In this document: one piece after another, positions 1 through 64,000 of the stretch
Numbering within the stretch: the first letter of the stretch is position 1
Layout of the letters: each line of letters begins with the position of its first letter
Source of the DNA: Acidobacteriota bacterium
GTDB taxonomy: Bacteria; Acidobacteriota; Terriglobia; Bryobacterales; Bryobacteraceae
Length of the DNA stretch: 64,000 bases
Assembly (NCBI GenBank): GCA_017304135.1
Contig: JAFLBB010000001.1
Location: 1-64,000 of the forward strand
Direction: 5' to 3'
Notes under the pieces: model-generated
Database searches by the model: none
Told to the model about the DNA's origin: nothing
The model's input: only the letters and a program-made list of their open reading frames with translations
Translations under genes and position numbers: made by a program

Positions 1-1
1 C

Positions 2-97
2 CGCGCCGGAATCAGCAAATCCGCAATCGCCCGCCGCCTTGAGATCGGCCGCACCTCGGTGCGCCGGATTCTGGCGGCCGATTCCAACCAGAAATAG
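2..97 (+). CDS. C-terminal end of a serine recombinase/resolvase (partial)
   Basis: The frame enters from outside the window and stops at 95-97 (TAG). The last 31 residues contain the Hin/resolvase-type DNA-binding helix-turn-helix, visible as GISKSAIARRL followed by GRTSVRRIL. This is the C-terminal domain of serine recombinases (DNA invertase/Tn3-type resolvase). The catalytic domain lies to the left. Its stop codon is only about 20 bases from the point where the next gene's homology resumes in another frame, so the recombinase or its element probably marks a rearrangement breakpoint. Confidence 0.75.
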   Translation, partial: RAGISKSAIARRLEIGRTSVRRILAADSNQK

Positions 98-168
98 GTC
101 CGCCCTGTGGTTCACGTAGCGCTCACGCAAGACTTGGATTCGAGCCCCGAGCCTATCAGTTAGTTCCA

Positions 169-2616
169 TTGCTGATGGCGCTTCGCCTTCTCACCGTCCG
201 CCTGCTGATCGCTGACGACGTCGGAATCGGCAAGACGATTGAGGCAGGGCTCATTCTTCGGGAGTTGACTGATCGCGGCGAGATCGATCGAATCGCGGTC
301 CTGTGCCCCCCGCATCTGGTGGAACAGTGGACATCTGAGCTGAAGTCGAAGTTCGATCTGGACGCTGTCGCGGTGACTGCGGCCACCGCGGCCCGCCTGG
401 AACGCGGTCTCCCAGCTTCCCAAACCCTATTCGATGCCCATCCATTCACAGTCGTCAGTCTGGATTACATCAAGGCCGACAAACGGCGTGAGAGCTTCGC
501 ACGTTCGTGCCCCAAAACTATCGTTGTTGATGAGGCACATGCCTGCGTCGGTACCCATCAAGGCCGCCAACAGAGATTCGAACTCCTCAAGCGCCTATCG
601 GAAGACCAGGAGCGTCACCTCATACTGCTGACAGCCACACCACACAGCGGCGACGAGGGCGCGTTTGACCGGCTCCTGAGCCTCCTTGATCCCAGCTTCA
701 CTACCAGTTCGATCAACGACGCCGATGATCGCATTCGAGTCGCCCGGCATTTGGTTCAACGCCGCCGAATCGATCTCATGGGGCATGATTGGGGGGAAGA
801 CGGCACCTTCCCACGGCACGAAACCAAGGAACATCCCTATCCGCTGGATTCCGCTCATCAGGCCTTCCATGAAGCGGTGCTGGACTATTGCCTTTCGGTA
901 GTTACGACGTCCGGAGAGGACCAGTACCGCCGCCGCCTCGCCTTCTGGGGAACGCTCGCGCTGATGCGTTGTGTTGGGTCGTCGCCAGCCGCCGCGGCAA
1001 GCGCACTGCGGAACCGACTGGCCAACGATATCGACAGGCTGGGCGAGCAGGTCTTCGACGATGACGAAGTTGAGTCGATTGACGTCGAACCGGCGTCCGG
1101 CATGGAGGCGGCCACCGGCGTCGGGAATGTGAGCCCGCTGGAGAAGCTCATCGCGCTGGCTGACAAGCTAACAAAGGGCAAAGATCCCAAGCTGTCGGCC
1201 GTAGTTGACGTACTCAAGCCATTGGTGGCCAACGGCGCTAACCCCGTCGTCTTCTGCCGCTTCATCGCCACTGCCGATCACGTGGCCGAAGGTCTGCGAA
1301 AGGCCTTCCCGGACCTTCGTGTGGAAGCGGTGACCGGAGCATTACCTTCAGAGGAGCGTCGGGCTCGCGTCGATGAGATGGGCTCTGCACCGCAACGGCT
1401 TCTGGTTGCGACTGATTGCCTTTCGGAAGGCATCAACCTCCAGGCTCTCTTCGACACCGTCATTCATTACGACCTGTCCTGGAATCCTACGCGCCACCAA
1501 CAGCGCGAAGGCCGCGTGGACCGGTTCGGGCAAACGAAGCCGCTCGTAAGGTCGGTGCTCTTGTACTCTCCCGATAGCGCCATCGACGGAGCGGTGCTGG
1601 ACGTGATCCTCCGCAAAGCTGCTGCTATCCGCAAAGCCACCGGCGTCACCGTACCTCTACCCGACGAACGAGGAGCCGTCACCGGCGCCCTTATGAACGC
1701 AGTACTCCTGCGCAAAGGCAAGACGCAGCAACTGACGCTCGACTTCGGCTTCGCCAAAGACGCGCAAGATATGGAAATTCGCTGGCGCGACGCCCAAGAG
1801 GGTGAAAAGAAATCACGTGCTCGCTTCGCGCAGAATGCCATCAAGCCGGAAGAAGTAGCTCCCGAATGGCGTCGCTGGCGTGAACTCTTGGGCGGACCCG
1901 CCGAGGTTCGTCGTTTCGTAGAGCGAGCCCTCAGTCGGCTTGACGTTCCCTTGGACGATAGCGGCTCTGTGCCGCAAGCGCATCTTCACGCTCTGCCCCT
2001 GGGACTCCGGGAACGCCTCGCCGCTCGCGGCCTAGAAGGGACGGTTCGCTTGGCGTTTGAGGAGCCGCCGCCGCCAAACGCGGAGGTGGTCGTGCGCAGT
2101 CATCCGCTACCCGCAACTCTCGCTGAAGCTCTACTCGAAGCCGCTCTCGAGCCAACTTCAAGCCCAGTCCCACCCGTCGGTCGCGCGGGCGCTTGGCCAA
2201 CGCCGGCAGTCAAAGCGATAACCGTGCTCGCCCTGCTGCGCCTTCGCTTCAAACTGATCATCCGAGGCCGCAAGGAAAAGATGCTCCTGGTAGAAGAGTC
2301 CGCCGCCATTGCCTTTGAGGGAACCGAGGACACGCCATGCGCCACCGGCTCGGCCGCCTGGAGCTTGCTGGAAGCAAGTTCGAGTGGGAACCTGGCTGAC
2401 GTCGCTAGAGAACGTATGGTCGAAAAGGCTCGCAGCCGAATCACTGCGTTGCTCGATGGGCCAATTGCTGCCTACGCGAAAGAACGAGCAGCTACCTTGG
2501 CTGAGGACCACGGGCGCGTTCGCGCCGCTGGCGTAAACGTCCCACGAGTCACCGTCGAATCGGTCCTGCCCGCCGACATCATGGGCGTCTTCGCGATGAT
2601 TCCGGGGAGTGTGTGA
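169..2616 (+). CDS. DrmD-like SNF2 family helicase, N-terminally truncated
   Basis: SNF2-type ATPase. Walker A is in DDVGIGKTIEAG near residue 20, the DEAH box is in VVDEAHAC, motif III in LTATPHSG, and the C-terminal helicase domain has ATDCLSEGINLQ and HQQREGRVDRFGQ. The sequence matches the DrmD-type helicases paired with adenine methyltransferases in class 1 DISARM. Family members carry well over 100 residues before Walker A. Here the frame stays open and family-like upstream to about base 118 (FEPRAYQLVPLLMALRL) and then runs into the recombinase end. The only nearby start is TTG at 169, which would delete the Q-motif region. The gene is therefore probably truncated and may be inactive. 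Its stop overlaps the methyltransferase start by 4 bases. Confidence 0.8.
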   Translation: MLMALRLLTVRLLIADDVGIGKTIEAGLILRELTDRGEIDRIAVLCPPHLVEQWTSELKSKFDLDAVAVTAATAARLERGLPASQTLFDAHPFTVVSLDYIKADKRRESFARSCPKTIVVDEAHACVGTHQGRQQRFELLKRLSEDQERHLILLTATPHSGDEGAFDRLLSLLDPSFTTSSINDADDRIRVARHLVQRRRIDLMGHDWGEDGTFPRHETKEHPYPLDSAHQAFHEAVLDYCLSVVTTSGEDQYRRRLAFWGTLALMRCVGSSPAAAASALRNRLANDIDRLGEQVFDDDEVESIDVEPASGMEAATGVGNVSPLEKLIALADKLTKGKDPKLSAVVDVLKPLVANGANPVVFCRFIATADHVAEGLRKAFPDLRVEAVTGALPSEERRARVDEMGSAPQRLLVATDCLSEGINLQALFDTVIHYDLSWNPTRHQQREGRVDRFGQTKPLVRSVLLYSPDSAIDGAVLDVILRKAAAIRKATGVTVPLPDERGAVTGALMNAVLLRKGKTQQLTLDFGFAKDAQDMEIRWRDAQEGEKKSRARFAQNAIKPEEVAPEWRRWRELLGGPAEVRRFVERALSRLDVPLDDSGSVPQAHLHALPLGLRERLAARGLEGTVRLAFEEPPPPNAEVVVRSHPLPATLAEALLEAALEPTSSPVPPVGRAGAWPTPAVKAITVLALLRLRFKLIIRGRKEKMLLVEESAAIAFEGTEDTPCATGSAAWSLLEASSSGNLADVARERMVEKARSRITALLDGPIAAYAKERAATLAEDHGRVRAAGVNVPRVTVESVLPADIMGVFAMIPGSV

Positions 2617-5600
2617 TTTTGGCTGAAACCACAAAGAAGACCACGAGAAGGACCGCCAAGACCTCCGCCAAGTTCGCCGGTGGCAAGAATGCGAAGTCAC
2701 GCCGTTCCGCATCCGTCGTTTTCGACACGATCACTCTCGAAGGCGGACTCCTCTCCTCCGCCATGCTCGCCCGCATCGCGGCTCGCGGTGCAGGACATCA
2801 ATCTGAGGCTGACTACGGCGTCCCCAAAGGACTCACCCTCCGCGATGAGATCGCCCGGTACTTTCGCATCGGCGCGGCACTGTTCAGGGACTTCACCGCC
2901 AGTTTGACCCCCTCGGCCGCAGCAACCGTTTCCTTCACGGAAGGGCTGCTCACTCATGTCTTTGGCTTCACCGAAGCAAAGTTGAACCCGCACGCGGCAT
3001 CCGGCGTCGCAATCGAGGCGAAGCAAGGCCGAGTGCCGGTTGTTGTCGTTCCGCCATCCGACGATCTAGACCGCGCCAGTGCAGTCCTCACGGGAGAAGG
3101 CCGCCGCCGTTCCGCCGCATCCACTCTGCAAGACTGGCTCAACCAAACCGACCAAGCGCTTTGGGGCTTCTGCGCCAATGGCGACCGGCTCCGCCTCATG
3201 CGCGACAACGCGAGCCTCACACGGCCCGCCTTCGTCGAAGTGAATCTCCGGCAGATCTTCGAATCTGAAAACTTCGCCGATTTCGCCGCCGCCTGGCAGA
3301 TCTTCCACGCCTCACGTTTCGGCTCACCCGGCACGCCAGCGACGGAATGCATCCTGGAACACTGGCGCGCCGATGGCGCGAAGGAAGGCGTTACCGCTCG
3401 CGACCGTCTCCGAGATGGCGTCGAGGCCGCCTTGCTCGCACTGGGCAACGGATTCCTCGCCCACCCGGAAAACACGGCACTCCGCACCCGCATCACCAAC
3501 GGCGAACTCCCCCTCACGGACTTCTTCGGTCAACTCCTGCGCCTCGTCTACCGGCTCATCTTCCTGCTTGTCGCCGAAGATCGCGACTTACTCCATCCGC
3601 CTGATAGTTCCCAGAGTGCCGCCAAGCTTTACGCCGAAGGTTACTCTGTTAGCACCCTCCGTGAACGCGCCGTCCGCCGCACCGCCTGGGACCAGCATTT
3701 TGACCGCTGGGAAGGTCTCCTCATCACCTTCGCAGGACTCGCCAACGGCCAACCGAAACTCGCCCTTCCCGCCCTCGGCGGACTGTTCGAAGACACCGTC
3801 ATCCCCGACCTCGAACGAGCACGCCTTGCCAACCGCGCCCTCATGGAGACGGTTTATCGCCTGGCCTGGCTCAAGGACGACGCCAGCCTCGTCCCCGTCA
3901 ACTGGCGCGACATGGAGACCGAAGAACTCGGCTCGGTCTACGAAAGCCTCCTTGAACTCACGCCCATTCTCATCGACCATGGCCGCGCCTTCGCCTTTGC
4001 GGAAGGCCGTGAGACAAAGGGAAACCAGCGCAAGACCACCGGCAGCTACTACACACCCGACAGCCTGGTGCAAACCCTGCTCGATAGCGCCCTCGATCCC
4101 GTGCTTGATCGCGTCGAGTCGGAATCTCAAGACAAGGTGCAGGGACTCCTCGGCCTCACCGTCATCGACCCGGCCTGCGGGTCCGGACACTTTCTGCTCG
4201 CCGCTGCGCGCCGCATAGCCGTCCGAGTCGCCCGCGCGCGCACCGGCGGTGTCGCCTCACCTCAGGACTATCGCCACGCCCTCCGCGATGTGGTGCGTTC
4301 CTGTGTCCACGGCGTGGATCGCAACCCAATGGCCGTTGAGCTGACGAAGGTTGCTCTGTGGATTGAAACCGTGGAACCCGGCAAACCCCTCGGATTCCTG
4401 GACGCCAGCATTCTTTGCGGCGACTCATTGCTCGGGGTGTTCGATCTTAAGGTTCTCCGCGAAGGTATCCCGGACGCCGCATACAAGCCGCTCGCTGGCG
4501 ACAACAAGGAAGCCGCCAAGTTTTTCGAGAATCGCAACCAGAAGGAGCGTGGCGGACAGGGCACCTTCGACTTCACCGGAAATCGGCAGCAGTTGGTCCC
4601 CGCTCCACCAATCGCGGCGGAACTTAGAAAAGTGCGCGCGTTGCCGGAGGATAGTCCCGCTGACGTTTCGGAGAAGCGTCGGCGCTATCGGGACGTCAAC
4701 AAGAGCTCCGACCTGATGCATTGGCAGAATGCCGCCGATCTTTACATCGCTGCGTTCTTAATGCCCAAAACGGACTCCCGCCGCGTTCCCGGTGCGGAAC
4801 TGGTCCCGACCAGCGAGTCCATATGGCAGAAGCTCCGCGGCGGACAAGTCTTCGGCCCGCTTTTGGGAGAGGCGGTAGAGGTGGCCGACAAGGCGCGCGC
4901 TTTCCATTGGCCACTGCGATTTCCGGACGTGCTAGCGAGTGGCGGCTTCGACGTAGTGATCGGCAACCCACCCTGGGAGCGCATCAAGCTTCAGGAGGAG
5001 GAGTTCTTCGCATGTCGCGAACCAGACATCGCGCTCGCTCCAACAGCCGATGCTCGGAGAAAGATGATTGCCCGCCTCAGAGAGGCAGCGTCAGGTACCC
5101 GTGAGCGTCGGCTCTTTGAAGAGTTCGAGCAGTCAAAGCGGACTGCGGAGGCCTCCTCCATCTTCGCGCGAGAGTCAGGACGATTCCCACTCACGGGTCG
5201 CGGCGATATTAACACCTATGCCCTGTTCGCGGAGCATGCTTGCATGCTGTCTCATCCAATGGGTAGATCTGGAGTCATCGTTCCAAGTGGTTTGGTTACG
5301 GACTCTTCGACAAGCAAGTTCTTTGGTGAACTGGTCAATACACGACGACTAGTGAGTGCGCTGGGGTTTGACAATCAGAAACGGCTGTTCCCCGCTGTGC
5401 ACCCTGACACGCCTTTCACGCTGCTCACTTCTGGACGCACGGACGACGATGCTGTTTTTACTGCATACATCTTGGCCATAGGCGAGCTATCGGACACGCG
5501 GCGCCGGTACGCTTTGTCACCCCAGAGCATTCGGGTAATCAATCCGAACACTAAGACGGCTCCCGTGTTTCGGAGCCGCGCCGACGCAGAGCTAACAGCA

Positions 5601-7124
5601 CGAATCTATTCGCGAATACCAATTCTGTTGGACGCGTCTGATCGCGACCATGGGAATCCATGGTCATTCGACTATATGACCAAGATGTTTGACATGGCAG
5701 ACAATAGCGGGGAATTCAGGACTAGTGCAGAATGCGTTTCCGCTGGGTTTGCTCGCTCTGGCAACACCTGGACCGACACAGAGGGGCGGCTGTGGGTTCC
5801 TGTCTACGAAGCCAAAATGATCCATTGCTTCGATCATCGGTGGGCAACATTTGATGGCGTTGCCTTCCGCGACACAGTCGCCACGGAGAGGGTCGAAGAT
5901 TCAGAAGCAACGCCCCGATACTGGCTTCCCCTAGAGAGGGTCAAAGATAGACTGGCGACGAAGAAGTGGGCACGCAACTGGTTGATGGGCTGGAGGGACA
6001 TCACCAACGCAACAAACGAGCGAACAGTAATCTCAGCCGCATACCCTGCATATGCAGTCGGGCACACGATCCGGAATATCTTCGTTGGAGTGGAACCGGT
6101 ACTTGCAGCAGCCTTCCTGGCCGGGCTGTCAACCCTCGTTTTTGATTATCTAGCCCGTCAAAAGCTAGGAGGGACGCACCTCACAGTCGAAATCTTGCAA
6201 CAGCTGCCCGTCATTCCCCCACGAGCATACCAACCCTCTGACTTGAACAGAATCAACGCGATCGTTTGTGAGCTTTGTTACACGAGTCGATCGATGAAGG
6301 GCCTCGCAGGTGATCTCGGATTTGACGGTTCGCCGTTCCAGTGGAATGAAGAACGCCGCGCCCGCCTTCGCGCGGAACTCGATGCCTGGTACGCCCGCGC
6401 ATACGGCCTCACTCGCGACGAACTGCGCTATATTCTCGACCCTGCGGACGTAATGGGCGAAGACTACCCATCGGAGACCTTCCGCGTGCTGAAGAACAAC
6501 GAGATGAAGAAGTTTGGCGAGTACCGCACCCGCCGGCTTGTCCTTGAAGCTTGGGATCGAATGGCCGTGAGCGAAGTGGCGTCAGTTGCGACAGCCAGCC
6601 CGCTCCATACGTCCAGGCCGTTGGTTGATCCGTCGAATTGTGCGGATGGTGCCTGGGCGGCTAGTAGCGCCAGCGCTGAGGCAGCGCTGGCCCAACTCGC
6701 CGCTCTGATCAAAGCACTTCCAGGACCAACCCCCATTGCGCGTATTCGCCTCGCCGCGCTTTTCGCTCTTGAACCTCGCTATCTAACCCGGCGACTCTCC
6801 GGCACGGAGCGCGATACTTGGCTGCGCCTTGTTGGCACTGCCGCGCATCTTCCACAGGGAACGAACATTGTTTTGTTCGCACCCAGGATCAACGCGAACT
6901 GGCAGAGCGCGGTCACTCAGCTTCGGGGCATGGGCGCAATCTTCGAGGATGCGTCAGCCCGGACGTGGGCTCCGGGTTCGCGGGTTCACGAGTTCGTTAC
7001 AGAGACTTGGCCCGACGGACGAGCCGCTTTCGTCTTGCGAGCGCTGGAATCGCTCAGCCTTGATGACGCGACCTCTGGCCTCCCTGCCGAAGACCGCGCT
7101 TGGGTGGAAGCATATGCCGCCTAA
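2613..7124 (+). CDS. Eco57I/DrmMI-like N6-adenine DNA methyltransferase
   Basis: Large (1503 aa) adenine methyltransferase of the Eco57I class. It starts at GTG 2613, inside the GTGA overlap with the helicase stop. The SAM-binding motif I is DPACGSGHFLL near residue 516 and the catalytic motif IV is GNPPW near residue 784. The N-terminal helical region contains the family signature LWGFCANGDRLRLMRD, and the C-terminal part contains AWYARAYGLTRDELRYILDP, typical of Eco57I-like proteins paired with SNF2 helicases. I see no clear PD-(D/E)XK nuclease motif. In class 1 DISARM the matching gene protects host DNA while the helicase genes act on phage DNA. Here drmA, drmB and drmC are absent and an ATPase and HNH nuclease follow instead. 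Bases about 5,040-6,300 look less GC-rich than the flanks, as often seen in exchanged target-recognition regions. Confidence 0.85.
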   Translation: MILAETTKKTTRRTAKTSAKFAGGKNAKSRRSASVVFDTITLEGGLLSSAMLARIAARGAGHQSEADYGVPKGLTLRDEIARYFRIGAALFRDFTASLTPSAAATVSFTEGLLTHVFGFTEAKLNPHAASGVAIEAKQGRVPVVVVPPSDDLDRASAVLTGEGRRRSAASTLQDWLNQTDQALWGFCANGDRLRLMRDNASLTRPAFVEVNLRQIFESENFADFAAAWQIFHASRFGSPGTPATECILEHWRADGAKEGVTARDRLRDGVEAALLALGNGFLAHPENTALRTRITNGELPLTDFFGQLLRLVYRLIFLLVAEDRDLLHPPDSSQSAAKLYAEGYSVSTLRERAVRRTAWDQHFDRWEGLLITFAGLANGQPKLALPALGGLFEDTVIPDLERARLANRALMETVYRLAWLKDDASLVPVNWRDMETEELGSVYESLLELTPILIDHGRAFAFAEGRETKGNQRKTTGSYYTPDSLVQTLLDSALDPVLDRVESESQDKVQGLLGLTVIDPACGSGHFLLAAARRIAVRVARARTGGVASPQDYRHALRDVVRSCVHGVDRNPMAVELTKVALWIETVEPGKPLGFLDASILCGDSLLGVFDLKVLREGIPDAAYKPLAGDNKEAAKFFENRNQKERGGQGTFDFTGNRQQLVPAPPIAAELRKVRALPEDSPADVSEKRRRYRDVNKSSDLMHWQNAADLYIAAFLMPKTDSRRVPGAELVPTSESIWQKLRGGQVFGPLLGEAVEVADKARAFHWPLRFPDVLASGGFDVVIGNPPWERIKLQEEEFFACREPDIALAPTADARRKMIARLREAASGTRERRLFEEFEQSKRTAEASSIFARESGRFPLTGRGDINTYALFAEHACMLSHPMGRSGVIVPSGLVTDSSTSKFFGELVNTRRLVSALGFDNQKRLFPAVHPDTPFTLLTSGRTDDDAVFTAYILAIGELSDTRRRYALSPQSIRVINPNTKTAPVFRSRADAELTARIYSRIPILLDASDRDHGNPWSFDYMTKMFDMADNSGEFRTSAECVSAGFARSGNTWTDTEGRLWVPVYEAKMIHCFDHRWATFDGVAFRDTVATERVEDSEATPRYWLPLERVKDRLATKKWARNWLMGWRDITNATNERTVISAAYPAYAVGHTIRNIFVGVEPVLAAAFLAGLSTLVFDYLARQKLGGTHLTVEILQQLPVIPPRAYQPSDLNRINAIVCELCYTSRSMKGLAGDLGFDGSPFQWNEERRARLRAELDAWYARAYGLTRDELRYILDPADVMGEDYPSETFRVLKNNEMKKFGEYRTRRLVLEAWDRMAVSEVASVATASPLHTSRPLVDPSNCADGAWAASSASAEAALAQLAALIKALPGPTPIARIRLAALFALEPRYLTRRLSGTERDTWLRLVGTAAHLPQGTNIVLFAPRINANWQSAVTQLRGMGAIFEDASARTWAPGSRVHEFVTETWPDGRAAFVLRALESLSLDDATSGLPAEDRAWVEAYAA

Positions 7125-9057
7125 ACTCTTTAACGATCCCCCCTGGATCGTTACGCCAGAGGCAGGGAGGACGGCCCCGAGGCTCTGGGTACGCCGGGTT
7201 GTGATCTCCCGAGAGCCAAACGTGATCGTTCGTGATATTGAACTGAAATCCGGCCTGAACATAATTTGGTCCCCCGACGGAGGGGAGGGCGAGCCGATCG
7301 GGCATGGAGGTGGGAAGACGACCTTTTGCAGATTGTTGCGGTACTGTCTGGGCGAGGACAGTTTCGCACCCGAAGGTCAACGTCGAGCGATCAGATCCCA
7401 ATTCCCCGAGGGCTCTGTTGCTGCGGAGGTCTTGGTGAATGGCATTCCATGGGCGGTGTCACGGTCATTGGGTGACCGGCGCCGCGACGTAGTGATCCAA
7501 AACGGCGCGCTGGTAGACACATGGCGAGATGGAACTGCGGCCACCGAGATTGAGCCCCTTCGCCGAGCCATCACGGATGCCATCATTGGAGAAGCGGCCT
7601 CGTTAATGCCGGGCGTCCGTCAAGATGACGCGTGGGAGGCGGCGCTCGCCTGGGCATCTCGTGACCAGGAGTGCCGATTCGCCGACCATCTGCGATGGCG
7701 CGATCCCGAAAGTGATTCTCATTCTCCAGTTCGAGGCCTATCCGGAAACGATCTGCTCATGATTGTTCGTGCTCTAATCGGCGCGCTCTCCAAGGACGAG
7801 ATCGCGGCCCAGCAACGTGCGGCCGATCTATCGAGAGCGATTACTGCTCATCGCACCAGATTGGAACGGCTGGACTGGCAGATCGAGCGTCTCCATGACG
7901 ACTTGTCCGCCACGCTGAAACTTTGTGATCTAAGTCCAGGGACACCCATCGCGTCACACACGTTCAACGAGGCCGCCCAAAATGCCTTTGGCAAGGTTCT
8001 TAAGCTGCCCGCCGACGGCGCCACCACGAAGATGCAGGTTGCCCGCGCAGAGCGTGACAAAGCCCAGCGCGAGTTTCAGCTTCTGAAGACCGAGCTTGAC
8101 GGCATCGTGATTCGAATAGAGGAACGCGAAAAGCTCCTCACATACAAGCGCTCAGAACTTCCCGAGGCAAGTGCGAGACTAAACAAGGAAAAGAACCCGA
8201 TCTGTCCAATCTGCGAGGTCCCCATTGACATCGCCCTGGCTCAGAGCTGCGGGATTTCCACAGCTACTTGCGATCTTCACGCCCTTCAGTCCCGTACCGC
8301 AAACTTGCGGGGCGAGATCGACAAAGAAGGTCAGGAGATAGCTGAGCTGAAGTCCAAGAAGGCGATCCTCCAAGAACAAATGGAAAAGGCACGCCGGTTG
8401 TTGGAGCCAGCTTCCGAAGCCGTCGCGGCGCTCGAGGCGGCGATGGACGAGCGTTCGAATGCAGTCCACGAGGCTCAACGCACCGTGCATGATGCGGAAA
8501 GATATGATCGGCTTTTGCAGGAACGGTCCGAGTACTACGCGGATGCGGAACAGGTATCCAAAGGCCTGGATAGCGTTCGCGACTCCCTCTCTGCGCACCG
8601 AGCTTCCGTGGCCGAGTCGATTCATCGTCTCTCCTACTGGTTCGATACAACGATGCGGGAGCTTGTGCCGGGTGAGATCAAGGGGACCGTGAAGCTGGAT
8701 GGCAACGGCTTGGCACTCAGGGTGGACTTGGGGGGAGAAAGATCTACGGCGGCAATCAATTCGCTGAAGGTGGTGGCGTTTGATCTGGCGGTGCTTGTCA
8801 TGTCCATCGAAGGGCGGACGAATTTCCCGAGCTTCTTCGTTCACGACAGCCCTCGTGAGGCAGATCTAGGAATCTCGATCTATAGCCGCCTTTTTGAATT
8901 CGTCAGGAAGCTGGAAGGCTTCGGGCCCGCGCCGTTGTTCCAATACATCGTCACCACGACGACAGAGCCACCTGAAAGTTTCCGCAGCTCCGACTGGATC
9001 CGCTTGAAGCTTCGCGGCGGGCCTGCTTCCGAACGACTTCTGAGAGTCGATTTGTGA
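7114..9057 (+). CDS. Rad50/SMC-like ATPase with zinc-hook CPIC motif
   Basis: ABC-type ATPase of 647 aa when started at ATG 7114, which overlaps the methyltransferase stop by 11 bases; the open frame extends further upstream but only inside the previous gene. Walker A is GHGGGKTT around K68. The middle is rich in charged heptad-like helices (about 220-340 and 390-530) flanking a CPICEVPI motif at residues 364-367, the position of a Rad50 zinc hook. The C-terminal Walker B-like region contains FFVHDSPREADLG near residue 577. This resembles the DUF2326/RecN/Rad50 group found in defence operons. It probably couples DNA-end or complex sensing to the neighbouring nuclease. The exact subfamily is not certain. 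Confidence 0.75.
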   Translation: MPPKLFNDPPWIVTPEAGRTAPRLWVRRVVISREPNVIVRDIELKSGLNIIWSPDGGEGEPIGHGGGKTTFCRLLRYCLGEDSFAPEGQRRAIRSQFPEGSVAAEVLVNGIPWAVSRSLGDRRRDVVIQNGALVDTWRDGTAATEIEPLRRAITDAIIGEAASLMPGVRQDDAWEAALAWASRDQECRFADHLRWRDPESDSHSPVRGLSGNDLLMIVRALIGALSKDEIAAQQRAADLSRAITAHRTRLERLDWQIERLHDDLSATLKLCDLSPGTPIASHTFNEAAQNAFGKVLKLPADGATTKMQVARAERDKAQREFQLLKTELDGIVIRIEEREKLLTYKRSELPEASARLNKEKNPICPICEVPIDIALAQSCGISTATCDLHALQSRTANLRGEIDKEGQEIAELKSKKAILQEQMEKARRLLEPASEAVAALEAAMDERSNAVHEAQRTVHDAERYDRLLQERSEYYADAEQVSKGLDSVRDSLSAHRASVAESIHRLSYWFDTTMRELVPGEIKGTVKLDGNGLALRVDLGGERSTAAINSLKVVAFDLAVLVMSIEGRTNFPSFFVHDSPREADLGISIYSRLFEFVRKLEGFGPAPLFQYIVTTTTEPPESFRSSDWIRLKLRGGPASERLLRVDL

Positions 9058-9082
9058 TGTAGCCGACAAGGATCAAATCTCG

Positions 9083-9889
9083 ATGATCAGTCTACAGGCT
9101 CCGCTATCCTTCGTCATCCGCACCGAGCTTCAGAAAGCCGCATTCGACAACGGCTTCCGCATCGACTTGGGCGCGAACTCCGGCTGGCTTCACTACCGCT
9201 CCACTACCGCTCAGGGCGACATTTGGTTGAGTGCCGCCTCGAAGGAGGGTCCTTGGTTTGTTGCCGTCGGCCTCGCATCCGTCGTCACCGAACTGGGGCT
9301 GAGTCCTGAGACCGTGGCGTCGCCTCCAGGGGAGGCAACCGTCTTCTCATTCCGCACCCTCAACGAGCTTCACGACGTTCTCGACCGCACCTACCGGCTC
9401 GCGCTTAGCCTTCCCGACGCCCCGCTCAAGGAGTTTCTGGCCAAGACCGAGTCCGCACTGCGCACTACAGAAGCCGAACGCTTGGTGGTCCAGCGCGTGG
9501 GCCAGGACATCTTCCGCCAGGCGCTGATGAAGTATTGGAACGGCCGCTGCCCGCTGACCGGAATCACCGACCCGGCCCTCCTCCGCGCCTCCCACATCGT
9601 GCCATGGTCCGAATGCGAATCCGACGCCCAGCGCCTCGACGTCCACAACGGCCTCCTCCTCTCCGCCCTCTGGGACGCCGCCTTCGACGCCGGCCTCGTC
9701 AGCTTCGACGATGACGGCCGCGTCCTGCGCTCCCCAGCACTTTCCCCGGCCGCCGCCGCGCGGTTGGAGATCGAGTCCACCAACCCCCTGAGGCTAACGG
9801 ACGGCCACCGGGCAAACTTGGTCCAGCATCGCGCCCGGCTCGTCCCTGACCCGGGTTTGCAGACCCCAATGAACACCCCATGTCCATAA
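9083..9889 (+). CDS. HNH endonuclease (HNH_2 type)
   Basis: A 268-residue protein with an uncharacterised N-terminal half and a C-terminal HNH_2 nuclease domain at about 155-205. Visible residues are RCPLTG, ASHIVPW (H171) and DVHNGLLL (H188, N189), followed by WDAAFDAGLVSF, the standard order for HNH_2 restriction-like proteins. It begins 25 bases after the ATPase, downstream of an AAGGA-like ribosome site, so it is likely the nuclease of the helicase/methyltransferase/ATPase cassette. Its last 10 bases overlap the Cap5 start, implying translational coupling with the CBASS effector. The N-terminal half resembles the variable region often linked to HNH_2 domains, but I cannot name it. Confidence 0.85.
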   Translation: MISLQAPLSFVIRTELQKAAFDNGFRIDLGANSGWLHYRSTTAQGDIWLSAASKEGPWFVAVGLASVVTELGLSPETVASPPGEATVFSFRTLNELHDVLDRTYRLALSLPDAPLKEFLAKTESALRTTEAERLVVQRVGQDIFRQALMKYWNGRCPLTGITDPALLRASHIVPWSECESDAQRLDVHNGLLLSALWDAAFDAGLVSFDDDGRVLRSPALSPAAAARLEIESTNPLRLTDGHRANLVQHRARLVPDPGLQTPMNTPCP

Positions 9890-11001
9890 GCCATATTTCG
9901 GAAACCGTAAAGATCCGACTCTGGGGGAAGGCGGGCGGAAGATGCCAATACGAAGGCTGCAATCAGCCTCTTTGGCTCGACACCCTCACTCAGGCGGAGT
10001 TCAATTCCGCTTACATCGCGCACATCATTGCCGACAGGCCGACTGGCCCCCGTGGTGATGCGGTCCTTTCCGAGAGACTCAAGGCCGATATCACGAACCT
10101 GATGCTTCTCTGCGACAAACACCATCGTCTAGTGGACGTCGCCGATGTGGACGGTCACCCCGTCGATCGCCTGAGGGGAATGAAGGAGCGACCTGAGGCG
10201 AGGATGGAACTGCTGGGATCGCTTGGTCCCGAGAAGCAGAGCCATGTCGTACTCTACGGAGCGAACATCGGCGCCCATGACGCTCACCTCTCACTGAACA
10301 AGGCTGCACACGCGATGCTCCCGGACTGGTATCCAGCCGAAGCGCGAGCGATCGAGTTGGGTTGGACCAACAGCGCGCTGGAGGACCGCGATGCAGCATA
10401 CTGGCAGGGTCAGGCTCTGCAGTTGCGACGCCTGTTTGAGCAGGCTGTCAAGCCGCGCCTCCGGAAAGGAGAGATTCAGCATCTCTCGGTCTTTGGTTTG
10501 GCGCCGCAGCCGATGTTGATGCTCTTGGGCCACCTGCTCTGCGATATCACCACGGCGGAAGTTTACCAACTGCATCGCGAGCCACCGGATTGGCGCTGGC
10601 AGACGGATCCTCCCGGCTTCGACTTCTCGGTCGCGGCGCCCAGCTTTACAGCCGGTCCTCCCGCGCTCGTGTTTTCTCTAAGCGCTACCGTATTGGACGA
10701 GCGAATTCAGAAGGTCCTGCCCGGCGCGAGCATCTGGAAGCTTTCGTCACCCCAACCTCATAATGATTTCTTGGCGGGCTGCGGTCAGGCGAAACTGTTT
10801 CGCCAGTACGTCCGTACTCTACTGGATCGCATCAAAGCGGCGCACGGGGAGTCTGCAACTTTGCATGTCTTTCCCGCAATGCCAGTAGCGCTGGCTGTTG
10901 AGTTTGGGCGGGTGATTATGCCCAAGGCCGACATGAAGGTCCAGGTATACGACCAGAACCAGGCCCTCGGCGGCTTCGTTCCGGCACTGACGCTTCCATA
11001 G
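9880..11001 (+). CDS. cap5: CBASS effector Cap5: HNH nuclease fused to SAVED domain
   Basis: A 373-residue two-domain protein. The N-terminal HNH domain shows a Cys pair (C22, C27 in RCQYEGC), the catalytic-site histidine H48 in AHIIADRPTGPRGD, N73, and C78-H81/H82 in LLCDKHHRLVD. Residues about 150-370 match the SAVED cyclic-nucleotide sensor, with FGLAPQPMLMLLGHLL and the following VYQLHREPPDW. In known Cap5 proteins a cyclic nucleotide bound by SAVED drives oligomerisation and activates DNA degradation by HNH. The partner cyclase is presumably the CD-NTase at 11,444-12,613, which lies convergently on the other strand; only 11 bases separate Cap5 from the E2 gene. Its start inside the HNH gene ties its translation to the R-M-like operon, an unusual arrangement for a CBASS effector. 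Confidence 0.92.
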   Translation: MSISHISETVKIRLWGKAGGRCQYEGCNQPLWLDTLTQAEFNSAYIAHIIADRPTGPRGDAVLSERLKADITNLMLLCDKHHRLVDVADVDGHPVDRLRGMKERPEARMELLGSLGPEKQSHVVLYGANIGAHDAHLSLNKAAHAMLPDWYPAEARAIELGWTNSALEDRDAAYWQGQALQLRRLFEQAVKPRLRKGEIQHLSVFGLAPQPMLMLLGHLLCDITTAEVYQLHREPPDWRWQTDPPGFDFSVAAPSFTAGPPALVFSLSATVLDERIQKVLPGASIWKLSSPQPHNDFLAGCGQAKLFRQYVRTLLDRIKAAHGESATLHVFPAMPVALAVEFGRVIMPKADMKVQVYDQNQALGGFVPALTLP

Positions 11002-11012
11002 GCGGTGAGTCC

Positions 11013-11444
11013 TTATGCCGCCGGTTCAATTTCCATCGCGTCGCCGTGAGTGATCCCGCCGCCGTACCATTCGCCTGTCGCACGCCACATTTCGTAGAAC
11101 GCCAGCCAGAGGGACAACCATGGCACAATTTTGTCGGCCAGCTTCATGTCCGATCTCCATGACTGGCGGTTCGGGTAGAAGAGACAAGGCTGATCGGGGC
11201 CATAGGTATGCGGGATCTTTCCCCCGGGTTCGAGCGGTTTCAATTGGTCCCCTGGTACAAACGCCTTCGGCCAGCGGCCAACACGATATTCAATCAGGGC
11301 CTTGTAGGTGGCGTAAACTGGGCCGGGCTGCAATTCCCCACGGCACACCAGAAGTCCACCATGGACCTCACAGCGGAAAGCCGGGTACCGGCTACGCATC
11401 CACGCAGCCTGTTCACGAATGCCGATTGTTCTGATCCTGCTCAT
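11013..11444 (-). CDS. CBASS E2-like conjugating protein (short type II)
   Basis: A 143-residue protein when started at ATG 11444, which shares one base with the CD-NTase stop (TGATG); a TTG one codon upstream is possible. The core HTYGPDQPCLFYP with C87 and the following RSDMKLADKIVPWLSLWL match the stand-alone E2-like proteins of short type II CBASS. In that group the cysteine forms a thioester with the cyclase C-terminus and conjugates it to targets, enhancing cyclase activity. No E1 or JAB partner gene is adjacent, as expected for the short type. The partner CD-NTase is immediately upstream in the same operon. Confidence 0.85.
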   Translation of the reverse strand: MSRIRTIGIREQAAWMRSRYPAFRCEVHGGLLVCRGELQPGPVYATYKALIEYRVGRWPKAFVPGDQLKPLEPGGKIPHTYGPDQPCLFYPNRQSWRSDMKLADKIVPWLSLWLAFYEMWRATGEWYGGGITHGDAMEIEPAA

Positions 11445-12613
11445 CAACGTCCGAAAAACTGGTTCCTAGGAACCGGCACCATCTTTGGCGCCGTGATGTT
11501 TGTCGACAGGAGCCCTGCCGCAGTGATGCCAAGCGCACCCTTATCTCGGCTCTCGTTCAGTCCGGCGGCCTCCAGTCGAAGCGCCTCTCGGACGCGCTCA
11601 GCGCCGAACAGTTCGCCAAGTGGTCCGCTGGGAGCCTCCAGACCTTTGCGTTCCTCGACTAGGGTCGGACGAAGTGCTCGTTTCAACGTGTGGCGGAAGT
11701 TGCGGAGATAGGCTCGGAACTCGTCGTACTTCGCCTGATCCCAAGTGTCCGCGAAGTTCTCCCCGCGATGAACTGGATTCTCGATTCGAGGGACAGTCGG
11801 ATGCCGTTCAAGCGCTGCATTGATGCCGTCGAGTACGGCTTCCAGCGCCAGACTCAGCGAGCGCTGACCTCCGTAGAATTCTCCAGCGAGCGTGGTAAGG
11901 ATGACTGAACGTGCGATGTCCCGGCCGCCGGCGAAGAATATATCCCGGTGCCGTTTCATCAACTGGACGATCCGCTGCAGTGGATATTTGTATTCCGAGG
12001 GAACGGCCGAGGGGAGTGGTTCCACGGTCGCCTTCAACACCCGTTCGGCAAAAACGTCGCGGATGACGCACCTTTCGAAGAACCAGGCTGCAAAGCCTTT
12101 GGGATTGCTGTCTTTCCAGCACTCCCGTTTCCGGTCGGGCACATGGATGGCGCCATTCCCCAGCTGATCATTTGGACATGCTGGGAGGATGTCCAGGTGG
12201 AAAGCGCCAGCATAGTTCAACCGCAGGCATCGCTTCAGCGGCTCGAGGATTTCTTTGTAGACCTCGTTTGCAGCAAGCCGGTCTTGAACCCATTGGTAAA
12301 CGACCATCGGCGGCTTGTGATCGCACCGATGGAGTTGGCAGACCAGATCGAGGTCATACTCGTGCCGACTGTTGTACGGTCGAACCGTGGTCCCCAGAAG
12401 CATTGACCCCTGTGGGTAGATCACGGGCGCAATAGGGGCTAGCGCGCTTCCGGAAGCCGCAAGCCAAGTCCCGACAGCCTTGTATTTTTCTTCGGCGTTC
12501 CGATACTGAGTTGGAGTGAGCTCAGACAGAACGCAAACGCGCTCCAAATGACGATCGAGCCATTCGACTCGGCTTGATGGCAGCGTTGGACGCTCAGGTT
12601 CTACCAGTAGCAC
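11444..12613 (-). CDS. CD-NTase (cGAS/DncV-like cyclic oligonucleotide synthase), CBASS 1
   Basis: 389 aa from a GTG start with an AGGAG-type site upstream. The nucleotidyltransferase core is intact: PQGSMLLGT (G69-S70), EYDLDLVC (D87, D89) and FHLDILPA (D141) give the GS...D-x-D...D catalytic set. The C-terminal helical domain contains QRIVQLMKRHRD and IENPV...ENFADTW, shared with the second CD-NTase of this window. It is expected to make a cyclic di- or oligonucleotide for Cap5. The protein ends FFGR, so the penultimate glycine rather than the last residue would have to be used, or exposed, for E2-mediated conjugation. Its promoter lies in the shared divergent region at 12,614-12,695. Confidence 0.9.
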   Translation of the reverse strand: MLLVEPERPTLPSSRVEWLDRHLERVCVLSELTPTQYRNAEEKYKAVGTWLAASGSALAPIAPVIYPQGSMLLGTTVRPYNSRHEYDLDLVCQLHRCDHKPPMVVYQWVQDRLAANEVYKEILEPLKRCLRLNYAGAFHLDILPACPNDQLGNGAIHVPDRKRECWKDSNPKGFAAWFFERCVIRDVFAERVLKATVEPLPSAVPSEYKYPLQRIVQLMKRHRDIFFAGGRDIARSVILTTLAGEFYGGQRSLSLALEAVLDGINAALERHPTVPRIENPVHRGENFADTWDQAKYDEFRAYLRNFRHTLKRALRPTLVEERKGLEAPSGPLGELFGAERVREALRLEAAGLNESRDKGALGITAAGLLSTNITAPKMVPVPRNQFFGR

Positions 12614-12637
12614 TGCTAGTGTCTATCTCCTACTCAC

Positions 12638-12681
12638 ATCATAACACATATTCCAATTTTTGCCATGATCTGTTATGATCT
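12638..12681. promoter_or_regulatory. Divergent promoter region with mirrored TATGAT boxes
   Basis: ATCATAACA at 12,638-12,646 and TGTTATGAT at 12,671-12,679 are a perfect 9-base inverted repeat 24 bases apart. Each arm contains a -10-like TATGAT, one reading toward the CD-NTase and one toward the hydrolase gene. A second direct repeat, ATGATCT at 12,665-12,671 and 12,675-12,681, overlaps the right arm. This suggests one regulator controlling both transcription units; the HTH-ImmA protein at 13,160 is the obvious local candidate. The -35 boxes are weak, and the assignment is by eye. Confidence 0.55.
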
Positions 12682-12695
12682 TCGTAGGGGAGAGT

Positions 12696-13148
12696 ATGCC
12701 GAACCGACCAGTTCACATAGCCACGTCCAGCCCTGCCGGCGCCGTCTTCGCGCACCATAAGGCTCCACTAAACAACGAGATCCATCGGTTTCAGGAGACT
12801 CTCGGTGGCGCTGTCGGAGGCCTCCTAGGGGGTGTTCTCCCTGATGTCCTGGATCCGCCCATTCACCCTGGGCATCGAGCGCTGGCCCACGCGTTGATCC
12901 CAGTTGGCGCGAGCGCCGCTGCCTGGATTCGAGGCTTGGACGGGTGGCAGGGGTATCTGCGCCGCAAAGCAGACGACTACTCGCGACTCCGGCTTCATAC
13001 TGCCGATCCGCTGCTGGCAGCCTGGTACGGGGCCGTTGCGATCGCGCTTCGCATGCTGAGCGGATTGCTCGCGGGACTGGTTGCAGGGTACCTGACGCAC
13101 ATTGCTTTGGACTTCACCACGCCTCGTTGTCTGCCGTTGGTAAGCTGA
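12696..13148 (+). CDS. YdjM/DUF457-like membrane-bound metal-dependent hydrolase
   Basis: 150 aa from ATG 12696, chosen because a GGGGAGAG ribosome site precedes it by a few bases; the frame opens seven codons earlier. It resembles the LexA-binding inner-membrane hydrolase family (YdjM, DUF457). The signature includes a glycine-rich segment with VLPDVLDPPIHPGHRALAHAL, where Asp and His residues would bind metal, a hydrophobic helix (LSGLLAGLVAGYL) and the C-terminal THIALDFTTP. The family's substrate is unknown. It leads a three-gene operon with the HTH-ImmA and PIN genes (11-base gap, then a 4-base overlap) and is transcribed away from the CBASS cyclase. Confidence 0.75.
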   Translation: MPNRPVHIATSSPAGAVFAHHKAPLNNEIHRFQETLGGAVGGLLGGVLPDVLDPPIHPGHRALAHALIPVGASAAAWIRGLDGWQGYLRRKADDYSRLRLHTADPLLAAWYGAVAIALRMLSGLLAGLVAGYLTHIALDFTTPRCLPLVS

Positions 13149-13159
13149 GAGGTCACGAC

Positions 13160-14413
13160 ATGCCGATCGATCAAGTAGAGCTAGGCAAGCGGTTGAAACA
13201 GGCTCGTGAGGCTTGTGCGCTCACGCAGGAAGAGTCCGCCACTGAGATGGGCATGGCGCGGGCCACCATCGCGCAGATCGAGCTCGGGGGCCGATCCGTC
13301 TCCGGAATAGAGCTTTCCAGGTTCGCGCACCTGTATGCCCGCGATATACGCGAGTTCTTGGCTCCGAGCTTTAGCATCTCGGGCCTCGCGGCCGTGCTCT
13401 TCCGATCGGAGGAGGATACCGGTGACGGTGTAAAGGCCGCGCTTCGTGATTGCATTGCCCTTGGGCATCAACTTCGGGATCTCGAAGAACTCCTGGGAAT
13501 CACGAGGAGCACGGGAAACGTCGCTGCCTACCCCTCCGTAACGTTGGGCTCAAAATGGGATGCCATTCAAAGCGGAACGCAGGCTGCGATTGAAGAGCGC
13601 CGCAGGCTTGGATTGGGATCGGCACCGTTGTCCGACCTGCCCGCTCTGCTCGAAGCTCAGGGAATCAGAACGGGTTTGATTTCCATGCCCGCCGGCGTAT
13701 CGGGGCTGATGATCTCGGATCAATCCGTTGGCCTGTTCGTAGTGGTCAACCGCGATCACCCGCCCGTGCGCCAGAGGTTTTCCTGGTGCCACGAGTACGC
13801 TCATTTGCTGCTCGATAGAGCGCAGATCGGACACGTGAGCCGGGAGTCCGAAAGGGCCGATCTTCTTGAGGTAAGGGCGAATGTGTTCGCCGCCACCTTC
13901 CTTATGCCGGAAGATGGCGTGCGACAGTTTGTGGCCGGCTTGGGGAAAGGTAGCGCGAGCCGGTTGCACGCCGAGGTGTTTGACGAGACCGGCGTGGTGC
14001 CAGTTGATAGCCGCACTGCTGGCGGCAGCCAGGATCTTCAAATCTACGACGTCGTCAAGCTCGCCCACCATTTCGGTGTGAGCGTGCTGTCGGCATTGTA
14101 CAGGTTGCTGAACTTGAAGCTTGTTACGGAGAAGCAGTTTCAAGAGATGAAGCAACTGGATGCCGACGGCGTGAGCCGAGCAGTCGGAGAACTGTTGGGC
14201 TTGACCGAGGTCTCCGCCGACGAGAACTTGACGGCGTTCTACCGACGCTATCTTGTTTTGGCTCTGGAAGCTTACCGGCGAGAGAAAATCAGCCATCGAA
14301 AGTTGGTCGAGATCGGCAGCACACTTGGCGTTCAAGCCGGGGAGATCCAGCTGATTCTGGCGAAACTCGGCCTGGACGACGAGCCAGCAGGTGTCTTGCT
14401 GCCGAGCAGATGA
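13160..14413 (+). CDS. XRE HTH regulator fused to ImmA/IrrE metallopeptidase
   Basis: 417 aa from ATG 13160; the longer open frame upstream overlaps the hydrolase gene and is rejected. Residues about 8-62 form an XRE-type helix-turn-helix (RLKQAREACALTQEE, ARATIAQIELGG). Around 195-260 is an ImmA/IrrE zinc peptidase domain with the HExxH motif as HEYAHLLL (H211-H215), followed by EVRANVFAATFLMP. This is the COG2856 arrangement used by phage, ICE and stress regulators, in which the peptidase cleaves or releases a repressor. Here both parts are in one chain, so it may control the divergent CBASS cyclase promoter, its own operon, or the PIN toxin translated from the overlapping next gene. Confidence 0.85.
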   Translation: MPIDQVELGKRLKQAREACALTQEESATEMGMARATIAQIELGGRSVSGIELSRFAHLYARDIREFLAPSFSISGLAAVLFRSEEDTGDGVKAALRDCIALGHQLRDLEELLGITRSTGNVAAYPSVTLGSKWDAIQSGTQAAIEERRRLGLGSAPLSDLPALLEAQGIRTGLISMPAGVSGLMISDQSVGLFVVVNRDHPPVRQRFSWCHEYAHLLLDRAQIGHVSRESERADLLEVRANVFAATFLMPEDGVRQFVAGLGKGSASRLHAEVFDETGVVPVDSRTAGGSQDLQIYDVVKLAHHFGVSVLSALYRLLNLKLVTEKQFQEMKQLDADGVSRAVGELLGLTEVSADENLTAFYRRYLVLALEAYRREKISHRKLVEIGSTLGVQAGEIQLILAKLGLDDEPAGVLLPSR

Positions 14414-14925
14414 CCGTGGAACAGGCCGAGACCATCCGCGTCGTCATCACCGATGCCTCCGTCCTCATCAACCTGACCCATACAGGGCATATCCCACTGC
14501 TTGGCTGCACGCCGGGCTACCGATTCCTCGTCTCGGAAGAGGTCGTTGAAGAAATAACTGATCCGTGGCAGAGAGATCTGGTGGACCGAGCAATCTCGGA
14601 TGGAACGGTCGAACGAACCAAGGTCGAGGCGCCCGCAGAACTCGCCGTCTATGCGGAACTGACACTGATATTGGGGTCCGGCGAATCCGCCTGCCTGGCT
14701 CTGGCGTCCTGTCGAGGTTGGTACCTTGCGTGCGATGAGCGGCGCGTGTTCTTGAGAGAGGTCCGAGCCCGAATCGGCGAGCACCGGTTGCTCAACACGC
14801 CCGGTCTTTACGTGCACTGGATTCGGTCTGGGCTTCTGACCGTAGCCGAGGCAGATGAGGCGAAGCTGAAACTGGAGAGCCAGCGATTCAAGATGACATT
14901 TGGCTCTTTTGGGGAGTTGGTGTGA
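14410..14925 (+). CDS. PIN-domain putative ribonuclease (toxin-like)
   Basis: 171 aa overlapping the HTH-ImmA stop by 4 bases (ATGA). Acidic residues typical of PIN nucleases are visible: an N-terminal Asp in VITDASVLINL, a Glu in GSGESACLALA and an Asp in YLACDERRVF. The spacing and the PGLYVHWIRSGLLT segment fit DUF3368-type PIN proteins. Paired with an upstream XRE-type protein this looks like a toxin-antitoxin unit, with the HTH-ImmA protein as the likely antitoxin or regulator. No RNA target can be predicted from sequence. Confidence 0.8.
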   Translation: MTVEQAETIRVVITDASVLINLTHTGHIPLLGCTPGYRFLVSEEVVEEITDPWQRDLVDRAISDGTVERTKVEAPAELAVYAELTLILGSGESACLALASCRGWYLACDERRVFLREVRARIGEHRLLNTPGLYVHWIRSGLLTVAEADEAKLKLESQRFKMTFGSFGELV

Positions 14926-14958
14926 GTCTGGTTCGCAGCCCGAAAGTTGCCATGAAAG

Positions 14959-14980
14959 CCTCGCCCGCTACGCGGCGAGG
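14959..14980. terminator. Hairpin between convergent PIN and DUF2188 genes
   Basis: CCTCGCC and GGCGAGG form a 7-bp GC-rich stem around an 8-base loop. It lies in the 81-base gap between two genes that end toward each other, so a bidirectional terminator is plausible. No T-tract follows on either strand. Confidence 0.4.
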
Positions 14981-15006
14981 TGCCCGTTCGCTTGGTGAGC
15001 TACAGA

Positions 15007-15240
15007 TCAGCCCGGGTACTTGCGCGGGTCCTGACCGTAGGTGCGTTCGCTCGCGATCCTGCCGTCTTCGTTGTGTATCTTGACCTGGGCAAGGCCGCCA
15101 GAATTCTTGGCGAGCTCAACCGCGCGGTCAATTGCCGCAGCCTTCGTTGGGGCGGTGGCGCTGGCGCGTCCAGCCCCTTCTTTCTTGATACTCCAATCGT
15201 CACCGCCCGAAACGACATGATACACGGTTCGTTTTCCCAT
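15007..15240 (-). CDS. DUF2188 family small protein
   Basis: 77 aa preceded by a strong AAGGAG ribosome site on the minus strand. The sequence has the DUF2188 layout: an initial HVV...WSIKKEGA strand pair, an alanine-rich helix with AIDRAVELAKNSGG, then VKIHNEDGRI and the terminal TYGQDP. The family's function is unknown; members occur on plasmids and islands. It is downstream of the second CBASS cyclase in the same direction (87-base gap) and could be read through from that operon, but the strong own ribosome site also allows independent expression. Confidence 0.8.
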   Translation of the reverse strand: MGKRTVYHVVSGGDDWSIKKEGAGRASATAPTKAAAIDRAVELAKNSGGLAQVKIHNEDGRIASERTYGQDPRKYPG

Positions 15241-15327
15241 TGATCTGATCTCCTTCTGAGATTGATGGTTACGGTTGACCAGCGCCGTTTGAGGTGTGTC
15301 CCCGCGGGCCGCCGGAGAGCTTAAGAA

Positions 15328-16788
15328 CTATCCCCGCACCCTCACGTGCTTCCTGCCGGTGCGCGCCACGCATACGCCGTCTTGGATGACGAAGCCTTCG
15401 ACCCAGTGTGTTCCCGCGTATCCGGCAGTCTCCCACCGGTAGTGAGGTCCGTCGCTTTCATAGAAGTCGCCCCTCAGTTGCCCTGCGCGGAAGGCCTCTT
15501 CGCCAGTGTTGACAACCTGCCACTTCACGCTAAACGAACTTCGAACGTTGGTGGAGATTTGGAACCGCAGGGCGGTCTTCTTGGCGATGCCGTAGTCGCC
15601 CAATCCCCCCATCTTCTTCTTTCGGTTAGCGGTATACGTGTAGGCAACGAGCTTAGCGGTATGAGTTAGGCGCTCAGGCCAACAGGGAGCCTGAACATGC
15701 CCAGTGGAGGCGAGCGGCGGAACTTCGAGCGCCTTGGCCGCCACGGGCAGCGAGACGAGCTTTGACCCGTCGAAGTGAAGTCGATCGACAGCGCGCTGGA
15801 CTTCGGCCGCGCCGAGGCTCTTCTTGAGCTGCACGGCCGACTCGTTCAGCGTCTTTTGCTCGACCGCGAGTCCGAAGTCGCGACGTGCGTTTTGCAGCCA
15901 CCGAAAGAAGGCTTCACGTCTTTCCGGCTTCTCGTTCCATTTGTCAGCGAAGTTCTCATCGGGTTCGACCGGGTTTTGGATCACCCAGAGACCGTTCTCA
16001 CAGCGGATGTACCCGTCCAAGTTGCTCAAGATCGCCTGCAGAGCGCCCTGCACATCCAACTCGTTCCTATATGCGTGCGCTGCCAGAGTGGTGATGATGA
16101 TGGACGTCGGCATATTTTTATCGCCAACCTCGAACGAAAGATCGCGATGCCGCTTCAGCACTTGCACGACGCGCTGGAGTGCCGTCCGGACGCTCCACTC
16201 GGGGACATCCTCAACAGAAGCAGAAAGCGCTTCCGCTAGCTTCTGCCGCTTCAGCTCGAAAGCGACCTGCATGCGCCCATGGAACCAGGTGGCGTAATCT
16301 CTTGGATTGCTCTTCTGCCAGTGTCGAAGATCCGTGTCCGTTAACAGCAATCCATTCGGCAACCGGGGTGGGTTTGGGAGACAGGGCAGTACATCCATGT
16401 GGAATCGGGTCTCATAGCTGAGGCACAAGCAGCGCCTCGATTCTCCGATACGTTTGCACAAGTCCTCCCGGCTCTTGAGGCGGTCACCGACGAGATTCTT
16501 TAGATCCTCTTGCGTGGTCTGTTCTTTGCTCTTCACTATCCGGCACACGAGGTCAATGTCGAACTCGCCGTTTCTGCGTATGGGCCGCACAACCGTCCCT
16601 AGACGGAACGAGCCCTGAGGGTAAATCTCGGGGCTGTACTTTTCGAGCGGAGACTCCGAAGCACCGAGCCAGTCGCCAACGTCCTCGTAGTTGAGCACAG
16701 CTTCCTCGTAGAGGGCCGGCGGGATGTCCAGTTCTTCGGCGACCCCTTCGAGTAGGGCGGAGATGTGGGGATTCGTGAATAAGTTCAT
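15328..16788 (-). CDS. CD-NTase with C-terminal AGS-C sensor domain, CBASS 2
   Basis: 486 aa. The cyclase core has PQGSFRLGT (G59-S60), EFDIDLVC (D77, D79) and FHMDVLPC (D132). The helical C-lobe contains LQRVVQVLKRHRD and IQNPVEPDENFADKW, closely paralleling the first CD-NTase in this window. Residues about 385-486 match the adenylyl/guanylyl-and-SMODS C-terminal sensor domain: WQVVNTG, LRGDFYES, ETAGYAGTHWVEGF and GVCVARTG. It overlaps the capV stop by 4 bases, so the pair is translationally coupled. The second messenger it makes would activate CapV. It differs from CD-NTase 1 in lacking an E2 partner. Confidence 0.9.
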   Translation of the reverse strand: MNLFTNPHISALLEGVAEELDIPPALYEEAVLNYEDVGDWLGASESPLEKYSPEIYPQGSFRLGTVVRPIRRNGEFDIDLVCRIVKSKEQTTQEDLKNLVGDRLKSREDLCKRIGESRRCLCLSYETRFHMDVLPCLPNPPRLPNGLLLTDTDLRHWQKSNPRDYATWFHGRMQVAFELKRQKLAEALSASVEDVPEWSVRTALQRVVQVLKRHRDLSFEVGDKNMPTSIIITTLAAHAYRNELDVQGALQAILSNLDGYIRCENGLWVIQNPVEPDENFADKWNEKPERREAFFRWLQNARRDFGLAVEQKTLNESAVQLKKSLGAAEVQRAVDRLHFDGSKLVSLPVAAKALEVPPLASTGHVQAPCWPERLTHTAKLVAYTYTANRKKKMGGLGDYGIAKKTALRFQISTNVRSSFSVKWQVVNTGEEAFRAGQLRGDFYESDGPHYRWETAGYAGTHWVEGFVIQDGVCVARTGRKHVRVRG

Positions 16789-17792
16789 TGTGTGGGCTCC
16801 AGAGTCATGAACGGTTGGAACGGTATGGCAGTGTGCTTGGCGAATCGCTCTGCGAATGTCGGCGCGAAAGCCCGGCCATGGTGTGCCGCCTTCGCGATGA
16901 GGTCCTCAGTTCGATCAATGCCGTCCAGGCAAAACTCGGACGCGGGCACGATCGGGTCAATTCGAAAGTAGTTGCTGTCCCCGACGAGGAATCTTGCTTG
17001 GTTGCAGGCCGCAATGGTCTGTCCCCGCATAACGACCTCGATCGCCTGTTTCGACCATCCGAGCATGCCGCCCGTATCGAACCTTCGGTGACGGGAATTG
17101 AGGGGCTCGGTAGTCCCGATGCTGAGGACGTGTGTTTCCGCGAGCGGAACACGGAGAGTGCCGAACGACTCGGCAAGGGCAACCATTGTCGGGTTGTTGG
17201 CCCAGACGCCTCCATCGATGAGGCGCTGGCCATCCAGACCGCGGAAACTCGGGAAGTAGGTCGGAGCGGCCGAGGTTGCTCGGGCTGCCTTCCAGGCAGG
17301 TACTTTTAGATCGCGTCTGAGCCGTTCATGGTGCGGGGTGCGGAAGATGTACACGTCGTCCTCGCCGAGGTTGTACGAGGGAATCACAAGGCGTTTCGTG
17401 CTCTCCCCAAACCGGCGCTCGCCGAAGCAGGCTCGTAGGGCGGACTCAAGAGGCTCAGCCTCATACTTGTGCCGTAGCCAATGGAGGGTGCACCGAAGCC
17501 AGCCGCTCGCGCCAGGGAAGACCGCCGGACCATGCTCCACGTAGAAATGGACAATCTCTCGTGGCAATAGCCCGAGACCAAGCGCGATAGCGATGATCCC
17601 GCCGGTTGAGGTCCCGGCAATAAGATCAAAGTGATCGGTGATTCTCGTCTTCAAGTCGTCCTCAAGGGCCGCGAGTATAGCCGCCGAAAAGATCCCTTTG
17701 ATGCCGCCACCGTCGAGCGCCAGGATCTGGAATCGATTCCCCGTTGAATCTGCGATGGGTTTGTTCACGTTGTCATCTGGCTTCGTTAGCAT
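16785..17792 (-). CDS. capV: CapV patatin-like phospholipase, CBASS 2 effector
   Basis: 335 aa if started at ATG 17792. Patatin motifs are complete: oxyanion hole LDGGGIKG (residues 27-33), nucleophile elbow GTSTGG with S62, and catalytic Asp in LIDGGVWANNPT (D193). CapV proteins degrade membrane phospholipids when their partner CD-NTase makes its cyclic nucleotide. The start is uncertain: ATG 17792 lies inside the putative operator/-10 element, whereas GTG at 17,768 (codon 9) would lie about 15 bases after the predicted transcription start and keeps the whole catalytic domain. No obvious ribosome site favours either. It follows the HTH/ImmA pair after 30 bases. Confidence 0.92.
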   Translation of the reverse strand: MLTKPDDNVNKPIADSTGNRFQILALDGGGIKGIFSAAILAALEDDLKTRITDHFDLIAGTSTGGIIAIALGLGLLPREIVHFYVEHGPAVFPGASGWLRCTLHWLRHKYEAEPLESALRACFGERRFGESTKRLVIPSYNLGEDDVYIFRTPHHERLRRDLKVPAWKAARATSAAPTYFPSFRGLDGQRLIDGGVWANNPTMVALAESFGTLRVPLAETHVLSIGTTEPLNSRHRRFDTGGMLGWSKQAIEVVMRGQTIAACNQARFLVGDSNYFRIDPIVPASEFCLDGIDRTEDLIAKAAHHGRAFAPTFAERFAKHTAIPFQPFMTLEPTQ

Positions 17793-17804
17793 ACAGTGCG
17801 TACA
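17789..17804 (-). promoter_or_regulatory. Putative operator before capV (copy 2 of 16-bp site)
   Basis: On the minus strand this reads TGTACGCACTGTATGC. It differs at only two of 16 positions from the site before the HTH gene at 18,888-18,903. The TGTATG part can serve as a -10 box for a capV-cyclase promoter. A shared site before regulator and effector is expected for a CapH-type repressor that controls itself and its CBASS genes. Confidence 0.7.
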
Positions 17805-17822
17805 CCTTGGGCAAAAAAAAGC

Positions 17823-18527
17823 TTACAGCATCATCTGGCCGGAACGCTCCACCTTGTAGATCTTTTCAAGCCTGAGTCTCGCGACGACTGGATTGACGTC
17901 GAACACCTCAGCGAGGGCCCTCGCTGAGATTTCTAGACTTTCCTCGGGGAGCAATACTACCCCCAGATTCCCGGCAGCTTCGAGATATGGAATAGCGGCC
18001 TTTCGCACGAGCGGCGCCGGCATGAGGAGCTGACCCATGGCCATGTTCGCCTGGAACTCCCACCATTCGCCGTTGTACGGCCGGGTAGCCCCAGAGTCAG
18101 ATCCGAGATCTCTGCAAAGGACCTTCGGAGCGTTCGGGTCAGAAATGTCGGCGAACAGCGGCAGCGTCCCTGACACCAAAAACAGATGGGCGTGGAGCAG
18201 GCAATGACCTGCTTCGTGGGCGATTGTGCTTCGAAGCCGCCGTTGACCCGCAACTTTCTCATCTTCGTCGAGAGACTTCGCGACATAGACTGCTCGAACG
18301 CCCTTCGGCCCAAACTCCGAGAAGCCGAGTACCCCGTCCTTCATCTCGACGGCCTCCACTGCAACGCCGAATCGCTTTTCTACGAAACGCTCGATGCGGA
18401 TGGGCTCCGGCTCGGTCGGCAACAGCTTGACCGCCCCAAGCGCTTCGAGCACAATCCTTTCGATATCTCCGTCTGTGTAGTGCACCGCTTCTTGAAACGG
18501 GCCTCTGTTGGCTCGGTAAGTCCTCAT
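17823..18527 (-). CDS. ImmA/IrrE-family zinc metallopeptidase (CapP-like)
   Basis: 234 aa, starting one base after the HTH gene stop. The HExxH motif is HEAGHCLLH (H104, E105, H108) with a downstream Glu in WWEFQANMAMGQLLMP that fits the third metal ligand region. In described CBASS loci, CapP is a peptidase of this type that cleaves the repressor CapH in response to damaged or single-stranded DNA and so induces CBASS. Gene order HTH, peptidase, effector, cyclase and the paired operators support the same role here. Sequence identity to characterised CapP cannot be measured here. Confidence 0.85.
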   Translation of the reverse strand: MRTYRANRGPFQEAVHYTDGDIERIVLEALGAVKLLPTEPEPIRIERFVEKRFGVAVEAVEMKDGVLGFSEFGPKGVRAVYVAKSLDEDEKVAGQRRLRSTIAHEAGHCLLHAHLFLVSGTLPLFADISDPNAPKVLCRDLGSDSGATRPYNGEWWEFQANMAMGQLLMPAPLVRKAAIPYLEAAGNLGVVLLPEESLEISARALAEVFDVNPVVARLRLEKIYKVERSGQMML

Positions 18528-18528
18528 G

Positions 18529-18882
18529 CTACTTGCTGGTTCCGCCTTTGCGATCTCGGGTGAGCTTTAGGAGTTCCTCCGCACTGATACCCTCCTCCGC
18601 GACTCTGCGCAGGGCGAAACCCAACGCAGGTTCCCGACGGACAGCGTCGCGAAGTTCTTCAAGCGGAAGGCCGGTTCCGAGTTTCTCAAGCTCTTCAACT
18701 GGCACCACGAGGGCCTTCGCCATCTTGTGAAGCAGCTCCGGCGAAGGATTTCGTCGACCATTCTCAATATCCGAAATATGGGCAGCGGTCACGCCCTCCA
18801 GCTTTCGAGCGAACTCCCGCAAGGACAAGTCGTGCTGGTCGCGAAGCGAACGAATGCGACTGCCCAATGTTTCCATAGTCAC
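18529..18882 (-). CDS. XRE family HTH repressor (CapH-like)
   Basis: 117 aa from GTG 18882, or 115 aa from ATG 18876. The N-terminal 60 residues are a classic Cro/C1-type HTH: IRSLRDQHDLSLREFA, then VTAAHISDIENGRRNPS and LLHKMAKAL. A variable, charged C-terminal tail would be the cleavable or oligomerisation part. It is the first gene of HTH-ImmA-capV-cyclase. The predicted transcription start falls at or next to the GTG, so the mRNA may be leaderless. The 16-bp operator lies 6-12 bases before the start codon. Confidence 0.87.
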   Translation of the reverse strand: MTMETLGSRIRSLRDQHDLSLREFARKLEGVTAAHISDIENGRRNPSPELLHKMAKALVVPVEELEKLGTGLPLEELRDAVRREPALGFALRRVAEEGISAEELLKLTRDRKGGTSK

Positions 18883-18887
18883 TGTCA

Positions 18888-18916
18888 GCTTACACTGCGT
18901 ACAGGCGGGGTGTCAA
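18888..18916 (-). promoter_or_regulatory. Promoter with overlapping operator (copy 1) of the HTH gene
   Basis: On the minus strand a perfect -35 TTGACA (18,911-18,916) is followed after 16 bases by a -10-like TGTAAG (18,889-18,894). The 16-bp site TGTACGCAGTGTAAGC (18,888-18,903) overlaps the spacer and -10 and is nearly identical to the site before capV. A protein bound here would block RNA polymerase, consistent with autorepression. Just upstream, TGCGTAGCG is repeated directly. Confidence 0.7.
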
Positions 18917-19000
18917 GTGCAGACTGCGTAGCGTGCGTAGCGCACTGGTCAGCGCCCGTGTGACCATCGGCGCCAGACCCGACTGCACCTCAGGCCCTCA

Positions 19001-19768
19001 CTAGCGAGGCAGCAACGTGCTTTTTTGATCAAGTCCAATGTCTCGGTCGCCAACCATCTGCTGCTCCCAGAACTCGCCGACGAGCAGGCCAGACGGATGT
19101 TGCTGCGAGCGGCCGGAATAGACGAGACGGACCTGATATCGGCAGACCATCTTTTCCGTCTGCTCGATGCGCTGTGCGGTAACCCGATGAATCTCCTTGG
19201 CAGCGAAGACCTGGTAGACCCAGGGCATTCCTGCAACTGGTTCGATGGACCGGATCTTGATGCTCGAGGTGATCGACTCCGACTTGATCTTACCCAGAGT
19301 GTCGTCCTCCCGGAATTTGTTCATCGTGAACGTGCGGAGATTGGCGGTCATCAGGTTCAAAGCGTCGGCATACTGGCGTTCGACGTTCGCCGGTGTGTAG
19401 GTCAGGTAGTCGTTGAGGAATCTCCTCACGATGGCGCGGCCCTCCACGTCTGTCGGGGCAGGTCCGGTGTCGGAGGAGGACGCGCTCTCGGCCTGGACGG
19501 ATGGCACAAGCGGAGACCGAACGTGCAGGACGGTTCCCCCAACAACCGTCGCCTCTCCGGCTCCGTCAACCCGAATCACCACCGGCGGTTGCAGTCGCAC
19601 GTAGGCGAAGAGTCCAAGAGCGAGAATCGCCAACAGCCCGCAGGTTAGGCCGAGCACGGCCATGCGGTTGGCGTAGGCGCGTAGGGCGCCGTCCATCTCG
19701 TAGTACTTGGAGATCTGCTGCTTCACCGGCAGCGTCGATCGATCCTTGCGTTGAAGGCTAAACATCAC
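19001..19768 (-). CDS. VirB8-like T4SS inner-membrane protein
   Basis: 255 aa with a cytoplasmic N-terminus, one membrane helix at about 36-57 (LGLTCGLLAILALGLFAYV) and a periplasmic domain, the VirB8/TrbF layout. The periplasmic part contains RFLNDYLTYTP and later VYQVFAAKEIHRV and CRYQVRLVY, typical of the NTF2-like fold of VirB8. It would form the inner-membrane complex with VirB6 and VirB10. An AAAGGAGG ribosome site sits in the 12-base gap after the VirB6-like gene, and this is the last gene of the T4SS block. Confidence 0.75.
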   Translation of the reverse strand: MMFSLQRKDRSTLPVKQQISKYYEMDGALRAYANRMAVLGLTCGLLAILALGLFAYVRLQPPVVIRVDGAGEATVVGGTVLHVRSPLVPSVQAESASSSDTGPAPTDVEGRAIVRRFLNDYLTYTPANVERQYADALNLMTANLRTFTMNKFREDDTLGKIKSESITSSIKIRSIEPVAGMPWVYQVFAAKEIHRVTAQRIEQTEKMVCRYQVRLVYSGRSQQHPSGLLVGEFWEQQMVGDRDIGLDQKSTLLPR

Positions 19769-19780
19769 CTGTTGCCTCCT

Positions 19781-20977
19781 TTAGGCTGAATCTGAATTCC
19801 GAGTGGGAGCCACCGCTCTTGCCGCGAGCCCTCGACCTGCCTGGACTACTCGCTGGCCACCTTGTACGCCAAGCGCTGCCGCAGCGCCGGCCAGCCACCC
19901 AATGGCATGGGGGATGTTCACCGGACGGTGCTGACCGATCGATCCCGTTGATCCCTGTGGACCCGATGGAGCGCCAGTTTGAGGCGATGTGTTGACACCC
20001 ACGGCTTGTCCCGCGCCGGCGGGGGGCGGCGGTGCTGGTGGCGCGCCGTTGGGCACCGCACTACCCATTCCCGCGCTCTCCGCTCCACCACCGGAAGTCG
20101 CGGTACGGCCGAACCCTTCCGTCGCACCTGATGCAGTCGCCACAGCCGCCTGCGCCATCGCCGCGGCTGTCCCCAGAACCGTCAACATAGTCGAGCCCAG
20201 GTCGCCCTCAACGATCCGCTTGGCCAAGAAGGGAATCAGCAGGATGCAAACGGAGAACAGGATGCTCGCTGCGGCGAGCAGCACTTCCGCCGTTGCTCCT
20301 TGGAGTGCGCCCCCAAAGCTCCCCGCGCCTGTGATCGCCGCCATGCTGTGGATGTTCAGCGCCATGGCCAACCGGCAGAAGATGCCGTACAACAATCCCC
20401 ATGTCGCGAAGATGAAGACATTCACGGCATAGCGTCGAGCGAGGTTCCCGAGCCCCATCGTCGGCAATACGGATAGGACCAGAGGACCGGTGACGTACAT
20501 GATCGTGCCAAACAGGGAATACAGCACCGCGAAGACCGTGTAGGACACCGGATACAGAATCATTGCGACCAGCAGCAGAACCGCGCTGAGTAAGCCCGAA
20601 ATCGCTCCAGTCACGAGATTCAGAAAGGTTGTCGAATTGATCGCAGTGTTCCGAATCTCAGTCAGCCACGCCGCGAAAACGTCGGTCGGTCCCACGCCAG
20701 CCATCGCGTGCGCCATCTGGTTGAATGCTCCGACAACTCCACGAAACACGGAGTCGTAGACAGTTCCACCATTCAAGAACAGGAGTCCCAGCGCCAGGTA
20801 CTTCACAGCCGAAACCCCGAGTGCGCGGACATCTCCCCCACGAACCCACGCCTCGTAGGCCGAGAAAAGGAGCGAAGCAAGGAGAATCCCGTAGGCCACG
20901 GTGAGAATGGTGCTCATCAGGCCAGCCGAGTTGATCCCGTTCAGGGCCGTATTGAACATCTGCTCAAACAGGAACAC
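19781..20977 (-). CDS. VirB6/TrbL-like polytopic T4SS channel protein
   Basis: 398 aa with about six hydrophobic segments between residues 20 and 265 (for example GAISGLLSAVLLLVAMILYP and FIFATWGLLYGIFCRLAMAL). A low-complexity Gly/Ala/Pro tail from about 290 onward includes GAPPAPPPPAGAGQ. The topology, size and position between VirB5-like and VirB8-like genes fit VirB6/TrbL, the inner-membrane channel component. The disordered tail is longer than the membrane core needs and is common in TrbL proteins. Confidence 0.75.
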   Translation of the reverse strand: MFLFEQMFNTALNGINSAGLMSTILTVAYGILLASLLFSAYEAWVRGGDVRALGVSAVKYLALGLLFLNGGTVYDSVFRGVVGAFNQMAHAMAGVGPTDVFAAWLTEIRNTAINSTTFLNLVTGAISGLLSAVLLLVAMILYPVSYTVFAVLYSLFGTIMYVTGPLVLSVLPTMGLGNLARRYAVNVFIFATWGLLYGIFCRLAMALNIHSMAAITGAGSFGGALQGATAEVLLAAASILFSVCILLIPFLAKRIVEGDLGSTMLTVLGTAAAMAQAAVATASGATEGFGRTATSGGGAESAGMGSAVPNGAPPAPPPPAGAGQAVGVNTSPQTGAPSGPQGSTGSIGQHRPVNIPHAIGWLAGAAAALGVQGGQRVVQAGRGLAARAVAPTRNSDSA

Positions 20978-20989
20978 TGCCTTGACCTC

Positions 20990-21838
20990 CTACTTGTTTA
21001 GTTCGGTGAGCTTGTTCCGGGTTTCGCGCGTGAATCGCGCCGACTCCTTCATCCGGGCGCTTTGCGCGGCCAGTTCAATCGTCCGGATCCGCATCAACTC
21101 CGCCAGCGCCTGTTGGGTGTAGGCGTGTGAACGAACTAGCCAGGCGCCCGCTTGCGCGCCGATCATCTCGGCCGTTCCGGGAGCTGTGGATTGCAGAGCG
21201 GTCATCATCTGCTCGGCGGCGGCAAGTTCCTGATCGGCGATGGCGTCGATCGCGATGGCCCGCTTCATGGCTGCCTGCGCGGCGGCATCCGAACTGTCGA
21301 TCAAGTCTCGCTGTGCGGGATGGGCCTCGGTGGCAGCGGGAAGCGGAGTATAGACTGCGGCGAAGTTCCCGCCGACGGCGCCGATTTGCCCCGCGTCCCG
21401 GGACAGAAGCACAGCCTCGAGTTGCCGTGGGTTCGGCAATGTTGCGCTTCGAACGATGACATTCCAGATCCCGCGAATGGCCGCGTAGATGCCCTGAACC
21501 TGTCCAACCAGTGCGCGCGCCCGGTCGATTGCCTGCTGCGGGTAGATCACGTTTCGTTGGAAGTCGAAGATCGCGCCCATGATCTGTTGTGCCGCGGTCA
21601 TGATCGAGTTGATCTGCTGCAGGATAGGCCCGATCACGTTGCGGAGTGCGTTGTTGACGCTCGTCATGACGTTGTTCAGGGTATTCATGCCGCTGGTGAC
21701 GATGTTGATCAAGCCGAGCAGAAACCCGAATTGCGCGTTGGCCGGCTGTGGTGCGAAAAACGAGACGATCAGCAGGAGCGCGATCAGCCGTGTCCGGTTT
21801 CGAACGAGGATGCTCCAGAGTTGGGATAGTAATGGCAT
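20990..21838 (-). CDS. VirB5/TrbJ-like secreted T4SS protein, copy B
   Basis: 282 aa with a signal peptide ending near PANAQF and a helical body with repeated short helices (VNNALRNVIGPILQQINSIM). It ends in TRETRNKLTELNK, nearly matching the end of the gene just upstream (TRESRTKASELNK). Both proteins share SLT-free helical organisation, the PNPRQLEAV / PNPSRLEAV motif and HPAQRDLID / HPEERNLID. It is thus a tandem paralog of the adjacent VirB5-like protein. VirB5/TrbJ proteins sit at the pilus tip or periplasm. Confidence 0.7.
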   Translation of the reverse strand: MPLLSQLWSILVRNRTRLIALLLIVSFFAPQPANAQFGFLLGLINIVTSGMNTLNNVMTSVNNALRNVIGPILQQINSIMTAAQQIMGAIFDFQRNVIYPQQAIDRARALVGQVQGIYAAIRGIWNVIVRSATLPNPRQLEAVLLSRDAGQIGAVGGNFAAVYTPLPAATEAHPAQRDLIDSSDAAAQAAMKRAIAIDAIADQELAAAEQMMTALQSTAPGTAEMIGAQAGAWLVRSHAYTQQALAELMRIRTIELAAQSARMKESARFTRETRNKLTELNK

Positions 21839-21846
21839 CTTGCCTC

Positions 21847-22671
21847 CTACTTGTTCAGCTCCGAGGCCTTCGTCCGCGACTCCCGCGTGAAGTTGGCCCC
21901 GCGCTTCAGCGTCATCGTGTCGTGCGCCAGCCGTGCGGCCTCCTGCCGGAGTTGCCCGGCGAGCATCTTCTGGATGTGTGCCTGGCTCTGGACCGCGGCG
22001 ATGTAGGCGGCAGCAGCAGACATGGCGGCGCTCCCGGGTGCCATCCGCGTAGCTTCCTCTTCGATGGCCTCCGCCGCTCGTAGCGTGTTGTCCGCCGACG
22101 CATCGCCCATCTTCAAGGTCATGAGTTGGCTTATCGCCAGGGCGTCATCAACGTCGATCAGGTTGCGTTCCTCGGGATGAACCTCCGAAGGCGCGGGCAG
22201 CGTGCCAAATGTCCGCTGGAACTCTGAAACGAGTTGCGGGTGGTCCCCGACCTGGCGATTCCGCATCACTGCCTCCAGGCGGCTTGGGTTCGGCAACTGT
22301 GCGCTGTTGACTCCAATCGCGTAAAGGTTGTTGAGGAGGCCACGGAAGGTCGCGATCAGGTTCGAGGCGAGATTTCGGGCGCGATTGATCTCCGACAGTG
22401 GCCAGACGACCTGTTCCCAGAGGTTGCGTAGTTGATTGAGGAAGCCCTGGAGCGCTTGCGCCGCAGACTGGACACCCTCCAGCAACGGCCTCATCGTGTT
22501 GTTGATGAAGCTGAGGATGTTGTTCGCAACCTGATTCACCAGGTTGAACGCACCCGTGATCCCGCCAAGGCTGAACTGCGCATGAGCCGGTTGAGGCGCG
22601 ACAATTGCCATCGCCAGGATCAGAGCCAGGCTCACGGCAAGGAGTTTCGTGAGATGTTGCCAGTCAAGCAT
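21847..22671 (-). CDS. VirB5/TrbJ-like secreted T4SS protein, copy A
   Basis: 274 aa with a signal peptide ending near PAHAQF. The body is amphipathic-helical (NQVANNILSFINNTMRPLL) and rich in Ala/Gln near the C-terminus, like VirB5/TrbJ. The start overlaps the VirB4 stop by 8 bases. Copy B follows after 8 bases and is clearly homologous. Two such genes in a row suggest a duplicated minor pilus component. Confidence 0.7.
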   Translation of the reverse strand: MLDWQHLTKLLAVSLALILAMAIVAPQPAHAQFSLGGITGAFNLVNQVANNILSFINNTMRPLLEGVQSAAQALQGFLNQLRNLWEQVVWPLSEINRARNLASNLIATFRGLLNNLYAIGVNSAQLPNPSRLEAVMRNRQVGDHPQLVSEFQRTFGTLPAPSEVHPEERNLIDVDDALAISQLMTLKMGDASADNTLRAAEAIEEEATRMAPGSAAMSAAAAYIAAVQSQAHIQKMLAGQLRQEAARLAHDTMTLKRGANFTRESRTKASELNK

Positions 22672-25351
22672 GCTCCCCTCCTGTTGCCGGGAGGCCCGTC
22701 AGCCGTCGTTTAGGGGCTGCGGCCATCTGAACGCTGCCTGAAAGCTCCTCTGGCAGTGCCTCGACATCGGCCAAGCCGTTGGGAAAGCGCTCGCCCAAAT
22801 CCCGATAAATCTCGATCAGGCTGCGGTCCCGATTCCGGTCAAGACTGAGCACGTAGGTCCGATAGGCCCGTTCTCTCGGATAGGTTGTGGCGATCCAGTA
22901 GTCGATGGGCGTAGGCACAAGCCGAATCGTCTGCGTGGTTTCCGACTTCTCTCCGAGCACCAGCAGGACTTCAGCGCTACGCCCTTTCCGCGGCGCCGCG
23001 AATCGCTTGATCTCGCCCAGCGCGACCTCGTTCAGCCCCAGATGCTCAACCAGGGGGCTCACGTCGCCTGGTTGTTGGCCGATGACCTTGACCGACGTGT
23101 TTCGCAGGATCCCGGCGCCGTGCTCCTTCGGCCGCTGTTTGGTGCCAACGAAGTCTTCGAGCGTCTGCGAGATCCCCCAGACGCTCGCACCTCGCTTCCT
23201 GGCCGTCCGGAATAGTTGGACCACGCAGTCGGCCAGGACCGGCGATTCGAGGAGCGACCAGCACTCGTCCAGAACTGTGATGGACGGCTGGCCTGACCTT
23301 CCAGACGCGCGTTCCGACATGGCCTGGGCAATGAGCATGCTCATTGCGGTTTCAAGCCGAGGGTCGGAACTCAAGCCCTCGATGTTGAAGAACAGCCAGT
23401 TGGCGTCGGTGCGAATCGTGGTGTGCCGGTCAAAGAGCTTCGAGTAGACGCCCTTCTCGCCCGTCCACTGGCGGAGCGCCACGGAAGCAAGCAGCGCCAG
23501 TTCGCGGATGTGCTCAATCCGCTCCTCGTCGGTCCATGTGGAGAGCTCGTTTCGAAGGTCCGTGTATGTGGGCGTCTTGTTGTCCACCCGGACCGCCGCC
23601 CGCTTATAGACCCTGGCGATCGCCTCCGAGAGGATGTTGTCGAGGATGGACGTGTCGGATTGCCCCAGGTCGCCGATCATGTGTCGGGTCAGGTTCTTCA
23701 GAAAAGCGATCTTGTCCTTGGTCGGCTGAAGTTCGCCGTGCGGAAGGTCCCATGGGTTCAGGGTCTCCGTGCCTTCAAGGTCGACTTCGATCACCCGGCC
23801 ACCCATCACTTCCACCAAGGGCCGATACGAATCGCCTCTCTCCACGATCGAGATCAGCGGATTCGCCCGCGCCATCATCAGAAGGAACATCTGCGCCATA
23901 AACGTCTTCCCGCCACCGGACTTCGCCATGAACAGCATGTTGGCGTCGCCGACGGAGGGGTCGTAAGGTGAGAACGGAATCAGTTGCCGGTATGGAGTTT
24001 CGAGCAGTATCAGCGGCGACTGCGGCGTACCCTGCCACGGCGTCTCGATGGGGAGCAGGTCAGCCGCATGGAGAGTGAGACAACTGAGATCCCGCTTGTT
24101 CTCCTGCGACATGCCCGGCAACGTCCCGATGAGCAACCGCCGCTGGGGGAGTGACTCCGGGATGGCCCGCGCTCCATTCATCCGGGTCACAGCATGGATG
24201 ACTCGCTGCCGGCGATCGTTGAGCGTGCGCTGGGCCTCGTCCACATCCGTTCTGCTCACGATGGGCCGGGACGTCCGAACGGCGATCACGAGTGAGTAAT
24301 TACAGACCTTGAGCGAAGAAGAGATGACAGCCTGCAGAACCTCCTGAAGTTGGTTCTGCGCCACTTGCGCTTCGACGTTGATCTTGAACCCGCCGTTCGA
24401 GTCGCGCTGCGCGGCCTGCATACGCCGGAGACGGCCTTTGAAGTGTTCCAGGATCTTCGTCTGGTCAGGGATTGTCACCTCGGCGCTGACGATGATCGGG
24501 AAGTCGAGCACCATCAACTCGCGCAGGATGCCGGGAAATGTGCCGTCCGGGAGATCCTTCAGGCTCACCAGCGTGTAGAGGAGTCCGCCGACCTGGATGA
24601 AGTTCTCCTGCTCATCCTCAATGCTGGTGTTGGTGACTTGGTTCCGTGCGCTTCGGTAGTGGAGAGCGTAGTCGGCTCGACGCATGGGGCTGCGGTCCAC
24701 AACCGCGGGGTTGAGGGCACGCTTGGCCTCCAGGAACATCTCGTCATCGGACATCCTTCGAACACCCATGCCGGTGGAGACAAGGGTCTGCTCGACGCCG
24801 GCCAGAAGACTGCCGAACTCCGACAGGAGATCCTCGTGCTCGCGGCGCGCGCGCTCGACACACTTCTCTACGGACAGGCTGAACAAGCCGCGCTTCTTGC
24901 CTTGCAGGCGCTCAGCCAGTTCGTGATGGATTCGAGGATTCCAGACGAAGTAGGCATGCAGAAGGTGGCGGAGATAGTGCCCGCGACGTTCGTTCGAATC
25001 CCAGCGCTCCATCCGCTCGCGATCGATCGTTTGGAGCACAGCGTTCTCATTCCTGTTCAGTTGCGGGTAGGCGGATCGCGCATCCCCGATTCCTTCACAG
25101 ATCTCGAATCGCATCTGAAGACGCATCGACCGTTCAGGCAGTGACCGGATCAGCGCTTCGAGCGCGTGTTTCGAGCGGTTCCGCATCCCGTCGTCGTGGT
25201 AGAAGCCGTTGATCCCGGTCAACTCGTAGCCGGCGACCAGGCTCCCGTCCACTTGCACCATCACCCCATCCAGGTATTCCCGGACCGGCAATAGCTCACA
25301 GAACGCCGGTCGCCGGAGTGCTTCTTCGTATTTCGCCGCAGTGATCGGCAT
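22664..25351 (-). CDS. virB4: VirB4-family T4SS ATPase
   Basis: 895 aa. Walker A is MAKSGGGKTFMAQ near residue 480 and Walker B is ITVLDECWSLLESP, followed by the conserved RKRGASVWGISQTLEDFVGT, which fits VirB4/TrbE ATPases. The N-terminal half contains the VirB4 CagE/TrbE-type domain (EALIRSLPERSMRLQMRFE). It powers assembly and substrate transport at the inner membrane. VirB3 precedes it with a 9-base gap. It is the most reliable marker that this block is a real type IV secretion locus. Confidence 0.92.
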   Translation of the reverse strand: MPITAAKYEEALRRPAFCELLPVREYLDGVMVQVDGSLVAGYELTGINGFYHDDGMRNRSKHALEALIRSLPERSMRLQMRFEICEGIGDARSAYPQLNRNENAVLQTIDRERMERWDSNERRGHYLRHLLHAYFVWNPRIHHELAERLQGKKRGLFSLSVEKCVERARREHEDLLSEFGSLLAGVEQTLVSTGMGVRRMSDDEMFLEAKRALNPAVVDRSPMRRADYALHYRSARNQVTNTSIEDEQENFIQVGGLLYTLVSLKDLPDGTFPGILRELMVLDFPIIVSAEVTIPDQTKILEHFKGRLRRMQAAQRDSNGGFKINVEAQVAQNQLQEVLQAVISSSLKVCNYSLVIAVRTSRPIVSRTDVDEAQRTLNDRRQRVIHAVTRMNGARAIPESLPQRRLLIGTLPGMSQENKRDLSCLTLHAADLLPIETPWQGTPQSPLILLETPYRQLIPFSPYDPSVGDANMLFMAKSGGGKTFMAQMFLLMMARANPLISIVERGDSYRPLVEVMGGRVIEVDLEGTETLNPWDLPHGELQPTKDKIAFLKNLTRHMIGDLGQSDTSILDNILSEAIARVYKRAAVRVDNKTPTYTDLRNELSTWTDEERIEHIRELALLASVALRQWTGEKGVYSKLFDRHTTIRTDANWLFFNIEGLSSDPRLETAMSMLIAQAMSERASGRSGQPSITVLDECWSLLESPVLADCVVQLFRTARKRGASVWGISQTLEDFVGTKQRPKEHGAGILRNTSVKVIGQQPGDVSPLVEHLGLNEVALGEIKRFAAPRKGRSAEVLLVLGEKSETTQTIRLVPTPIDYWIATTYPRERAYRTYVLSLDRNRDRSLIEIYRDLGERFPNGLADVEALPEELSGSVQMAAAPKRRLTGLPATGGEHA

Positions 25352-25360
25352 TCAATCCTC

Positions 25361-25687
25361 CTAGCGCAAGAACTCGGAAGTGAACTCCCGGTCGGGTTCG
25401 AGCCCACAGTAGATGTGCGGCTTCGCGTGCCACACCAGGAGATCGCGCAAATAGCCGCGGGGCTTGCCGTACTTGAAGAGCATCAGCACGGGTACCGCAA
25501 TTAGTGGCACCACATACTGCAGAACGATCCCCAGTGGGATCCCGTAGAGTTCGCGATTCAGAAACCGGCCGACGATATTCATGACGGCGGCCAGGCCGAT
25601 CACGAGGAACAGATCCTCAAACTCGAGGTAGAAGAACGTCACCCGCTGGTGCAGGTTTCGATGAACTGGCGTTACTTCGATCGCCAT
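25361..25687 (-). CDS. VirB3/TrbD-like small membrane protein
   Basis: 108 aa with two hydrophobic segments (LFLVIGLAAVMNIVGRFL and GIVLQYVVPLIAVPVLMLF) and a polar C-terminus. The size, the short N-terminal VHRNLHQRVTFFYLEFED and the position directly before VirB4 fit VirB3/TrbD, which anchors VirB4 at the membrane. A divergent VirB3 is the best reading; the family is poorly conserved. Confidence 0.65.
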   Translation of the reverse strand: MAIEVTPVHRNLHQRVTFFYLEFEDLFLVIGLAAVMNIVGRFLNRELYGIPLGIVLQYVVPLIAVPVLMLFKYGKPRGYLRDLLVWHAKPHIYCGLEPDREFTSEFLR

Positions 25688-25691
25688 GGCC

Positions 25692-26147
25692 TCAACTCAC
25701 GCCTCCCGTTCCTTGTGCAATGAAGAACTCAGCCAGCCGAAGAACTCCAGAAAGCCCAAAGCAGATCATGGCCGAGAGGATGTGCCTCGCCCACGGCGCT
25801 CCCGGGTAGATCCGAAAGCCCATGCCACCGAAGTGCATGACCCCGATGACGACCTGAAGCACGCCGTAGAGGGGAAGAAAGACATTGGCGGACCAGTTCA
25901 CCAAACCCAGCAGCGTGATCCAGACTGCGTCAGGATCGTTCCAGGCCCGCTGCAGCGCGAACCGCTCGATCGCTCTCAGTAGCCCGGACACCATCAGGGC
26001 CGCGAAACCCGCGTACATCGAGTACTGGTGGGACCCTCCGCGGGAGAACCGAAGGACCGAAACGACGAAAAAGAGGCCCGCAAGCGTCGGCATGATGACA
26101 TTGCCGAACCAGTTCGTCAGATTGGTGAGTCCGGTCAGGAAGTCCAT
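25692..26147 (-). CDS. Double VirB2-like membrane protein
   Basis: 151 aa built from two similar halves. Residues 8-63 (NLTNWFGNVIMPTLAGL ... SGLLRAIERF) and 79-142 (GLVNWSANVFLPLYGVL ... SGVLRLAEFF) each have two membrane helices in the pattern N-W-x-x-N-V-x-x-P ... S-G-L/V-L-R. The end, IAQGTGGVS, closely matches INQGGGGVS of the protein at 26,894-27,259. VirB2/TrbC pilins have two helices and a cleaved signal; here no signal peptide is evident and two units are fused. It may be a pilin-like channel ring component. Confidence 0.6.
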   Translation of the reverse strand: MDFLTGLTNLTNWFGNVIMPTLAGLFFVVSVLRFSRGGSHQYSMYAGFAALMVSGLLRAIERFALQRAWNDPDAVWITLLGLVNWSANVFLPLYGVLQVVIGVMHFGGMGFRIYPGAPWARHILSAMICFGLSGVLRLAEFFIAQGTGGVS

Positions 26148-26162
26148 GAGGTCTCTCCTGCG

Positions 26163-26825
26163 TCACATCATCCGGTTGATGAGAATCCAGAGCGCGCTCA
26201 CCGTGAGGAAGCCGGCGGCGCAGGCAATGAGCCGAAGATAGCCGGGGCGGTTGAAGGCGAACTGGACGATCGCTCCACAAATGGCGAGTCCCGCTGCGAT
26301 CGGCATGATGCGGCTCGCGAGATAGGTCCACATCGTCTCCAGGCCCAGGGCGATGGAGAAGCGGTTGCCAACCGGAGTCCAGGCATCGATGAGCGCATGG
26401 GTGCTGGAGATGGCGAGCAGGAACATGGCGCTGAGTAGCGAGGGTAGCGGCCCGGCGCCCGATGCCGTATCCAGGACCGCCCTGACGACGAAGTACGCTG
26501 CGGCAACCGGCGCGATTCTGGCTACGACGAAGGAATTCACGAAAGTCGAAATCCCCTGCTGGATGTTGGCCAGCCACGGTGTGCCAATGGCGAAGCCCGG
26601 AGGGAAGAAGACCGGAATGCCGAGGAACTGAAACCACGTCAGCGTGGGCTCCAGACCAAGGAAGATCACCGCCCACAGCATCCATTTCGAGAACCCGCCT
26701 CCGATCCAGAACACCGTGCCTCCTTCCTTGCGCAATGCGATTCCGGCGTTCAGCAGGCAGATGAACGCAGCAGGTCCCGTCAGCAGCAGGAGCACTCGCA
26801 TCACGTCGTAGAGAAGAGTTGGCAT
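26163..26825 (-). CDS. Polytopic membrane protein with VirB2-like C-terminal modules
   Basis: 220 aa, mostly hydrophobic with about six membrane segments. The C-terminal part, MPIAAGLAICGAIVQFAF ... LTVSALWILINRMM, aligns by eye with the VirB2-like unit of the next upstream gene (APVGAGLAIAGGLVSYIS ... LAVSGVTRLLEFW). A central part, ARIAPVAAAYFVVRAVL, is similar but weaker. It sits between two other proteins of this kind in the T4SS operon, so a structural role in the inner-membrane platform or pilus is likely. Confidence 0.5.
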   Translation of the reverse strand: MPTLLYDVMRVLLLLTGPAAFICLLNAGIALRKEGGTVFWIGGGFSKWMLWAVIFLGLEPTLTWFQFLGIPVFFPPGFAIGTPWLANIQQGISTFVNSFVVARIAPVAAAYFVVRAVLDTASGAGPLPSLLSAMFLLAISSTHALIDAWTPVGNRFSIALGLETMWTYLASRIMPIAAGLAICGAIVQFAFNRPGYLRLIACAAGFLTVSALWILINRMM

Positions 26826-26893
26826 GGGATGTCCCTTTACGGATGCCGGGAGCGGGGATCACTCTCACGCTCCCGGCCAAGGTCCATAGGCGA

Positions 26894-27259
26894 TCAGGAG
26901 ACGCCACCGCCGCCCTGGTTGATCCAGAACTCGAGCAGTCGCGTGACGCCAGAAACGGCCAGGCAGCCGAGCGCCGTCACGACGTACCGCATGACGCCGC
27001 GGCCGGAGATGTACGAGACGAGTCCCCCGGCGATCGCGAGACCGGCGCCAACCGGCGCGATGACGTTGCCGATCCAATTAACGAGGTTCAGAAACGCGCC
27101 TTCCGGCTGAGCACCGGTTTGACCTTGAACGGCGACGTTTGTCTGGGGCGCCGCGCCGAGGTTCTGAGCCAGCAAGACAGCGTGTGTGCTTGTGAGGAGA
27201 AGGAGAACGGCGGCCAGCAGCAGCGCAGCCGAACGCCGGTCCCCCAGAAGTTTGTTCAT
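26894..27259 (-). CDS. VirB2/TrbC-like pilin
   Basis: 121 aa. A long hydrophobic signal region (about 11-31, ending HAVLLAQ) is followed by a short polar linker and then two membrane helices at about 66-83 and 92-109 (NVIAPVGAGLAIAGGLVSY and VVTALGCLAVSGVTRLL). This is the standard processed-pilin layout of VirB2/TrbC. It ends INQGGGGVS. It is likely the major pilin; the next two genes carry related modules. Confidence 0.65.
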   Translation of the reverse strand: MNKLLGDRRSAALLLAAVLLLLTSTHAVLLAQNLGAAPQTNVAVQGQTGAQPEGAFLNLVNWIGNVIAPVGAGLAIAGGLVSYISGRGVMRYVVTALGCLAVSGVTRLLEFWINQGGGGVS

Positions 27260-27364
27260 CGAGGTGTACCTCCCAGATCTGAGATAGGCTCATGCGGCAG
27301 CATGAACTTGGGAAGCAGAATAAGGCGGGGCTGCAGATTCCAGAAACGAGTTGGTGGAATCCGT

Positions 27365-29422
27365 CTACCGGATCCGAGCGATGGCCTGCTCGACGTCCCT
27401 TTCTTCGATGGGCAGCAGTGCAGTTGCGTGTTCGGGAGTCCTGGCGAGAGCGAAGCGCTTGGCGGCTGTGACAACAGCGGTGATCTCGGCCGGGCTGAGC
27501 CCCCGCACCATTTCCACAAGCTTCGGAGTGGTGAGTTCGGAGGCCAACTGAGTGGGTCCGAAGTTCATCTCCAGGAGGCGACGGTAACCCTCTTCGTCCG
27601 GCAATCCGATCTCGATCTTCTCGCTGAACCGCCCGCCTCGCAGAATTCTAGGGTCGATTCGAGAAAGGTCATTGGTTGTCCCGACCAGAAAGACCTGATG
27701 CTCAGGCCGAAGGTCGCTGATCTCAATGAGGGCTTGCTCCACAAGTTGAATGTCATGCTGGCTCCCATGCCCTGTGACCGCCGGGAACAGCCCATCCATT
27801 TCGTCGAAGAAGAGGATTGACGGCGCATGTTCCCGCGCCCGGGCGAAGACGTCCGTGAGTCTTCTGACCGAACCGCCCACCGCGCCTGACAGGACATCGC
27901 TCGGCGTGATGGCATAGAAGCTACGCTTTGCTTGGGAGGCGATGAGCCGCGCCACCATGGTCTTGCCCGTTCCAGGTTGCCCGACAAGCACCAGGCCGGT
28001 AGGCGCAGGGACCCCGAGTTGCTCCGCAGTGCCAAGCACGAGCAGTCGGAGAATCGCCTTGATGTCGGAAACCACCGGACCCGGAAGGACAACGTCATCC
28101 CAGTTCACAACTTCGACCTGAGGCCGGTCGTTGCCCCCGGATTCCTCGAGCGCTGCGAGAATGTCCTCGTCCGTGACTGGACGCCCGCCGGCCTGCAGGA
28201 TGGTTCGGTCAATCAGTGCCCGCAACCGGGCAGGACTCCACCCGGGCGTCCGCCGCGAAATCTCCGCAATCGCTGTCGCAGCATGAGCACCGGTCTTCAG
28301 CATGCTTGTAAGGATGGCCTCGCGTTCTGCCTGGTTCGGGAGGTCAAGTCTCAACTTCAAATCGAAGCGGCCGTCGCGAATGAGCGTCGGCTCGAGTCCG
28401 TCGAGGCTGTTCGTCGCCGCCATGATCAGCAGGCCATCCAAGGATCGATAGCGGTCGATGGACTGCATCAGTTGGGTAGTGACCGCGTTGTACTCGCGCC
28501 CTCCCCCGCCGGCGTCGGTCCCGATGCCTTGTGGCTGTTTCCGGCTGCCAATCGCATCGATCTCGTCGAGAAACAGAACGGCGGGCCGGTGCAGAGCCGC
28601 CGACTCGAACACGCGGCGGATCTCGCCGGCCGTGGAACCAACTCCGACGCTTAGCAACTCGGGGCACCGCATATGGTAGAAGTTGACCCCGAACTCGCCC
28701 GCTGTGGCCGCAGCCAGTAGATTCTTCCCGGTTCCCTGAGGTCCGTAGAGAAGCACGCCATTGCGGACAACCTGCGGCTTGCCACCAGCAAATCGGTTTG
28801 CCGCCGTCAACCTGATCTCCCGCTTAGCCAGGTCGCCTCCCCCTACGGATGAGAAGGTAATCCGAGGGACATTGCGTTCTGCGTCCACCGGCACACTCGC
28901 TGCGACTTCCGTTCCCGAAGTTGCCGAGATAGTCAGACGGGGATGCTGACGCCTGAAACCAGCCAGCGCCCAGACCGTCATTCCTAACCACACAGCGACG
29001 TTGACCAACGTCAGCACGCTTGACCACGGGCGGAGCCCTGAATACTCCGAAGCAGCCCACGAGATCAGAGAGGCAAGGCTCGCGGCCGTGAAGATCGCCA
29101 CGAGAAGTCTGCCGGTAACGAGAATCAGTCTCGGCACCGGCCTTGGCATCAGCACCAACGTGAGCCAACTCGTCACGAGCGCGAGCGGGTTGCCCGCTTT
29201 CGAGTTGGAGATGGTGAGAACAGCGATTTCAGCAGCGAGCAGCGTAATCGCGATCCCACACCGCCATAGCCACGAAAGGCGTTGTGCTTTAGTCGCTCCC
29301 CGGACCCGCCCCTGCAGAAATGCAGCTTCCTCCGCGAGCCCATCCACACCCCGGCGCAAGCGCTGGCCCACCCAGTACGCCAGCCCCCAATTCCCAGCTT
29401 CGGAGCCGACCGCTCGCGGCAT
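27365..29422 (-). CDS. Membrane-anchored tandem AAA+ ATPase (Cdc48/FtsH-like modules)
   Basis: 685 aa. Membrane helices occupy about 56-72, 80-93, 97-123 and 136-156, followed by two AAA modules. D1 has GPQGTGKNLL (K233, N234) and VLFLDEIDAIGS; D2 has GQPGTGKTMV (K487, T488) and ILFFDEMDGLFP, each followed by an ATN/TTN sensor and GRFD/GRFSEK. In D1 the Walker A Ser/Thr that ligates magnesium is replaced by Asn, so D1 may bind but not hydrolyse ATP well. It begins the downstream T4SS block (105 bases before the pilin gene), where VirB11 would normally supply a second ATPase, and it lies just downstream of the ubiquitin-like operon. Confidence 0.8.
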   Translation of the reverse strand: MPRAVGSEAGNWGLAYWVGQRLRRGVDGLAEEAAFLQGRVRGATKAQRLSWLWRCGIAITLLAAEIAVLTISNSKAGNPLALVTSWLTLVLMPRPVPRLILVTGRLLVAIFTAASLASLISWAASEYSGLRPWSSVLTLVNVAVWLGMTVWALAGFRRQHPRLTISATSGTEVAASVPVDAERNVPRITFSSVGGGDLAKREIRLTAANRFAGGKPQVVRNGVLLYGPQGTGKNLLAAATAGEFGVNFYHMRCPELLSVGVGSTAGEIRRVFESAALHRPAVLFLDEIDAIGSRKQPQGIGTDAGGGGREYNAVTTQLMQSIDRYRSLDGLLIMAATNSLDGLEPTLIRDGRFDLKLRLDLPNQAEREAILTSMLKTGAHAATAIAEISRRTPGWSPARLRALIDRTILQAGGRPVTDEDILAALEESGGNDRPQVEVVNWDDVVLPGPVVSDIKAILRLLVLGTAEQLGVPAPTGLVLVGQPGTGKTMVARLIASQAKRSFYAITPSDVLSGAVGGSVRRLTDVFARAREHAPSILFFDEMDGLFPAVTGHGSQHDIQLVEQALIEISDLRPEHQVFLVGTTNDLSRIDPRILRGGRFSEKIEIGLPDEEGYRRLLEMNFGPTQLASELTTPKLVEMVRGLSPAEITAVVTAAKRFALARTPEHATALLPIEERDVEQAIARIR

Positions 29423-29885
29423 GCGGAGTATTCCTTCCAGACACCCCCAGAATAACCGCTTCCCCGCGTCTCGGAAACAGACCGAGAGAACTCAGAGGCT
29501 GTAAAGCCTGCCAATGAATCGACCCTTGGCGACCACCCCTGGATTGAAGACCGGCGGAGTTGCTGTCGCAGGCAATTCCGCGAGTCGGCTACACCTCCAA
29601 GCGGGTTGCGTTCGGACCATGGATCAAAGCTGCAGAATCGCTGCAAAGGAATGCCGCGACTGGGGCCAAACGCTGGCCATGCGATCCCCTGGAGCCGGCA
29701 CGAAGTATATCGACGAGCAACCGAGGATCTAGGGTTCGGCAATCTGCAGCGGACAACTGATGAGAGAAAAGGATTTCGGAGCCGAGATAGGTGAAGCTCT
29801 ATTAACGCCAACCGACGAGTCCCCCCTCGACGAACTAGAGTCGACCTTGGGCTGAAGGCACCTTAGGCGCAGTCATATACACGGC
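29423..29885. other. Intergenic region without a recognised gene
   Basis: 463 bases between the DUF6527 gene and the tandem AAA gene, both on the minus strand. Several short plus-strand open frames exist but have no family resemblance or ribosome sites. It must contain the end of the ubiquitin-like operon and probably the promoter for the AAA-pilin-VirB operon. I see only a weak AGGC-GCCT hairpin near 29,500 and no clear terminator. Confidence 0.4.
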
Positions 29886-30230
29886 CTACCTCTTCGACGA
29901 GGCCCAGCGCACGCACCCCTTTTTGATCCAGAAGTGGCACTGGCAGAGCGTCGTCTGGTGTATCGACGGCTCGATCGAAGGTCGCCGCCAGAAGTCCCAT
30001 TCGATAGACCAGGACGGGCGCCGGGCGGGGTTCAGCGACAACGACAGCAGTGCGCCGCAGCCACCAGGGCATAGCAGACACGCCCACTTCCTGATCGATC
30101 CATCCTGAACGACCACAATCTCGCCGGGCCGTACGTGGCGCGCTTCCGGGTATGTCGTGCAGGTGACCACCAAAAAGTCAAAACGAAGGAGATGGAGCTT
30201 CCGCAGCAATCGGCTGGGAATTGTTGGCAT
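29886..30230 (-). CDS. DUF6527 zinc-binding protein of ubiquitin-like operon
   Basis: 114 aa, starting 3 bases after the JAB-E1 stop. The family pattern is clear: RPGEIVVVQDG, KWACLLCPGGCG (C51, C54, C58), LSLNPARRPSWSI, then LCQCHFWIKKG (C96, C98, H99). The Cys/His set suggests a zinc site. DUF6527 proteins are repeatedly found beside prokaryotic multi-ubiquitin, E2 and E1/JAB genes. The role is unknown; substrate recognition or ligase-like help is a reasonable guess. Confidence 0.8.
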   Translation of the reverse strand: MPTIPSRLLRKLHLLRFDFLVVTCTTYPEARHVRPGEIVVVQDGSIRKWACLLCPGGCGALLSLSLNPARRPSWSIEWDFWRRPSIEPSIHQTTLCQCHFWIKKGCVRWASSKR

Positions 30231-30233
30231 GGG

Positions 30234-31631
30234 TCACCCGATGACATCAAGGAACGGCTGGATGTCGCCCCTGCCCCAGTAGTGCTCCTGTGAGCATAGA
30301 GGGCATCCCGGGAGCTGGGCAACGGCAAGGAAACGGTCGTCTCTTGCGTGGAAGCGGCGCGCACGGTTGGGGATCATGCCGTCTTTACCGTGGAACCCGG
30401 TAAGGGCCGCGATCAACTCGTCGACGGCGACGCACGCCATCTCGGTGGTGAATGTGACGACCGCCGGAGCGGGGTCGCCTGCGCCCATAACGTAGGCCTC
30501 CTGCTTGCGCTTGTGGAACTCGTCAGGATCGGAGCGTTCCAGCGACTCCTCACCTGCGCGGCGCGCGTTGATGACCTTTCCGCACAGCAGACACGGATGC
30601 TCCGGAACGAGTGTCGTGACGCGCCCGAAGATATCATGCCCTCCGGCCACGGGCCGCATCCTCAGACCGACGTCGATCACGGGGATCCCACAGAAATAGG
30701 CCAGGCGGTTCAGGAGGAGTCGTCCGGAGTGGTCGTCGGTGCAACCGAAGATGAAGTCGCACGATTTCAGACCATCCCGCAGTTCCGGCTCACCGGCCCA
30801 TCCGACTACCTTCGCAACGCGAGTGCCGAGGCCCGCAGCCAGGATCTCGCGCTCGGAGATGTCCACCTTATTCGTGGGCGAGGTCGCGTCATTTCGCCGT
30901 GATCCGTGGACCCGATTGAGATTCGTTTCCTCAAGCGTGTCCTTGTCGATCAGCAGGATATGGCCAATCCCTAACCGCGCAAGGAGCAGCGCCGCAGCGC
31001 TTCCCGTGCCGCCGCAGCCCACAACCGCAACCCGCAGGGCGCGGACCTGCGCATTGAAGCTATCGCCGAAAAGTCTGGCCTGGCGATCGAGGTGTGGAGC
31101 GTCATCGGCCGGTTTGCCGCTGCTCCAGGACTGCACCCGCCCACCGACGGATCGTATCGACTGAGCTACCGCAATCTCACCACTGGGCAACCATATCCGT
31201 GCTGCCACTGAGCCATCACCGCCGAGCACGATGCTGGCGAGTCCCCGTGTCCCCTTCAGGCGTGCCGTTCGAGCGAGTTCGGCCTCATTTGCATCGTCCT
31301 GTTCGGAGAAAAAGGCCGAACCGCCGGGATGGGTGTGGACGATGGCGGGCATGAGGTCCACGTTCATGGCCTCCGAAAGGAGCCGCATATACCCGCGCGT
31401 GCTCCACGTGACGTGAAGCGGCGATGAGGAGATGCGATCCGGCTCGGCGACTTCGAGGAAGGAGTGGGAAACGAGGCGTGTCCGCGGCAAGCGGGTCCAA
31501 GGATCTGCGGCGATCACGGATACGCCCAGCTTCAGGTACGCCGACGCCTCGTGCCCCTGCCCCACCTCGAGGAGAGATCGCAGTTGCTGCCAGTGCGGGT
31601 CCAGAATGGTGATGTCGAGTTCCCCGTTCAT
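30234..31631 (-). CDS. JAB deubiquitinase-like fused to E1/ThiF-like activating enzyme
   Basis: 465 aa from ATG 31631, which overlaps the preceding stop by 4 bases; the upstream open frame lies inside that gene. The N-terminal JAB/JAMM domain has E28, H99-T-H101-P and D112, fitting the H-x-H-x10-D zinc protease motif. From about residue 190 an E1-like Rossmann domain has VVGCGGTGSAAALL, then IDKDTLEETNLNR and later CTDDHSGR. Two Cys pairs (CLLCG and CPLCS) likely hold zinc. JAB-E1 fusions are known in prokaryotic ubiquitin-like operons. The E1 would activate the multi-ubiquitin product and JAB would process or remove it. The catalytic E1 cysteine is not obvious by eye. Confidence 0.88.
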   Translation of the reverse strand: MNGELDITILDPHWQQLRSLLEVGQGHEASAYLKLGVSVIAADPWTRLPRTRLVSHSFLEVAEPDRISSSPLHVTWSTRGYMRLLSEAMNVDLMPAIVHTHPGGSAFFSEQDDANEAELARTARLKGTRGLASIVLGGDGSVAARIWLPSGEIAVAQSIRSVGGRVQSWSSGKPADDAPHLDRQARLFGDSFNAQVRALRVAVVGCGGTGSAAALLLARLGIGHILLIDKDTLEETNLNRVHGSRRNDATSPTNKVDISEREILAAGLGTRVAKVVGWAGEPELRDGLKSCDFIFGCTDDHSGRLLLNRLAYFCGIPVIDVGLRMRPVAGGHDIFGRVTTLVPEHPCLLCGKVINARRAGEESLERSDPDEFHKRKQEAYVMGAGDPAPAVVTFTTEMACVAVDELIAALTGFHGKDGMIPNRARRFHARDDRFLAVAQLPGCPLCSQEHYWGRGDIQPFLDVIG

Positions 31632-32545
31632 CGTGCTGTCTCCACAGCACGCCGGAACCGGGCGACCATCGTGTGCAGCCCGTCGACGCCCGGCCGCCAG
31701 TCCGAGGAATGCCGCGACCACCGCTGCCATTGATGGCCATTGAACGTGTGGGCGACGTCGGCCGCCGTGGGATACCTTCCGGACTCCCGCAGTTGAATCC
31801 ACGGGTGGAGGAAGAACATGTCGGGGCAGGCATCCGGGTAGCCGCCGGGCAATATGATTAGGACGTCTGCCTTTTCATGGTTGTACTTCCCGGCCGGAAG
31901 CTCCATCCCGTTCAGGACGACGCCGGAGGTCTGGCCGTCCACGGCGAATTGGTAGGGAATTCCGTGGGTCTCCAGGTATTCCCGATCTCGTATCGGCAGC
32001 CCGTCTGCGCCTTCCGTGGTCTGTTCCAGCACCGTGATGAAGCGCTCGATGCCGGGTTTGGAAAGGTCGATGATGTCGGTCGGGCTGATTTCCCGATCCT
32101 GGCCGCCGCGCACTTCCAGGTAGAGCGCGTAGCTCGGTTGGATGTTGGCGAGGCGCCGCAGAACAGCTCCGCTGATCGGAGCCTTTCCCCATTCCATCGG
32201 GTGGCCGTCGATGGTGAACTTGAAGGAGCGGTCGGTGCGGAAGAAGATGAAGCGCTCGGCGCCAAGGCCGCGGATATCGAACGTCTCGTCGAGGCGCAAG
32301 TCCTCGAAATCGCCGTTCGGCATCAGTGCCACAAGGCTAAACTCTTCCACCGGCCGGGCACCGGCGGCTTCCAGAAACTGCCGGCCGAGAGGCACCGGGT
32401 CAGAGATCTCGACGGGTCGGAATTGAAGGGTCTCGTCGGCGACCTCAATACGGTATGCCTGCGTCGGGTGGGCGTGGTGCCCTCCACCCACTGCGGCGGA
32501 GAGGTCGTCGACATCATGAGTCGGGGGTGTTGTCTTGTCTGTCAT
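31628..32545 (-). CDS. Multi-ubiquitin domain protein fused to E2-like domain
   Basis: 305 aa. Two ubiquitin-like units of the multi-ubiquitin family are visible: about 30-105, and about 106-172 (FKFTIDGHPMEWGKAPISG ... YALYLEVRGG ... IDLSKPGIERFI). They are followed by a prokaryotic E2-like domain at about 195-300 with LPGGYPDACPDMFFLHPWI (C240) and HQWQRWSRHSSDWRPGVDGL. No unit ends in a free di-glycine tail, so activation would require processing or an internal linkage. It is preceded by a GGAGTAA ribosome site 3 bases before ATG 32545 that can be hidden in a hairpin. The JAB-E1 gene is coupled by ATGA overlap. Confidence 0.88.
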   Translation of the reverse strand: MTDKTTPPTHDVDDLSAAVGGGHHAHPTQAYRIEVADETLQFRPVEISDPVPLGRQFLEAAGARPVEEFSLVALMPNGDFEDLRLDETFDIRGLGAERFIFFRTDRSFKFTIDGHPMEWGKAPISGAVLRRLANIQPSYALYLEVRGGQDREISPTDIIDLSKPGIERFITVLEQTTEGADGLPIRDREYLETHGIPYQFAVDGQTSGVVLNGMELPAGKYNHEKADVLIILPGGYPDACPDMFFLHPWIQLRESGRYPTAADVAHTFNGHQWQRWSRHSSDWRPGVDGLHTMVARFRRAVETAR

Positions 32546-32548
32546 GCG

Positions 32549-32593
32549 TTACTCCGTTTCTCGGAAGGCCTCATTGCCTTCCTAATGGAGTAA
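32549..32593 (-). promoter_or_regulatory. Nested hairpin that can hide the ribosome site of the multi-ubiquitin gene
   Basis: In the 75-base gap before the multi-ubiquitin ATG, TTACTCC (32,549-32,555) pairs with GGAGTAA (32,587-32,593), and inside it GGAAGGC (32,563-32,569) pairs with GCCTTCC (32,576-32,582). On the mRNA (minus strand) the proximal outer arm is GGAGUAA, the ribosome site just before the start. Both stems are perfect 7-mers. An operator role is the alternative. Confidence 0.65.
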
Positions 32594-32620
32594 TCGCTGC
32601 TCACCGGCCGAACCGGTAAG

Positions 32621-35600
32621 TCATTCTGAAAAAACTTTGGTGGAAAGAGGACCGTCGGGGAGAACACCGCAAATGAAGAAGGACGGGCATCGCGCGCATG
32701 TCGCAGTCTGCTTAGCGGGAAACCTCCCGGCGCGGATCTTACCCATTACCTCGCCAATCGTTGCCCGCCGGTTCGCCAACGTCCTCGACGTGAACTCCAC
32801 GGGAGTAGTCTCTCCGTCGCTCAGGAATGACAGTTCGACCACATAGCCGCAGTCTTGGGCGTCGGCTGCAAGCCGGAAGGCGGCCGCAGCCAAGCTGTCT
32901 GGGTCCTTCTTTGACCCGTGCCCAGTCTTGACGCGGCGCAAGGTGATCGCGCCCGACGGACTAGAAAGCGCCAAGTCCGGCTTCACCACAATGTCGCCGT
33001 AGTCGGTGGTCAAGCGCAGAACTGGAACCGGGCGACGTCCGCGATTTGCGCGTCCCTGAAGATAGTAGCCAATCAGTCGACGGGCGATCCGCTGGAATTC
33101 ATCGCTATATCCATGATCGGCCGGTCCCATCGCCGTCCACGTCTCCGTGAAATGGGCATCAACATCGGCGGCGGAAGGGGCAGCGGCTGCATCTGCCGAC
33201 AGCCAGTTCACAACCTCCTGCACCGCGTCGTGCATCTTCATGAACGCGGTTTCAGTCCGCCGACCGCCGACCCGCAGAATGTGCGTGTACAGAAACCTCC
33301 GCGGGCAGCGCTCGAAAAGCGCCAGTTGGTAATCCGTGATAGCGACGGCCCCGTCGAAGCGAATCGTCACCGCCCGGTCTTCTGGTTCGGCCGGTAGTCT
33401 GAGTGTGGGTTTGACGCTCTTGGAGAGGACCGTTTGCCCAAGGCGGTCCAGGAACCGGGATCGGGGCCGGCCGTGGCCGTTTGCCTTCTTTGTGGGGGAA
33501 TACAGGAAGAGCCGATCGCGTGCCCGGGAAAGCGCAACGAAAAACAGGCACTCCTGCTCTTCATCATGAGCCTCGTGCTGCGCTACTCTTCCGCGCCCTG
33601 CGGCTCCTTCGATCATGCCGTCTGGCGGTGCTATCCCGGCGCCGAGCCCGCTGGATCGCGGGAGGGTGTCGGAGTTCATGCCGGGAAGGTGAACAACCGG
33701 AAACTCCAGACCCTTGCTTCCGTGCATCGTCAGAAGTCGAACCGCGTCGATACCCTGGGCAGCGGCTGGGAGCTGACGCAATTCGCGCTCGTCGGAGAGC
33801 AGCACGAGTCGACGGATGTTGTTCAGCAGTCTGCTGATTGGATAGCCCGCTTCCCCCCGCCGCGGCCCCCGGACAAAGTTCATGAACTGCCAGATGGCAA
33901 TCCCCCGCGAGCGGATGCGGGTGTCGGCGGCAGTGGCTATCTCGGCGGCCACGCGGCTGCGGTCGAGCAGGATCATTGCGAGGGCTGTCCACGGTGACAC
34001 TGCGGGCTCAATCCCGGCCAGGATCGCGGCCACTTTCTCGAGCCCTGCTTTGCCGGCAGCGGATATCCCTGGGATCTTGTCGATCTGCGTTGTCCATTCG
34101 AGTGCCTTCACTTGCTGATTGCGCAAGTGGGCGAGGACCGCGGAAACGTCTCCCAGTGGCATTGAGAACGGAACTGTAGCTGCGAGGCGGACGAGTCCCA
34201 TCGCTCGCCCATCGACGATGAGCGACAGAAGAGACAGGAGATCGCGGATCTCTTCGCGTTCGAACAGGCTGCCAAGATAGAGCACGGGAACGCCGAGGGC
34301 CTCTAAGCCTACGGCGAACTTTCCGAGGCGGTCCACTCCAGAGCAGAGCAGGGCCTGGTCCCGAAACCCATGGCCGGCATCGCGGAGTTCGAGGATGTTC
34401 TGAGCCACAGCGGCGATTTCGTCGTCCGCGGTTTCCACCGCGATGTACTGGGGCTTGAACCCGCTCAGCCCACGGTCGGATACCAGGGTGACGTCGGTAT
34501 CCGCGGCAACTTTCATGTCAGCTTTCGCGAACTGAACGAAAGTGTCCGTGATCTCCTCGGATGATCGGTAGTTGATGGTGAGCCGACCGCGGGCTCCGCC
34601 AGGGAAATCGTCAACGCCGAAACGCTGAACGTTGAACGCTGAAGCGCCGCGGAAGCGGTAGATGGACTGCTTGGCGTCGCCGACGACCCACAGATTCCGC
34701 CCATCTCCGGCCAAGGCCTTCAGAAGGCGAACGCTGCTCCGGTTCACGTCCTGGAATTCGTCGACGAGGATATGTTCGTACTGCCCCATCAAGTGCGCGC
34801 GAACCTCAGCGTCGTTCTCGCACAGTCGAACGGGCACCGAGACGAGGTCTCCGAAGTCCACGCAACCCAGATTCTTTTTGAGCGCTTCGTATGCAGCGAA
34901 GATGTTGGCCACTTCGCGACTGCGCTCTCCGTCGGTCTGCTCCTCGTCGCCCTTTGCTGACGCCAGCATAGCCTCCGCCAGGCGCCGATACTCTGTTGCG
35001 TCGACGACTTCGTCGTTTGCACGGGAAATCGCGGCCAGGACTTCCCGCAATTTCAGAGATGGGTCCCACAGGTCGTTGAAGTGAACGAGACCCAGCTTCG
35101 GGATTTCGTTTTCCAGCAACTCAATCGCCTCGGCACGGTCCATCAGTCGGGGTTCAGAGGGGAGGCCAAGCCGATCGTGAAACCGCCGGACAAGGTCAAG
35201 ACCGAAAGCGTGGAAAGTTCCGACCCAGATCGCTGCGGCGTCCGGCCGTTTCGAAAGTATCCGGTCCGTCAACTCTGACGCGGCCTTGTTCGAGAAGGTA
35301 AGGACGAGTATGCGCCCTGCGTCGACGCCGGAACTGAGTAGAAACTCAACTCGGCCAACGAGGGTCTGAGTCTTGCCGGTGCCCGGCCCGGCTTCGACGA
35401 GATAGGGTTTTCCGAGGTGGTGCGCGGCGGTTTCCTGGTCGCCATTCAGCGGCTTGGGAGGCTTCGCCTCCGCTTCTTCTCGAGAGACGCTCGGCAGAAG
35501 CAGGGCATCCAGAAGCTGCTGAACGACAACCGGAAACGGTGCAAGGAACCTCGCAGAGATGGCGGACGCTGTCGCTCCCTCTTCAACATGAAGCCGCCGA

Positions 35601-36037
35601 ACCAGGGGTCTCGGAAGGAGAAACTCGCGGGCGAAGATGTCGGCTTGAACTTCTCGACGCTCACGCCGACTGTAATCGACCACCCGCTCTCGGCCGATGG
35701 GCGCGGATTCCGCTGCCCTCACGGGATCGGGATCGACGGCTATTGATTGCTCTCGGTCGCCCCCGAGTTCCACATGCCCAATCTCGTGCGCCACAAGAAA
35801 GGCATTGGTGAACTCGTCGCCTGCATCCTCGTGCAGGATTAGGAGTGCGTCGGGATCGTAAACGGCTCTTCCTCCGCGGAGACGGACGTCACTCCTGGGA
35901 ATCTTCTCAACTTCGATGTCTCGTCTCGTCGCCTCAGCCAGAGCGAAGCTGTACGGCCTCGCGGGATCGTACCCATGAGTAGTTGCCGCTTCGTGGAGTT
36001 CCGCCGCCCGCTGCCGAGCAACTTCAATTCCGGTCAT
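32621..36037 (-). CDS. IrrE peptidase - UvrD/Rep helicase - AddB-like nuclease fusion
   Basis: 1138 aa with three parts. Residues 75-145 are an ImmA/IrrE zinc peptidase (VAHEIGHVELGG, H84-H88). Residues 195-820 are a UvrD-type superfamily 1 helicase with AGPGTGKTQT (K222), LTFSNKAASEL, GTFHAFGLDLV, LVDEFQDVNRS, VVGDAKQSIYRFRGAS, LTINYRSSE, TMHGSKGLEFP and ALSRARDRLFLY. The C-terminus resembles the AddB/RecB-like nuclease with Cys residues for an iron-sulfur cluster (FERCPRRFLY and CARCPSFFIC, last cysteines near 1114-1123). At the nuclease motif, D1021 is followed by LRRVKTG, where the usual acidic residue before K is arginine, so cleavage may be lost. The start overlaps the upstream gene by 14 bases. 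Confidence 0.87.
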   Translation of the reverse strand: MTGIEVARQRAAELHEAATTHGYDPARPYSFALAEATRRDIEVEKIPRSDVRLRGGRAVYDPDALLILHEDAGDEFTNAFLVAHEIGHVELGGDREQSIAVDPDPVRAAESAPIGRERVVDYSRRERREVQADIFAREFLLPRPLVRRLHVEEGATASAISARFLAPFPVVVQQLLDALLLPSVSREEAEAKPPKPLNGDQETAAHHLGKPYLVEAGPGTGKTQTLVGRVEFLLSSGVDAGRILVLTFSNKAASELTDRILSKRPDAAAIWVGTFHAFGLDLVRRFHDRLGLPSEPRLMDRAEAIELLENEIPKLGLVHFNDLWDPSLKLREVLAAISRANDEVVDATEYRRLAEAMLASAKGDEEQTDGERSREVANIFAAYEALKKNLGCVDFGDLVSVPVRLCENDAEVRAHLMGQYEHILVDEFQDVNRSSVRLLKALAGDGRNLWVVGDAKQSIYRFRGASAFNVQRFGVDDFPGGARGRLTINYRSSEEITDTFVQFAKADMKVAADTDVTLVSDRGLSGFKPQYIAVETADDEIAAVAQNILELRDAGHGFRDQALLCSGVDRLGKFAVGLEALGVPVLYLGSLFEREEIRDLLSLLSLIVDGRAMGLVRLAATVPFSMPLGDVSAVLAHLRNQQVKALEWTTQIDKIPGISAAGKAGLEKVAAILAGIEPAVSPWTALAMILLDRSRVAAEIATAADTRIRSRGIAIWQFMNFVRGPRRGEAGYPISRLLNNIRRLVLLSDERELRQLPAAAQGIDAVRLLTMHGSKGLEFPVVHLPGMNSDTLPRSSGLGAGIAPPDGMIEGAAGRGRVAQHEAHDEEQECLFFVALSRARDRLFLYSPTKKANGHGRPRSRFLDRLGQTVLSKSVKPTLRLPAEPEDRAVTIRFDGAVAITDYQLALFERCPRRFLYTHILRVGGRRTETAFMKMHDAVQEVVNWLSADAAAAPSAADVDAHFTETWTAMGPADHGYSDEFQRIARRLIGYYLQGRANRGRRPVPVLRLTTDYGDIVVKPDLALSSPSGAITLRRVKTGHGSKKDPDSLAAAAFRLAADAQDCGYVVELSFLSDGETTPVEFTSRTLANRRATIGEVMGKIRAGRFPAKQTATCARCPSFFICGVLPDGPLSTKVFSE

Positions 36038-36593
36038 CGCCTGAGAGATCCTGCCTCAATTCGGCTTCCTGCGATTCGGTCAGAGGTGTGTTCCGCACCA
36101 ACTCGCTGAAGGTGACCTGATCCGGCACCGAAGGCTTCTGGTCGGCTTTGAAGCTGAGAGCCGCCGCCACTGTGGGCGGCTGTTCCAAGTAAGCCCGGAC
36201 GGCGTCCACGGAAGCCCCAATCGCGTTTGAGAGACGATTGAGGAATCGTACTGGGATCGATGCCGGCACGACCAAGCGGTCTCTGAACGCCACCAGAATA
36301 GAACGTGGAATATTCAAGCTGTTCGCAAGAGCTGCAAAGGTAGCTCCCTTGAAGTCGTTGAAGAGGTTTTCGGGTCGGCGCTCAGCGGCTTCCGCAGTGG
36401 CCGTAACGGGCGCGTCAGTCGGCACCTCGGATTCCCCGAGTTCAGCGACCAGCCGAAGTTCGTGAGAGAGGTCGATCAGCTCCTCTGCGAGTTCGGGATA
36501 CCGCCGGAGGTAGTTCTCGAGTGTTTGCCGGTCGTGTTTGGGTTCGACCGAAAACGCATATAGTACGTCTTCTGCGAGTCTTCGGTCGATCAT
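36024..36593 (-). CDS. Unknown protein following a sigma factor; possible HTH/anti-sigma role
   Basis: 189 aa, overlapping the sigma factor stop by 4 bases and the helicase start by 14. No family is recognised with certainty. Residues 75-145 (FAALANSLNIPRSILVAFRDR ... FLNRLSNAIGASVDAVRAYL) look helical and resemble an XRE-like DNA-binding or adaptor fold. The C-terminus is acidic. No transmembrane helix is present, so a classic membrane anti-sigma factor is excluded. A position directly after an ECF-type sigma gene makes a cytoplasmic regulator plausible. Several operons of this general kind pair an HTH protein with an IrrE peptidase, here fused to the next gene. Confidence 0.6.
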   Translation of the reverse strand: MIDRRLAEDVLYAFSVEPKHDRQTLENYLRRYPELAEELIDLSHELRLVAELGESEVPTDAPVTATAEAAERRPENLFNDFKGATFAALANSLNIPRSILVAFRDRLVVPASIPVRFLNRLSNAIGASVDAVRAYLEQPPTVAAALSFKADQKPSVPDQVTFSELVRNTPLTESQEAELRQDLSGDDRN

Positions 36594-37399
36594 CTGCTTT
36601 CCCCTTCACGCGAGAGAAGCTTGCGGAGCGTGGCGTGCGCACGGTCTCGTCGGTTCCGGACGGTCTTTTCTGCACACCCGAGAACCTTGACCATTGTGAC
36701 CGTGTCTGGGTCGCATGAATCGATAGGAATGTCCTGTAGTTGCAATTCGATCACCCTTCGCTGATCATCCGGCAAAAGATCAATCGCTGCGAGAAGCCGC
36801 TTCCGGTAATCCGACTCTTCAAATTCGTAAACTGGATCGCTCTGCAGTCGAACGAATGCTGCTTCCACTTCGCGCGTGTGCTCGTTGGGCTCATCATTCA
36901 AGTAGAGTGGTGCGTCGCGGTCCGCATCCCGTTTCACCTTCCGTCGGGCGGTCGATCGCGCCTTGGCGATGGCCATGTCGAACCTGACTTCGAAGAAGTC
37001 GAGATGTTCTTCGTAATCAAGGCGATCCCGGCAAAGCATCTGATCAAACTGCGCCAGCACGGCGTCGCGGATATCTGCTGCCGCTGCCGATTCTGAGGCG
37101 CGCCTATCGCCCGGTGCGAAACGCTCGACCGGAGGAAGCGCCTTCAGGATGCGTTGCCTCAAAAACCCGAACAGCGCCTCGAAATGATCACCATTATTGA
37201 GGCGCGCGACTTGCCGCAGTACGTGGAGCAGGCACTCCGAGGGGACATATTTCGGGTCGCCACGGCTCGTAATCGCGCATCGCTGAACGAATTGGTCGAT
37301 GGGTAGCAACAGAAGAGCGTCTAGCGAGGCCTCCACGTTCGGAGGACGTTGATAGATGCTGCCGCCCTCAAGCTTCTTCTTCCTTAGAGGTTCTGCCAA
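36590..37399 (-). CDS. ECF-like sigma-70 family factor heading the ubiquitin-like operon
   Basis: 269 aa. The C-terminal 70 residues show a sigma region 4 (AIDLLPDDQRRVIELQLQ, then VLGCAEKTVRNRRDRAHATLRKLL), and the middle shows region 2-like helices (FDMAIAKARSTARRKVKRD). The N-terminal 90 residues are atypical for ECF factors. It is the first gene of a run of six genes on the minus strand with overlaps or short gaps, so it likely directs transcription of that operon. Its own promoter would lie in the 577-base gap upstream. Confidence 0.75.
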   Translation of the reverse strand: MAEPLRKKKLEGGSIYQRPPNVEASLDALLLLPIDQFVQRCAITSRGDPKYVPSECLLHVLRQVARLNNGDHFEALFGFLRQRILKALPPVERFAPGDRRASESAAAADIRDAVLAQFDQMLCRDRLDYEEHLDFFEVRFDMAIAKARSTARRKVKRDADRDAPLYLNDEPNEHTREVEAAFVRLQSDPVYEFEESDYRKRLLAAIDLLPDDQRRVIELQLQDIPIDSCDPDTVTMVKVLGCAEKTVRNRRDRAHATLRKLLSREGESR

Positions 37400-37976
37400 A
37401 AACGGTCTCCTTGGCTATCGCTGAGCTCCTGTTGGTTCCAACACCGATGTTCGCCGGGTTCCGACTCGTCCATAATCGCAGGAAGTAGTTGAGTCCTAAG
37501 GGGCCGCGAGAGCACGCCCAACTGAAGTGTGCGGCCACCGACGACATTCCGCGACGATTCAGGATGAGGACTCCTCAGCGCGATGTGGGCGTGCGTGTGG
37601 GTCGAATTCGCCGAGTTGCTTACTTCAAACCTGACTGCATCAACGTTCAGGAAAGCAACAGGTCCCAACGTGCTTGGCATCAAACCGATTATCTAAGAAT
37701 TCGTTGTCTCGTCACACTCGTACCGCGCAACTAGGCAGGAAACACCATGAGGCTACGTCTTTGTGAAGCCAGCGATAGCCCGCAGGGTGTGGAGACTGTC
37801 AGCGACAGTGAGAGCCCGGCTCGCCTTTCCATGATGTCATGCCGTGAAATCTGATCGCCGTATCTCTCCCACTCTTGGCACCAGATTGACGAATAGCTCC
37901 GTTCCTGTGAAATGTAGGTCCAAACGCATGATCTCGGCTGTCGGTGTTGCGCTTAACTTCCCGGGAGCGGTGCTGA
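37400..37976. other. Intergenic region without a recognised gene
   Basis: 577 bases between the VirB10 gene end and the sigma factor start. Short open frames are present on both strands, but none has a ribosome site or resembles a family. It should contain the sigma operon promoter on the minus strand. I could not find a convincing -35/-10 pair or a T-rich terminator. Confidence 0.4.
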
Positions 37977-39485
37977 TCAATGTTGGGGGGGAGGACTGCC
38001 TGCGTTTGCGCCGCTCACATGCATCAAGCGGTTCATCTCGCGGATTTCATTGCGAATCTGAATCATCTCCTGCAACTCCTGATCGGACAGCCCTGGCTTG
38101 CTCGTGGTCGAGGTCGCCTTCGAATCAGCGTCACGCGACCGCCTCGCTTCCGTTTGATTCAAAACTAAGTAAAACCTAGTGTTGGCCGGCACTGTCACGA
38201 CGATGTTCTGCTGGTACGCCAGGCGCGCCATCTCCTGCTCGCCCGCCAACGCCACGTTAGAGGCAATCCGCTCGCGAAGGAGGATCGAGTTGTCGATACC
38301 GCCGGTGAGCCCCCTCCCGCCAACCGCAAAGGCCGCAATCGTGCCCACGCCAGTGAGCGCCCGTGTCAGGAAACGCTTGCCGTGGTTCTGGCCCGACACG
38401 TCTCCTCGCAGAGCCTGTCGCTGCATCCCGAGAGCGGTCCCCGCAATCTCTTCAACTTCTCCGTTCGGAAACTCCAGCGAATGGAACTTGAGCGTGACCC
38501 ACCCCTGTGGCGTCGCGCCCGTGAGTTCACCGTAAGCCTTCGTGCCAGCCGGCACCAGGATTTGACCATTGTCCTCGTAGTTGTACTCAACGACCGCGAT
38601 CACGGGAGCTTTGGCCGCGGAACTGACTCCGTGCTGAAATCGAGCGATCAGCGCCGTCGCCTGCGGCAGATAGCGCCCTTCCACTCGCCGGATCACTGGT
38701 CGAACCTGTTGTGCCCCAGCCGTAACGGCCGTCTGTGAGCGCACAAAAACGAGCGAGGACTTGTCGAGTTGGGGGACTTCCTTCACGGGCGGAGCAGCAG
38801 GCTGAGCATTCGCTGGCCTCTGCTGGCGGCTTTGATCCTCCGAGATGGCCGCCTCCCAATTGGTCACATTGCTGGTCTGTCGAGGCAGCGCAACGTTCTG
38901 ACGGCGGTACGCCTCCATGAGTGCGGGATCGGAGAAGTTCGCCGATGCCAGATCCCCGGCGGGTGAAGGCAGTGGTTTGGTGGGACTGGCCGACGGCGGT
39001 CCAGGTGTCAGCACTGCCGCACGATTCCGCATCGTTCCAAGTAGATCCTGTTCGGTCAATTCGTTCGGCTCCTCATTTTGCTGCTGGTTGACGCTCAATT
39101 GAGGAACCGCCGATCGATTGGCAGTCTCCGGATTCGTGGGCGACGCTGATGGTCTGCCCAGATTGGGAGCCCCTCCCCGCGGCTTCTTCGTGCTGTCGGC
39201 GTCCGTGGTGAACAGCCCGACAAATAGAAACAGGCACGCCACGCTCGCCCCGACCAGGATGACGAGCCCGCGTGTTCGCTCCGCCGACTTCAGGTCGCGG
39301 CTCTCCGGAACAGGCCCAAAGCGGGCGCGAATTCTGTCGAGCAGCGAAATCTGCTTCGCATCCTGATTCGATGGCTCGGCTTCTGTACGCTCCGACCCGG
39401 GAGATTCCGGATTATCCGTCGTCTTGGATAGGTCGGTCGCGACATCCTCTTCGTGATCGCGCTGTGGGATCTGTTCATTGGCCAT
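37977..39485 (-). CDS. virB10: VirB10/TrbI-like T4SS protein
   Basis: 502 aa from ATG 39485, chosen because an AGGAGG site precedes it; the open frame begins 13 codons earlier. It has a cytoplasmic N-terminus, one membrane helix (GLVILVGASVACLFLFVGLF), a proline/serine-rich linker, and a C-terminal beta-barrel-like domain with QATALIARFQHGVSSA, VPAGTKAYGEL and later VTVPANTRFYLVLNQ. This is the VirB10/TrbI arrangement that spans inner and outer membranes. It overlaps the VirB9-like gene by 11 bases. Confidence 0.88.
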   Translation of the reverse strand: MANEQIPQRDHEEDVATDLSKTTDNPESPGSERTEAEPSNQDAKQISLLDRIRARFGPVPESRDLKSAERTRGLVILVGASVACLFLFVGLFTTDADSTKKPRGGAPNLGRPSASPTNPETANRSAVPQLSVNQQQNEEPNELTEQDLLGTMRNRAAVLTPGPPSASPTKPLPSPAGDLASANFSDPALMEAYRRQNVALPRQTSNVTNWEAAISEDQSRQQRPANAQPAAPPVKEVPQLDKSSLVFVRSQTAVTAGAQQVRPVIRRVEGRYLPQATALIARFQHGVSSAAKAPVIAVVEYNYEDNGQILVPAGTKAYGELTGATPQGWVTLKFHSLEFPNGEVEEIAGTALGMQRQALRGDVSGQNHGKRFLTRALTGVGTIAAFAVGGRGLTGGIDNSILLRERIASNVALAGEQEMARLAYQQNIVVTVPANTRFYLVLNQTEARRSRDADSKATSTTSKPGLSDQELQEMIQIRNEIREMNRLMHVSGANAGSPPPQH

Positions 39486-40431
39486 GAGAAGCCTCCTCAC
39501 GAGTTGCTGAAACACCAAAACCAATCGGGGCTAGGGCAGGCCGGTCAACCGCTCCGCTCTCGGCGACTTGCAGAAACAAGCTCTCGTGCGATTGCTTGAA
39601 CCCCGGCCGCGAAAACACCACCACGCCATCCACCCGCTCCCCAGGGCCGAGCCGCCGCCGCGACAGTCGGAAGTCCTGCACCGGGAGTTGCTCGCTGGTC
39701 GTCCAACGGTCCTTGCGGATCACGGCCCCTTTCCGTGTTTTCCCGGCCAACTGCACCTGCGGTGGCATGATCTCGATCGCGTTCGGCTGTGGGTTGACGG
39801 CCGAAAAGAGGACCATCACCGTGCGCCCCTGATCGACGACTTCGGAGACTCCCGCTCTTACCCGATCGCCTTCGCCAGACACTGTTGGAGGCTTGCCTCC
39901 GTAAAGGGTGGGGAGTGGGGCGAGTTTCTGCCGGTTCATGATTTCCTGAAGTGGGTCAAGGGCCTTCTCCGCATCAACAGCCTTCGGAGTCGCGAGACTT
40001 GAGACGGGTCTGAGAACGTCGGTTCTGGCGACCTCAGCCGACGTTGGAAATGATTCGCCCACGAGAAAACTGCCGGCTGGCTTGTAGACGAGGACGAAAT
40101 CCACCCTCTTCGGGCCGGTGGGATCCATCCGCAACAGGAAACTCAGTTGTCTGCCACTCGTGGTCACAACCAGGAGGTTCGATTCGCCAGGTTGCTCAGT
40201 GACGGGTTTGACAAGGACAAGGGTTGGCTCCTTCTCGGAATGCTCCGCAAGGAACCGCTCGGGGTCACCGATGACCATTGAGCTGACTGGCTCGGGAACG
40301 CGAATCGCCGTCGCAAATCGCGGCGCCACACGCACCACCTGCACTTGATCCGTCAGGTTCCGCTTGCTCACCACCGGCTCGATCTGGGCGTAGAGTGCCT
40401 GAATCGCGACGAGTAAAAGAATCGATCTCAT
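39475..40431 (-). CDS. VirB9/TrbG-like T4SS protein
   Basis: 318 aa with a short signal peptide (LLLVAIQALYAQ) and a beta-rich body containing VVRVAPRFATAIRVPEPVSSM, LLVVTTSGRQLSFLL and VDFVLVYKPAG. These fit the VirB9/TrbG family, the outer-membrane core complex partner of VirB10. It overlaps VirB1 by 4 bases and VirB10 by 11, the usual virB order 1-9-10 of some Trb-type systems. Sequence divergence is high, so the call rests on context as well. Confidence 0.7.
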   Translation of the reverse strand: MRSILLLVAIQALYAQIEPVVSKRNLTDQVQVVRVAPRFATAIRVPEPVSSMVIGDPERFLAEHSEKEPTLVLVKPVTEQPGESNLLVVTTSGRQLSFLLRMDPTGPKRVDFVLVYKPAGSFLVGESFPTSAEVARTDVLRPVSSLATPKAVDAEKALDPLQEIMNRQKLAPLPTLYGGKPPTVSGEGDRVRAGVSEVVDQGRTVMVLFSAVNPQPNAIEIMPPQVQLAGKTRKGAVIRKDRWTTSEQLPVQDFRLSRRRLGPGERVDGVVVFSRPGFKQSHESLFLQVAESGAVDRPALAPIGFGVSATREEASHGQ

Positions 40432-40904
40432 TCAGCAGGCTCCTTTCGCTGGGTCAACATCGACTCCCACTGATTCCGCCGGAACAGGTAGGCGACGCGA
40501 TGGGTGTAGTTCACCGTTTCCGGGTGTTTGTATCGCAACCCTGCCTTCAGCACTCGACCGAGGCCGGCGTTATAGGCAGCAACGACGAGACGCAGATCGC
40601 CGCCGCACTCCTTCATCAGGAATGCGAGGTAGGCCACACCGCCTCGGATGTTCTCAGCCGCATCGAACCGGTTTCCGACGCGGAAAGCTGCCGCGGTATC
40701 CGGCATCAGCTGCATCAAGCCGACAGCCCCGGCCGGCGAAACTGCGCGTGGATTCCAGTTCGACTCCGCTTCGATCACCGCCCGCACCAATTCTCTCGGT
40801 ACGCCGAAATGTTCGGCCCAGCGGTCTGCGAGAGCTGTGAGAGTCGACGTCTGGGCGCAGACGTTGCTGGCGACTAACGCCATCAGGATGAATCGCAGGA
40901 TCAC
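40428..40904 (-). CDS. VirB1-like lytic transglycosylase
   Basis: 158 aa with a signal peptide and an SLT domain. Catalytic Glu is in RAVIEAESNWNP, with the family motifs SPAGAVGLMQLMPDTA, GGVAYLAFLM and AAYNAGLGRV. It locally opens the peptidoglycan for the secretion channel. It overlaps both neighbours by 4 bases and is therefore part of the MoxR-VirB1-VirB9-VirB10 operon. Confidence 0.9.
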   Translation of the reverse strand: MILRFILMALVASNVCAQTSTLTALADRWAEHFGVPRELVRAVIEAESNWNPRAVSPAGAVGLMQLMPDTAAAFRVGNRFDAAENIRGGVAYLAFLMKECGGDLRLVVAAYNAGLGRVLKAGLRYKHPETVNYTHRVAYLFRRNQWESMLTQRKEPAE

Positions 40905-41839
40905 GCGACCGCCTCCTCTTCCCTTTGCGACATTGCCCGCAGGGCCTGATCGCGGTACTCACGAGCCGTCACGACAAGGCTGCTGAATCCGTCGCGAAGC
41001 AAGAGGCGCTTCACGTCTTCCTCGGTCTTGGCTAGGAAGGGAAGCAGCACATCCCGGTCCTCCGGGCGGATCTCGGAACGCCCCAAAAGCTGCAATGCCC
41101 GGACGAACTGCACGATTTCGTCGATCGAAGGCGGCTTGACCAGGTTGTAGCCTCGTAGTGCCTGCGCGAGCCCGACAGCCTGCGCCTTCAACTCAAGCGG
41201 GGCATCCACCGTTCGGATGTCGAGGATCTCGGCTTCCTTCCTCACATCGGGATGCTCGATCCGCTGGTAGAGACTTCGTCGGCGCAGCGGGTCCCCGAGT
41301 CGTCGTTCCTGGTTCGAAGTCATGACCACGAACGGAATGGATTGAGCCTTCACGGTCCCCAGTTTCGGCACGGTGATCTGCCAGTCAGAGAGGATTTCGA
41401 GCAACAGCGCTTCGAACTTCTGATCGACCTTGTCGAGTTCGTCGATCAGAAGCACTACCGGCTTCGGCTGGAGCACCGCCTGCAGCAACGGCCCTTGCGT
41501 GAAGAAATCAAGGGTATGGAGCCGGGCGCGGAGGCTTTCCCATTGGCGGTCGACTACCTGCGCCTGTGTTTCCAGGAATAGCCGCTGTAGGGCTTCGTCG
41601 AAGGAGCCGATCGCCTGGCGCTCCGTGATGCCCTCGAAGCATTGGAGGCGTATCAACTCCGTCTTTGCCGCGGCGGCAAAGGCCTGTGCCAGGTATGTCT
41701 TCCCGGTTCCGGGTGGTCCCTCGATGAGAATCGGTTTCTGCATCTGCGTCGCCAACCAGATGATCTGGACCAGCACGGGATCCGTCGCATAGCCGGCGCC
41801 ACGCAACCCAGCGGCAACATCCCGGGGAGTAGCAAACAT
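40901..41839 (-). CDS. MoxR-family AAA+ ATPase
   Basis: 312 aa. Walker A is EGPPGTGKTYLAQ, the Walker B/acidic region is VVLLIDELDKVDQKFE, and the sensor is VMTSNQERRLGDPLRRRS, all typical of MoxR proteins, which act as chaperones for complex assembly. It begins the virB1-9-10 operon and could assist T4SS assembly. It partly fills the place of the missing VirB11. Its gene starts 105 bases from a divergent plus-strand unit. Confidence 0.85.
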   Translation of the reverse strand: MFATPRDVAAGLRGAGYATDPVLVQIIWLATQMQKPILIEGPPGTGKTYLAQAFAAAAKTELIRLQCFEGITERQAIGSFDEALQRLFLETQAQVVDRQWESLRARLHTLDFFTQGPLLQAVLQPKPVVLLIDELDKVDQKFEALLLEILSDWQITVPKLGTVKAQSIPFVVMTSNQERRLGDPLRRRSLYQRIEHPDVRKEAEILDIRTVDAPLELKAQAVGLAQALRGYNLVKPPSIDEIVQFVRALQLLGRSEIRPEDRDVLLPFLAKTEEDVKRLLLRDGFSSLVVTAREYRDQALRAMSQREEEAVA

Positions 41840-41944
41840 GGTGGGAGTTTAGGGGAACCGTCCAAATCGCCAAAGCGACTTCCACCACCCATGGCCATCA
41901 CACTCGTTTGGCCGATTGTGCGGCTTCGCCTACTTTCGAAGGCG

Positions 41945-42148
41945 ATGACAATCCTCCGAATCACAATCGCCCTCTCACTCGCTTGGGCCATCATCATGCT
42001 GTTTCAGGCTGGCTGCGGTTTGCCAAGGCCCTGCGAAATGACGAACAGCGGCTGTCGTCAAACGCCTCGCAAGGAGGGGTGTGAGCCCGGGTGGCCTCGA
42101 CTAACGACGACCTCCTCATGTGCAGCGGACTCTGAGTCCAATCCTTAA
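41945..42148 (+). CDS. Small cysteine-rich lipoprotein-like peptide
   Basis: 67 aa. A hydrophobic N-terminal segment (ILRITIALSLAWAIIMLFQ) is followed directly by AGCGLPRPC, resembling a lipobox or export signal, and then by four more cysteines. It ends 3 bases before the next gene, which supports a real cotranscribed gene. No family is recognised, and the open frame could be accidental. Confidence 0.4.
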   Translation: MTILRITIALSLAWAIIMLFQAGCGLPRPCEMTNSGCRQTPRKEGCEPGWPRLTTTSSCAADSESNP

Positions 42149-42151
42149 TCC

Positions 42152-43000
42152 ATGCTCTATCGCCGAGAGATTCTGAACGCACTCCGCGCACGAGCGGTCG
42201 GCTCGATCGAGGAACTCGCATTACGCTCACTTGCACTGCGAGGAGAGTGGCGGGACTGTAGCCAACTCTTCGAAAGCCAGCTTCCGTGTGGCGGGTGGCC
42301 CAATGCGCTTGGAACCAGCGAGCCCAACGCCTATTCAACTTCAATGGCGCTGATTGCTCTGGCGCATTTGCGAGACCGTCGTGATGCACGTGCCGCAGTC
42401 AATCTCGCATTCGGCTGGCTCGATGAAACCGCCGGACGGGAAGGGCACTGGCTCTGGCGCTGGAAGTTCCGCTGGTTCGATCGGCGAGTGAAGTTCGATA
42501 CCTCCAAGTACGGCTGGCCATGGATCGATGGAACCGTAAGCTGGGTCGCCCCGACGGCACTCGCGGTGATCGCACACCGAGTCTGGAAGCGCCCTTCCCC
42601 AAGAGTCGAACGCGGGATGTCGATGCTCCTCGACCGTGCATGCTCCTCTGGCGGGTGGAACGCGGGGAATTCCGAAGCATTCGGCGTCAGCCTGACAGCT
42701 CATCCCGACTTCACAGCCATGGGCCTCATCGCCCTCCGCTCCTGCGGTGTACACGCCCACCCGGCAGTCCGAAGTGCGGAGGACTATCTCTCAAGCCGGC
42801 TGGCAGCCAGCGAAGCCACCTACTCTCTGGCGTGGGCTCTGCTGGCTCTTCGTAACAACCCCAAAATGGTCAGCACGCTTCGCGCGCGGTTGCTGAAGTC
42901 CGTCAAGCTCGATGCGGGCGCGAAGCCCACTATCTCGCTCGCCTTGGCAGCCTTGGCTCTCGAAGATCCACCACTCGACCTTACGGAGACTCCACAATGA
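42152..43000 (+). CDS. Prenyltransferase/squalene-oxidase-type repeat protein
   Basis: 282 aa with repeated alpha/alpha hairpins and QW-like motifs (CGGWPNALGTSEPNAYSTSMALIALAHL is one unit split over residues 48-76; SSGGWNAGNSEAFG and HPDFTAMGLIALRSCG form another). These resemble the terpenoid cyclase/prenyltransferase toroid fold. No DxDD catalytic motif is visible, so a cyclase activity is not supported. It overlaps the DUF362 gene by 4 bases. It may be a structural or binding protein. Confidence 0.65.
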   Translation: MLYRREILNALRARAVGSIEELALRSLALRGEWRDCSQLFESQLPCGGWPNALGTSEPNAYSTSMALIALAHLRDRRDARAAVNLAFGWLDETAGREGHWLWRWKFRWFDRRVKFDTSKYGWPWIDGTVSWVAPTALAVIAHRVWKRPSPRVERGMSMLLDRACSSGGWNAGNSEAFGVSLTAHPDFTAMGLIALRSCGVHAHPAVRSAEDYLSSRLAASEATYSLAWALLALRNNPKMVSTLRARLLKSVKLDAGAKPTISLALAALALEDPPLDLTETPQ

Positions 43001-44004
43001 ATCGAAGATCACTCCTCGGCGGTGCCTCGCTCGCAGCAACCGGCGCTCTCGCGGTCCATGAGACCTCCCGGCACCGAGTCCCGGACCGGAGGCGTCCAAT
43101 GTCGAGAGTCGCGATTCTCCGTTGTGAGTCGTACAAGCGCGCCGCGCAAGTTGTATGGGATGGAATCCAGCTTCTCGAACCGCAAGTCGCCGGCAAGCAC
43201 GTTCTCCTCAAGCCCAATCTGGTTGAGTACTCCCCTTCGGCCTCCATCAACACCCATCCCATAGTCATCGCGGCGACGGCCGACGCCTTCTACAGTCTCG
43301 GTGCCTTGAAAGTTTTGGTCGGCGACGGTCCCGGTCATGTCCGTGACTCGGAACTGGTCTTGGAGGAGAGCGGGCTTCGCGACGCACTACGTTCTGTCGG
43401 GCGGCTGCGGTTCATTGATCTCAACTTCGACAGGGTGCGCGCCGTCCGTACTCAGACTTCACTGACCAACCTGAAAGAACTCTGCCTTCCTCAATCGGTA
43501 CTGGCGGCCGATGTAGTCGTCTCGATGCCGAAGGTCAAAACTCATCATTGGGCCGGCGTGACGCTCAGCCTCAAGAATCTCTTTGGGGTTGTCCCGGGCT
43601 CCGTCTACGGTTGGCCGAAGAACATCCTTCACTGGCAGGGGATCGACAACTCCATCGTCGAACTCGCCGCGACGGTCCCAGTTCACTACGTCATCGCGGA
43701 TGGAATCGAAGCGATGGAGGGAAACGGACCGCTGCACGGCCCAGCGCGCCATCTCGGGTGCCTCGTCTTTGCCGACGATCCTGTTGCTGCCGATTCAGCA
43801 TGCTGTTCCTTGATGGATGTTGATCCCCACTGTATCCGGCATCTTGCGAAGGCTTCATCGCTTGGTAACCTGGACCCCAGACGGTGGGAACTGCTGGGGG
43901 ATCGCATCGCAAGCCTGCGCCAGACGTTTCAGCCGCCGCCGATGATGACGTTCGCCCGCGTGGGTTCGTCTACTCCAGAAGCCCGTGGACGCTCGGCGCC
44001 TTGA
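42997..44004 (+). CDS. DUF362 protein with Tat-like signal
   Basis: 335 aa. The N-terminus MNRRSLLGGASLAATGAL has twin arginines and a hydrophobic stretch, a likely Tat signal. The body has the DUF362 signature (HVLLKPNLVEY, INTHPIVIAATADAF, VVVSMPKVKTHHWAGVTLSLKNLFG). DUF362 proteins often bind metal or iron-sulfur centres, but the family function is unknown and no CxxCxxC cluster is visible here. Its last 35 bases overlap the convergent HTH gene. Confidence 0.8.
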   Translation: MNRRSLLGGASLAATGALAVHETSRHRVPDRRRPMSRVAILRCESYKRAAQVVWDGIQLLEPQVAGKHVLLKPNLVEYSPSASINTHPIVIAATADAFYSLGALKVLVGDGPGHVRDSELVLEESGLRDALRSVGRLRFIDLNFDRVRAVRTQTSLTNLKELCLPQSVLAADVVVSMPKVKTHHWAGVTLSLKNLFGVVPGSVYGWPKNILHWQGIDNSIVELAATVPVHYVIADGIEAMEGNGPLHGPARHLGCLVFADDPVAADSACCSLMDVDPHCIRHLAKASSLGNLDPRRWELLGDRIASLRQTFQPPPMMTFARVGSSTPEARGRSAP

Positions 44005-44656
44005 CGGCGAGGCAGTGATCTGGAAACCCGTTCAGCACCAACCACTCTCGCTGCGCCGGCGGCAGCTTCTCATAGGGGATGCGGTCTGGATGATCCCTGA
44101 GGAAGGCCTCGAAGGACGACTCGGCGATCCCGCCCTTGAACCGGCGTAGGATCCCTTCCTTCAGCAGCCGCTGCACGGTCGTTCGTGATCTTCCGATGTC
44201 TTGCGCCACCTGGGCCACGGTGAGCGGCTGACGATCCACGTCTCGATCTGCGTTTCGCTCGCGCCATCGGTGCTTGCGCACTGCAGCCCTGCTCCGCCCA
44301 TTCAGGTTGAGGCCCTTCTGGATCTGCTCCATCTCGCGACTCGCCCACCGAGGCTTGCGCCGCCAAGGCCACTGCTCTCGAGGTAGCGTGCGGCGCAGGA
44401 ACTCCTTCACGGCCTCTTCCGTTCGGTCGAGTTCTGCCGCCAACTCACGCAACGGACGTCGCGTGGGAGCCTCAGTTCTCGCCCATTGAACGGCGACCTT
44501 CGCGTCCGAGGTTGTCCAGTTCCTCGCGGGTGAAGGTGAAGTGTCGGCTGACGGCGCCTGTCGCTCGCCGCCAGGCACGGTTTTAGCCGGCGTGACAGTG
44601 AACGCCAAGCCGCCGCCGTTTCGAGGGAAGTTCGATTCCGCAGGTGAGACATGCAT
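43970..44656 (-). CDS. Helix-turn-helix DNA-binding protein of mobile element
   Basis: 228 aa with two possible DNA-binding parts. About 55-92 is a charged helix pair (RRPLRELAAELDRTEEAVKEFL) like a homeodomain-type HTH; about 150-175 contains TVAQVAQDIGRSRTTVQRLLKEG, a clear HTH. The N-terminus is low-complexity. It resembles site-specific regulators of integrative elements. It lies convergent to the DUF362 gene and upstream of the excisionase region, so it might control excision, but the specific family is not certain. Confidence 0.55.
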   Translation of the reverse strand: MHVSPAESNFPRNGGGLAFTVTPAKTVPGGERQAPSADTSPSPARNWTTSDAKVAVQWARTEAPTRRPLRELAAELDRTEEAVKEFLRRTLPREQWPWRRKPRWASREMEQIQKGLNLNGRSRAAVRKHRWRERNADRDVDRQPLTVAQVAQDIGRSRTTVQRLLKEGILRRFKGGIAESSFEAFLRDHPDRIPYEKLPPAQREWLVLNGFPDHCLAVKAPSVHGLLE

Positions 44657-44733
44657 AGTCGCTCGTGACCTGCGGCGATTCTAGGGGCGGTTCGGGACAA
44701 TTCAAAAAGTCGCGACTTCTCGTTGCCCCATCA

Positions 44734-44764
44734 TTTGACCCCTCTGGGGCATGAGGGGGTCAAA
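44734..44764. repeat. Inverted repeat upstream of excisionase gene
   Basis: TTTGACCCC (44,734-44,742) and GGGGTCAAA (44,756-44,764) are perfect 9-base arms separated by 13 bases. GCCCCA (44,725-44,730) and TGGGGC (44,745-44,750) form a second, overlapping pair. The region, about 160-190 bases before the excisionase gene, could be an operator or a recombination accessory site. It has no T-tract, so a terminator is less likely. Confidence 0.5.
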
Positions 44765-44920
44765 ATTCCCCTTTGAGAATTTCACGCCCCCCTGAGGAGC
44801 ATCGTTTCGGCGGCGATTTGCGCTGCGTGGCCCCTGCTCCCGGCTGCTTCATCGACTTTTGACTTCGTCCCGGTTTCCCCTGATAACAATCTCGTCGACT
44901 CTTCGACAAGGAACGCTTGG

Positions 44921-45133
44921 ATGACGACCCCAACCTCCCCCACGGTCTCGATTCGGCTGTTCACAATCAAGGAAGCCGCCGAGGTCTTGAAGATCCCCGC
45001 CAGTTGGCTCTACGAGCGAACCAGGCGCAACGCCATACCCTGTCACCGACTCGGTAAATACCTCCGGTTCACGGAAGAAGACATTGCTCGAATCATCTCG
45101 TCACAGCCCCCGCAGTCGGACGCGGCAGACTGA
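44921..45133 (+). CDS. Excisionase-like MerR/AlpA-type HTH protein
   Basis: 70 aa. The sequence LFTIKEAAEVLKIPASWLYERTRR, then IPCHRLGKYLRFTEEDIARI, is the standard excisionase/AlpA winged-helix motif. It ends 9 bases before the integrase, with the same direction. Such proteins bend att DNA to favour excision, and some also act as activators. Confidence 0.85.
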   Translation: MTTPTSPTVSIRLFTIKEAAEVLKIPASWLYERTRRNAIPCHRLGKYLRFTEEDIARIISSQPPQSDAAD

Positions 45134-45142
45134 GGCTCCGCC

Positions 45143-46357
45143 ATGTCAAGACAGCGAGGCGCGATCGTCAGGAAGCACCAGCGGTACTTCGTCAAGTACC
45201 GGACCCCGGAAGGCAAGCAGAAGTGGGAGAGTGGGTTCGATACGAAGGCACAGGCGCAGGCCCGTCTCAACGAACTCCTCCAGGAGATCAATCAGGGCGT
45301 TTACATCGAACCGAAGACCATGACCTTTGGTGAATTCGCCGAGGAGTGGCTTGAAAGTCGAAGCAGCATCCGCGGATCAACCCTCTCGGCCTACGCCTCC
45401 ATCCTCCGTCAGCGCCTCATCCCCTTCTTCGGGAAGACGCACCTTTCTGAGATCTCGTTCGAGCAGGTGCGACGTTTCGTTGGGGAACTCAGTGCCGAGG
45501 TTTCTCCGAAGACGGTTCATAACACGCTGATCCTGCTGCGAGTCATCCTCACGGGAAAGCGCGGGGCGAGCGCAATCAAGAGAGGATTCCTCCGCAGTGA
45601 CCCCACCAAAGGCGTGGAGCTTCCTTCCCGGCTGCATCGGAAGATCCGGCCACTTTCGGTTGAGACCGTCTGGAAGCTGATTGACGCCGCAGAAGAGTTG
45701 GGTGAACTGCGACGATCGCTGGTGTTTCTTGATGCCTACACCGGGCTTCGGCGGAACGAGATTCTGGCACTTCATTTCAGTGACATAGATTGGCGGAGCC
45801 ACGAACTCCTCGTGCAGCGTGCGATCTCAAAACGGGTCTCGGACGACGCGGCCCGCAAGTGGATCTGGGTTCTCGGACCTCCGAAGTCCGCGAAGTCGAT
45901 TCGAAGGGTGGCCTTGCCTGAGGACGTGAGTGATTTGCTCGCAAGGCTTCGCCGGAAGGCTCAAGACAAGGAGGGCCTCATCTTCCGCCGCAACGACGGG
46001 TCCATGATCGATCCCGACTACTTTGATGAATGGCTCTTCGCGCCAGTCGTGAAGAGGGCGGAGCTCTCTGGCATCCGCTTCCACGATCTGAGGCATTTCT
46101 TCGCTTCGATGCTGATCGCACAGGGAGAGAGCCCGAAGTACGTCTGCGACCAACTGGGCCACGCCACCATCCAGATCACCTTCGACACCTACGGACACCT
46201 GTTCCCACAGTCACGGAAGGAAGCCGCAGCCAAGCTGCAGGACGCGATGCGCCAGGGCAAAGATAAAGCGAATGGTAGAAGTTTGGTAGAAGGTTCTAAC
46301 AAAACCGGGGCAAAACGTTTCAGGAGCAGGAAGCCGGAAAGTGGCGGAAACGATTGA
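45143..46357 (+). CDS. int: Tyrosine recombinase/integrase
   Basis: 404 aa. An N-terminal AP2-like arm-binding segment (RTPEGKQKWESGFDTKAQAQARL) and SAM-like core-binding domain are followed by the catalytic domain with the tyrosine recombinase set: R in YTGLRRNEILAL, H-x-x-R in HDLRHFFASML, H in LGHATIQITFDTY, and the nucleophile Tyr in TYGHLF. It ends 28 bases from the 3' end of a tRNA gene, so the tRNA 3' part is the probable attachment site. Confidence 0.93.
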   Translation: MSRQRGAIVRKHQRYFVKYRTPEGKQKWESGFDTKAQAQARLNELLQEINQGVYIEPKTMTFGEFAEEWLESRSSIRGSTLSAYASILRQRLIPFFGKTHLSEISFEQVRRFVGELSAEVSPKTVHNTLILLRVILTGKRGASAIKRGFLRSDPTKGVELPSRLHRKIRPLSVETVWKLIDAAEELGELRRSLVFLDAYTGLRRNEILALHFSDIDWRSHELLVQRAISKRVSDDAARKWIWVLGPPKSAKSIRRVALPEDVSDLLARLRRKAQDKEGLIFRRNDGSMIDPDYFDEWLFAPVVKRAELSGIRFHDLRHFFASMLIAQGESPKYVCDQLGHATIQITFDTYGHLFPQSRKEAAAKLQDAMRQGKDKANGRSLVEGSNKTGAKRFRSRKPESGGND

Positions 46358-46385
46358 GGGAGAGGCGCTTACGGGCGGAGGAGGT

Positions 46386-46462
<77 letters not shown>

Positions 46463-46529
46463 ACAGTATGGTAGCAATCCGGTTCTGCCCGGGTCAACTC
46501 TTGCGCCCGATTCTGCGCACGATTCGGCC

Positions 46530-48641
46530 TCAGGCGCTATGCGGGAGCAGCTTCCCTGGCGCGGATTCGCCATCGGCCGGCGTGGGGATGGGGATCTCGA
46601 CGATGAAGCGGGCCCCGGTGGGCTGGTTCTCGATGACGCGGATCTGGGCGCCGTGGTCGGAGAGGATGTGGTGGACGATGGCCAGGCCGAGGCCGGTGCC
46701 GCGGTTCTTGGTGGAAAAGTAGGGCAGGAAGAGGCGTTCACGATCGTCGGCGGAGATGCCGTGGCCGGTGTCGGCGACCACGAGCTCGACGGTGTCGGAG
46801 CCGGCAAGGCGCGTGCAGACGGTCAGGCGGCAGAGCTCGCCCTCTCGCATGGCTTCGGCGGCGTTGTCGATCAGGTTCACGATGACGCGCTTGAACTGTT
46901 CGCGGTCGATCATGAGCTTGGGCAGGCCCTCGGCCAGGTCGCGCACCATTTCGACGCCTCCCAGCCGCCCGGAGAAGACCTGCAGCGCGCCTTCCACCAC
47001 TTCGTTCAGATCGGAGGGCGCGGGTTGCGCGGCGGGGAAGCGGGCGAACTGGCTGAACTCGTCCACCAGCGTCTTCACCGACTGCACCTCGCCGGAAATC
47101 GTGAGCGAGCACTCATGCAGGATACGCAGGAACTCCGGTGTGAGGCGCTCGGGGTTGGAGCCGGCGCGGTCGAGTTGGCGGGCGATGCGTTCGGCGCTGA
47201 GGGCGATGGGGGTGAGCGGGTTCTTGATCTCGTGGGCGATGCGGCGGGCCACCTCGTGCCAGGCTGCGGCTTTCTGCGCGCGGAGCAGTTCGCTGCTGTC
47301 CTCGACGACGATGATGAAGCCGGGGGCCTGGCGGGAGTCGATGGAGGCCACGGTGATGCCAAGGTGGAGGGGCGGTTTGCCGGGCTGTTCGAGATCCATC
47401 TGGGCCGAGGTCTGGCCGGTGCGCCAGGCGCGGTTGAGCAGGTAGTGGACCTCGCGGGCTTCCTGGGGCGGGAAGAGGTCTTCGAGCACGTTGGCGCCGG
47501 CGGCGCGGGCGCTGCCGAAGATGGCGCCAAGCGCGGAGTTGATGCGGCGGATGCGGCGTTCGGCGGTGAGTGAGATGACGCCGGTGGGGATGCTTTCGAG
47601 GATTGCTTCGGTGAACTGGCGCCGCCGCTCGATCTCGGCCTTGTTGGTTTCCAGCTCCTGCGCCATCTCGTTGAAGCCGCGGATGAGTGTGCCCAGTTCG
47701 TCCTGGCCCTGGGCGGCGATGCGGTAGCCGAGGTTGCCTTTGCGCAGCTCGCCGGCGGCTGTGAGCAGGGCTTGGATGGGGCCGATGAGCTGCTTGGAGA
47801 GGAACAGCGCGATCCAGGTGGCCACGAAGAGGATGAACAGGCTGATCAGGACGAGCAGCAGGATGTAGCTCCAGCGGATCTCCTTGCGCGCGGTGAGCAG
47901 CTTGTCGAACTCACGGTTTTCGCGCTCGATGACGCTCTGCGTGTAGGCCAGGTCAAGGGGCGTGCGGGCGCGGACCACGACGTCGGCCGGGCCGCCGCCG
48001 CTGAGTCCGGCCGTTGCCGTGTGGAGGCGCTCGCCCTGGGCCCGCTTGACGGGGGCCATGCAGATGGGCAGCCGCGTTTCGCCATCCACGCGCAGGAAGG
48101 CCTCCTCGATGCCGTTGATCTCGCAGAAGGTGGTGCTGAACAGCGACGGTTTGCGCGCCATGCGGCGGTATTCGTGCATCTCCGGCAGACCGGCCAGCCA
48201 GCGCGCCTGGGCGTCGGCGCGGCGCTGCGTTTCGCTGTCGAAGGAGTTGGAGACCTCGACGAGGTTGCTGAGGATGGTCGTGGTGGGGCGGCTGAACCAC
48301 TTGTCGAGGTTGCGGTTCAGCACGTAGATGGAAAAGACGACGAGGAAGAAGACCGGCATGATGCTCAGCGCCAGCGCCCCGACGACAAGCTTGGAGCGGA
48401 TGCGCGAGCCTTCGTACCCGGCGCGGCGTTCGACGTAGAGCTTCACGCCCGTGCGCACCAGCATGAAGCTGAGCGTCACCATGAGGATGAAGATGAGGGT
48501 GGAAACCGACCAGAGGAGGTAGGTCTGCTCGGTGGTGGACGGCCCGTAGGCGCCGAAGTCGAAGGAGCCCTGCCACACGACGAGCGTCACCAGAATGGCG
48601 AGGAAGAAGACGGCGGTGCCGTAAAGGAAGCGCTTCTTCAT
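46530..48641 (-). CDS. NtrY-like sensor histidine kinase
   Basis: 703 aa. Membrane helices near 5-25, 40-62 and 88-110, a periplasmic or sensing loop, then another helix at about 270-290 precede HAMP. A PAS-like region (AILESIPTGVISL) follows, then HisKA with H in RIAHEIKNPLTPIAL and an HATPase domain with N-box LIDNAAEAM, DTGHGIS and FSTKNRGTGLGLAIV. This is the NtrY type of nitrogen-related kinase. The usual partner regulator NtrX is not next to it; the tRNA and island follow downstream. Confidence 0.88.
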   Translation of the reverse strand: MKKRFLYGTAVFFLAILVTLVVWQGSFDFGAYGPSTTEQTYLLWSVSTLIFILMVTLSFMLVRTGVKLYVERRAGYEGSRIRSKLVVGALALSIMPVFFLVVFSIYVLNRNLDKWFSRPTTTILSNLVEVSNSFDSETQRRADAQARWLAGLPEMHEYRRMARKPSLFSTTFCEINGIEEAFLRVDGETRLPICMAPVKRAQGERLHTATAGLSGGGPADVVVRARTPLDLAYTQSVIERENREFDKLLTARKEIRWSYILLLVLISLFILFVATWIALFLSKQLIGPIQALLTAAGELRKGNLGYRIAAQGQDELGTLIRGFNEMAQELETNKAEIERRRQFTEAILESIPTGVISLTAERRIRRINSALGAIFGSARAAGANVLEDLFPPQEAREVHYLLNRAWRTGQTSAQMDLEQPGKPPLHLGITVASIDSRQAPGFIIVVEDSSELLRAQKAAAWHEVARRIAHEIKNPLTPIALSAERIARQLDRAGSNPERLTPEFLRILHECSLTISGEVQSVKTLVDEFSQFARFPAAQPAPSDLNEVVEGALQVFSGRLGGVEMVRDLAEGLPKLMIDREQFKRVIVNLIDNAAEAMREGELCRLTVCTRLAGSDTVELVVADTGHGISADDRERLFLPYFSTKNRGTGLGLAIVHHILSDHGAQIRVIENQPTGARFIVEIPIPTPADGESAPGKLLPHSA

Positions 48642-48665
48642 GGCGGCGAAGGCCCGGTGACTTGA

Positions 48666-48959
48666 TTATAGGGGGTGGCGGAGACGGCGAATCAGACCAC
48701 GGAGCAAGGTGATTACCGCCGCGATTCCGTATGGCACCGCGAAGTCGGCCACCAAGGGCCCCCACCACCAGGGGCGGATTCCATCCATTGGCAGCAGCAG
48801 AACTCCCAATGTGCCGGCGACTCCGCCCGCAATGAGCACAAGCGAGGCTCGTTCGTCATGGACATACCAGCGGAAGACGCAGGTGAGGTTGCCAAGGACC
48901 GACAAGGCGAAGATCAACAGAAGGGCGGACCCGCCTATCCAACGGACATACTCAAGCAC
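48666..48959 (-). CDS. Small integral membrane protein
   Basis: 97 aa with three hydrophobic segments (SALLLIFALSVLGNLTCVF, LVLIAGGVAGTLGVLLLPM and FAVPYGIAAVITLLRGL) and a basic C-terminus. No family is recognised. It is transcribed in the same direction as the kinase gene, 24 bases upstream of it, and could form an operon. Confidence 0.55.
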   Translation of the reverse strand: MLEYVRWIGGSALLLIFALSVLGNLTCVFRWYVHDERASLVLIAGGVAGTLGVLLLPMDGIRPWWWGPLVADFAVPYGIAAVITLLRGLIRRLRHPL

Positions 48960-49004
48960 CCATGGGAGACGCGTCCGCGTTGAGAAAAGACGAAGCAGCG
49001 GCCT

Positions 49005-49244
49005 TTACATGGTGTCGAACGCTCTTCGATACTCACGATCGCCGATGCCCGCACGCCTCAATTGCTTTTGCAGAAGCGCACGCGAAAGCTGCTTGTGATT
49101 AGGGATGGAGAGGTTCACGTTCGGCACGATGGGATTCATGAGCACGATGTGCTCGCCCTCCCGGCGGATGGACTACCCGAAGCGGGCGCTCAGGACGGAG
49201 GCGTGGCGTTTGCCGCTGGCGATGGGAAGATCGGATTGGCCCAT
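49005..49244 (-). pseudogene. hicA: hicA-like toxin gene with in-frame amber codon
   Basis: From ATG 49244 the frame reads SGKRHASVLSARFG, then TAG at 49,175-49,173, then SIRREGEHIVLMNP and VNLSIPNHKQLSRALLQKQL to the stop at 49,005. Without the TAG the product is a complete HicA of about 79 aa. In the family the interrupted position is usually aromatic, so a single TGG-to-TAG change is the likely cause. The intact antitoxin hicB lies 8 bases upstream. Confidence 0.8.
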
Positions 49245-49252
49245 GGCAAGGG

Positions 49253-49546
49253 CTACCCGCGGCTATCCACGAGATGGGGGATGACGAGGGAGACCCTGTG
49301 TCGAGCACCTTCCACCAGTCCGGCTTCGCGCCCCGCGCCGGCGCTCTTGATCGCATCCTCGAGCATCACCGAGATGCACGCCTCAATGGCGCCCATCACG
49401 TTGGCCTTTGCCTCGGCCTCGGTGCGGCCCTGCGACATGCAGCCTGGTAACTCCAGGCACTCGGCGATTGCGAACCCATCCTCCGCGTCCAGGCTGAAGA
49501 CAAGGGTCAGGTCGAGCTTTTCGCCGGGAGCCAGCGGGTGTTCCAT
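49253..49546 (-). CDS. hicB: HicB-like antitoxin
   Basis: 97 aa with the HicB partial RNase H-like fold: LTLVFSLDAEDGFAIAECLELPGCMSQGRTEAEAKANVMGAIEACISVML, quoted here as its core in pieces LPGCMSQGRTEAEA and AIEACISVML. The family normally neutralises HicA, an mRNA-cleaving toxin. The gene is intact although the toxin next to it is broken, so it may be a remnant or still act as a repressor. Confidence 0.8.
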   Translation of the reverse strand: MEHPLAPGEKLDLTLVFSLDAEDGFAIAECLELPGCMSQGRTEAEAKANVMGAIEACISVMLEDAIKSAGAGREAGLVEGARHRVSLVIPHLVDSRG

Positions 49547-49620
49547 ATCGCCCCTTTCATTTTGTCATGGAGTTAGCGTCACGGCGTTGGCGTCGTGAAG
49601 TGGACCGGCCCACACGCGAC

Positions 49621-49646
49621 AAGGCCTCCCGTTGCCGGGAGGCCTT
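49621..49646. terminator. Strong hairpin between hicB and PilZ gene
   Basis: AAGGCCTCCCG and CGGGAGGCCTT form a perfect 11-bp stem around a TTGC loop. It lies in the 153-base gap between the PilZ gene end and the hicB start, on the minus strand. It is a likely terminator for the PilZ gene, although only a short U-run follows. Confidence 0.6.
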
Positions 49647-49699
49647 GTTGCAGCAAGTCACTCAGGTTGGAGAATGGGCCTCTGGAGAGGCCAAAGCCC

Positions 49700-50092
49700 T
49701 CAGTTGGGGCTGTTGGACAGAGGCTTCTGTCCCTGCGTACGGAACTCGTAGTGGTTGATCTCAATGGCCGCGCGGCCGGATTCGAAGCGTACGATGCGCC
49801 CGCGTGCCACCAGCTTCAACGGACAGGCGTCGTTGAGTTGCGCGGGCCAGCTGACAGCCAGCTCGATGGTGCGGCCGGGCAGCAGGACGTGCTCGGTCGT
49901 GAAAAGGATGCCGGAACTGGAGATGTTCAGCGTACGTCCGCCGCCCTGCTCCTGGTTCCCCTTCTTGTTGAGGACGCGGTAGCGAACCTCCCGCTCAATT
50001 GGAAACCGGCTTGATACCCGCCGGTCGCTCGATGTGGTCGTGAACTGCAAGAGAGCCTCCCGTATGCTTCCTAGAAAGTGGCGTCTAGGCAA
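49700..50092 (-). CDS. PilZ-domain protein
   Basis: 130 aa. The PilZ cyclic-di-GMP binding pattern is visible: RRVSSRFPIEREV (RxxxR) and NISSSGILFTTEHVLLPG ((D/N)xSxxG), followed by VARGRIVRFESGRAAIEI. Such proteins couple cyclic-di-GMP to motility or exopolysaccharide. It stands alone, so the partner is not evident. Confidence 0.82.
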   Translation of the reverse strand: MPRRHFLGSIREALLQFTTTSSDRRVSSRFPIEREVRYRVLNKKGNQEQGGGRTLNISSSGILFTTEHVLLPGRTIELAVSWPAQLNDACPLKLVARGRIVRFESGRAAIEINHYEFRTQGQKPLSNSPN

Positions 50093-50267
50093 ACCAGGTC
50101 AGGATCGCTTGGTGCGTTGTGCGATCTCCGCCTGACATTGCCATTTTGCGGCCACGGCATCGAACGGACAATGGTAAGAAGAGTGGATTTCGCGGTGGTA
50201 CCAAGTTCCCCCTCTGTCGGGACGAAAGTACCGCTACGAGTACCATCGCCACGGTAAGATACCTGAT

Positions 50268-50702
50268 ATGCGCAACGCTATCCTTGCCACCCTGCTCCTG
50301 GCCGCCTGCTCGGCCAATCCGCTGCTTGCGGAGAAGAAAGCCATTCAACCCAAAGAGTTTGCCAAGGGCGGGCCGTTCTCGCCGGGCATCCTCTCTGACG
50401 GCACGCTGTACGTGGCCGGTCAGGTGGGGCGCGACCTGAAGACGGGCCAGTATCCGGCCACCTTCGAAGACGAAGTGAAGGTCTGCCTGGAGAACATTGG
50501 GATCATCCTGAAAGAGGCCGGAATGGGCTTTGAGCACGCCGTCACGGTGCAGGTCTATCTCACTGATATGGAACTGTTTCCGCGTATGAACTCGGTGTAC
50601 GTGAAGTTCTTCCCCGAGCCGCGTCCGGCGCGCGCCACGGTGGGTGTGGCCAAACTCGTGGGTACGGCCAAGATTGAGATCTCGGTCACGGCGCGGAAAT
50701 AG
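50268..50702 (+). CDS. RidA family protein with signal peptide
   Basis: 144 aa. The N-terminus has a signal peptide (ILATLLLAACSANPLLA), possibly with a lipobox cysteine. The mature part has the RidA/YjgF pattern: PFSPGILSDGTLYVAGQVG, then VTVQVYLTDMELFPRMNSVY and the ending PRPARATVGVAKL. RidA proteins deaminate reactive enamines/imines, though a secreted form may have another role. Its end overlaps the convergent RarA gene by 17 bases. Confidence 0.85.
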   Translation: MRNAILATLLLAACSANPLLAEKKAIQPKEFAKGGPFSPGILSDGTLYVAGQVGRDLKTGQYPATFEDEVKVCLENIGIILKEAGMGFEHAVTVQVYLTDMELFPRMNSVYVKFFPEPRPARATVGVAKLVGTAKIEISVTARK

Positions 50703-52041
50703 GGCCTTCGCCTGAGGATTCTTCCTCAACCTTAGAGCGTTTGGCGCGCAACTGCTCCAAACGCTCCGCGATCCTGATTTCGAGGCCTCTTTGTACCGGG
50801 TTGTAGAAGCGCCTCCCCTCCAGTGAGGGGGGGAGGCACTCCATGCTCACGAGGGCATCGGCAAACTGATGGGCGTGTTGGTAGCCTTCGCCGTAGCCCC
50901 ACTGTTTCATGGCGCGGGTGGATGCGTTGCGCAGGTGCATGGGGACGGGCTCGGCCGCGGTGGAGCGGACGGCCTCGCGGGCTTCGCTGAGGGCGCGGTA
51001 GGCGGCGTCGGATTTGGGGGCCACGGCGAGGTAGATGGCCAACTGGGCGAGCGCCAGGTCGCCTTCGGGTTCGCCGAGGAAGTGGAAACACTCTTTGGCG
51101 GCCATGGCCTGTTCGAGGGCGCGGGGGTCGGCCAGGCCGATGTCTTCGATGGCCATGCGGATGAGGCGGCGGGCGATGTAGAGGCGGTCCTCGCCGGCTT
51201 CGAGCATGCGCGAGAGCCAGTAGAGGGCGGCGTCGGGGTCGGAGCTGCGGATGGATTTGTGCAACGCCGAGATGATGTTGAAGTGCTCTTCGCCCCCTTT
51301 GTCGTAGAGCAGGACCTTGCGCTGCAGCGCATCTTCAACGGTTTGGCGCGTAACGGTGCCGGTGGGCGCGCCGGCGGCGACGATTTCCAGCAGGTTGAGC
51401 GAGCTGCGGGCGTCGCCGTTGGAATGGGCGGCGATGAGCTCGAGGAGGTCGTCGGGGATGGTGAGTTCGAGGTCGCCGAGGCCGCGGTCGCGGTCAGTGA
51501 GGGCGCGGCGGAGGAGAAGGACGGTTTGTTCGACGCTGAGGGCGCGAAGGGCATAGACACGCGTGCGAGAAAGCAGCGCGGAGATGATCTCGAAGCTGGG
51601 GTTCTCGGTGGTGGCTCCAATCAGGATGACGTCGCCACGTTCGACGAAGGGAAGAAAAGCGTCCTGCTGGGCTTTGTTGAAGCGGTGGATCTCGTCGACG
51701 AAGATGAGGGTGCGGCGGCCGAGGCGGCGGGCGCGTTCGGCCTCTTCCATGACGGCGCGCACCTCTTTGATGCCGCTCATGACGGCGGAGAAGGGGACAA
51801 AGTCGGCGTCGGACTGGCGAGCGAGGATGCGGGCAAGGGTGGTTTTGCCGACGCCGGGCGGGCCCCAGAGGATGAGCGAGGTCAGCTCGCCGCGCTCGAG
51901 CTGGCGGCGCAGCGGTTTGCCTTCGCCGAGGATGTGCTCCTGGCCGAGGTAGTCGGCGAGCGTTTCCGGGCGCATGCGCTCAGCGAGCGGGCGTGCGGGG
52001 CCTGGTTCGTCGCGAGGCGGGGTGGTGTCAAACAGACTCAC
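50686..52041 (-). CDS. rarA: Replication-associated recombination ATPase RarA/MgsA
   Basis: 451 aa from GTG 52041, chosen because the longer frame overlaps the methyltransferase gene and the product then begins SLFDTT like its homologues. Walker A is [15 protein letters not shown] and Walker [18 protein letters not shown], followed by the RarA signatures [11 protein letters not shown] and [12 protein letters not shown]. The C-terminal half has the oligomerisation region. It acts at stalled replication forks. It overlaps the TrmH-like gene by 14 bases. Confidence 0.93.
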
Positions 52042-52870
52042 GGGTGTGTTTCCCGGCGGCGAGCATGCGCTGGCGCGCCGCTTCATAGAGGATGACACTG
52101 GCGGCGACGGCGGCGTTGAGCGATTCCACGCCGGCGGTGGGGATGCGGACGTCGAGGGCGCAGCCGCGCATTTTGGCGCTCACGCCGTGGGCTTCGCTGC
52201 CGACGAGAAGGGCGCAGCGGCGGGTGAGATCCACCTGCTGGAGAGACTTCTCCCCGTGCGGGTCGGCGGCATACACATCGACGCGTCGCTGTTGCAGCGC
52301 GGCGCGGGCGACGTCGGCGTCCACTGTGTGCAGGAACGGCAGGCGGAAGAGCGATCCGGCCGAGGCGCGCAGCGTCTTGGCGTTGAACGGACTGACCGAA
52401 CCCTTGAGAAACATGGCTCCGGTGGCGCCGAAGGCCTCGGCGGTGCGGACCATGGTGCCGGCGTTGCCGGGGTCCTGCACGCCGTCGAGGATGAGGACGA
52501 ACGAGGTGCCGCGGAAGAGCTCGTCGACGGTCCAGGAGGGCGGCTCAACCAGGGCGATGACGCCTTGCGCCGACTCGGTGGAGACGACGGCCTGGAAGAG
52601 CTCATCGGGGACCACCTGGACCTGGGTGTGGCGCAGGCCTTTGACGTGCGTGGCCACAGCGGTGCCGACGCTTTCGGCGGCCAGCACGGCGCGGATGGGG
52701 CGGTTGGAGCGGATGGCTTCTTCGAGCAGGTGGAAGGTCTCGACGATGCAGCAACCGTCGGCGGTCAGTTCGCCGCGGGTGAGCGCACGGCGCACTTCGC
52801 GCAGCAGGGGGTTCTTGGCGCTGGTGATCTTTCGGGAAGTGAGCGTGCCGGGCGTCGTATGCTGAATCAT
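52028..52870 (-). CDS. TrmH/SpoU-family RNA 2'-O-methyltransferase
   Basis: 280 aa from ATG 52870. The N-terminal substrate-binding domain (ITSAKNPLLREVRRA) is followed by the SpoU methyltransferase domain with ILDGVQDPGNAGTMVRTAEAFG, LLVGSEAHGVS and the C-terminal IPTAGVESLNAAVAASVILYE knot motif. It methylates a ribose in rRNA or tRNA. The open frame upstream of the chosen start lies antisense to the YdcF gene and is not convincing. Confidence 0.92.
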   Translation of the reverse strand: MIQHTTPGTLTSRKITSAKNPLLREVRRALTRGELTADGCCIVETFHLLEEAIRSNRPIRAVLAAESVGTAVATHVKGLRHTQVQVVPDELFQAVVSTESAQGVIALVEPPSWTVDELFRGTSFVLILDGVQDPGNAGTMVRTAEAFGATGAMFLKGSVSPFNAKTLRASAGSLFRLPFLHTVDADVARAALQQRRVDVYAADPHGEKSLQQVDLTRRCALLVGSEAHGVSAKMRGCALDVRIPTAGVESLNAAVAASVILYEAARQRMLAAGKHTRESV

Positions 52871-52884
52871 AACGCAGAAGGCTG

Positions 52885-53493
52885 ATGCGCTTGCGATTCC
52901 CGCGGATCCATCCCGTGCTCGCGCTGGCCGGGGCGCTTGCCCTGGCGCTGCTGGCTGCCGGATTTGCGCGCACGACGATGGCGATCGCGCGGCAGTCGAC
53001 GGTGGATGAGGCGCGCGAGGCGGACGTGATTGTGGTGATGGGAGCGGCCGAGTACAGCGGGCGGCCCTCGCCCGTATTGCGTGCCCGGCTGGACCACGCA
53101 TTGGAACTGTGGCGTCGCAAGCTGGCCCCGCGCATCCTCACAACGGGCGGGGCGGGGGGCGATCCGGTGTTCACCGAGGGCGAGGTGGGGCGGACCTATC
53201 TCACGCAGCACGGCGTGCCGCCGGAAGCCGTGATTGTGGAACCGGAAGGGGAGTCGACCGCGCAATCGGCGCTGGCGGTGGGCGAACTGCTGCGGCGCAT
53301 GGGGTTGCACTCCTGCATTGTCGTCAGCGACGGCTACCATATCTTCCGCGCGAAACGTCTTTTGGAGAGCCGGGGCCTGGAGGTCTACGGCTCGCCGCGC
53401 CCGGACTCGGACAAAGAGGACTGGCGCAAGTGGAAGCTTTATTCGCGCCAGGCCGCGGGCTACATCCTCTGGTCGGTCGGCGTTGTCATTTGA
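52885..53493 (+). CDS. YdcF-like (DUF218) membrane protein
   Basis: 202 aa with an N-terminal membrane helix (VLALAGALALALLAAGFA) and a DUF218 domain: VIVVMGAAEYSGRPSPVL, TGGAGGDPVFTEGEVGRTYL, ESTAQSALAVGELL and VVSDGYHIFRAKRL. DUF218 proteins include ElyC/SanA and YdcF and are linked to envelope functions. Its start is 14 bases from the divergent TrmH-like gene. The following peptidase begins 16 bases after its stop, so they may be co-transcribed. Confidence 0.85.
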   Translation: MRLRFPRIHPVLALAGALALALLAAGFARTTMAIARQSTVDEAREADVIVVMGAAEYSGRPSPVLRARLDHALELWRRKLAPRILTTGGAGGDPVFTEGEVGRTYLTQHGVPPEAVIVEPEGESTAQSALAVGELLRRMGLHSCIVVSDGYHIFRAKRLLESRGLEVYGSPRPDSDKEDWRKWKLYSRQAAGYILWSVGVVI

Positions 53494-53509
53494 GTCAGGA
53501 AACGGATCT

Positions 53510-55450
53510 ATGAGAATTGCCCTTACCCTTCTGTTCACCACCCTCGCTTTCGGCCAAACGGGCTGGAGTCCGGCCCATTCGATGAAGTTCCGCGGCGTGA
53601 GCGACGTGACTCCCTCGCCCGACGGCAAGCATGTGGTGTGGTCGGAAACCTGGGCTGTGATCGAGGAAGAGAAGAGCGAGATGCGGACGCACATCTTCGC
53701 CGCGGGCGTGGATGGCTCGGGGCGAGTGCAACTGACGCGGGGCGAGAAGAGCGCGAAGGGACCGCAGTGGTCGAGCGACAGCCGTTGGGTTTACTTTTCG
53801 TCGGACCGCTCGGGGAAGCCGAATCTGTACCGCATCGCGATTGAAGGCGGCGAGGCTGAGCAGCTCACCGATTGGAAGGGGAATGGCGGGGCGTTTGCAC
53901 CCTCGCCCGATGGGAAATGGCTGGCCTGGATTGCCGCCGAAGAAGACAAGGAGGCGGAGAAGGGCAAGAAGCAAAAGACGGATTGGAAGGTGGTGGAGGC
54001 GGACCCCAAGAACCAGAGCCTGTGGCTGGTGCCGCTGGGCGGGGAGCTGCCGGCCAAGCCGCAACGGCTGACCGAGGCGAAGTTCCACGTGATGGAATTC
54101 CAGTGGTCGCCGGATTCGGCGCGGATTGCGTTCGTGCAGGCGCCGGAAGCGGGACTGAATGAGGCGTACCGGTCCGATGTATCCGAAATGGAGATTGCGA
54201 CCAAGCAGGCGCGGGTGATTGCGGGGACCGAGTTCCCCGAGACCGAACCGCAGTATTCGCCGGATGGACGTTATCTGGCGTTCCGGCGGGGTTCGGGTAA
54301 GCGCATGGGCGTGGATGCCCATCGCGTGATCCTGCTCACGCGGGCCAGCGGAGAACAGCGCCCACTGGCCGAGACCTTCGATGGCTCGCCGCAGCTGCTG
54401 GGCTGGACCGGCGCGGGGCTGCTGTATGTCGAGTCGCGCGGGACAAAGGGCGGCCTGCAGCTGCTGCCGCTCGATGCGCCGCCGCGCGATGTGTTTGTGC
54501 CGCAGCGGGGTATTTTGTACGCCTGGAAGCCGACGGGGACTCACATTGGGGTTTCGCTGCAAACCCCCGATGAGCCGCAGGAGGCGTATGTCATGCCGCT
54601 GACGGGCCGTCCGGCGCCGGTGCGTGTGAGCGCGGCGAACACAGGTGTGGCCCGCCCGCAATTGGGCCGCACGGAGGTGATCCGCTGGAAGAGCAAGGAT
54701 GGGCGCGAGATCGAAGGGCTGCTCACCTATCCGAAGGGCTACACGGCGGGGACGCGCGTGCCGCTGCTGCTCAACATTCACGGCGGGCCGTCGGGGGTGT
54801 TCACGGAGTCGTTCACCGGGGCGGCGGGCATCTACCCCATCGCGGCCTTTGCTGAAAAGGGAATTGCCGTATTGCGGCCGAATCCGCGCGGCTCCTCCGG
54901 CTATGGCGCGGCGGTGAGGCAGATGGTGGTGCAGGATTGGGGCGGCCTCGATGCGCAGGACCTGTTGACCGGCGTGGATCACCTGATCGGCATGGGCGTG
55001 GCCAATCCGGACAAGCTGGCCGTGATGGGCTGGAGCTATGGCGGCTACATGACGGCGTGGCTGGTGACGCAGACGACGCGCTTCAAAGCCGCCGCCGTGG
55101 GGGCCGGCATTACGAACACGGTGTCGATGTATGGAACGCAGGACATCCCCAAGGTGTTCGAAGACTACTTCGGCGGCACACCGTGGGAGCTGCCGAAGGT
55201 GTATGCCAAGAGCTCGCCGATGGAGTTTGTGAGCCGCGTGAAGACGCCGACGTTGATCCTGCATGGCGAGGCCGACCCGCGCGTTCCGGTGACGCAGGGC
55301 TACGAATTTCACCGCGCCCTGAAGCGGCAGGGGGTTCCTGTCGAGATGGTGGTGTATCCGCGCATGCCGCATGGCCCGAACGAGCCGAAGTTCACGCAAA
55401 ACATTGCGGAGCGGCATCTGGCCTGGGCCGAGAAGTGGCTTCTGCAGTAG
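53510..55450 (+). CDS. S9 family prolyl-oligopeptidase/acylaminoacyl peptidase, secreted
   Basis: 646 aa from ATG 53510, preceded by a GGAAACGG-like site and giving a signal peptide (RIALTLLFTTLAFGQ); the longer frame runs through the previous gene. Seven WD40-like beta-propeller repeats (PDGKHVVWSE, PQWSSDSRWVYFSSD, PDGRYLAFRR) fill residues 20-390. The C-terminal alpha/beta hydrolase has NIHGGPSG, GWSYGGYMTAW with the nucleophile Ser, ADPRVP and MPHGPNEP with the catalytic His. It degrades peptides in the periplasm or outside the cell. Confidence 0.93.
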   Translation: MRIALTLLFTTLAFGQTGWSPAHSMKFRGVSDVTPSPDGKHVVWSETWAVIEEEKSEMRTHIFAAGVDGSGRVQLTRGEKSAKGPQWSSDSRWVYFSSDRSGKPNLYRIAIEGGEAEQLTDWKGNGGAFAPSPDGKWLAWIAAEEDKEAEKGKKQKTDWKVVEADPKNQSLWLVPLGGELPAKPQRLTEAKFHVMEFQWSPDSARIAFVQAPEAGLNEAYRSDVSEMEIATKQARVIAGTEFPETEPQYSPDGRYLAFRRGSGKRMGVDAHRVILLTRASGEQRPLAETFDGSPQLLGWTGAGLLYVESRGTKGGLQLLPLDAPPRDVFVPQRGILYAWKPTGTHIGVSLQTPDEPQEAYVMPLTGRPAPVRVSAANTGVARPQLGRTEVIRWKSKDGREIEGLLTYPKGYTAGTRVPLLLNIHGGPSGVFTESFTGAAGIYPIAAFAEKGIAVLRPNPRGSSGYGAAVRQMVVQDWGGLDAQDLLTGVDHLIGMGVANPDKLAVMGWSYGGYMTAWLVTQTTRFKAAAVGAGITNTVSMYGTQDIPKVFEDYFGGTPWELPKVYAKSSPMEFVSRVKTPTLILHGEADPRVPVTQGYEFHRALKRQGVPVEMVVYPRMPHGPNEPKFTQNIAERHLAWAEKWLLQ

Positions 55451-55458
55451 GAGGCACG

Positions 55459-55752
55459 ATGTTCAGCAAGCTGATGAAGTGGTTCAGTTCGGACCGCAGC
55501 GAGGAGCCGCGGCCACTCTCCTCGAAACCAGAGCCGGAGATGCCCTCGGCGGCGGTCGCCATGCTGTGCGTGAGGGTGAAGGATGAGTTCAGCGCCACGC
55601 TGGACGAGCGGACGATGCGTGAGGTGGTGGGCCAATTGCGCCGGCGGCAGAAGATCGAGGCGATCAAGTTGATCCGTGAGAAGACGCGCCTCGGGCTGAA
55701 GGAGTCCAAGGACATCGCCGACGATCTGGAGACTGTGCTGAAGTGGGCCTGA
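55459..55752 (+). CDS. Small protein with ribosomal L7/L12 C-terminal-like domain
   Basis: 97 aa from ATG 55459, 8 bases after the peptidase stop behind GGAGG. The last 35 residues, IEAIKLIREKTRLGLKESKDIADDLE, match the C-terminal domain of ribosomal bL12, which binds translation factors. The N-terminal half is low in recognisable features and lacks the L12 dimerisation region, so this is not ribosomal protein L12 itself. The role is unknown. Confidence 0.7.
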   Translation: MFSKLMKWFSSDRSEEPRPLSSKPEPEMPSAAVAMLCVRVKDEFSATLDERTMREVVGQLRRRQKIEAIKLIREKTRLGLKESKDIADDLETVLKWA

Positions 55753-55775
55753 GGTGAGCGTGGCCGGGAGGGCGG

Positions 55776-56564
55776 CTACAGCTTAAGCAGGGAGCGCAGG
55801 CGCTTGGTTTGCACGCGGCTGACGGGGATCTCAGTGGCCTTCTTGTCGTCCATGCGGAGCTGGAAGCTCGACTTGAACCAGGGGATGACCTCGCGGATAC
55901 GGTTGATGTTCACGAGGTAGCTGCGGTGGACGCGCCAAAAGGTCTCCGGGTCGAGGTTGGACTGCAGCTCCTCGATTGTCCGGTAATTCGAAATTCCCTC
56001 ACACTGCGAACTGACGACGGTGATGAGGCCATCGTCGATGGTGGCGTAGACGATGTCCTGGGCGTCGACGATCAGGTTGCGCCCGCCGGACTTGATGAGG
56101 ACCTTGGTTCGCTGCAGAGCCGGCCTGCTGACGGGGGCCTCCGGAGCCGGGGCCGCGGCTTCGACGCGCAGGCGTTCGACGATGATGCGCTGGGCGCGAT
56201 CGATGGTTTGCTTGAGGCGGTCGCGGTCGATCGGCTTCAGGATGTAGTCGAGGGCTTCGAACTGGAAGGCCTCGACGGCGTATTGATCGTAGGCGGTGGC
56301 GAGCACGAAGTAGGGGATATGAGCCCCTTCGTCCTTCAGTTTGCGGATGACGCCCATGCCGTCGAGGCCGGGCATCTGGACGTCGAGGAAGACGAGGTCG
56401 GGCTCGAGGTCGAGGATCTTCTCCACGGCTTCGGGGCCATTGGAGGCCGTGGCTACGATATCGATCTCGGGAAAATCCTTGAGAAGGTAGGAGAGCTCGT
56501 CGGTTGCCAGCGGTTCGTCATCCGCGAGCAACGTAGAGATCGTCGCCACCGTGCGAGCCTGCAT
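55776..56564 (-). CDS. LytTR-type response regulator
   Basis: 262 aa. The receiver has the acidic pair in LLADDEP, the phosphate-acceptor Asp in LVFLDVQMPGLDG, the Thr/Ala region in VLATAYDQYA and the Lys in YILKPIDRDRL. After a linker the LytTR DNA-binding domain follows (DIVYATIDDGLITVVS, NYRTIEELQSNLDPETFWRVHRSYLVN). No histidine kinase is adjacent. The start is 73 bases from the divergent inositol synthase gene. Confidence 0.93.
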   Translation of the reverse strand: MQARTVATISTLLADDEPLATDELSYLLKDFPEIDIVATASNGPEAVEKILDLEPDLVFLDVQMPGLDGMGVIRKLKDEGAHIPYFVLATAYDQYAVEAFQFEALDYILKPIDRDRLKQTIDRAQRIIVERLRVEAAAPAPEAPVSRPALQRTKVLIKSGGRNLIVDAQDIVYATIDDGLITVVSSQCEGISNYRTIEELQSNLDPETFWRVHRSYLVNINRIREVIPWFKSSFQLRMDDKKATEIPVSRVQTKRLRSLLKL

Positions 56565-56637
56565 TCGATGCTAGTATATCAACTTGGTTTTTGGCCCTAA
56601 TTCAACTGCCCGCGAATAGTTTCAGGAGTATTACAAA

Positions 56638-57954
<1,317 letters not shown>

Positions 57955-57957
57955 AGG

Positions 57958-58944
57958 ATGCAGATCCTCGTCATCGGTGGCACGCAGTTCATTGGCCGCC
58001 ACCTGGTGGAATCACTTCTAGCCGCCGGACACAGTGTGACATTGCTTCACCGGAAGAGCCGGCGGCTTTTTCGTGGCCAGGTGGACCAGTTGCTGGCCGA
58101 CCGCGGCGATGAGCGGGCCGTGCGCGCCGTGCTGAAGGGCCGGCGCTTCGACGCCGTCTACGACAATGCCTACGATTGGGAGCGGGGGACGACGGCGGCG
58201 CAGGTTGGCTTCCTGGCCGAGGCGTGCCACCACACGAAACTGAAACGGTATGTGCTGACGTCGAGCGTGGCGGTGTATGGCGATGGGGCGCTGGGTTGCC
58301 GCGAGACGGCGCCGCTGGTGAAGGCTCCGGAGGGCAGTCCGTATGCCATCAACAAGGCCGAGAGCGAACGGCTGCTATTGCGGATGCATGAGCGGGCGGG
58401 GCTGCCGGCGGTGGCGCTGCGGCCGCCGTTTGTCTATGGGCCCGGCAACAACTTCTACCGTGAGCAGTATTTCTGGGATCGTCTGCGGCTGGGGCGTCCG
58501 GTGATCGTCCCCGGTGATGGGCGCGCGCCGATGCACTTTGTGTATGTGAAGGATCTTGTGCGGGTGGCGATGGAGTGCCTGACCAACGACGCCGCCGTGG
58601 GGCAGGCGTTCAACGTGGCGCACGAGGAGGCGATTTCGCAAAACGAAGCCATCCGGCTGATGGCGCGCGTGGCCGGTGTGAAGGCGGAGATCGTGCGTGT
58701 GCCGCGCAAGCGCATCGCCGCGGCGGGGGCCAGTCCGTTCACCGAACCCTATTACTTTGCGCAATACTTCGACATGGCTCCGATCACGGAGGACATCACG
58801 AAGGCGCGGCGGAAACTGGGATTTGCGCCCACCACACTGGAACAGGGCTTTGCCGAGACCTACCGCTGGTATCTGCGCACGCACAAGCCGCGCACGGACG
58901 GCTTTGAGTTTGAAGACACGCTGATGGGAAGGGCAGCCAAGTAA
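57958..58944 (+). CDS. NAD-dependent epimerase/dehydratase
   Basis: 328 aa. The Rossmann start is ILVIGGTQFIGRHLVESLL, with the catalytic Tyr-Lys pair in SPYAINKAESE and the downstream RPPFVYGPGNN, typical of extended SDR enzymes that act on nucleotide sugars. It is placed between inositol-phosphate synthase and a thiamine-diphosphate enzyme with gaps of 2-3 bases, so the three are likely one operon. The substrate is unknown. Confidence 0.87.
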   Translation: MQILVIGGTQFIGRHLVESLLAAGHSVTLLHRKSRRLFRGQVDQLLADRGDERAVRAVLKGRRFDAVYDNAYDWERGTTAAQVGFLAEACHHTKLKRYVLTSSVAVYGDGALGCRETAPLVKAPEGSPYAINKAESERLLLRMHERAGLPAVALRPPFVYGPGNNFYREQYFWDRLRLGRPVIVPGDGRAPMHFVYVKDLVRVAMECLTNDAAVGQAFNVAHEEAISQNEAIRLMARVAGVKAEIVRVPRKRIAAAGASPFTEPYYFAQYFDMAPITEDITKARRKLGFAPTTLEQGFAETYRWYLRTHKPRTDGFEFEDTLMGRAAK

Positions 58945-58946
58945 CC

Positions 58947-60608
58947 ATGACCGGAGCGGACCTCTTTGTTGACGCGCTGGCCAAGCTGGGCATCGGCGAG
59001 ATCTACACGCTGGTGGGCGACCACCTGAATGAAGTGTTGTCGGCGGCCGGGAAGCGCGGGCTGGACATTGTCGATTTCCGGCATGAATCGGGCGTGACGC
59101 ATGCCGCTGACGCCGTGGGCCGGTTGCGGCGGAAGCCGATCGTCTCGCTGGTGACGGGTGGCCCGGGCCATACGAACTCGCTCACGGGGCTGGCCACGGC
59201 CTACCAGGCGTGCAGTCCGCTGATTGCGGTGAGCGGCGCACCGTCGACGGCGCTGGCGGGGCGGCAGGTGTTTCAGGTGATCGACCAGGTGGGCATGGCG
59301 GCGCCGGTGTGCAAGTGGGCCGCGGCGCCGGCTTCGGCGGCACAGATTCCTTACTACCTGGGCCGCGCGTATCAGGAAGCGACCACGGGGCGGATGGGCC
59401 CGGTGCATCTGACGATTCCGGTAAACCTGTTTGAGGCGGAGGCGGCGGGCGCGGTGCTGCCGATGCAGGCGCCGGTGGCGGGGCCTGAAGCCGCACCGTC
59501 GAGCGCCGAGGTGGAGCGCGCTTTGGCTACGCTACGCGACGCGAAGAAGCCGGTTGTGATCGCCGGCAGCGGCGTATGGTGGGCCGACGCGGGTGCGGAG
59601 CTGAAAGAGTTTCTGCGCAAGACGTCGCTGCCGCTGTATACGGTGACTATGGCGCGCGGCGTGGTGCCGGACAGCCACAGGCTGTGTTTCGGCTATGCCG
59701 ATGGGGCGTTGAACAAGGCCATTCACAGGGCGTTTCGCGAGGCCGATGTCGTGCTGGTATTGGGCAAGCGTATCGATTACCGGCTGGCGATGGGTGGTCC
59801 GCGGCTGTTTGCGCCGGAGGCGAAGTTCATTCAGGTGGACCTGCATGGACCTGAGCTGGGCAACGCGCGGCCGATCGAGCAGGGCATCTGCGCTCATCTG
59901 AAGTCCACGCTGCGCATGATGAACGAGAGCATCGGCAAGGAGCCGTGGCCGGCCAACAACGCCTGGCTGCGCGCGCTGCGGAGCTACCGTACTGCCTGGA
60001 CGAAAGAGTTGGCGGCGATTGCCGCGGACCGCTCAGCGCCGATCCATCCAGCGGCGTTCTTTGCCGAACTGCGCGAGGCGCTGCCGGAGAACATCCTCTA
60101 CGCCTGGGATGGCGGCGATTTTATTCACTGGGGCCGGGCGACACTCGCGGCCGAGCGCGCCGGAACGTGGCTGCGGCTGGGTCCGCTGGGTACGATTGGT
60201 TCGGCGCTGCCGAATTCGATTGCACTGCAACGGGAGTTTCCCGATGAGCCGGTGGTGATGATCACGGGCGACGGTTCGCTGGGGTTTTACCTGGCGGAGT
60301 TGGACACGCTGGTGCGGCACAAGCTGCCGGTGGTGATCATCGTGGGCAACGACGCCGGGTGGGGTCTGGAGCGCGAACTGCAGGGCGAGTTATGCGGTTC
60401 GACGGTGGCTTGCGAACTGCGGCCGACGCGCTACGATTTGATTATGCAAGGCTTCGGCGGACGAGGCGAGAACATTGAAACGCTCTCGCAGGTGGGGCCC
60501 GCCCTGAAGCGCGCATTTGCATCCCGCCAACCATACCTGTTAAACGTGAATGTGCGGGGAGCCCGGTCGCCGTTCACCGAATGGCAGATCGGCGGAAAGA
60601 AGAAGTGA
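58947..60608 (+). CDS. Thiamine diphosphate-dependent enzyme (acetolactate synthase-like)
   Basis: 553 aa. The N-terminal TPP domain contains DFRHESGVTHAADA with the catalytic Glu and TGGPGHTNSLTGLATAY. The central domain is a Rossmann-like region (VVIAGSGVWWADAG), and the C-terminal TPP domain has ITGDGSLGFYLAELDTL and the GNDAGWG metal site. It resembles acetolactate synthase/benzoylformate decarboxylase-type enzymes; sequence alone does not fix the substrate. The next gene overlaps its stop. Confidence 0.88.
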   Translation: MTGADLFVDALAKLGIGEIYTLVGDHLNEVLSAAGKRGLDIVDFRHESGVTHAADAVGRLRRKPIVSLVTGGPGHTNSLTGLATAYQACSPLIAVSGAPSTALAGRQVFQVIDQVGMAAPVCKWAAAPASAAQIPYYLGRAYQEATTGRMGPVHLTIPVNLFEAEAAGAVLPMQAPVAGPEAAPSSAEVERALATLRDAKKPVVIAGSGVWWADAGAELKEFLRKTSLPLYTVTMARGVVPDSHRLCFGYADGALNKAIHRAFREADVVLVLGKRIDYRLAMGGPRLFAPEAKFIQVDLHGPELGNARPIEQGICAHLKSTLRMMNESIGKEPWPANNAWLRALRSYRTAWTKELAAIAADRSAPIHPAAFFAELREALPENILYAWDGGDFIHWGRATLAAERAGTWLRLGPLGTIGSALPNSIALQREFPDEPVVMITGDGSLGFYLAELDTLVRHKLPVVIIVGNDAGWGLERELQGELCGSTVACELRPTRYDLIMQGFGGRGENIETLSQVGPALKRAFASRQPYLLNVNVRGARSPFTEWQIGGKKK

Positions 60609-61228
60609 CCGATACGCCCGGTGCAGGACGGCAATCCGAATCCACCGAGCAGGTGACGCGCCTGCTGGTGGAGTTGAACAACGGCAACCAGGGTGCCATC
60701 GAATCGCTGATGCCGCTGGTGTACGACGAGTTGCGCCGGATTGCCGCGCGCCACCTGAACCGCGAGCGGCCTGACCACACGCTGCAGCCGACGGCGCTGG
60801 TGCACGAGGCCTATATGCGGCTGGTGGACCAGCGTTCGCCGCACTGGCAGAACCGGCTTCATTTCATGAGCGTGGCCGCGACGATGATGCGGCGCGTGTT
60901 GATTGACCATGCCAAGGCGCGCCACCGCGTGCGGCGAGGCGGGGCCAACCAGCAGCGGGTATTGCTGGAAGACAATCTGGCCGGGACGGACAACCGCGTG
61001 TTGGAGGTGCTGGCCATTGATGAGGCGCTGGACAAGCTGGCGGCGCTCGATGCGCAGCAGGCGCGCGTGGTGGAGCTGCGGTTCTTTGGCGGGCTAAGCG
61101 TGGAGGAGACGGCCCAGGTGATGGGGGTCTCGACGCCGACGGTCAAACGGTACGCCAACTCGGCGCGGGCATTTCTGCACCGCGAGATGCGGCGCGACGG
61201 ATCCGAACCAGGAGCCACGGCTCCCTGA
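60605..61228 (+). CDS. ECF-type sigma factor (Sig-70_X6 type)
   Basis: About 207 aa from GTG 60605, which overlaps the previous stop by 4 bases after a GGAAAGAAG site; ATG 60581 (215 aa) is the alternative. Region 2 is visible as VYDELRRIAARHLNRERPDHTLQPTALVHEAYMRL (split motif RRIAARHL and TALVHEAYMRL), and region 4 as ARVVELRFFGGLSVEETAQVMGVSTPTVKR. This subtype is typically followed by a serine/threonine kinase in Acidobacteria, as here. Confidence 0.9.
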   Translation: MTDTPGAGRQSESTEQVTRLLVELNNGNQGAIESLMPLVYDELRRIAARHLNRERPDHTLQPTALVHEAYMRLVDQRSPHWQNRLHFMSVAATMMRRVLIDHAKARHRVRRGGANQQRVLLEDNLAGTDNRVLEVLAIDEALDKLAALDAQQARVVELRFFGGLSVEETAQVMGVSTPTVKRYANSARAFLHREMRRDGSEPGATAP

Positions 61229-61252
61229 GACTGCGCGTACATTGACTAGGGC

Positions 61253-63988
61253 ATGAATCCGGAACGCTGGAGACAGGTTCGTGACATCTTCGACGAGATC
61301 GTCGAACTGAACCCGGTCGAGCGCAATCGCTATTTGCTGGTGGCCGCGGATGGCGACCCCGACCTGCGCCGCGAGGTGGAGGAGCTGCTGCGCAGCTACG
61401 ATGAATCGGGCGATTTGATGGAGAAGCCGGCCGCGGCCGGGCTGTCTGACCTGTTTTCAACGAGCCCGGCTCCGCGAACGGCGGGTACGGGGCCTTTTTC
61501 GGCGAGCGCGCTGGGAGCCCCCACGGCGGGCGGGCTGCCGCTGCGGGCGCTGCCCAACGACTACACCTTCACCGGACACCACGTGGGCAGCTTCCGGCTG
61601 GTGCGCAAGATCGGCGCGGGCGGTATGGGCAGCGTGTATGAAGCGCTGCGCGACGACCAGGAATTCCAGCAGCGGGTGGCGATCAAGTTCGTCAAGCCGG
61701 GAATGGGCACGACGGGCATTCTGCAGCGCTTTCTTACTGAGCGCCAGGTGTTGGCGGCGCTGAATCACCCCAACATCGCGCGGCTGCTGGATGGCGGCAC
61801 GACGCCGGACGGCCTGCCGTACTTCGTCATGGAGTATGTCGATGGCACGCCCATCGACCGCTACTGCGACGAGAAGCGGCTGAACATTGCGCAGCGGCTG
61901 GCCCTGTTCCGCACGGTGTGCGATGCGGTCCAATATGCCCACCAGAACCTGATCGTGCATCGCGACCTGAAGCCGGCCAACATCCTGGTGACGGCGGCGG
62001 GCACGGTGAAGCTGCTCGATTTCGGCATTGCCAAGCTGCTGGGTCCGGCCGTGGGCGAAGAGACGGTGGCGCATACCACCGATGGGTCGCCGATGACGCC
62101 GGAGTTTGCCAGCCCGGAGCAGGTGCACGGCGAGAACGTGACCACGGCGAGTGACATTTACGCGCTGGGGGTGCTGCTCTACCAGTTGCTCACCGGGCGG
62201 ATGCCCTACAGGCTGGACCAGTGGACCGCGCCGAAGCTGTTCATTGCGATTGCGGAGCAGAATCCGGAGCGGCCTAGTGAGCGTGTGCTGGCCGACGAGG
62301 AGTGCGCGCTGGGCAATGGGGAGAAGCGGGTGGTGGAGGCCTCGCTTGCGGCGCTGGTGAGGGAAGGCACGCCGGACCGGCTGCACCGGCGGCTGGCGGG
62401 CGACCTGGACACGATTGTCCTGATGGCATTGCGCAAGGAGGTGTCGCGACGCTATGCCAGTGTGGAGCGCTTCTCCGACGACCTGCGGAAGTACTTGGAG
62501 GGCCATCCGGTTTCGGCTCGGCCAGATACGCTTTCCTACCGCCTGGTGAAATTCGCCGCGCGCCACAGGGCGGGCGTTGCGGCTGGCGTGCTGGCGGTGA
62601 TGGCACTGATTGCGGCCACGGGCGTGAGCCTGTACTACGCCAAGGCGGCGCGGCAGGAGCAGGTGGTGGCCGAGCGGCGGTTCCAGGACGTGAGGCAACT
62701 GGCGCGGTTCGTGATGTTTGAGTTTGACGACGCCATCCGCGCCGGCGAGACCCCGGCTCGCATCATGCTCGTACGGCGGGCGTTTGAGTACCTGAACGGG
62801 TTGTCGAAAGAGGCCGTGGGCGATGCTTCGCTGGAGCGCGAGGTGGCCGAATCGTATCTCAAACTGGGCGACATTCAGGGCAACCTCTACACCTCGCACG
62901 TCGGCGACCGGGAAGGGGCGCTGGAAAGCCACCGACGCGCGCTGGAAATGGCCAGCCTGCTGGCGGCACGGCCCAACCCGGAGGTAGCCGACCGCCTGCT
63001 GGTGGTGCGCGCCAAGACGGGGCTGGCCGATCTGCTGGCGCTGGGCGGCGACCGCAGGCAGGCGCTGCGGTTGTACCAGGAAGCCCGCGCGGTGTGCGAG
63101 GAGATGGACAAGCGCAAACGGACGCTTGAGACCGTGCGCCACCTGGCGGAAGTTGTATCCAAAGAGGGCTTCGTGCAGAGCCAACTGGGCGACCTGAACG
63201 GTGCGCGGCAACTGTTTACGCGGGCACTCGGCCTTTCGGCCGAATGGCAGCACCTGGATGCCGCCAGCCCTCAGGCGCAACGGACAGCCGCCATGGCCAC
63301 AAGCCGGTTGGGTGAATTGCTGGTCCGCTCTGGAAACTCCGCCGAGGGGCTGGTATCTCTGCGTCGCGGCGTGCTGGTGTATGAAGACCTGATGCGAGCC
63401 CAACCGGGTGTCACCAGTTACACCCGCGACCTGGCGGCAACCTCGATTCTGTATGGCGATGCGCTGCTCGCCGCCAAGCAGGAGGCGACGGCGATTGAGG
63501 CCTACCGGCGAGCGCTGCACCTGGCCGAAGGTCTGGCGGCGGGCGACCCCAAGAACCAGCAGCACCAGCGTGACCTGCACCTTGTGCTGGGGCGGCTGGC
63601 CGACGCCTACTCGCAAACCAAGCGGCACGTGGAGGCGCGCCAGATGACGTCGCGGGCGTTACAGGTGTTAAAGCCGCTCGTGGACCTGCCTTCGCCCTCC
63701 GGCTACGACATCCAGCAGTATGTCTGGCTGCTGGTGACGACGCCCTACCCCGAGCTGCGCGACCCGGCGCGAGCGGTGCCCTACGCGGAGGCTGCGGCCC
63801 GGATGACGAATGCCTCTGACCCGGCCGTGCTGGATGCGCTGGCGCGGGCGTATTTCGGCACCGGCAACCGGCAGCTGGCGGTGGAGACGGAACGGAAGGC
63901 GATTGCCCTGCTGCCGCCGCGCAGCCAGTCCGGCGACAGCGCGCTGCGGGCTGAGCTGGAGGCGAACCTGGAGCGGTTCCAGAAGTAG
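61253..63988 (+). CDS. Serine/threonine protein kinase with TPR-like C-terminal domain
   Basis: 911 aa. The N-terminal 60 residues (PERWRQVRDIFDEIVEL ... LRREVEELLRSYD) match the region common to Solibacter-type kinases. Kinase motifs are complete: IGAGGMGSVYEAL, VAIKFVK, HRDLKPANIL and DFGIAK. A membrane helix (AAGVLAVMALIAATGVSLYY) near residue 450 is followed by an outside or periplasmic region of TPR-like helices. It probably works with the sigma factor 24 bases upstream, a gene pair recurrent in this phylum. Confidence 0.93.
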   Translation: MNPERWRQVRDIFDEIVELNPVERNRYLLVAADGDPDLRREVEELLRSYDESGDLMEKPAAAGLSDLFSTSPAPRTAGTGPFSASALGAPTAGGLPLRALPNDYTFTGHHVGSFRLVRKIGAGGMGSVYEALRDDQEFQQRVAIKFVKPGMGTTGILQRFLTERQVLAALNHPNIARLLDGGTTPDGLPYFVMEYVDGTPIDRYCDEKRLNIAQRLALFRTVCDAVQYAHQNLIVHRDLKPANILVTAAGTVKLLDFGIAKLLGPAVGEETVAHTTDGSPMTPEFASPEQVHGENVTTASDIYALGVLLYQLLTGRMPYRLDQWTAPKLFIAIAEQNPERPSERVLADEECALGNGEKRVVEASLAALVREGTPDRLHRRLAGDLDTIVLMALRKEVSRRYASVERFSDDLRKYLEGHPVSARPDTLSYRLVKFAARHRAGVAAGVLAVMALIAATGVSLYYAKAARQEQVVAERRFQDVRQLARFVMFEFDDAIRAGETPARIMLVRRAFEYLNGLSKEAVGDASLEREVAESYLKLGDIQGNLYTSHVGDREGALESHRRALEMASLLAARPNPEVADRLLVVRAKTGLADLLALGGDRRQALRLYQEARAVCEEMDKRKRTLETVRHLAEVVSKEGFVQSQLGDLNGARQLFTRALGLSAEWQHLDAASPQAQRTAAMATSRLGELLVRSGNSAEGLVSLRRGVLVYEDLMRAQPGVTSYTRDLAATSILYGDALLAAKQEATAIEAYRRALHLAEGLAAGDPKNQQHQRDLHLVLGRLADAYSQTKRHVEARQMTSRALQVLKPLVDLPSPSGYDIQQYVWLLVTTPYPELRDPARAVPYAEAAARMTNASDPAVLDALARAYFGTGNRQLAVETERKAIALLPPRSQSGDSALRAELEANLERFQK

Positions 63989-64000
63989 GACGTTAGCGGC

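What the first reader, a model, noticed from the sequence alone, without database searches (positions are those of the whole stretch)
29886..37399. Sigma-factor-headed ubiquitin-like operon with IrrE-helicase-nuclease fusion, embedded in T4SS genes
Six minus-strand genes, with overlaps or a single 75-base gap, encode a sigma factor, an unknown protein, an IrrE-UvrD-nuclease fusion, multi-ubiquitin-E2, JAB-E1 and DUF6527. Bacterial ubiquitin-like defence systems are known (E1, E2, JAB, Ubl), but a dedicated sigma factor and a protease-helicase-nuclease in the same operon is unusual. This is the strongest candidate in the window for an undescribed system: regulated expression, DNA recognition and processing, and target marking.
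Basis: partly seen in the sequence, partly recalled or inferred. Interest (0 to 1): 0.85.

Follow-up and report, generated by a model that had tools for sequence, protein, structure and literature searches.

The report
Sigma-factor switch heading ubiquitin-like operon
A mobile element in a soil bacterium carries a known kind of bacterial ubiquitin-like operon headed by three genes that look like a self-contained alarm (a protease-helicase sensor, a DNA-binding target and a private sigma factor), and the apparent private promoter of that sigma factor sits exactly in front of the ubiquitin-like genes in relatives from three bacterial phyla.

Summary
The six-gene minus-strand operon is real. Its last three genes (multi-ubiquitin-E2, JAB-E1, DUF6527) are a Bub operon, a known kind. 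The first three (sigma-like, XRE-HTH-like, IrrE-UvrD-PDDEXK fusion) form a cassette kept in order in Acidobacteriota, Pseudomonadota and Cyanobacteriota. Of 30 helicase relatives 23 sit with Bub, 4 with the phage-defence operon Bil, 3 with neither: a module that swaps payloads. The one real gap holds TT(A/T)CCG-N17-(C/T)GATT(R), spacer always 17, in 25/25 co-directional cassette loci and in no Bub locus without the cassette. The exact motif occurs twice in the 6.5-Mb genome, both in this operon; the second copy, inside the sigma gene, is kept by codon choice. Peptidase, helicase and Fe-S cysteine residues are invariant (30/30), but the nuclease lacks its D/E-x-K motif. Best reading: a DNA-damage-sensing protease-helicase cleaves the HTH protein and frees the sigma factor, which switches on Bub. 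Trigger, cleavage and defence are inferred. The operon is cargo of an integrative conjugative element at tRNA-Met.

The parts
36590..37399 (-). SIG: ECF-like sigma factor, 269 aa; sigma region 4 at about residues 198-262
   Evidence: TIGR02937 2e-6; family profile vs FliA 3e-4; low-confidence AF2 model whose best hits are ECF sigmas, prob up to 0.97
36781..36809 (-). site 1: TTACCG-N17-CGATTG inside the SIG gene (codons of the YRxxLxxAI stretch)
   Evidence: exact match; T before TAC-CGR kept by codon choice in 24 of 25 sigma genes although the residue before Tyr varies
36024..36593 (-). HTH: 189-aa protein; helical N-terminal part, XRE-like HTH (about 85-136), disordered tail with conserved K149/K153/P154, C-terminal helices
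   Evidence: family alignment; AF2 pLDDT 68, XRE/SinR-like matches (prob 0.82 but E>0.5), DdrO weak
32621..36037 (-). HEL: IrrE/CapP-like M78 peptidase (HEIGH 84-88) + UvrD/Rep SF1 helicase + degenerate PD-(D/E)XK domain with Fe-S type cysteines C911, C1114, C1117, C1123
   Evidence: Pfam; PADLOC capP 3e-11 on the N-terminal part; conservation over 30 homologues
32591..32619 (-). site 2: TTACCGGTTCGGCCGGTGAGCAGCGATTA, proposed promoter (-35 TTACCG, 17-base spacer, -10 CGATTA) in front of the Bub genes
32546..32590 (-). 5' leader with a hairpin whose outer stem pairs the Shine-Dalgarno region (z = -3.3)
31628..32545 (-). multi-ubiquitin (2 repeats) fused to E2 (C240); TTEG (G179) matches the C-terminus of free BubA in cyanobacteria
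   Evidence: Pfam
30234..31631 (-). JAB (H99, H101, D112) - E1/ThiF, 465 aa
   Evidence: Pfam
29886..30230 (-). DUF6527, 114 aa
   Evidence: Pfam 2e-21

Best explanation
The operon is a Bub ubiquitin-like conjugation pathway placed under a self-contained, DNA-damage-responsive sigma-factor switch, carried as cargo by an integrative conjugative element. Shown by sequence: the three upstream genes are a conserved, transferable cassette, and a bipartite promoter-like site with a fixed 17-base spacer lies directly in front of the payload. Inferred: HEL engages damaged or single-stranded DNA through its helicase and Fe-S DNA-binding domain; this activates its IrrE/CapP-like peptidase; the peptidase cleaves the XRE-like HTH protein, which otherwise restrains the sigma factor (as anti-sigma) or the promoter (as repressor); the freed sigma factor directs RNA polymerase to site 2 (Bub) and site 1 (more HTH-HEL), or to its own gene in two distant relatives. 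Bub then conjugates its ubiquitin-like protein to targets, and JAB/DUF6527 process or remove it. The leader hairpin over the Shine-Dalgarno region probably adds a translational brake.
For: Conserved order: 21 plasmid regions with the cassette were inspected; 19 have Bub beside it, 1 has Bil, 1 is cut by the record start. SIG and HTH each hit 75-77 plasmid records, largely the genera of the HEL hits. The same cassette heads BilABCD in Bradyrhizobium (PADLOC 5e-44 to 4e-146) and Bil-like operons in three Acidobacteriota. Motif: 25/25 gaps, spacer exactly 17, shuffles 0.0; 44 matches at spacer 17 against at most 2 at any other spacer; absent from the Bub loci without the cassette, L023-L027 and L113-L121. 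In whole genomes exact TTACCG-N17-CGATTR is found only in this operon in three genomes (2 sites each in G000, G397, G664), control 0. The two sites of one locus share -35 variants (TTTCCGG in L019, TTACCGAC in L036/L037, TTACCGGATTC in L022, TTTCCGGG in L108). In L108 and L111 site 1 lies upstream of the sigma gene, as in autoregulated sigmas. In Robbsia the HEL cassette is divergent from Bub, where HTH + IrrE (CapH/CapP-like) genes sit in other Bub loci. HExxH, E129/E138, helicase motifs and Fe-S cysteines are 30/30, while the D/E-x-K acid is absent in 30/30. CapP and PprI (IrrE) are activated by ssDNA and cleave HTH repressors (PMC13373217; PMC10904395).
Against: No experiment. The HTH protein has no PDB or Pfam homologue and its model is of moderate confidence, so its role as peptidase substrate or anti-sigma is inferred. 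Sigma region 2 is not recognised by sequence. A clear site 2 is missing in L107, L109 and L112/L146. Robbsia lacks both the motif and a recognisable SIG. That DNA damage is the trigger rests on analogy with CapP, PprI and CapK. The 25 motif loci include close relatives, so they are not 25 independent events.
Confidence: 0.62

Rival explanations
1. The bipartite site is an operator for the HTH protein rather than a sigma promoter: HTH represses Bub directly and HEL cleaves it (plain CapH/CapP logic), with SIG as a cofactor.
For: XRE-like HTH fold hint; CapH/CapP is among the usual Bub controllers (PMC13373217); Robbsia lacks a recognisable SIG and carries a palindrome between the divergent units.
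Against: The site is asymmetric with a fixed 17-base spacer and keeps one orientation and, in most loci, a distance of about 50 nt to the payload start codon, as a sigma promoter does; XRE repressors usually bind palindromes (general knowledge).
Confidence: 0.2
2. The cassette is itself an effector or defence system (protease-helicase acting on invading DNA) that merely travels with Bub and Bil.
For: Three distant relatives lack ubiquitin-like genes (L107, L109, L110); GajB- and RecB-like helicase similarity.
Against: Nuclease motif lost; the promoter motif faces the payload; in Robbsia the cassette takes the CapH/CapP position; near relatives are always linked to Bub or Bil.
Confidence: 0.13
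3. The six proteins form one machine in which Bub modifies HEL or DNA-bound targets.
For: Tight overlaps and shared mobility.
Against: The payload is exchanged between two Bub types and Bil while the cassette stays.
Confidence: 0.05

Closest known systems
Bub (bacterial ubiquitination-like) operons (PMC13373217, citing Gong 2025 and Ye 2026)
   Same: Multi-ubiquitin, Prok-E2_E, JAB-ThiF E1 and DUF6527 in one operon
   Different: Head module is sigma + HTH + IrrE-helicase, not the CapW, CapH+CapP or CapK+CapS controllers listed in that paper (219 and 59 of 544 operons)
CapH+CapP controllers, and DdrO/PprI (IrrE)
   Same: M78 peptidase related to CapP (PADLOC 3e-11) next to an HTH-type protein, at the head of an immune-type operon
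   Different: Peptidase fused to a UvrD helicase and a dead nuclease; a sigma factor and its apparent promoter added, so activation rather than simple derepression; same transcription direction in most loci
Bil (BilABCD)
   Same: The same cassette heads Bil in Bradyrhizobium and Bil-like operons in three Acidobacteriota
   Different: The window carries Bub, not Bil
AddAB / AdnAB / RecBCD helicase-nucleases
   Same: UvrD-type motor followed by a RecB-fold domain with four conserved cysteines (C-x2-C-x5-C at the end); weak AdnA match
   Different: D/E-x-K active site lost; N-terminal IrrE peptidase; no partner subunit seen

Membership tests
Bub operon | Multi-ubiquitin, E2, JAB, E1 (ThiF) and DUF6527 genes together | tested here: met
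   All above Pfam cut-offs
Bub operon | Catalytic E2 cysteine, JAMM ligands, ubiquitin C-terminal glycine | tested here: met
   C240; H99-x-H101-x10-D112; TTEG at 176-179 as in free cyanobacterial BubA. Activity not tested
CapH+CapP controller | M78 peptidase with HExxH related to CapP | tested here: met
   PADLOC capP 3e-11; HExxH 30/30
CapH+CapP controller | Two-gene unit of small peptidase and HTH repressor | tested here: not met
   Peptidase is part of an 1138-aa helicase fusion; a third gene (SIG) is present
CapH+CapP controller | ssDNA-activated cleavage of the HTH protein | not testable with these tools
   Needs protein chemistry
ECF-type sigma factor | Sigma region 4 similarity | tested here: met
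ECF-type sigma factor | Recognisable region 2 | tested here: inconclusive
   No sequence match to region 2; AF2 model of low confidence, ECF hits prob up to 0.97 but none with E below 0.001
ECF-type sigma factor | Cognate bipartite promoter with fixed spacer at target genes | tested here: met
   25/25 gaps with a 17-base spacer; use by SIG not shown
Bil system | BilABCD genes | tested here: not met
   Not in the window; present behind the same cassette in L030
Active RecB-type nuclease | D ... D/E-x-K motif | tested here: not met
   Acid at K-2 in 0/30, K in 7/30

The most novel reading that the evidence does not exclude
A previously undescribed class of immune-pathway controller: a helicase-fused, DNA-sensing protease that activates a private sigma factor with its own promoter, mobile across phyla and reused in front of two different ubiquitin-like systems (Bub, Bil) and occasionally other genes (a LodA/LodB-like oxidase operon), with a second promoter embedded in the sigma gene and a leader that masks the ribosome-binding site.
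Probability: 0.55. Interest if true: 0.85.

Novelty: new variant of a known kind. Interest (0 to 1): 0.76.

Why it matters
How bacterial ubiquitin-like and other costly defence pathways are kept off until needed is an open question. Known controllers (CapW, CapH+CapP, CapK+CapS) relieve repression. This cassette suggests a further route, proteolysis-triggered activation by a private sigma factor, and provides a short DNA signature that predicts its regulon and can be tested with one reporter. It may also account for part of the Bub operons not assigned to a known controller in PMC13373217.

Tried and rejected
Nuclease processing of DNA: rejected on active-site loss. Phage-encoded system: no E2 match in 50,697 phage records; IMG/VR scans gave only generic UvrD helicases or short fragments. 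HTH profile vs PDB: no match, so HTH rests on an AF2 model and alignment. Nuclease profile vs PDB: only weak AdnA and Endonuclease III Fe-S matches. Consensus sigma-70 scan: nothing above chance. Sites in the 200 nt upstream of SIG: none in the near relatives. MAFFT alignment of the leader was unfit for covariation counts; per-sequence folding with shuffles was used instead. L109, L110 and L112 were first read as stand-alone: L112 proved to be followed by a Bil-like operon, L110 by a small unknown gene with a site-2-like sequence, L109 by nothing clear. Ye 2026, Gong 2025 and Lau 2022 are not in the held library, so prior mention of this module there cannot be excluded; four paper searches found none.

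Full report
Check. Corrections: JAB-E1 is 465 aa from the ATG at 31631 (ATGA overlap), E1 and DUF6527 are 3 nt apart, and the only real gap is the 75 nt between HEL and the ubiquitin-E2 gene.

What the second half is. Multi_ubiq + Prok-E2_E, Prok-JAB + ThiF and DUF6527 match what PMC13373217 calls Bub; DUF6527 as part of Bub follows from the gene neighbourhoods seen here and general knowledge. E2 C240, JAMM H99/H101/D112 and a TTEG ubiquitin terminus (G179, the same ending as free BubA in Synechocystis and Oscillatoria) are present. PMC13373217 reports 544 Bub operons, 219 with CapW or CapH+CapP and 59 with CapK+CapS, and says Bub has not been shown to protect against phage.

What the first half is. 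SIG, HTH and HEL recur as a block in the same order on plasmids of Sinorhizobium, Agrobacterium, Rhizobium, Mesorhizobium, Shinella, Bradyrhizobium, Cereibacter, Roseovarius, Acinetobacter, Klebsiella and Leptolyngbya, and in genomes of Hyphomicrobium and Acidobacteriota. SIG hits 77 plasmid records and HTH 75; 84 records hold HEL over at least 80% of its length. Two Bub types follow the block: the long type of the window, and a short type with three Multi_ubiq repeats, DUF6791-ThiF and DUF6527. In Bradyrhizobium the block heads BilABCD (PADLOC 2e-47, 5e-44, 1e-60, 4e-146), and in three Acidobacteriota (L108, L111, L112+L146) Bil-like operons (for L146 by reading the ORFs: Ubl ending in G, JAMM and E1 motifs). 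In L107 it is followed by a LodA/LodB-like operon (LodA_N 3e-74), in L110 by a small unknown gene, in L109 by nothing clear. On a tree of 30 HEL proteins (quick method, long branches at the base) at least 8 payload changes are needed, with L112 still scored as without payload. In Robbsia HEL with an HTH-like gene is divergent from Bub, the position taken by HTH + IrrE genes in Methylomagnum, Oscillatoria and Synechocystis Bub loci.

Residues. Over 30 HEL homologues down to about 35% identity, H84, E85, H88, E129 and E138 of the peptidase, the tested residues of Walker A, Walker B and motifs III-VI of the helicase, and cysteines 911, 1114, 1117 and 1123 are invariant. In the nuclease fold the acid two before the lysine is never D/E and the lysine is K in only 7/30. 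So protease and motor are kept, cutting is not. The C-x2-C-x5-C spacing is that of AddB-type Fe-S nucleases (general knowledge). The N-terminal part matches PADLOC capP at 3e-11.

The promoter. In 25/25 cassette loci in which all genes read in one direction, the sequence between HEL and the payload (in L022 overlapping the end of HEL) holds TT(A/T)CCG-N17-(C/T)GATT(A/G); in 22 of them it ends 45-58 nt before the payload start, and 32 or 88 nt in the other three. Dinucleotide shuffles gave 0.0 such gaps on average, and over the same loci 44 matches have spacer 17 against at most 2 at any other spacer from 12 to 23. Bub loci without the cassette have none (L023-L027, L113-L121). Exact TTACCG-N17-CGATTR occurs twice in the window's 6.5-Mb genome, twice in G397 (9.4 Mb) and twice in G664 (4.8 Mb), always in this operon; the reversed control gives 0. 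In G396 four of ten matches lie in its two cassettes, the other six being one repeated sequence. The second copy lies in the SIG gene over the codons of YRxxLxxAI. There the codon before Tyr/Phe ends in T in 22 of the 23 genes printed, although its residue is A, D, N, R, G, L, V, Y, F or S; Tyr/Phe is TAC/TTC, and Ile is preceded by GCG (TCG once) and is ATT in most, ATC in four (L035 and L106, missed by that script, match). Third-position T is 21% in these genes, so this is selection on DNA. The -35 variants agree between the two sites of one locus (L019, L022, L036/L037, L108). In L108 and L111 the first site is upstream of SIG instead, as for an autoregulated sigma. A 17-base spacer, fixed orientation and asymmetry fit a sigma promoter. 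That SIG is the factor is inferred from linkage, its region 4 and ECF-like structure hits.

Leader. The 45-60 nt between site 2 and the start codon fold better than shuffles (mean z -2.6, 21/25 below -1.5), and in most loci the outer stem pairs the Shine-Dalgarno region while its sequence changes (CTCC/GGAG, CCTTAG/CTAAGG, TCCTTGTG/CATAAGGA). Formal covariation was not obtained.

Model and limits. DNA damage activating the peptidase is by analogy with CapP and PprI (PMC13373217, PMC10904395). HTH as the substrate rests on its place, an XRE-like model and IrrE biology. Not shown: cleavage, sigma activity, conjugation, defence.

Setting. Integrase 45143-46357 abuts tRNA-Met 46386-46462; T4SS genes flank the operon; CBASS and other defence genes lie upstream. 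About 21 kb of the same element recurs at about 91% identity in another Acidobacterium. The element and the plasmid occurrences make horizontal spread the natural explanation of the distribution.

Noticed in passing
45143-46462: Tyrosine integrase directly beside tRNA-Met; with the T4SS genes this marks the left part of the window as an integrative conjugative element (att repeats not sought).
   Followed up: partly
15328-18527: CBASS: cyclase (PADLOC 9e-154), patatin phospholipase (8e-104) and a capP-like IrrE gene (9e-8) on the same element.
   Followed up: partly
169-14413: Further defence-like genes: DpdE/DrmD-like helicase, DrmMI/type IIG methylase, LmuB-like, HNH + SAVED effector, XRE-IrrE (RmrA/capP-like).
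   Followed up: partly
27365-29422: Tandem AAA+ protein (NCBIfam anti-phage ATPase IteA 1e-54, far below its cut-off) just downstream of the operon, same strand; function unknown.
   Followed up: no
L107:2909-6318: The same sigma-HTH-helicase block heads a LodA/LodB-like (amino-acid oxidase) operon plus a small helical protein that looks similar to one behind the block in L110.
   Followed up: partly
L032, L033, L127, L129 downstream of DUF6527: Short-type Bub operons on rhizobial plasmids are often followed by a PD-(D/E)XK protein and a second UvrD helicase (AddAB-like pair).
   Followed up: no
window 32546-32590 and equivalents in relatives: Leader hairpin masking the Shine-Dalgarno region, with changing stem sequence.
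   Followed up: partly
L028: On a Klebsiella plasmid the cassette + Bub lies beside Tn7-like transposition genes (TnsD-like).
   Followed up: no
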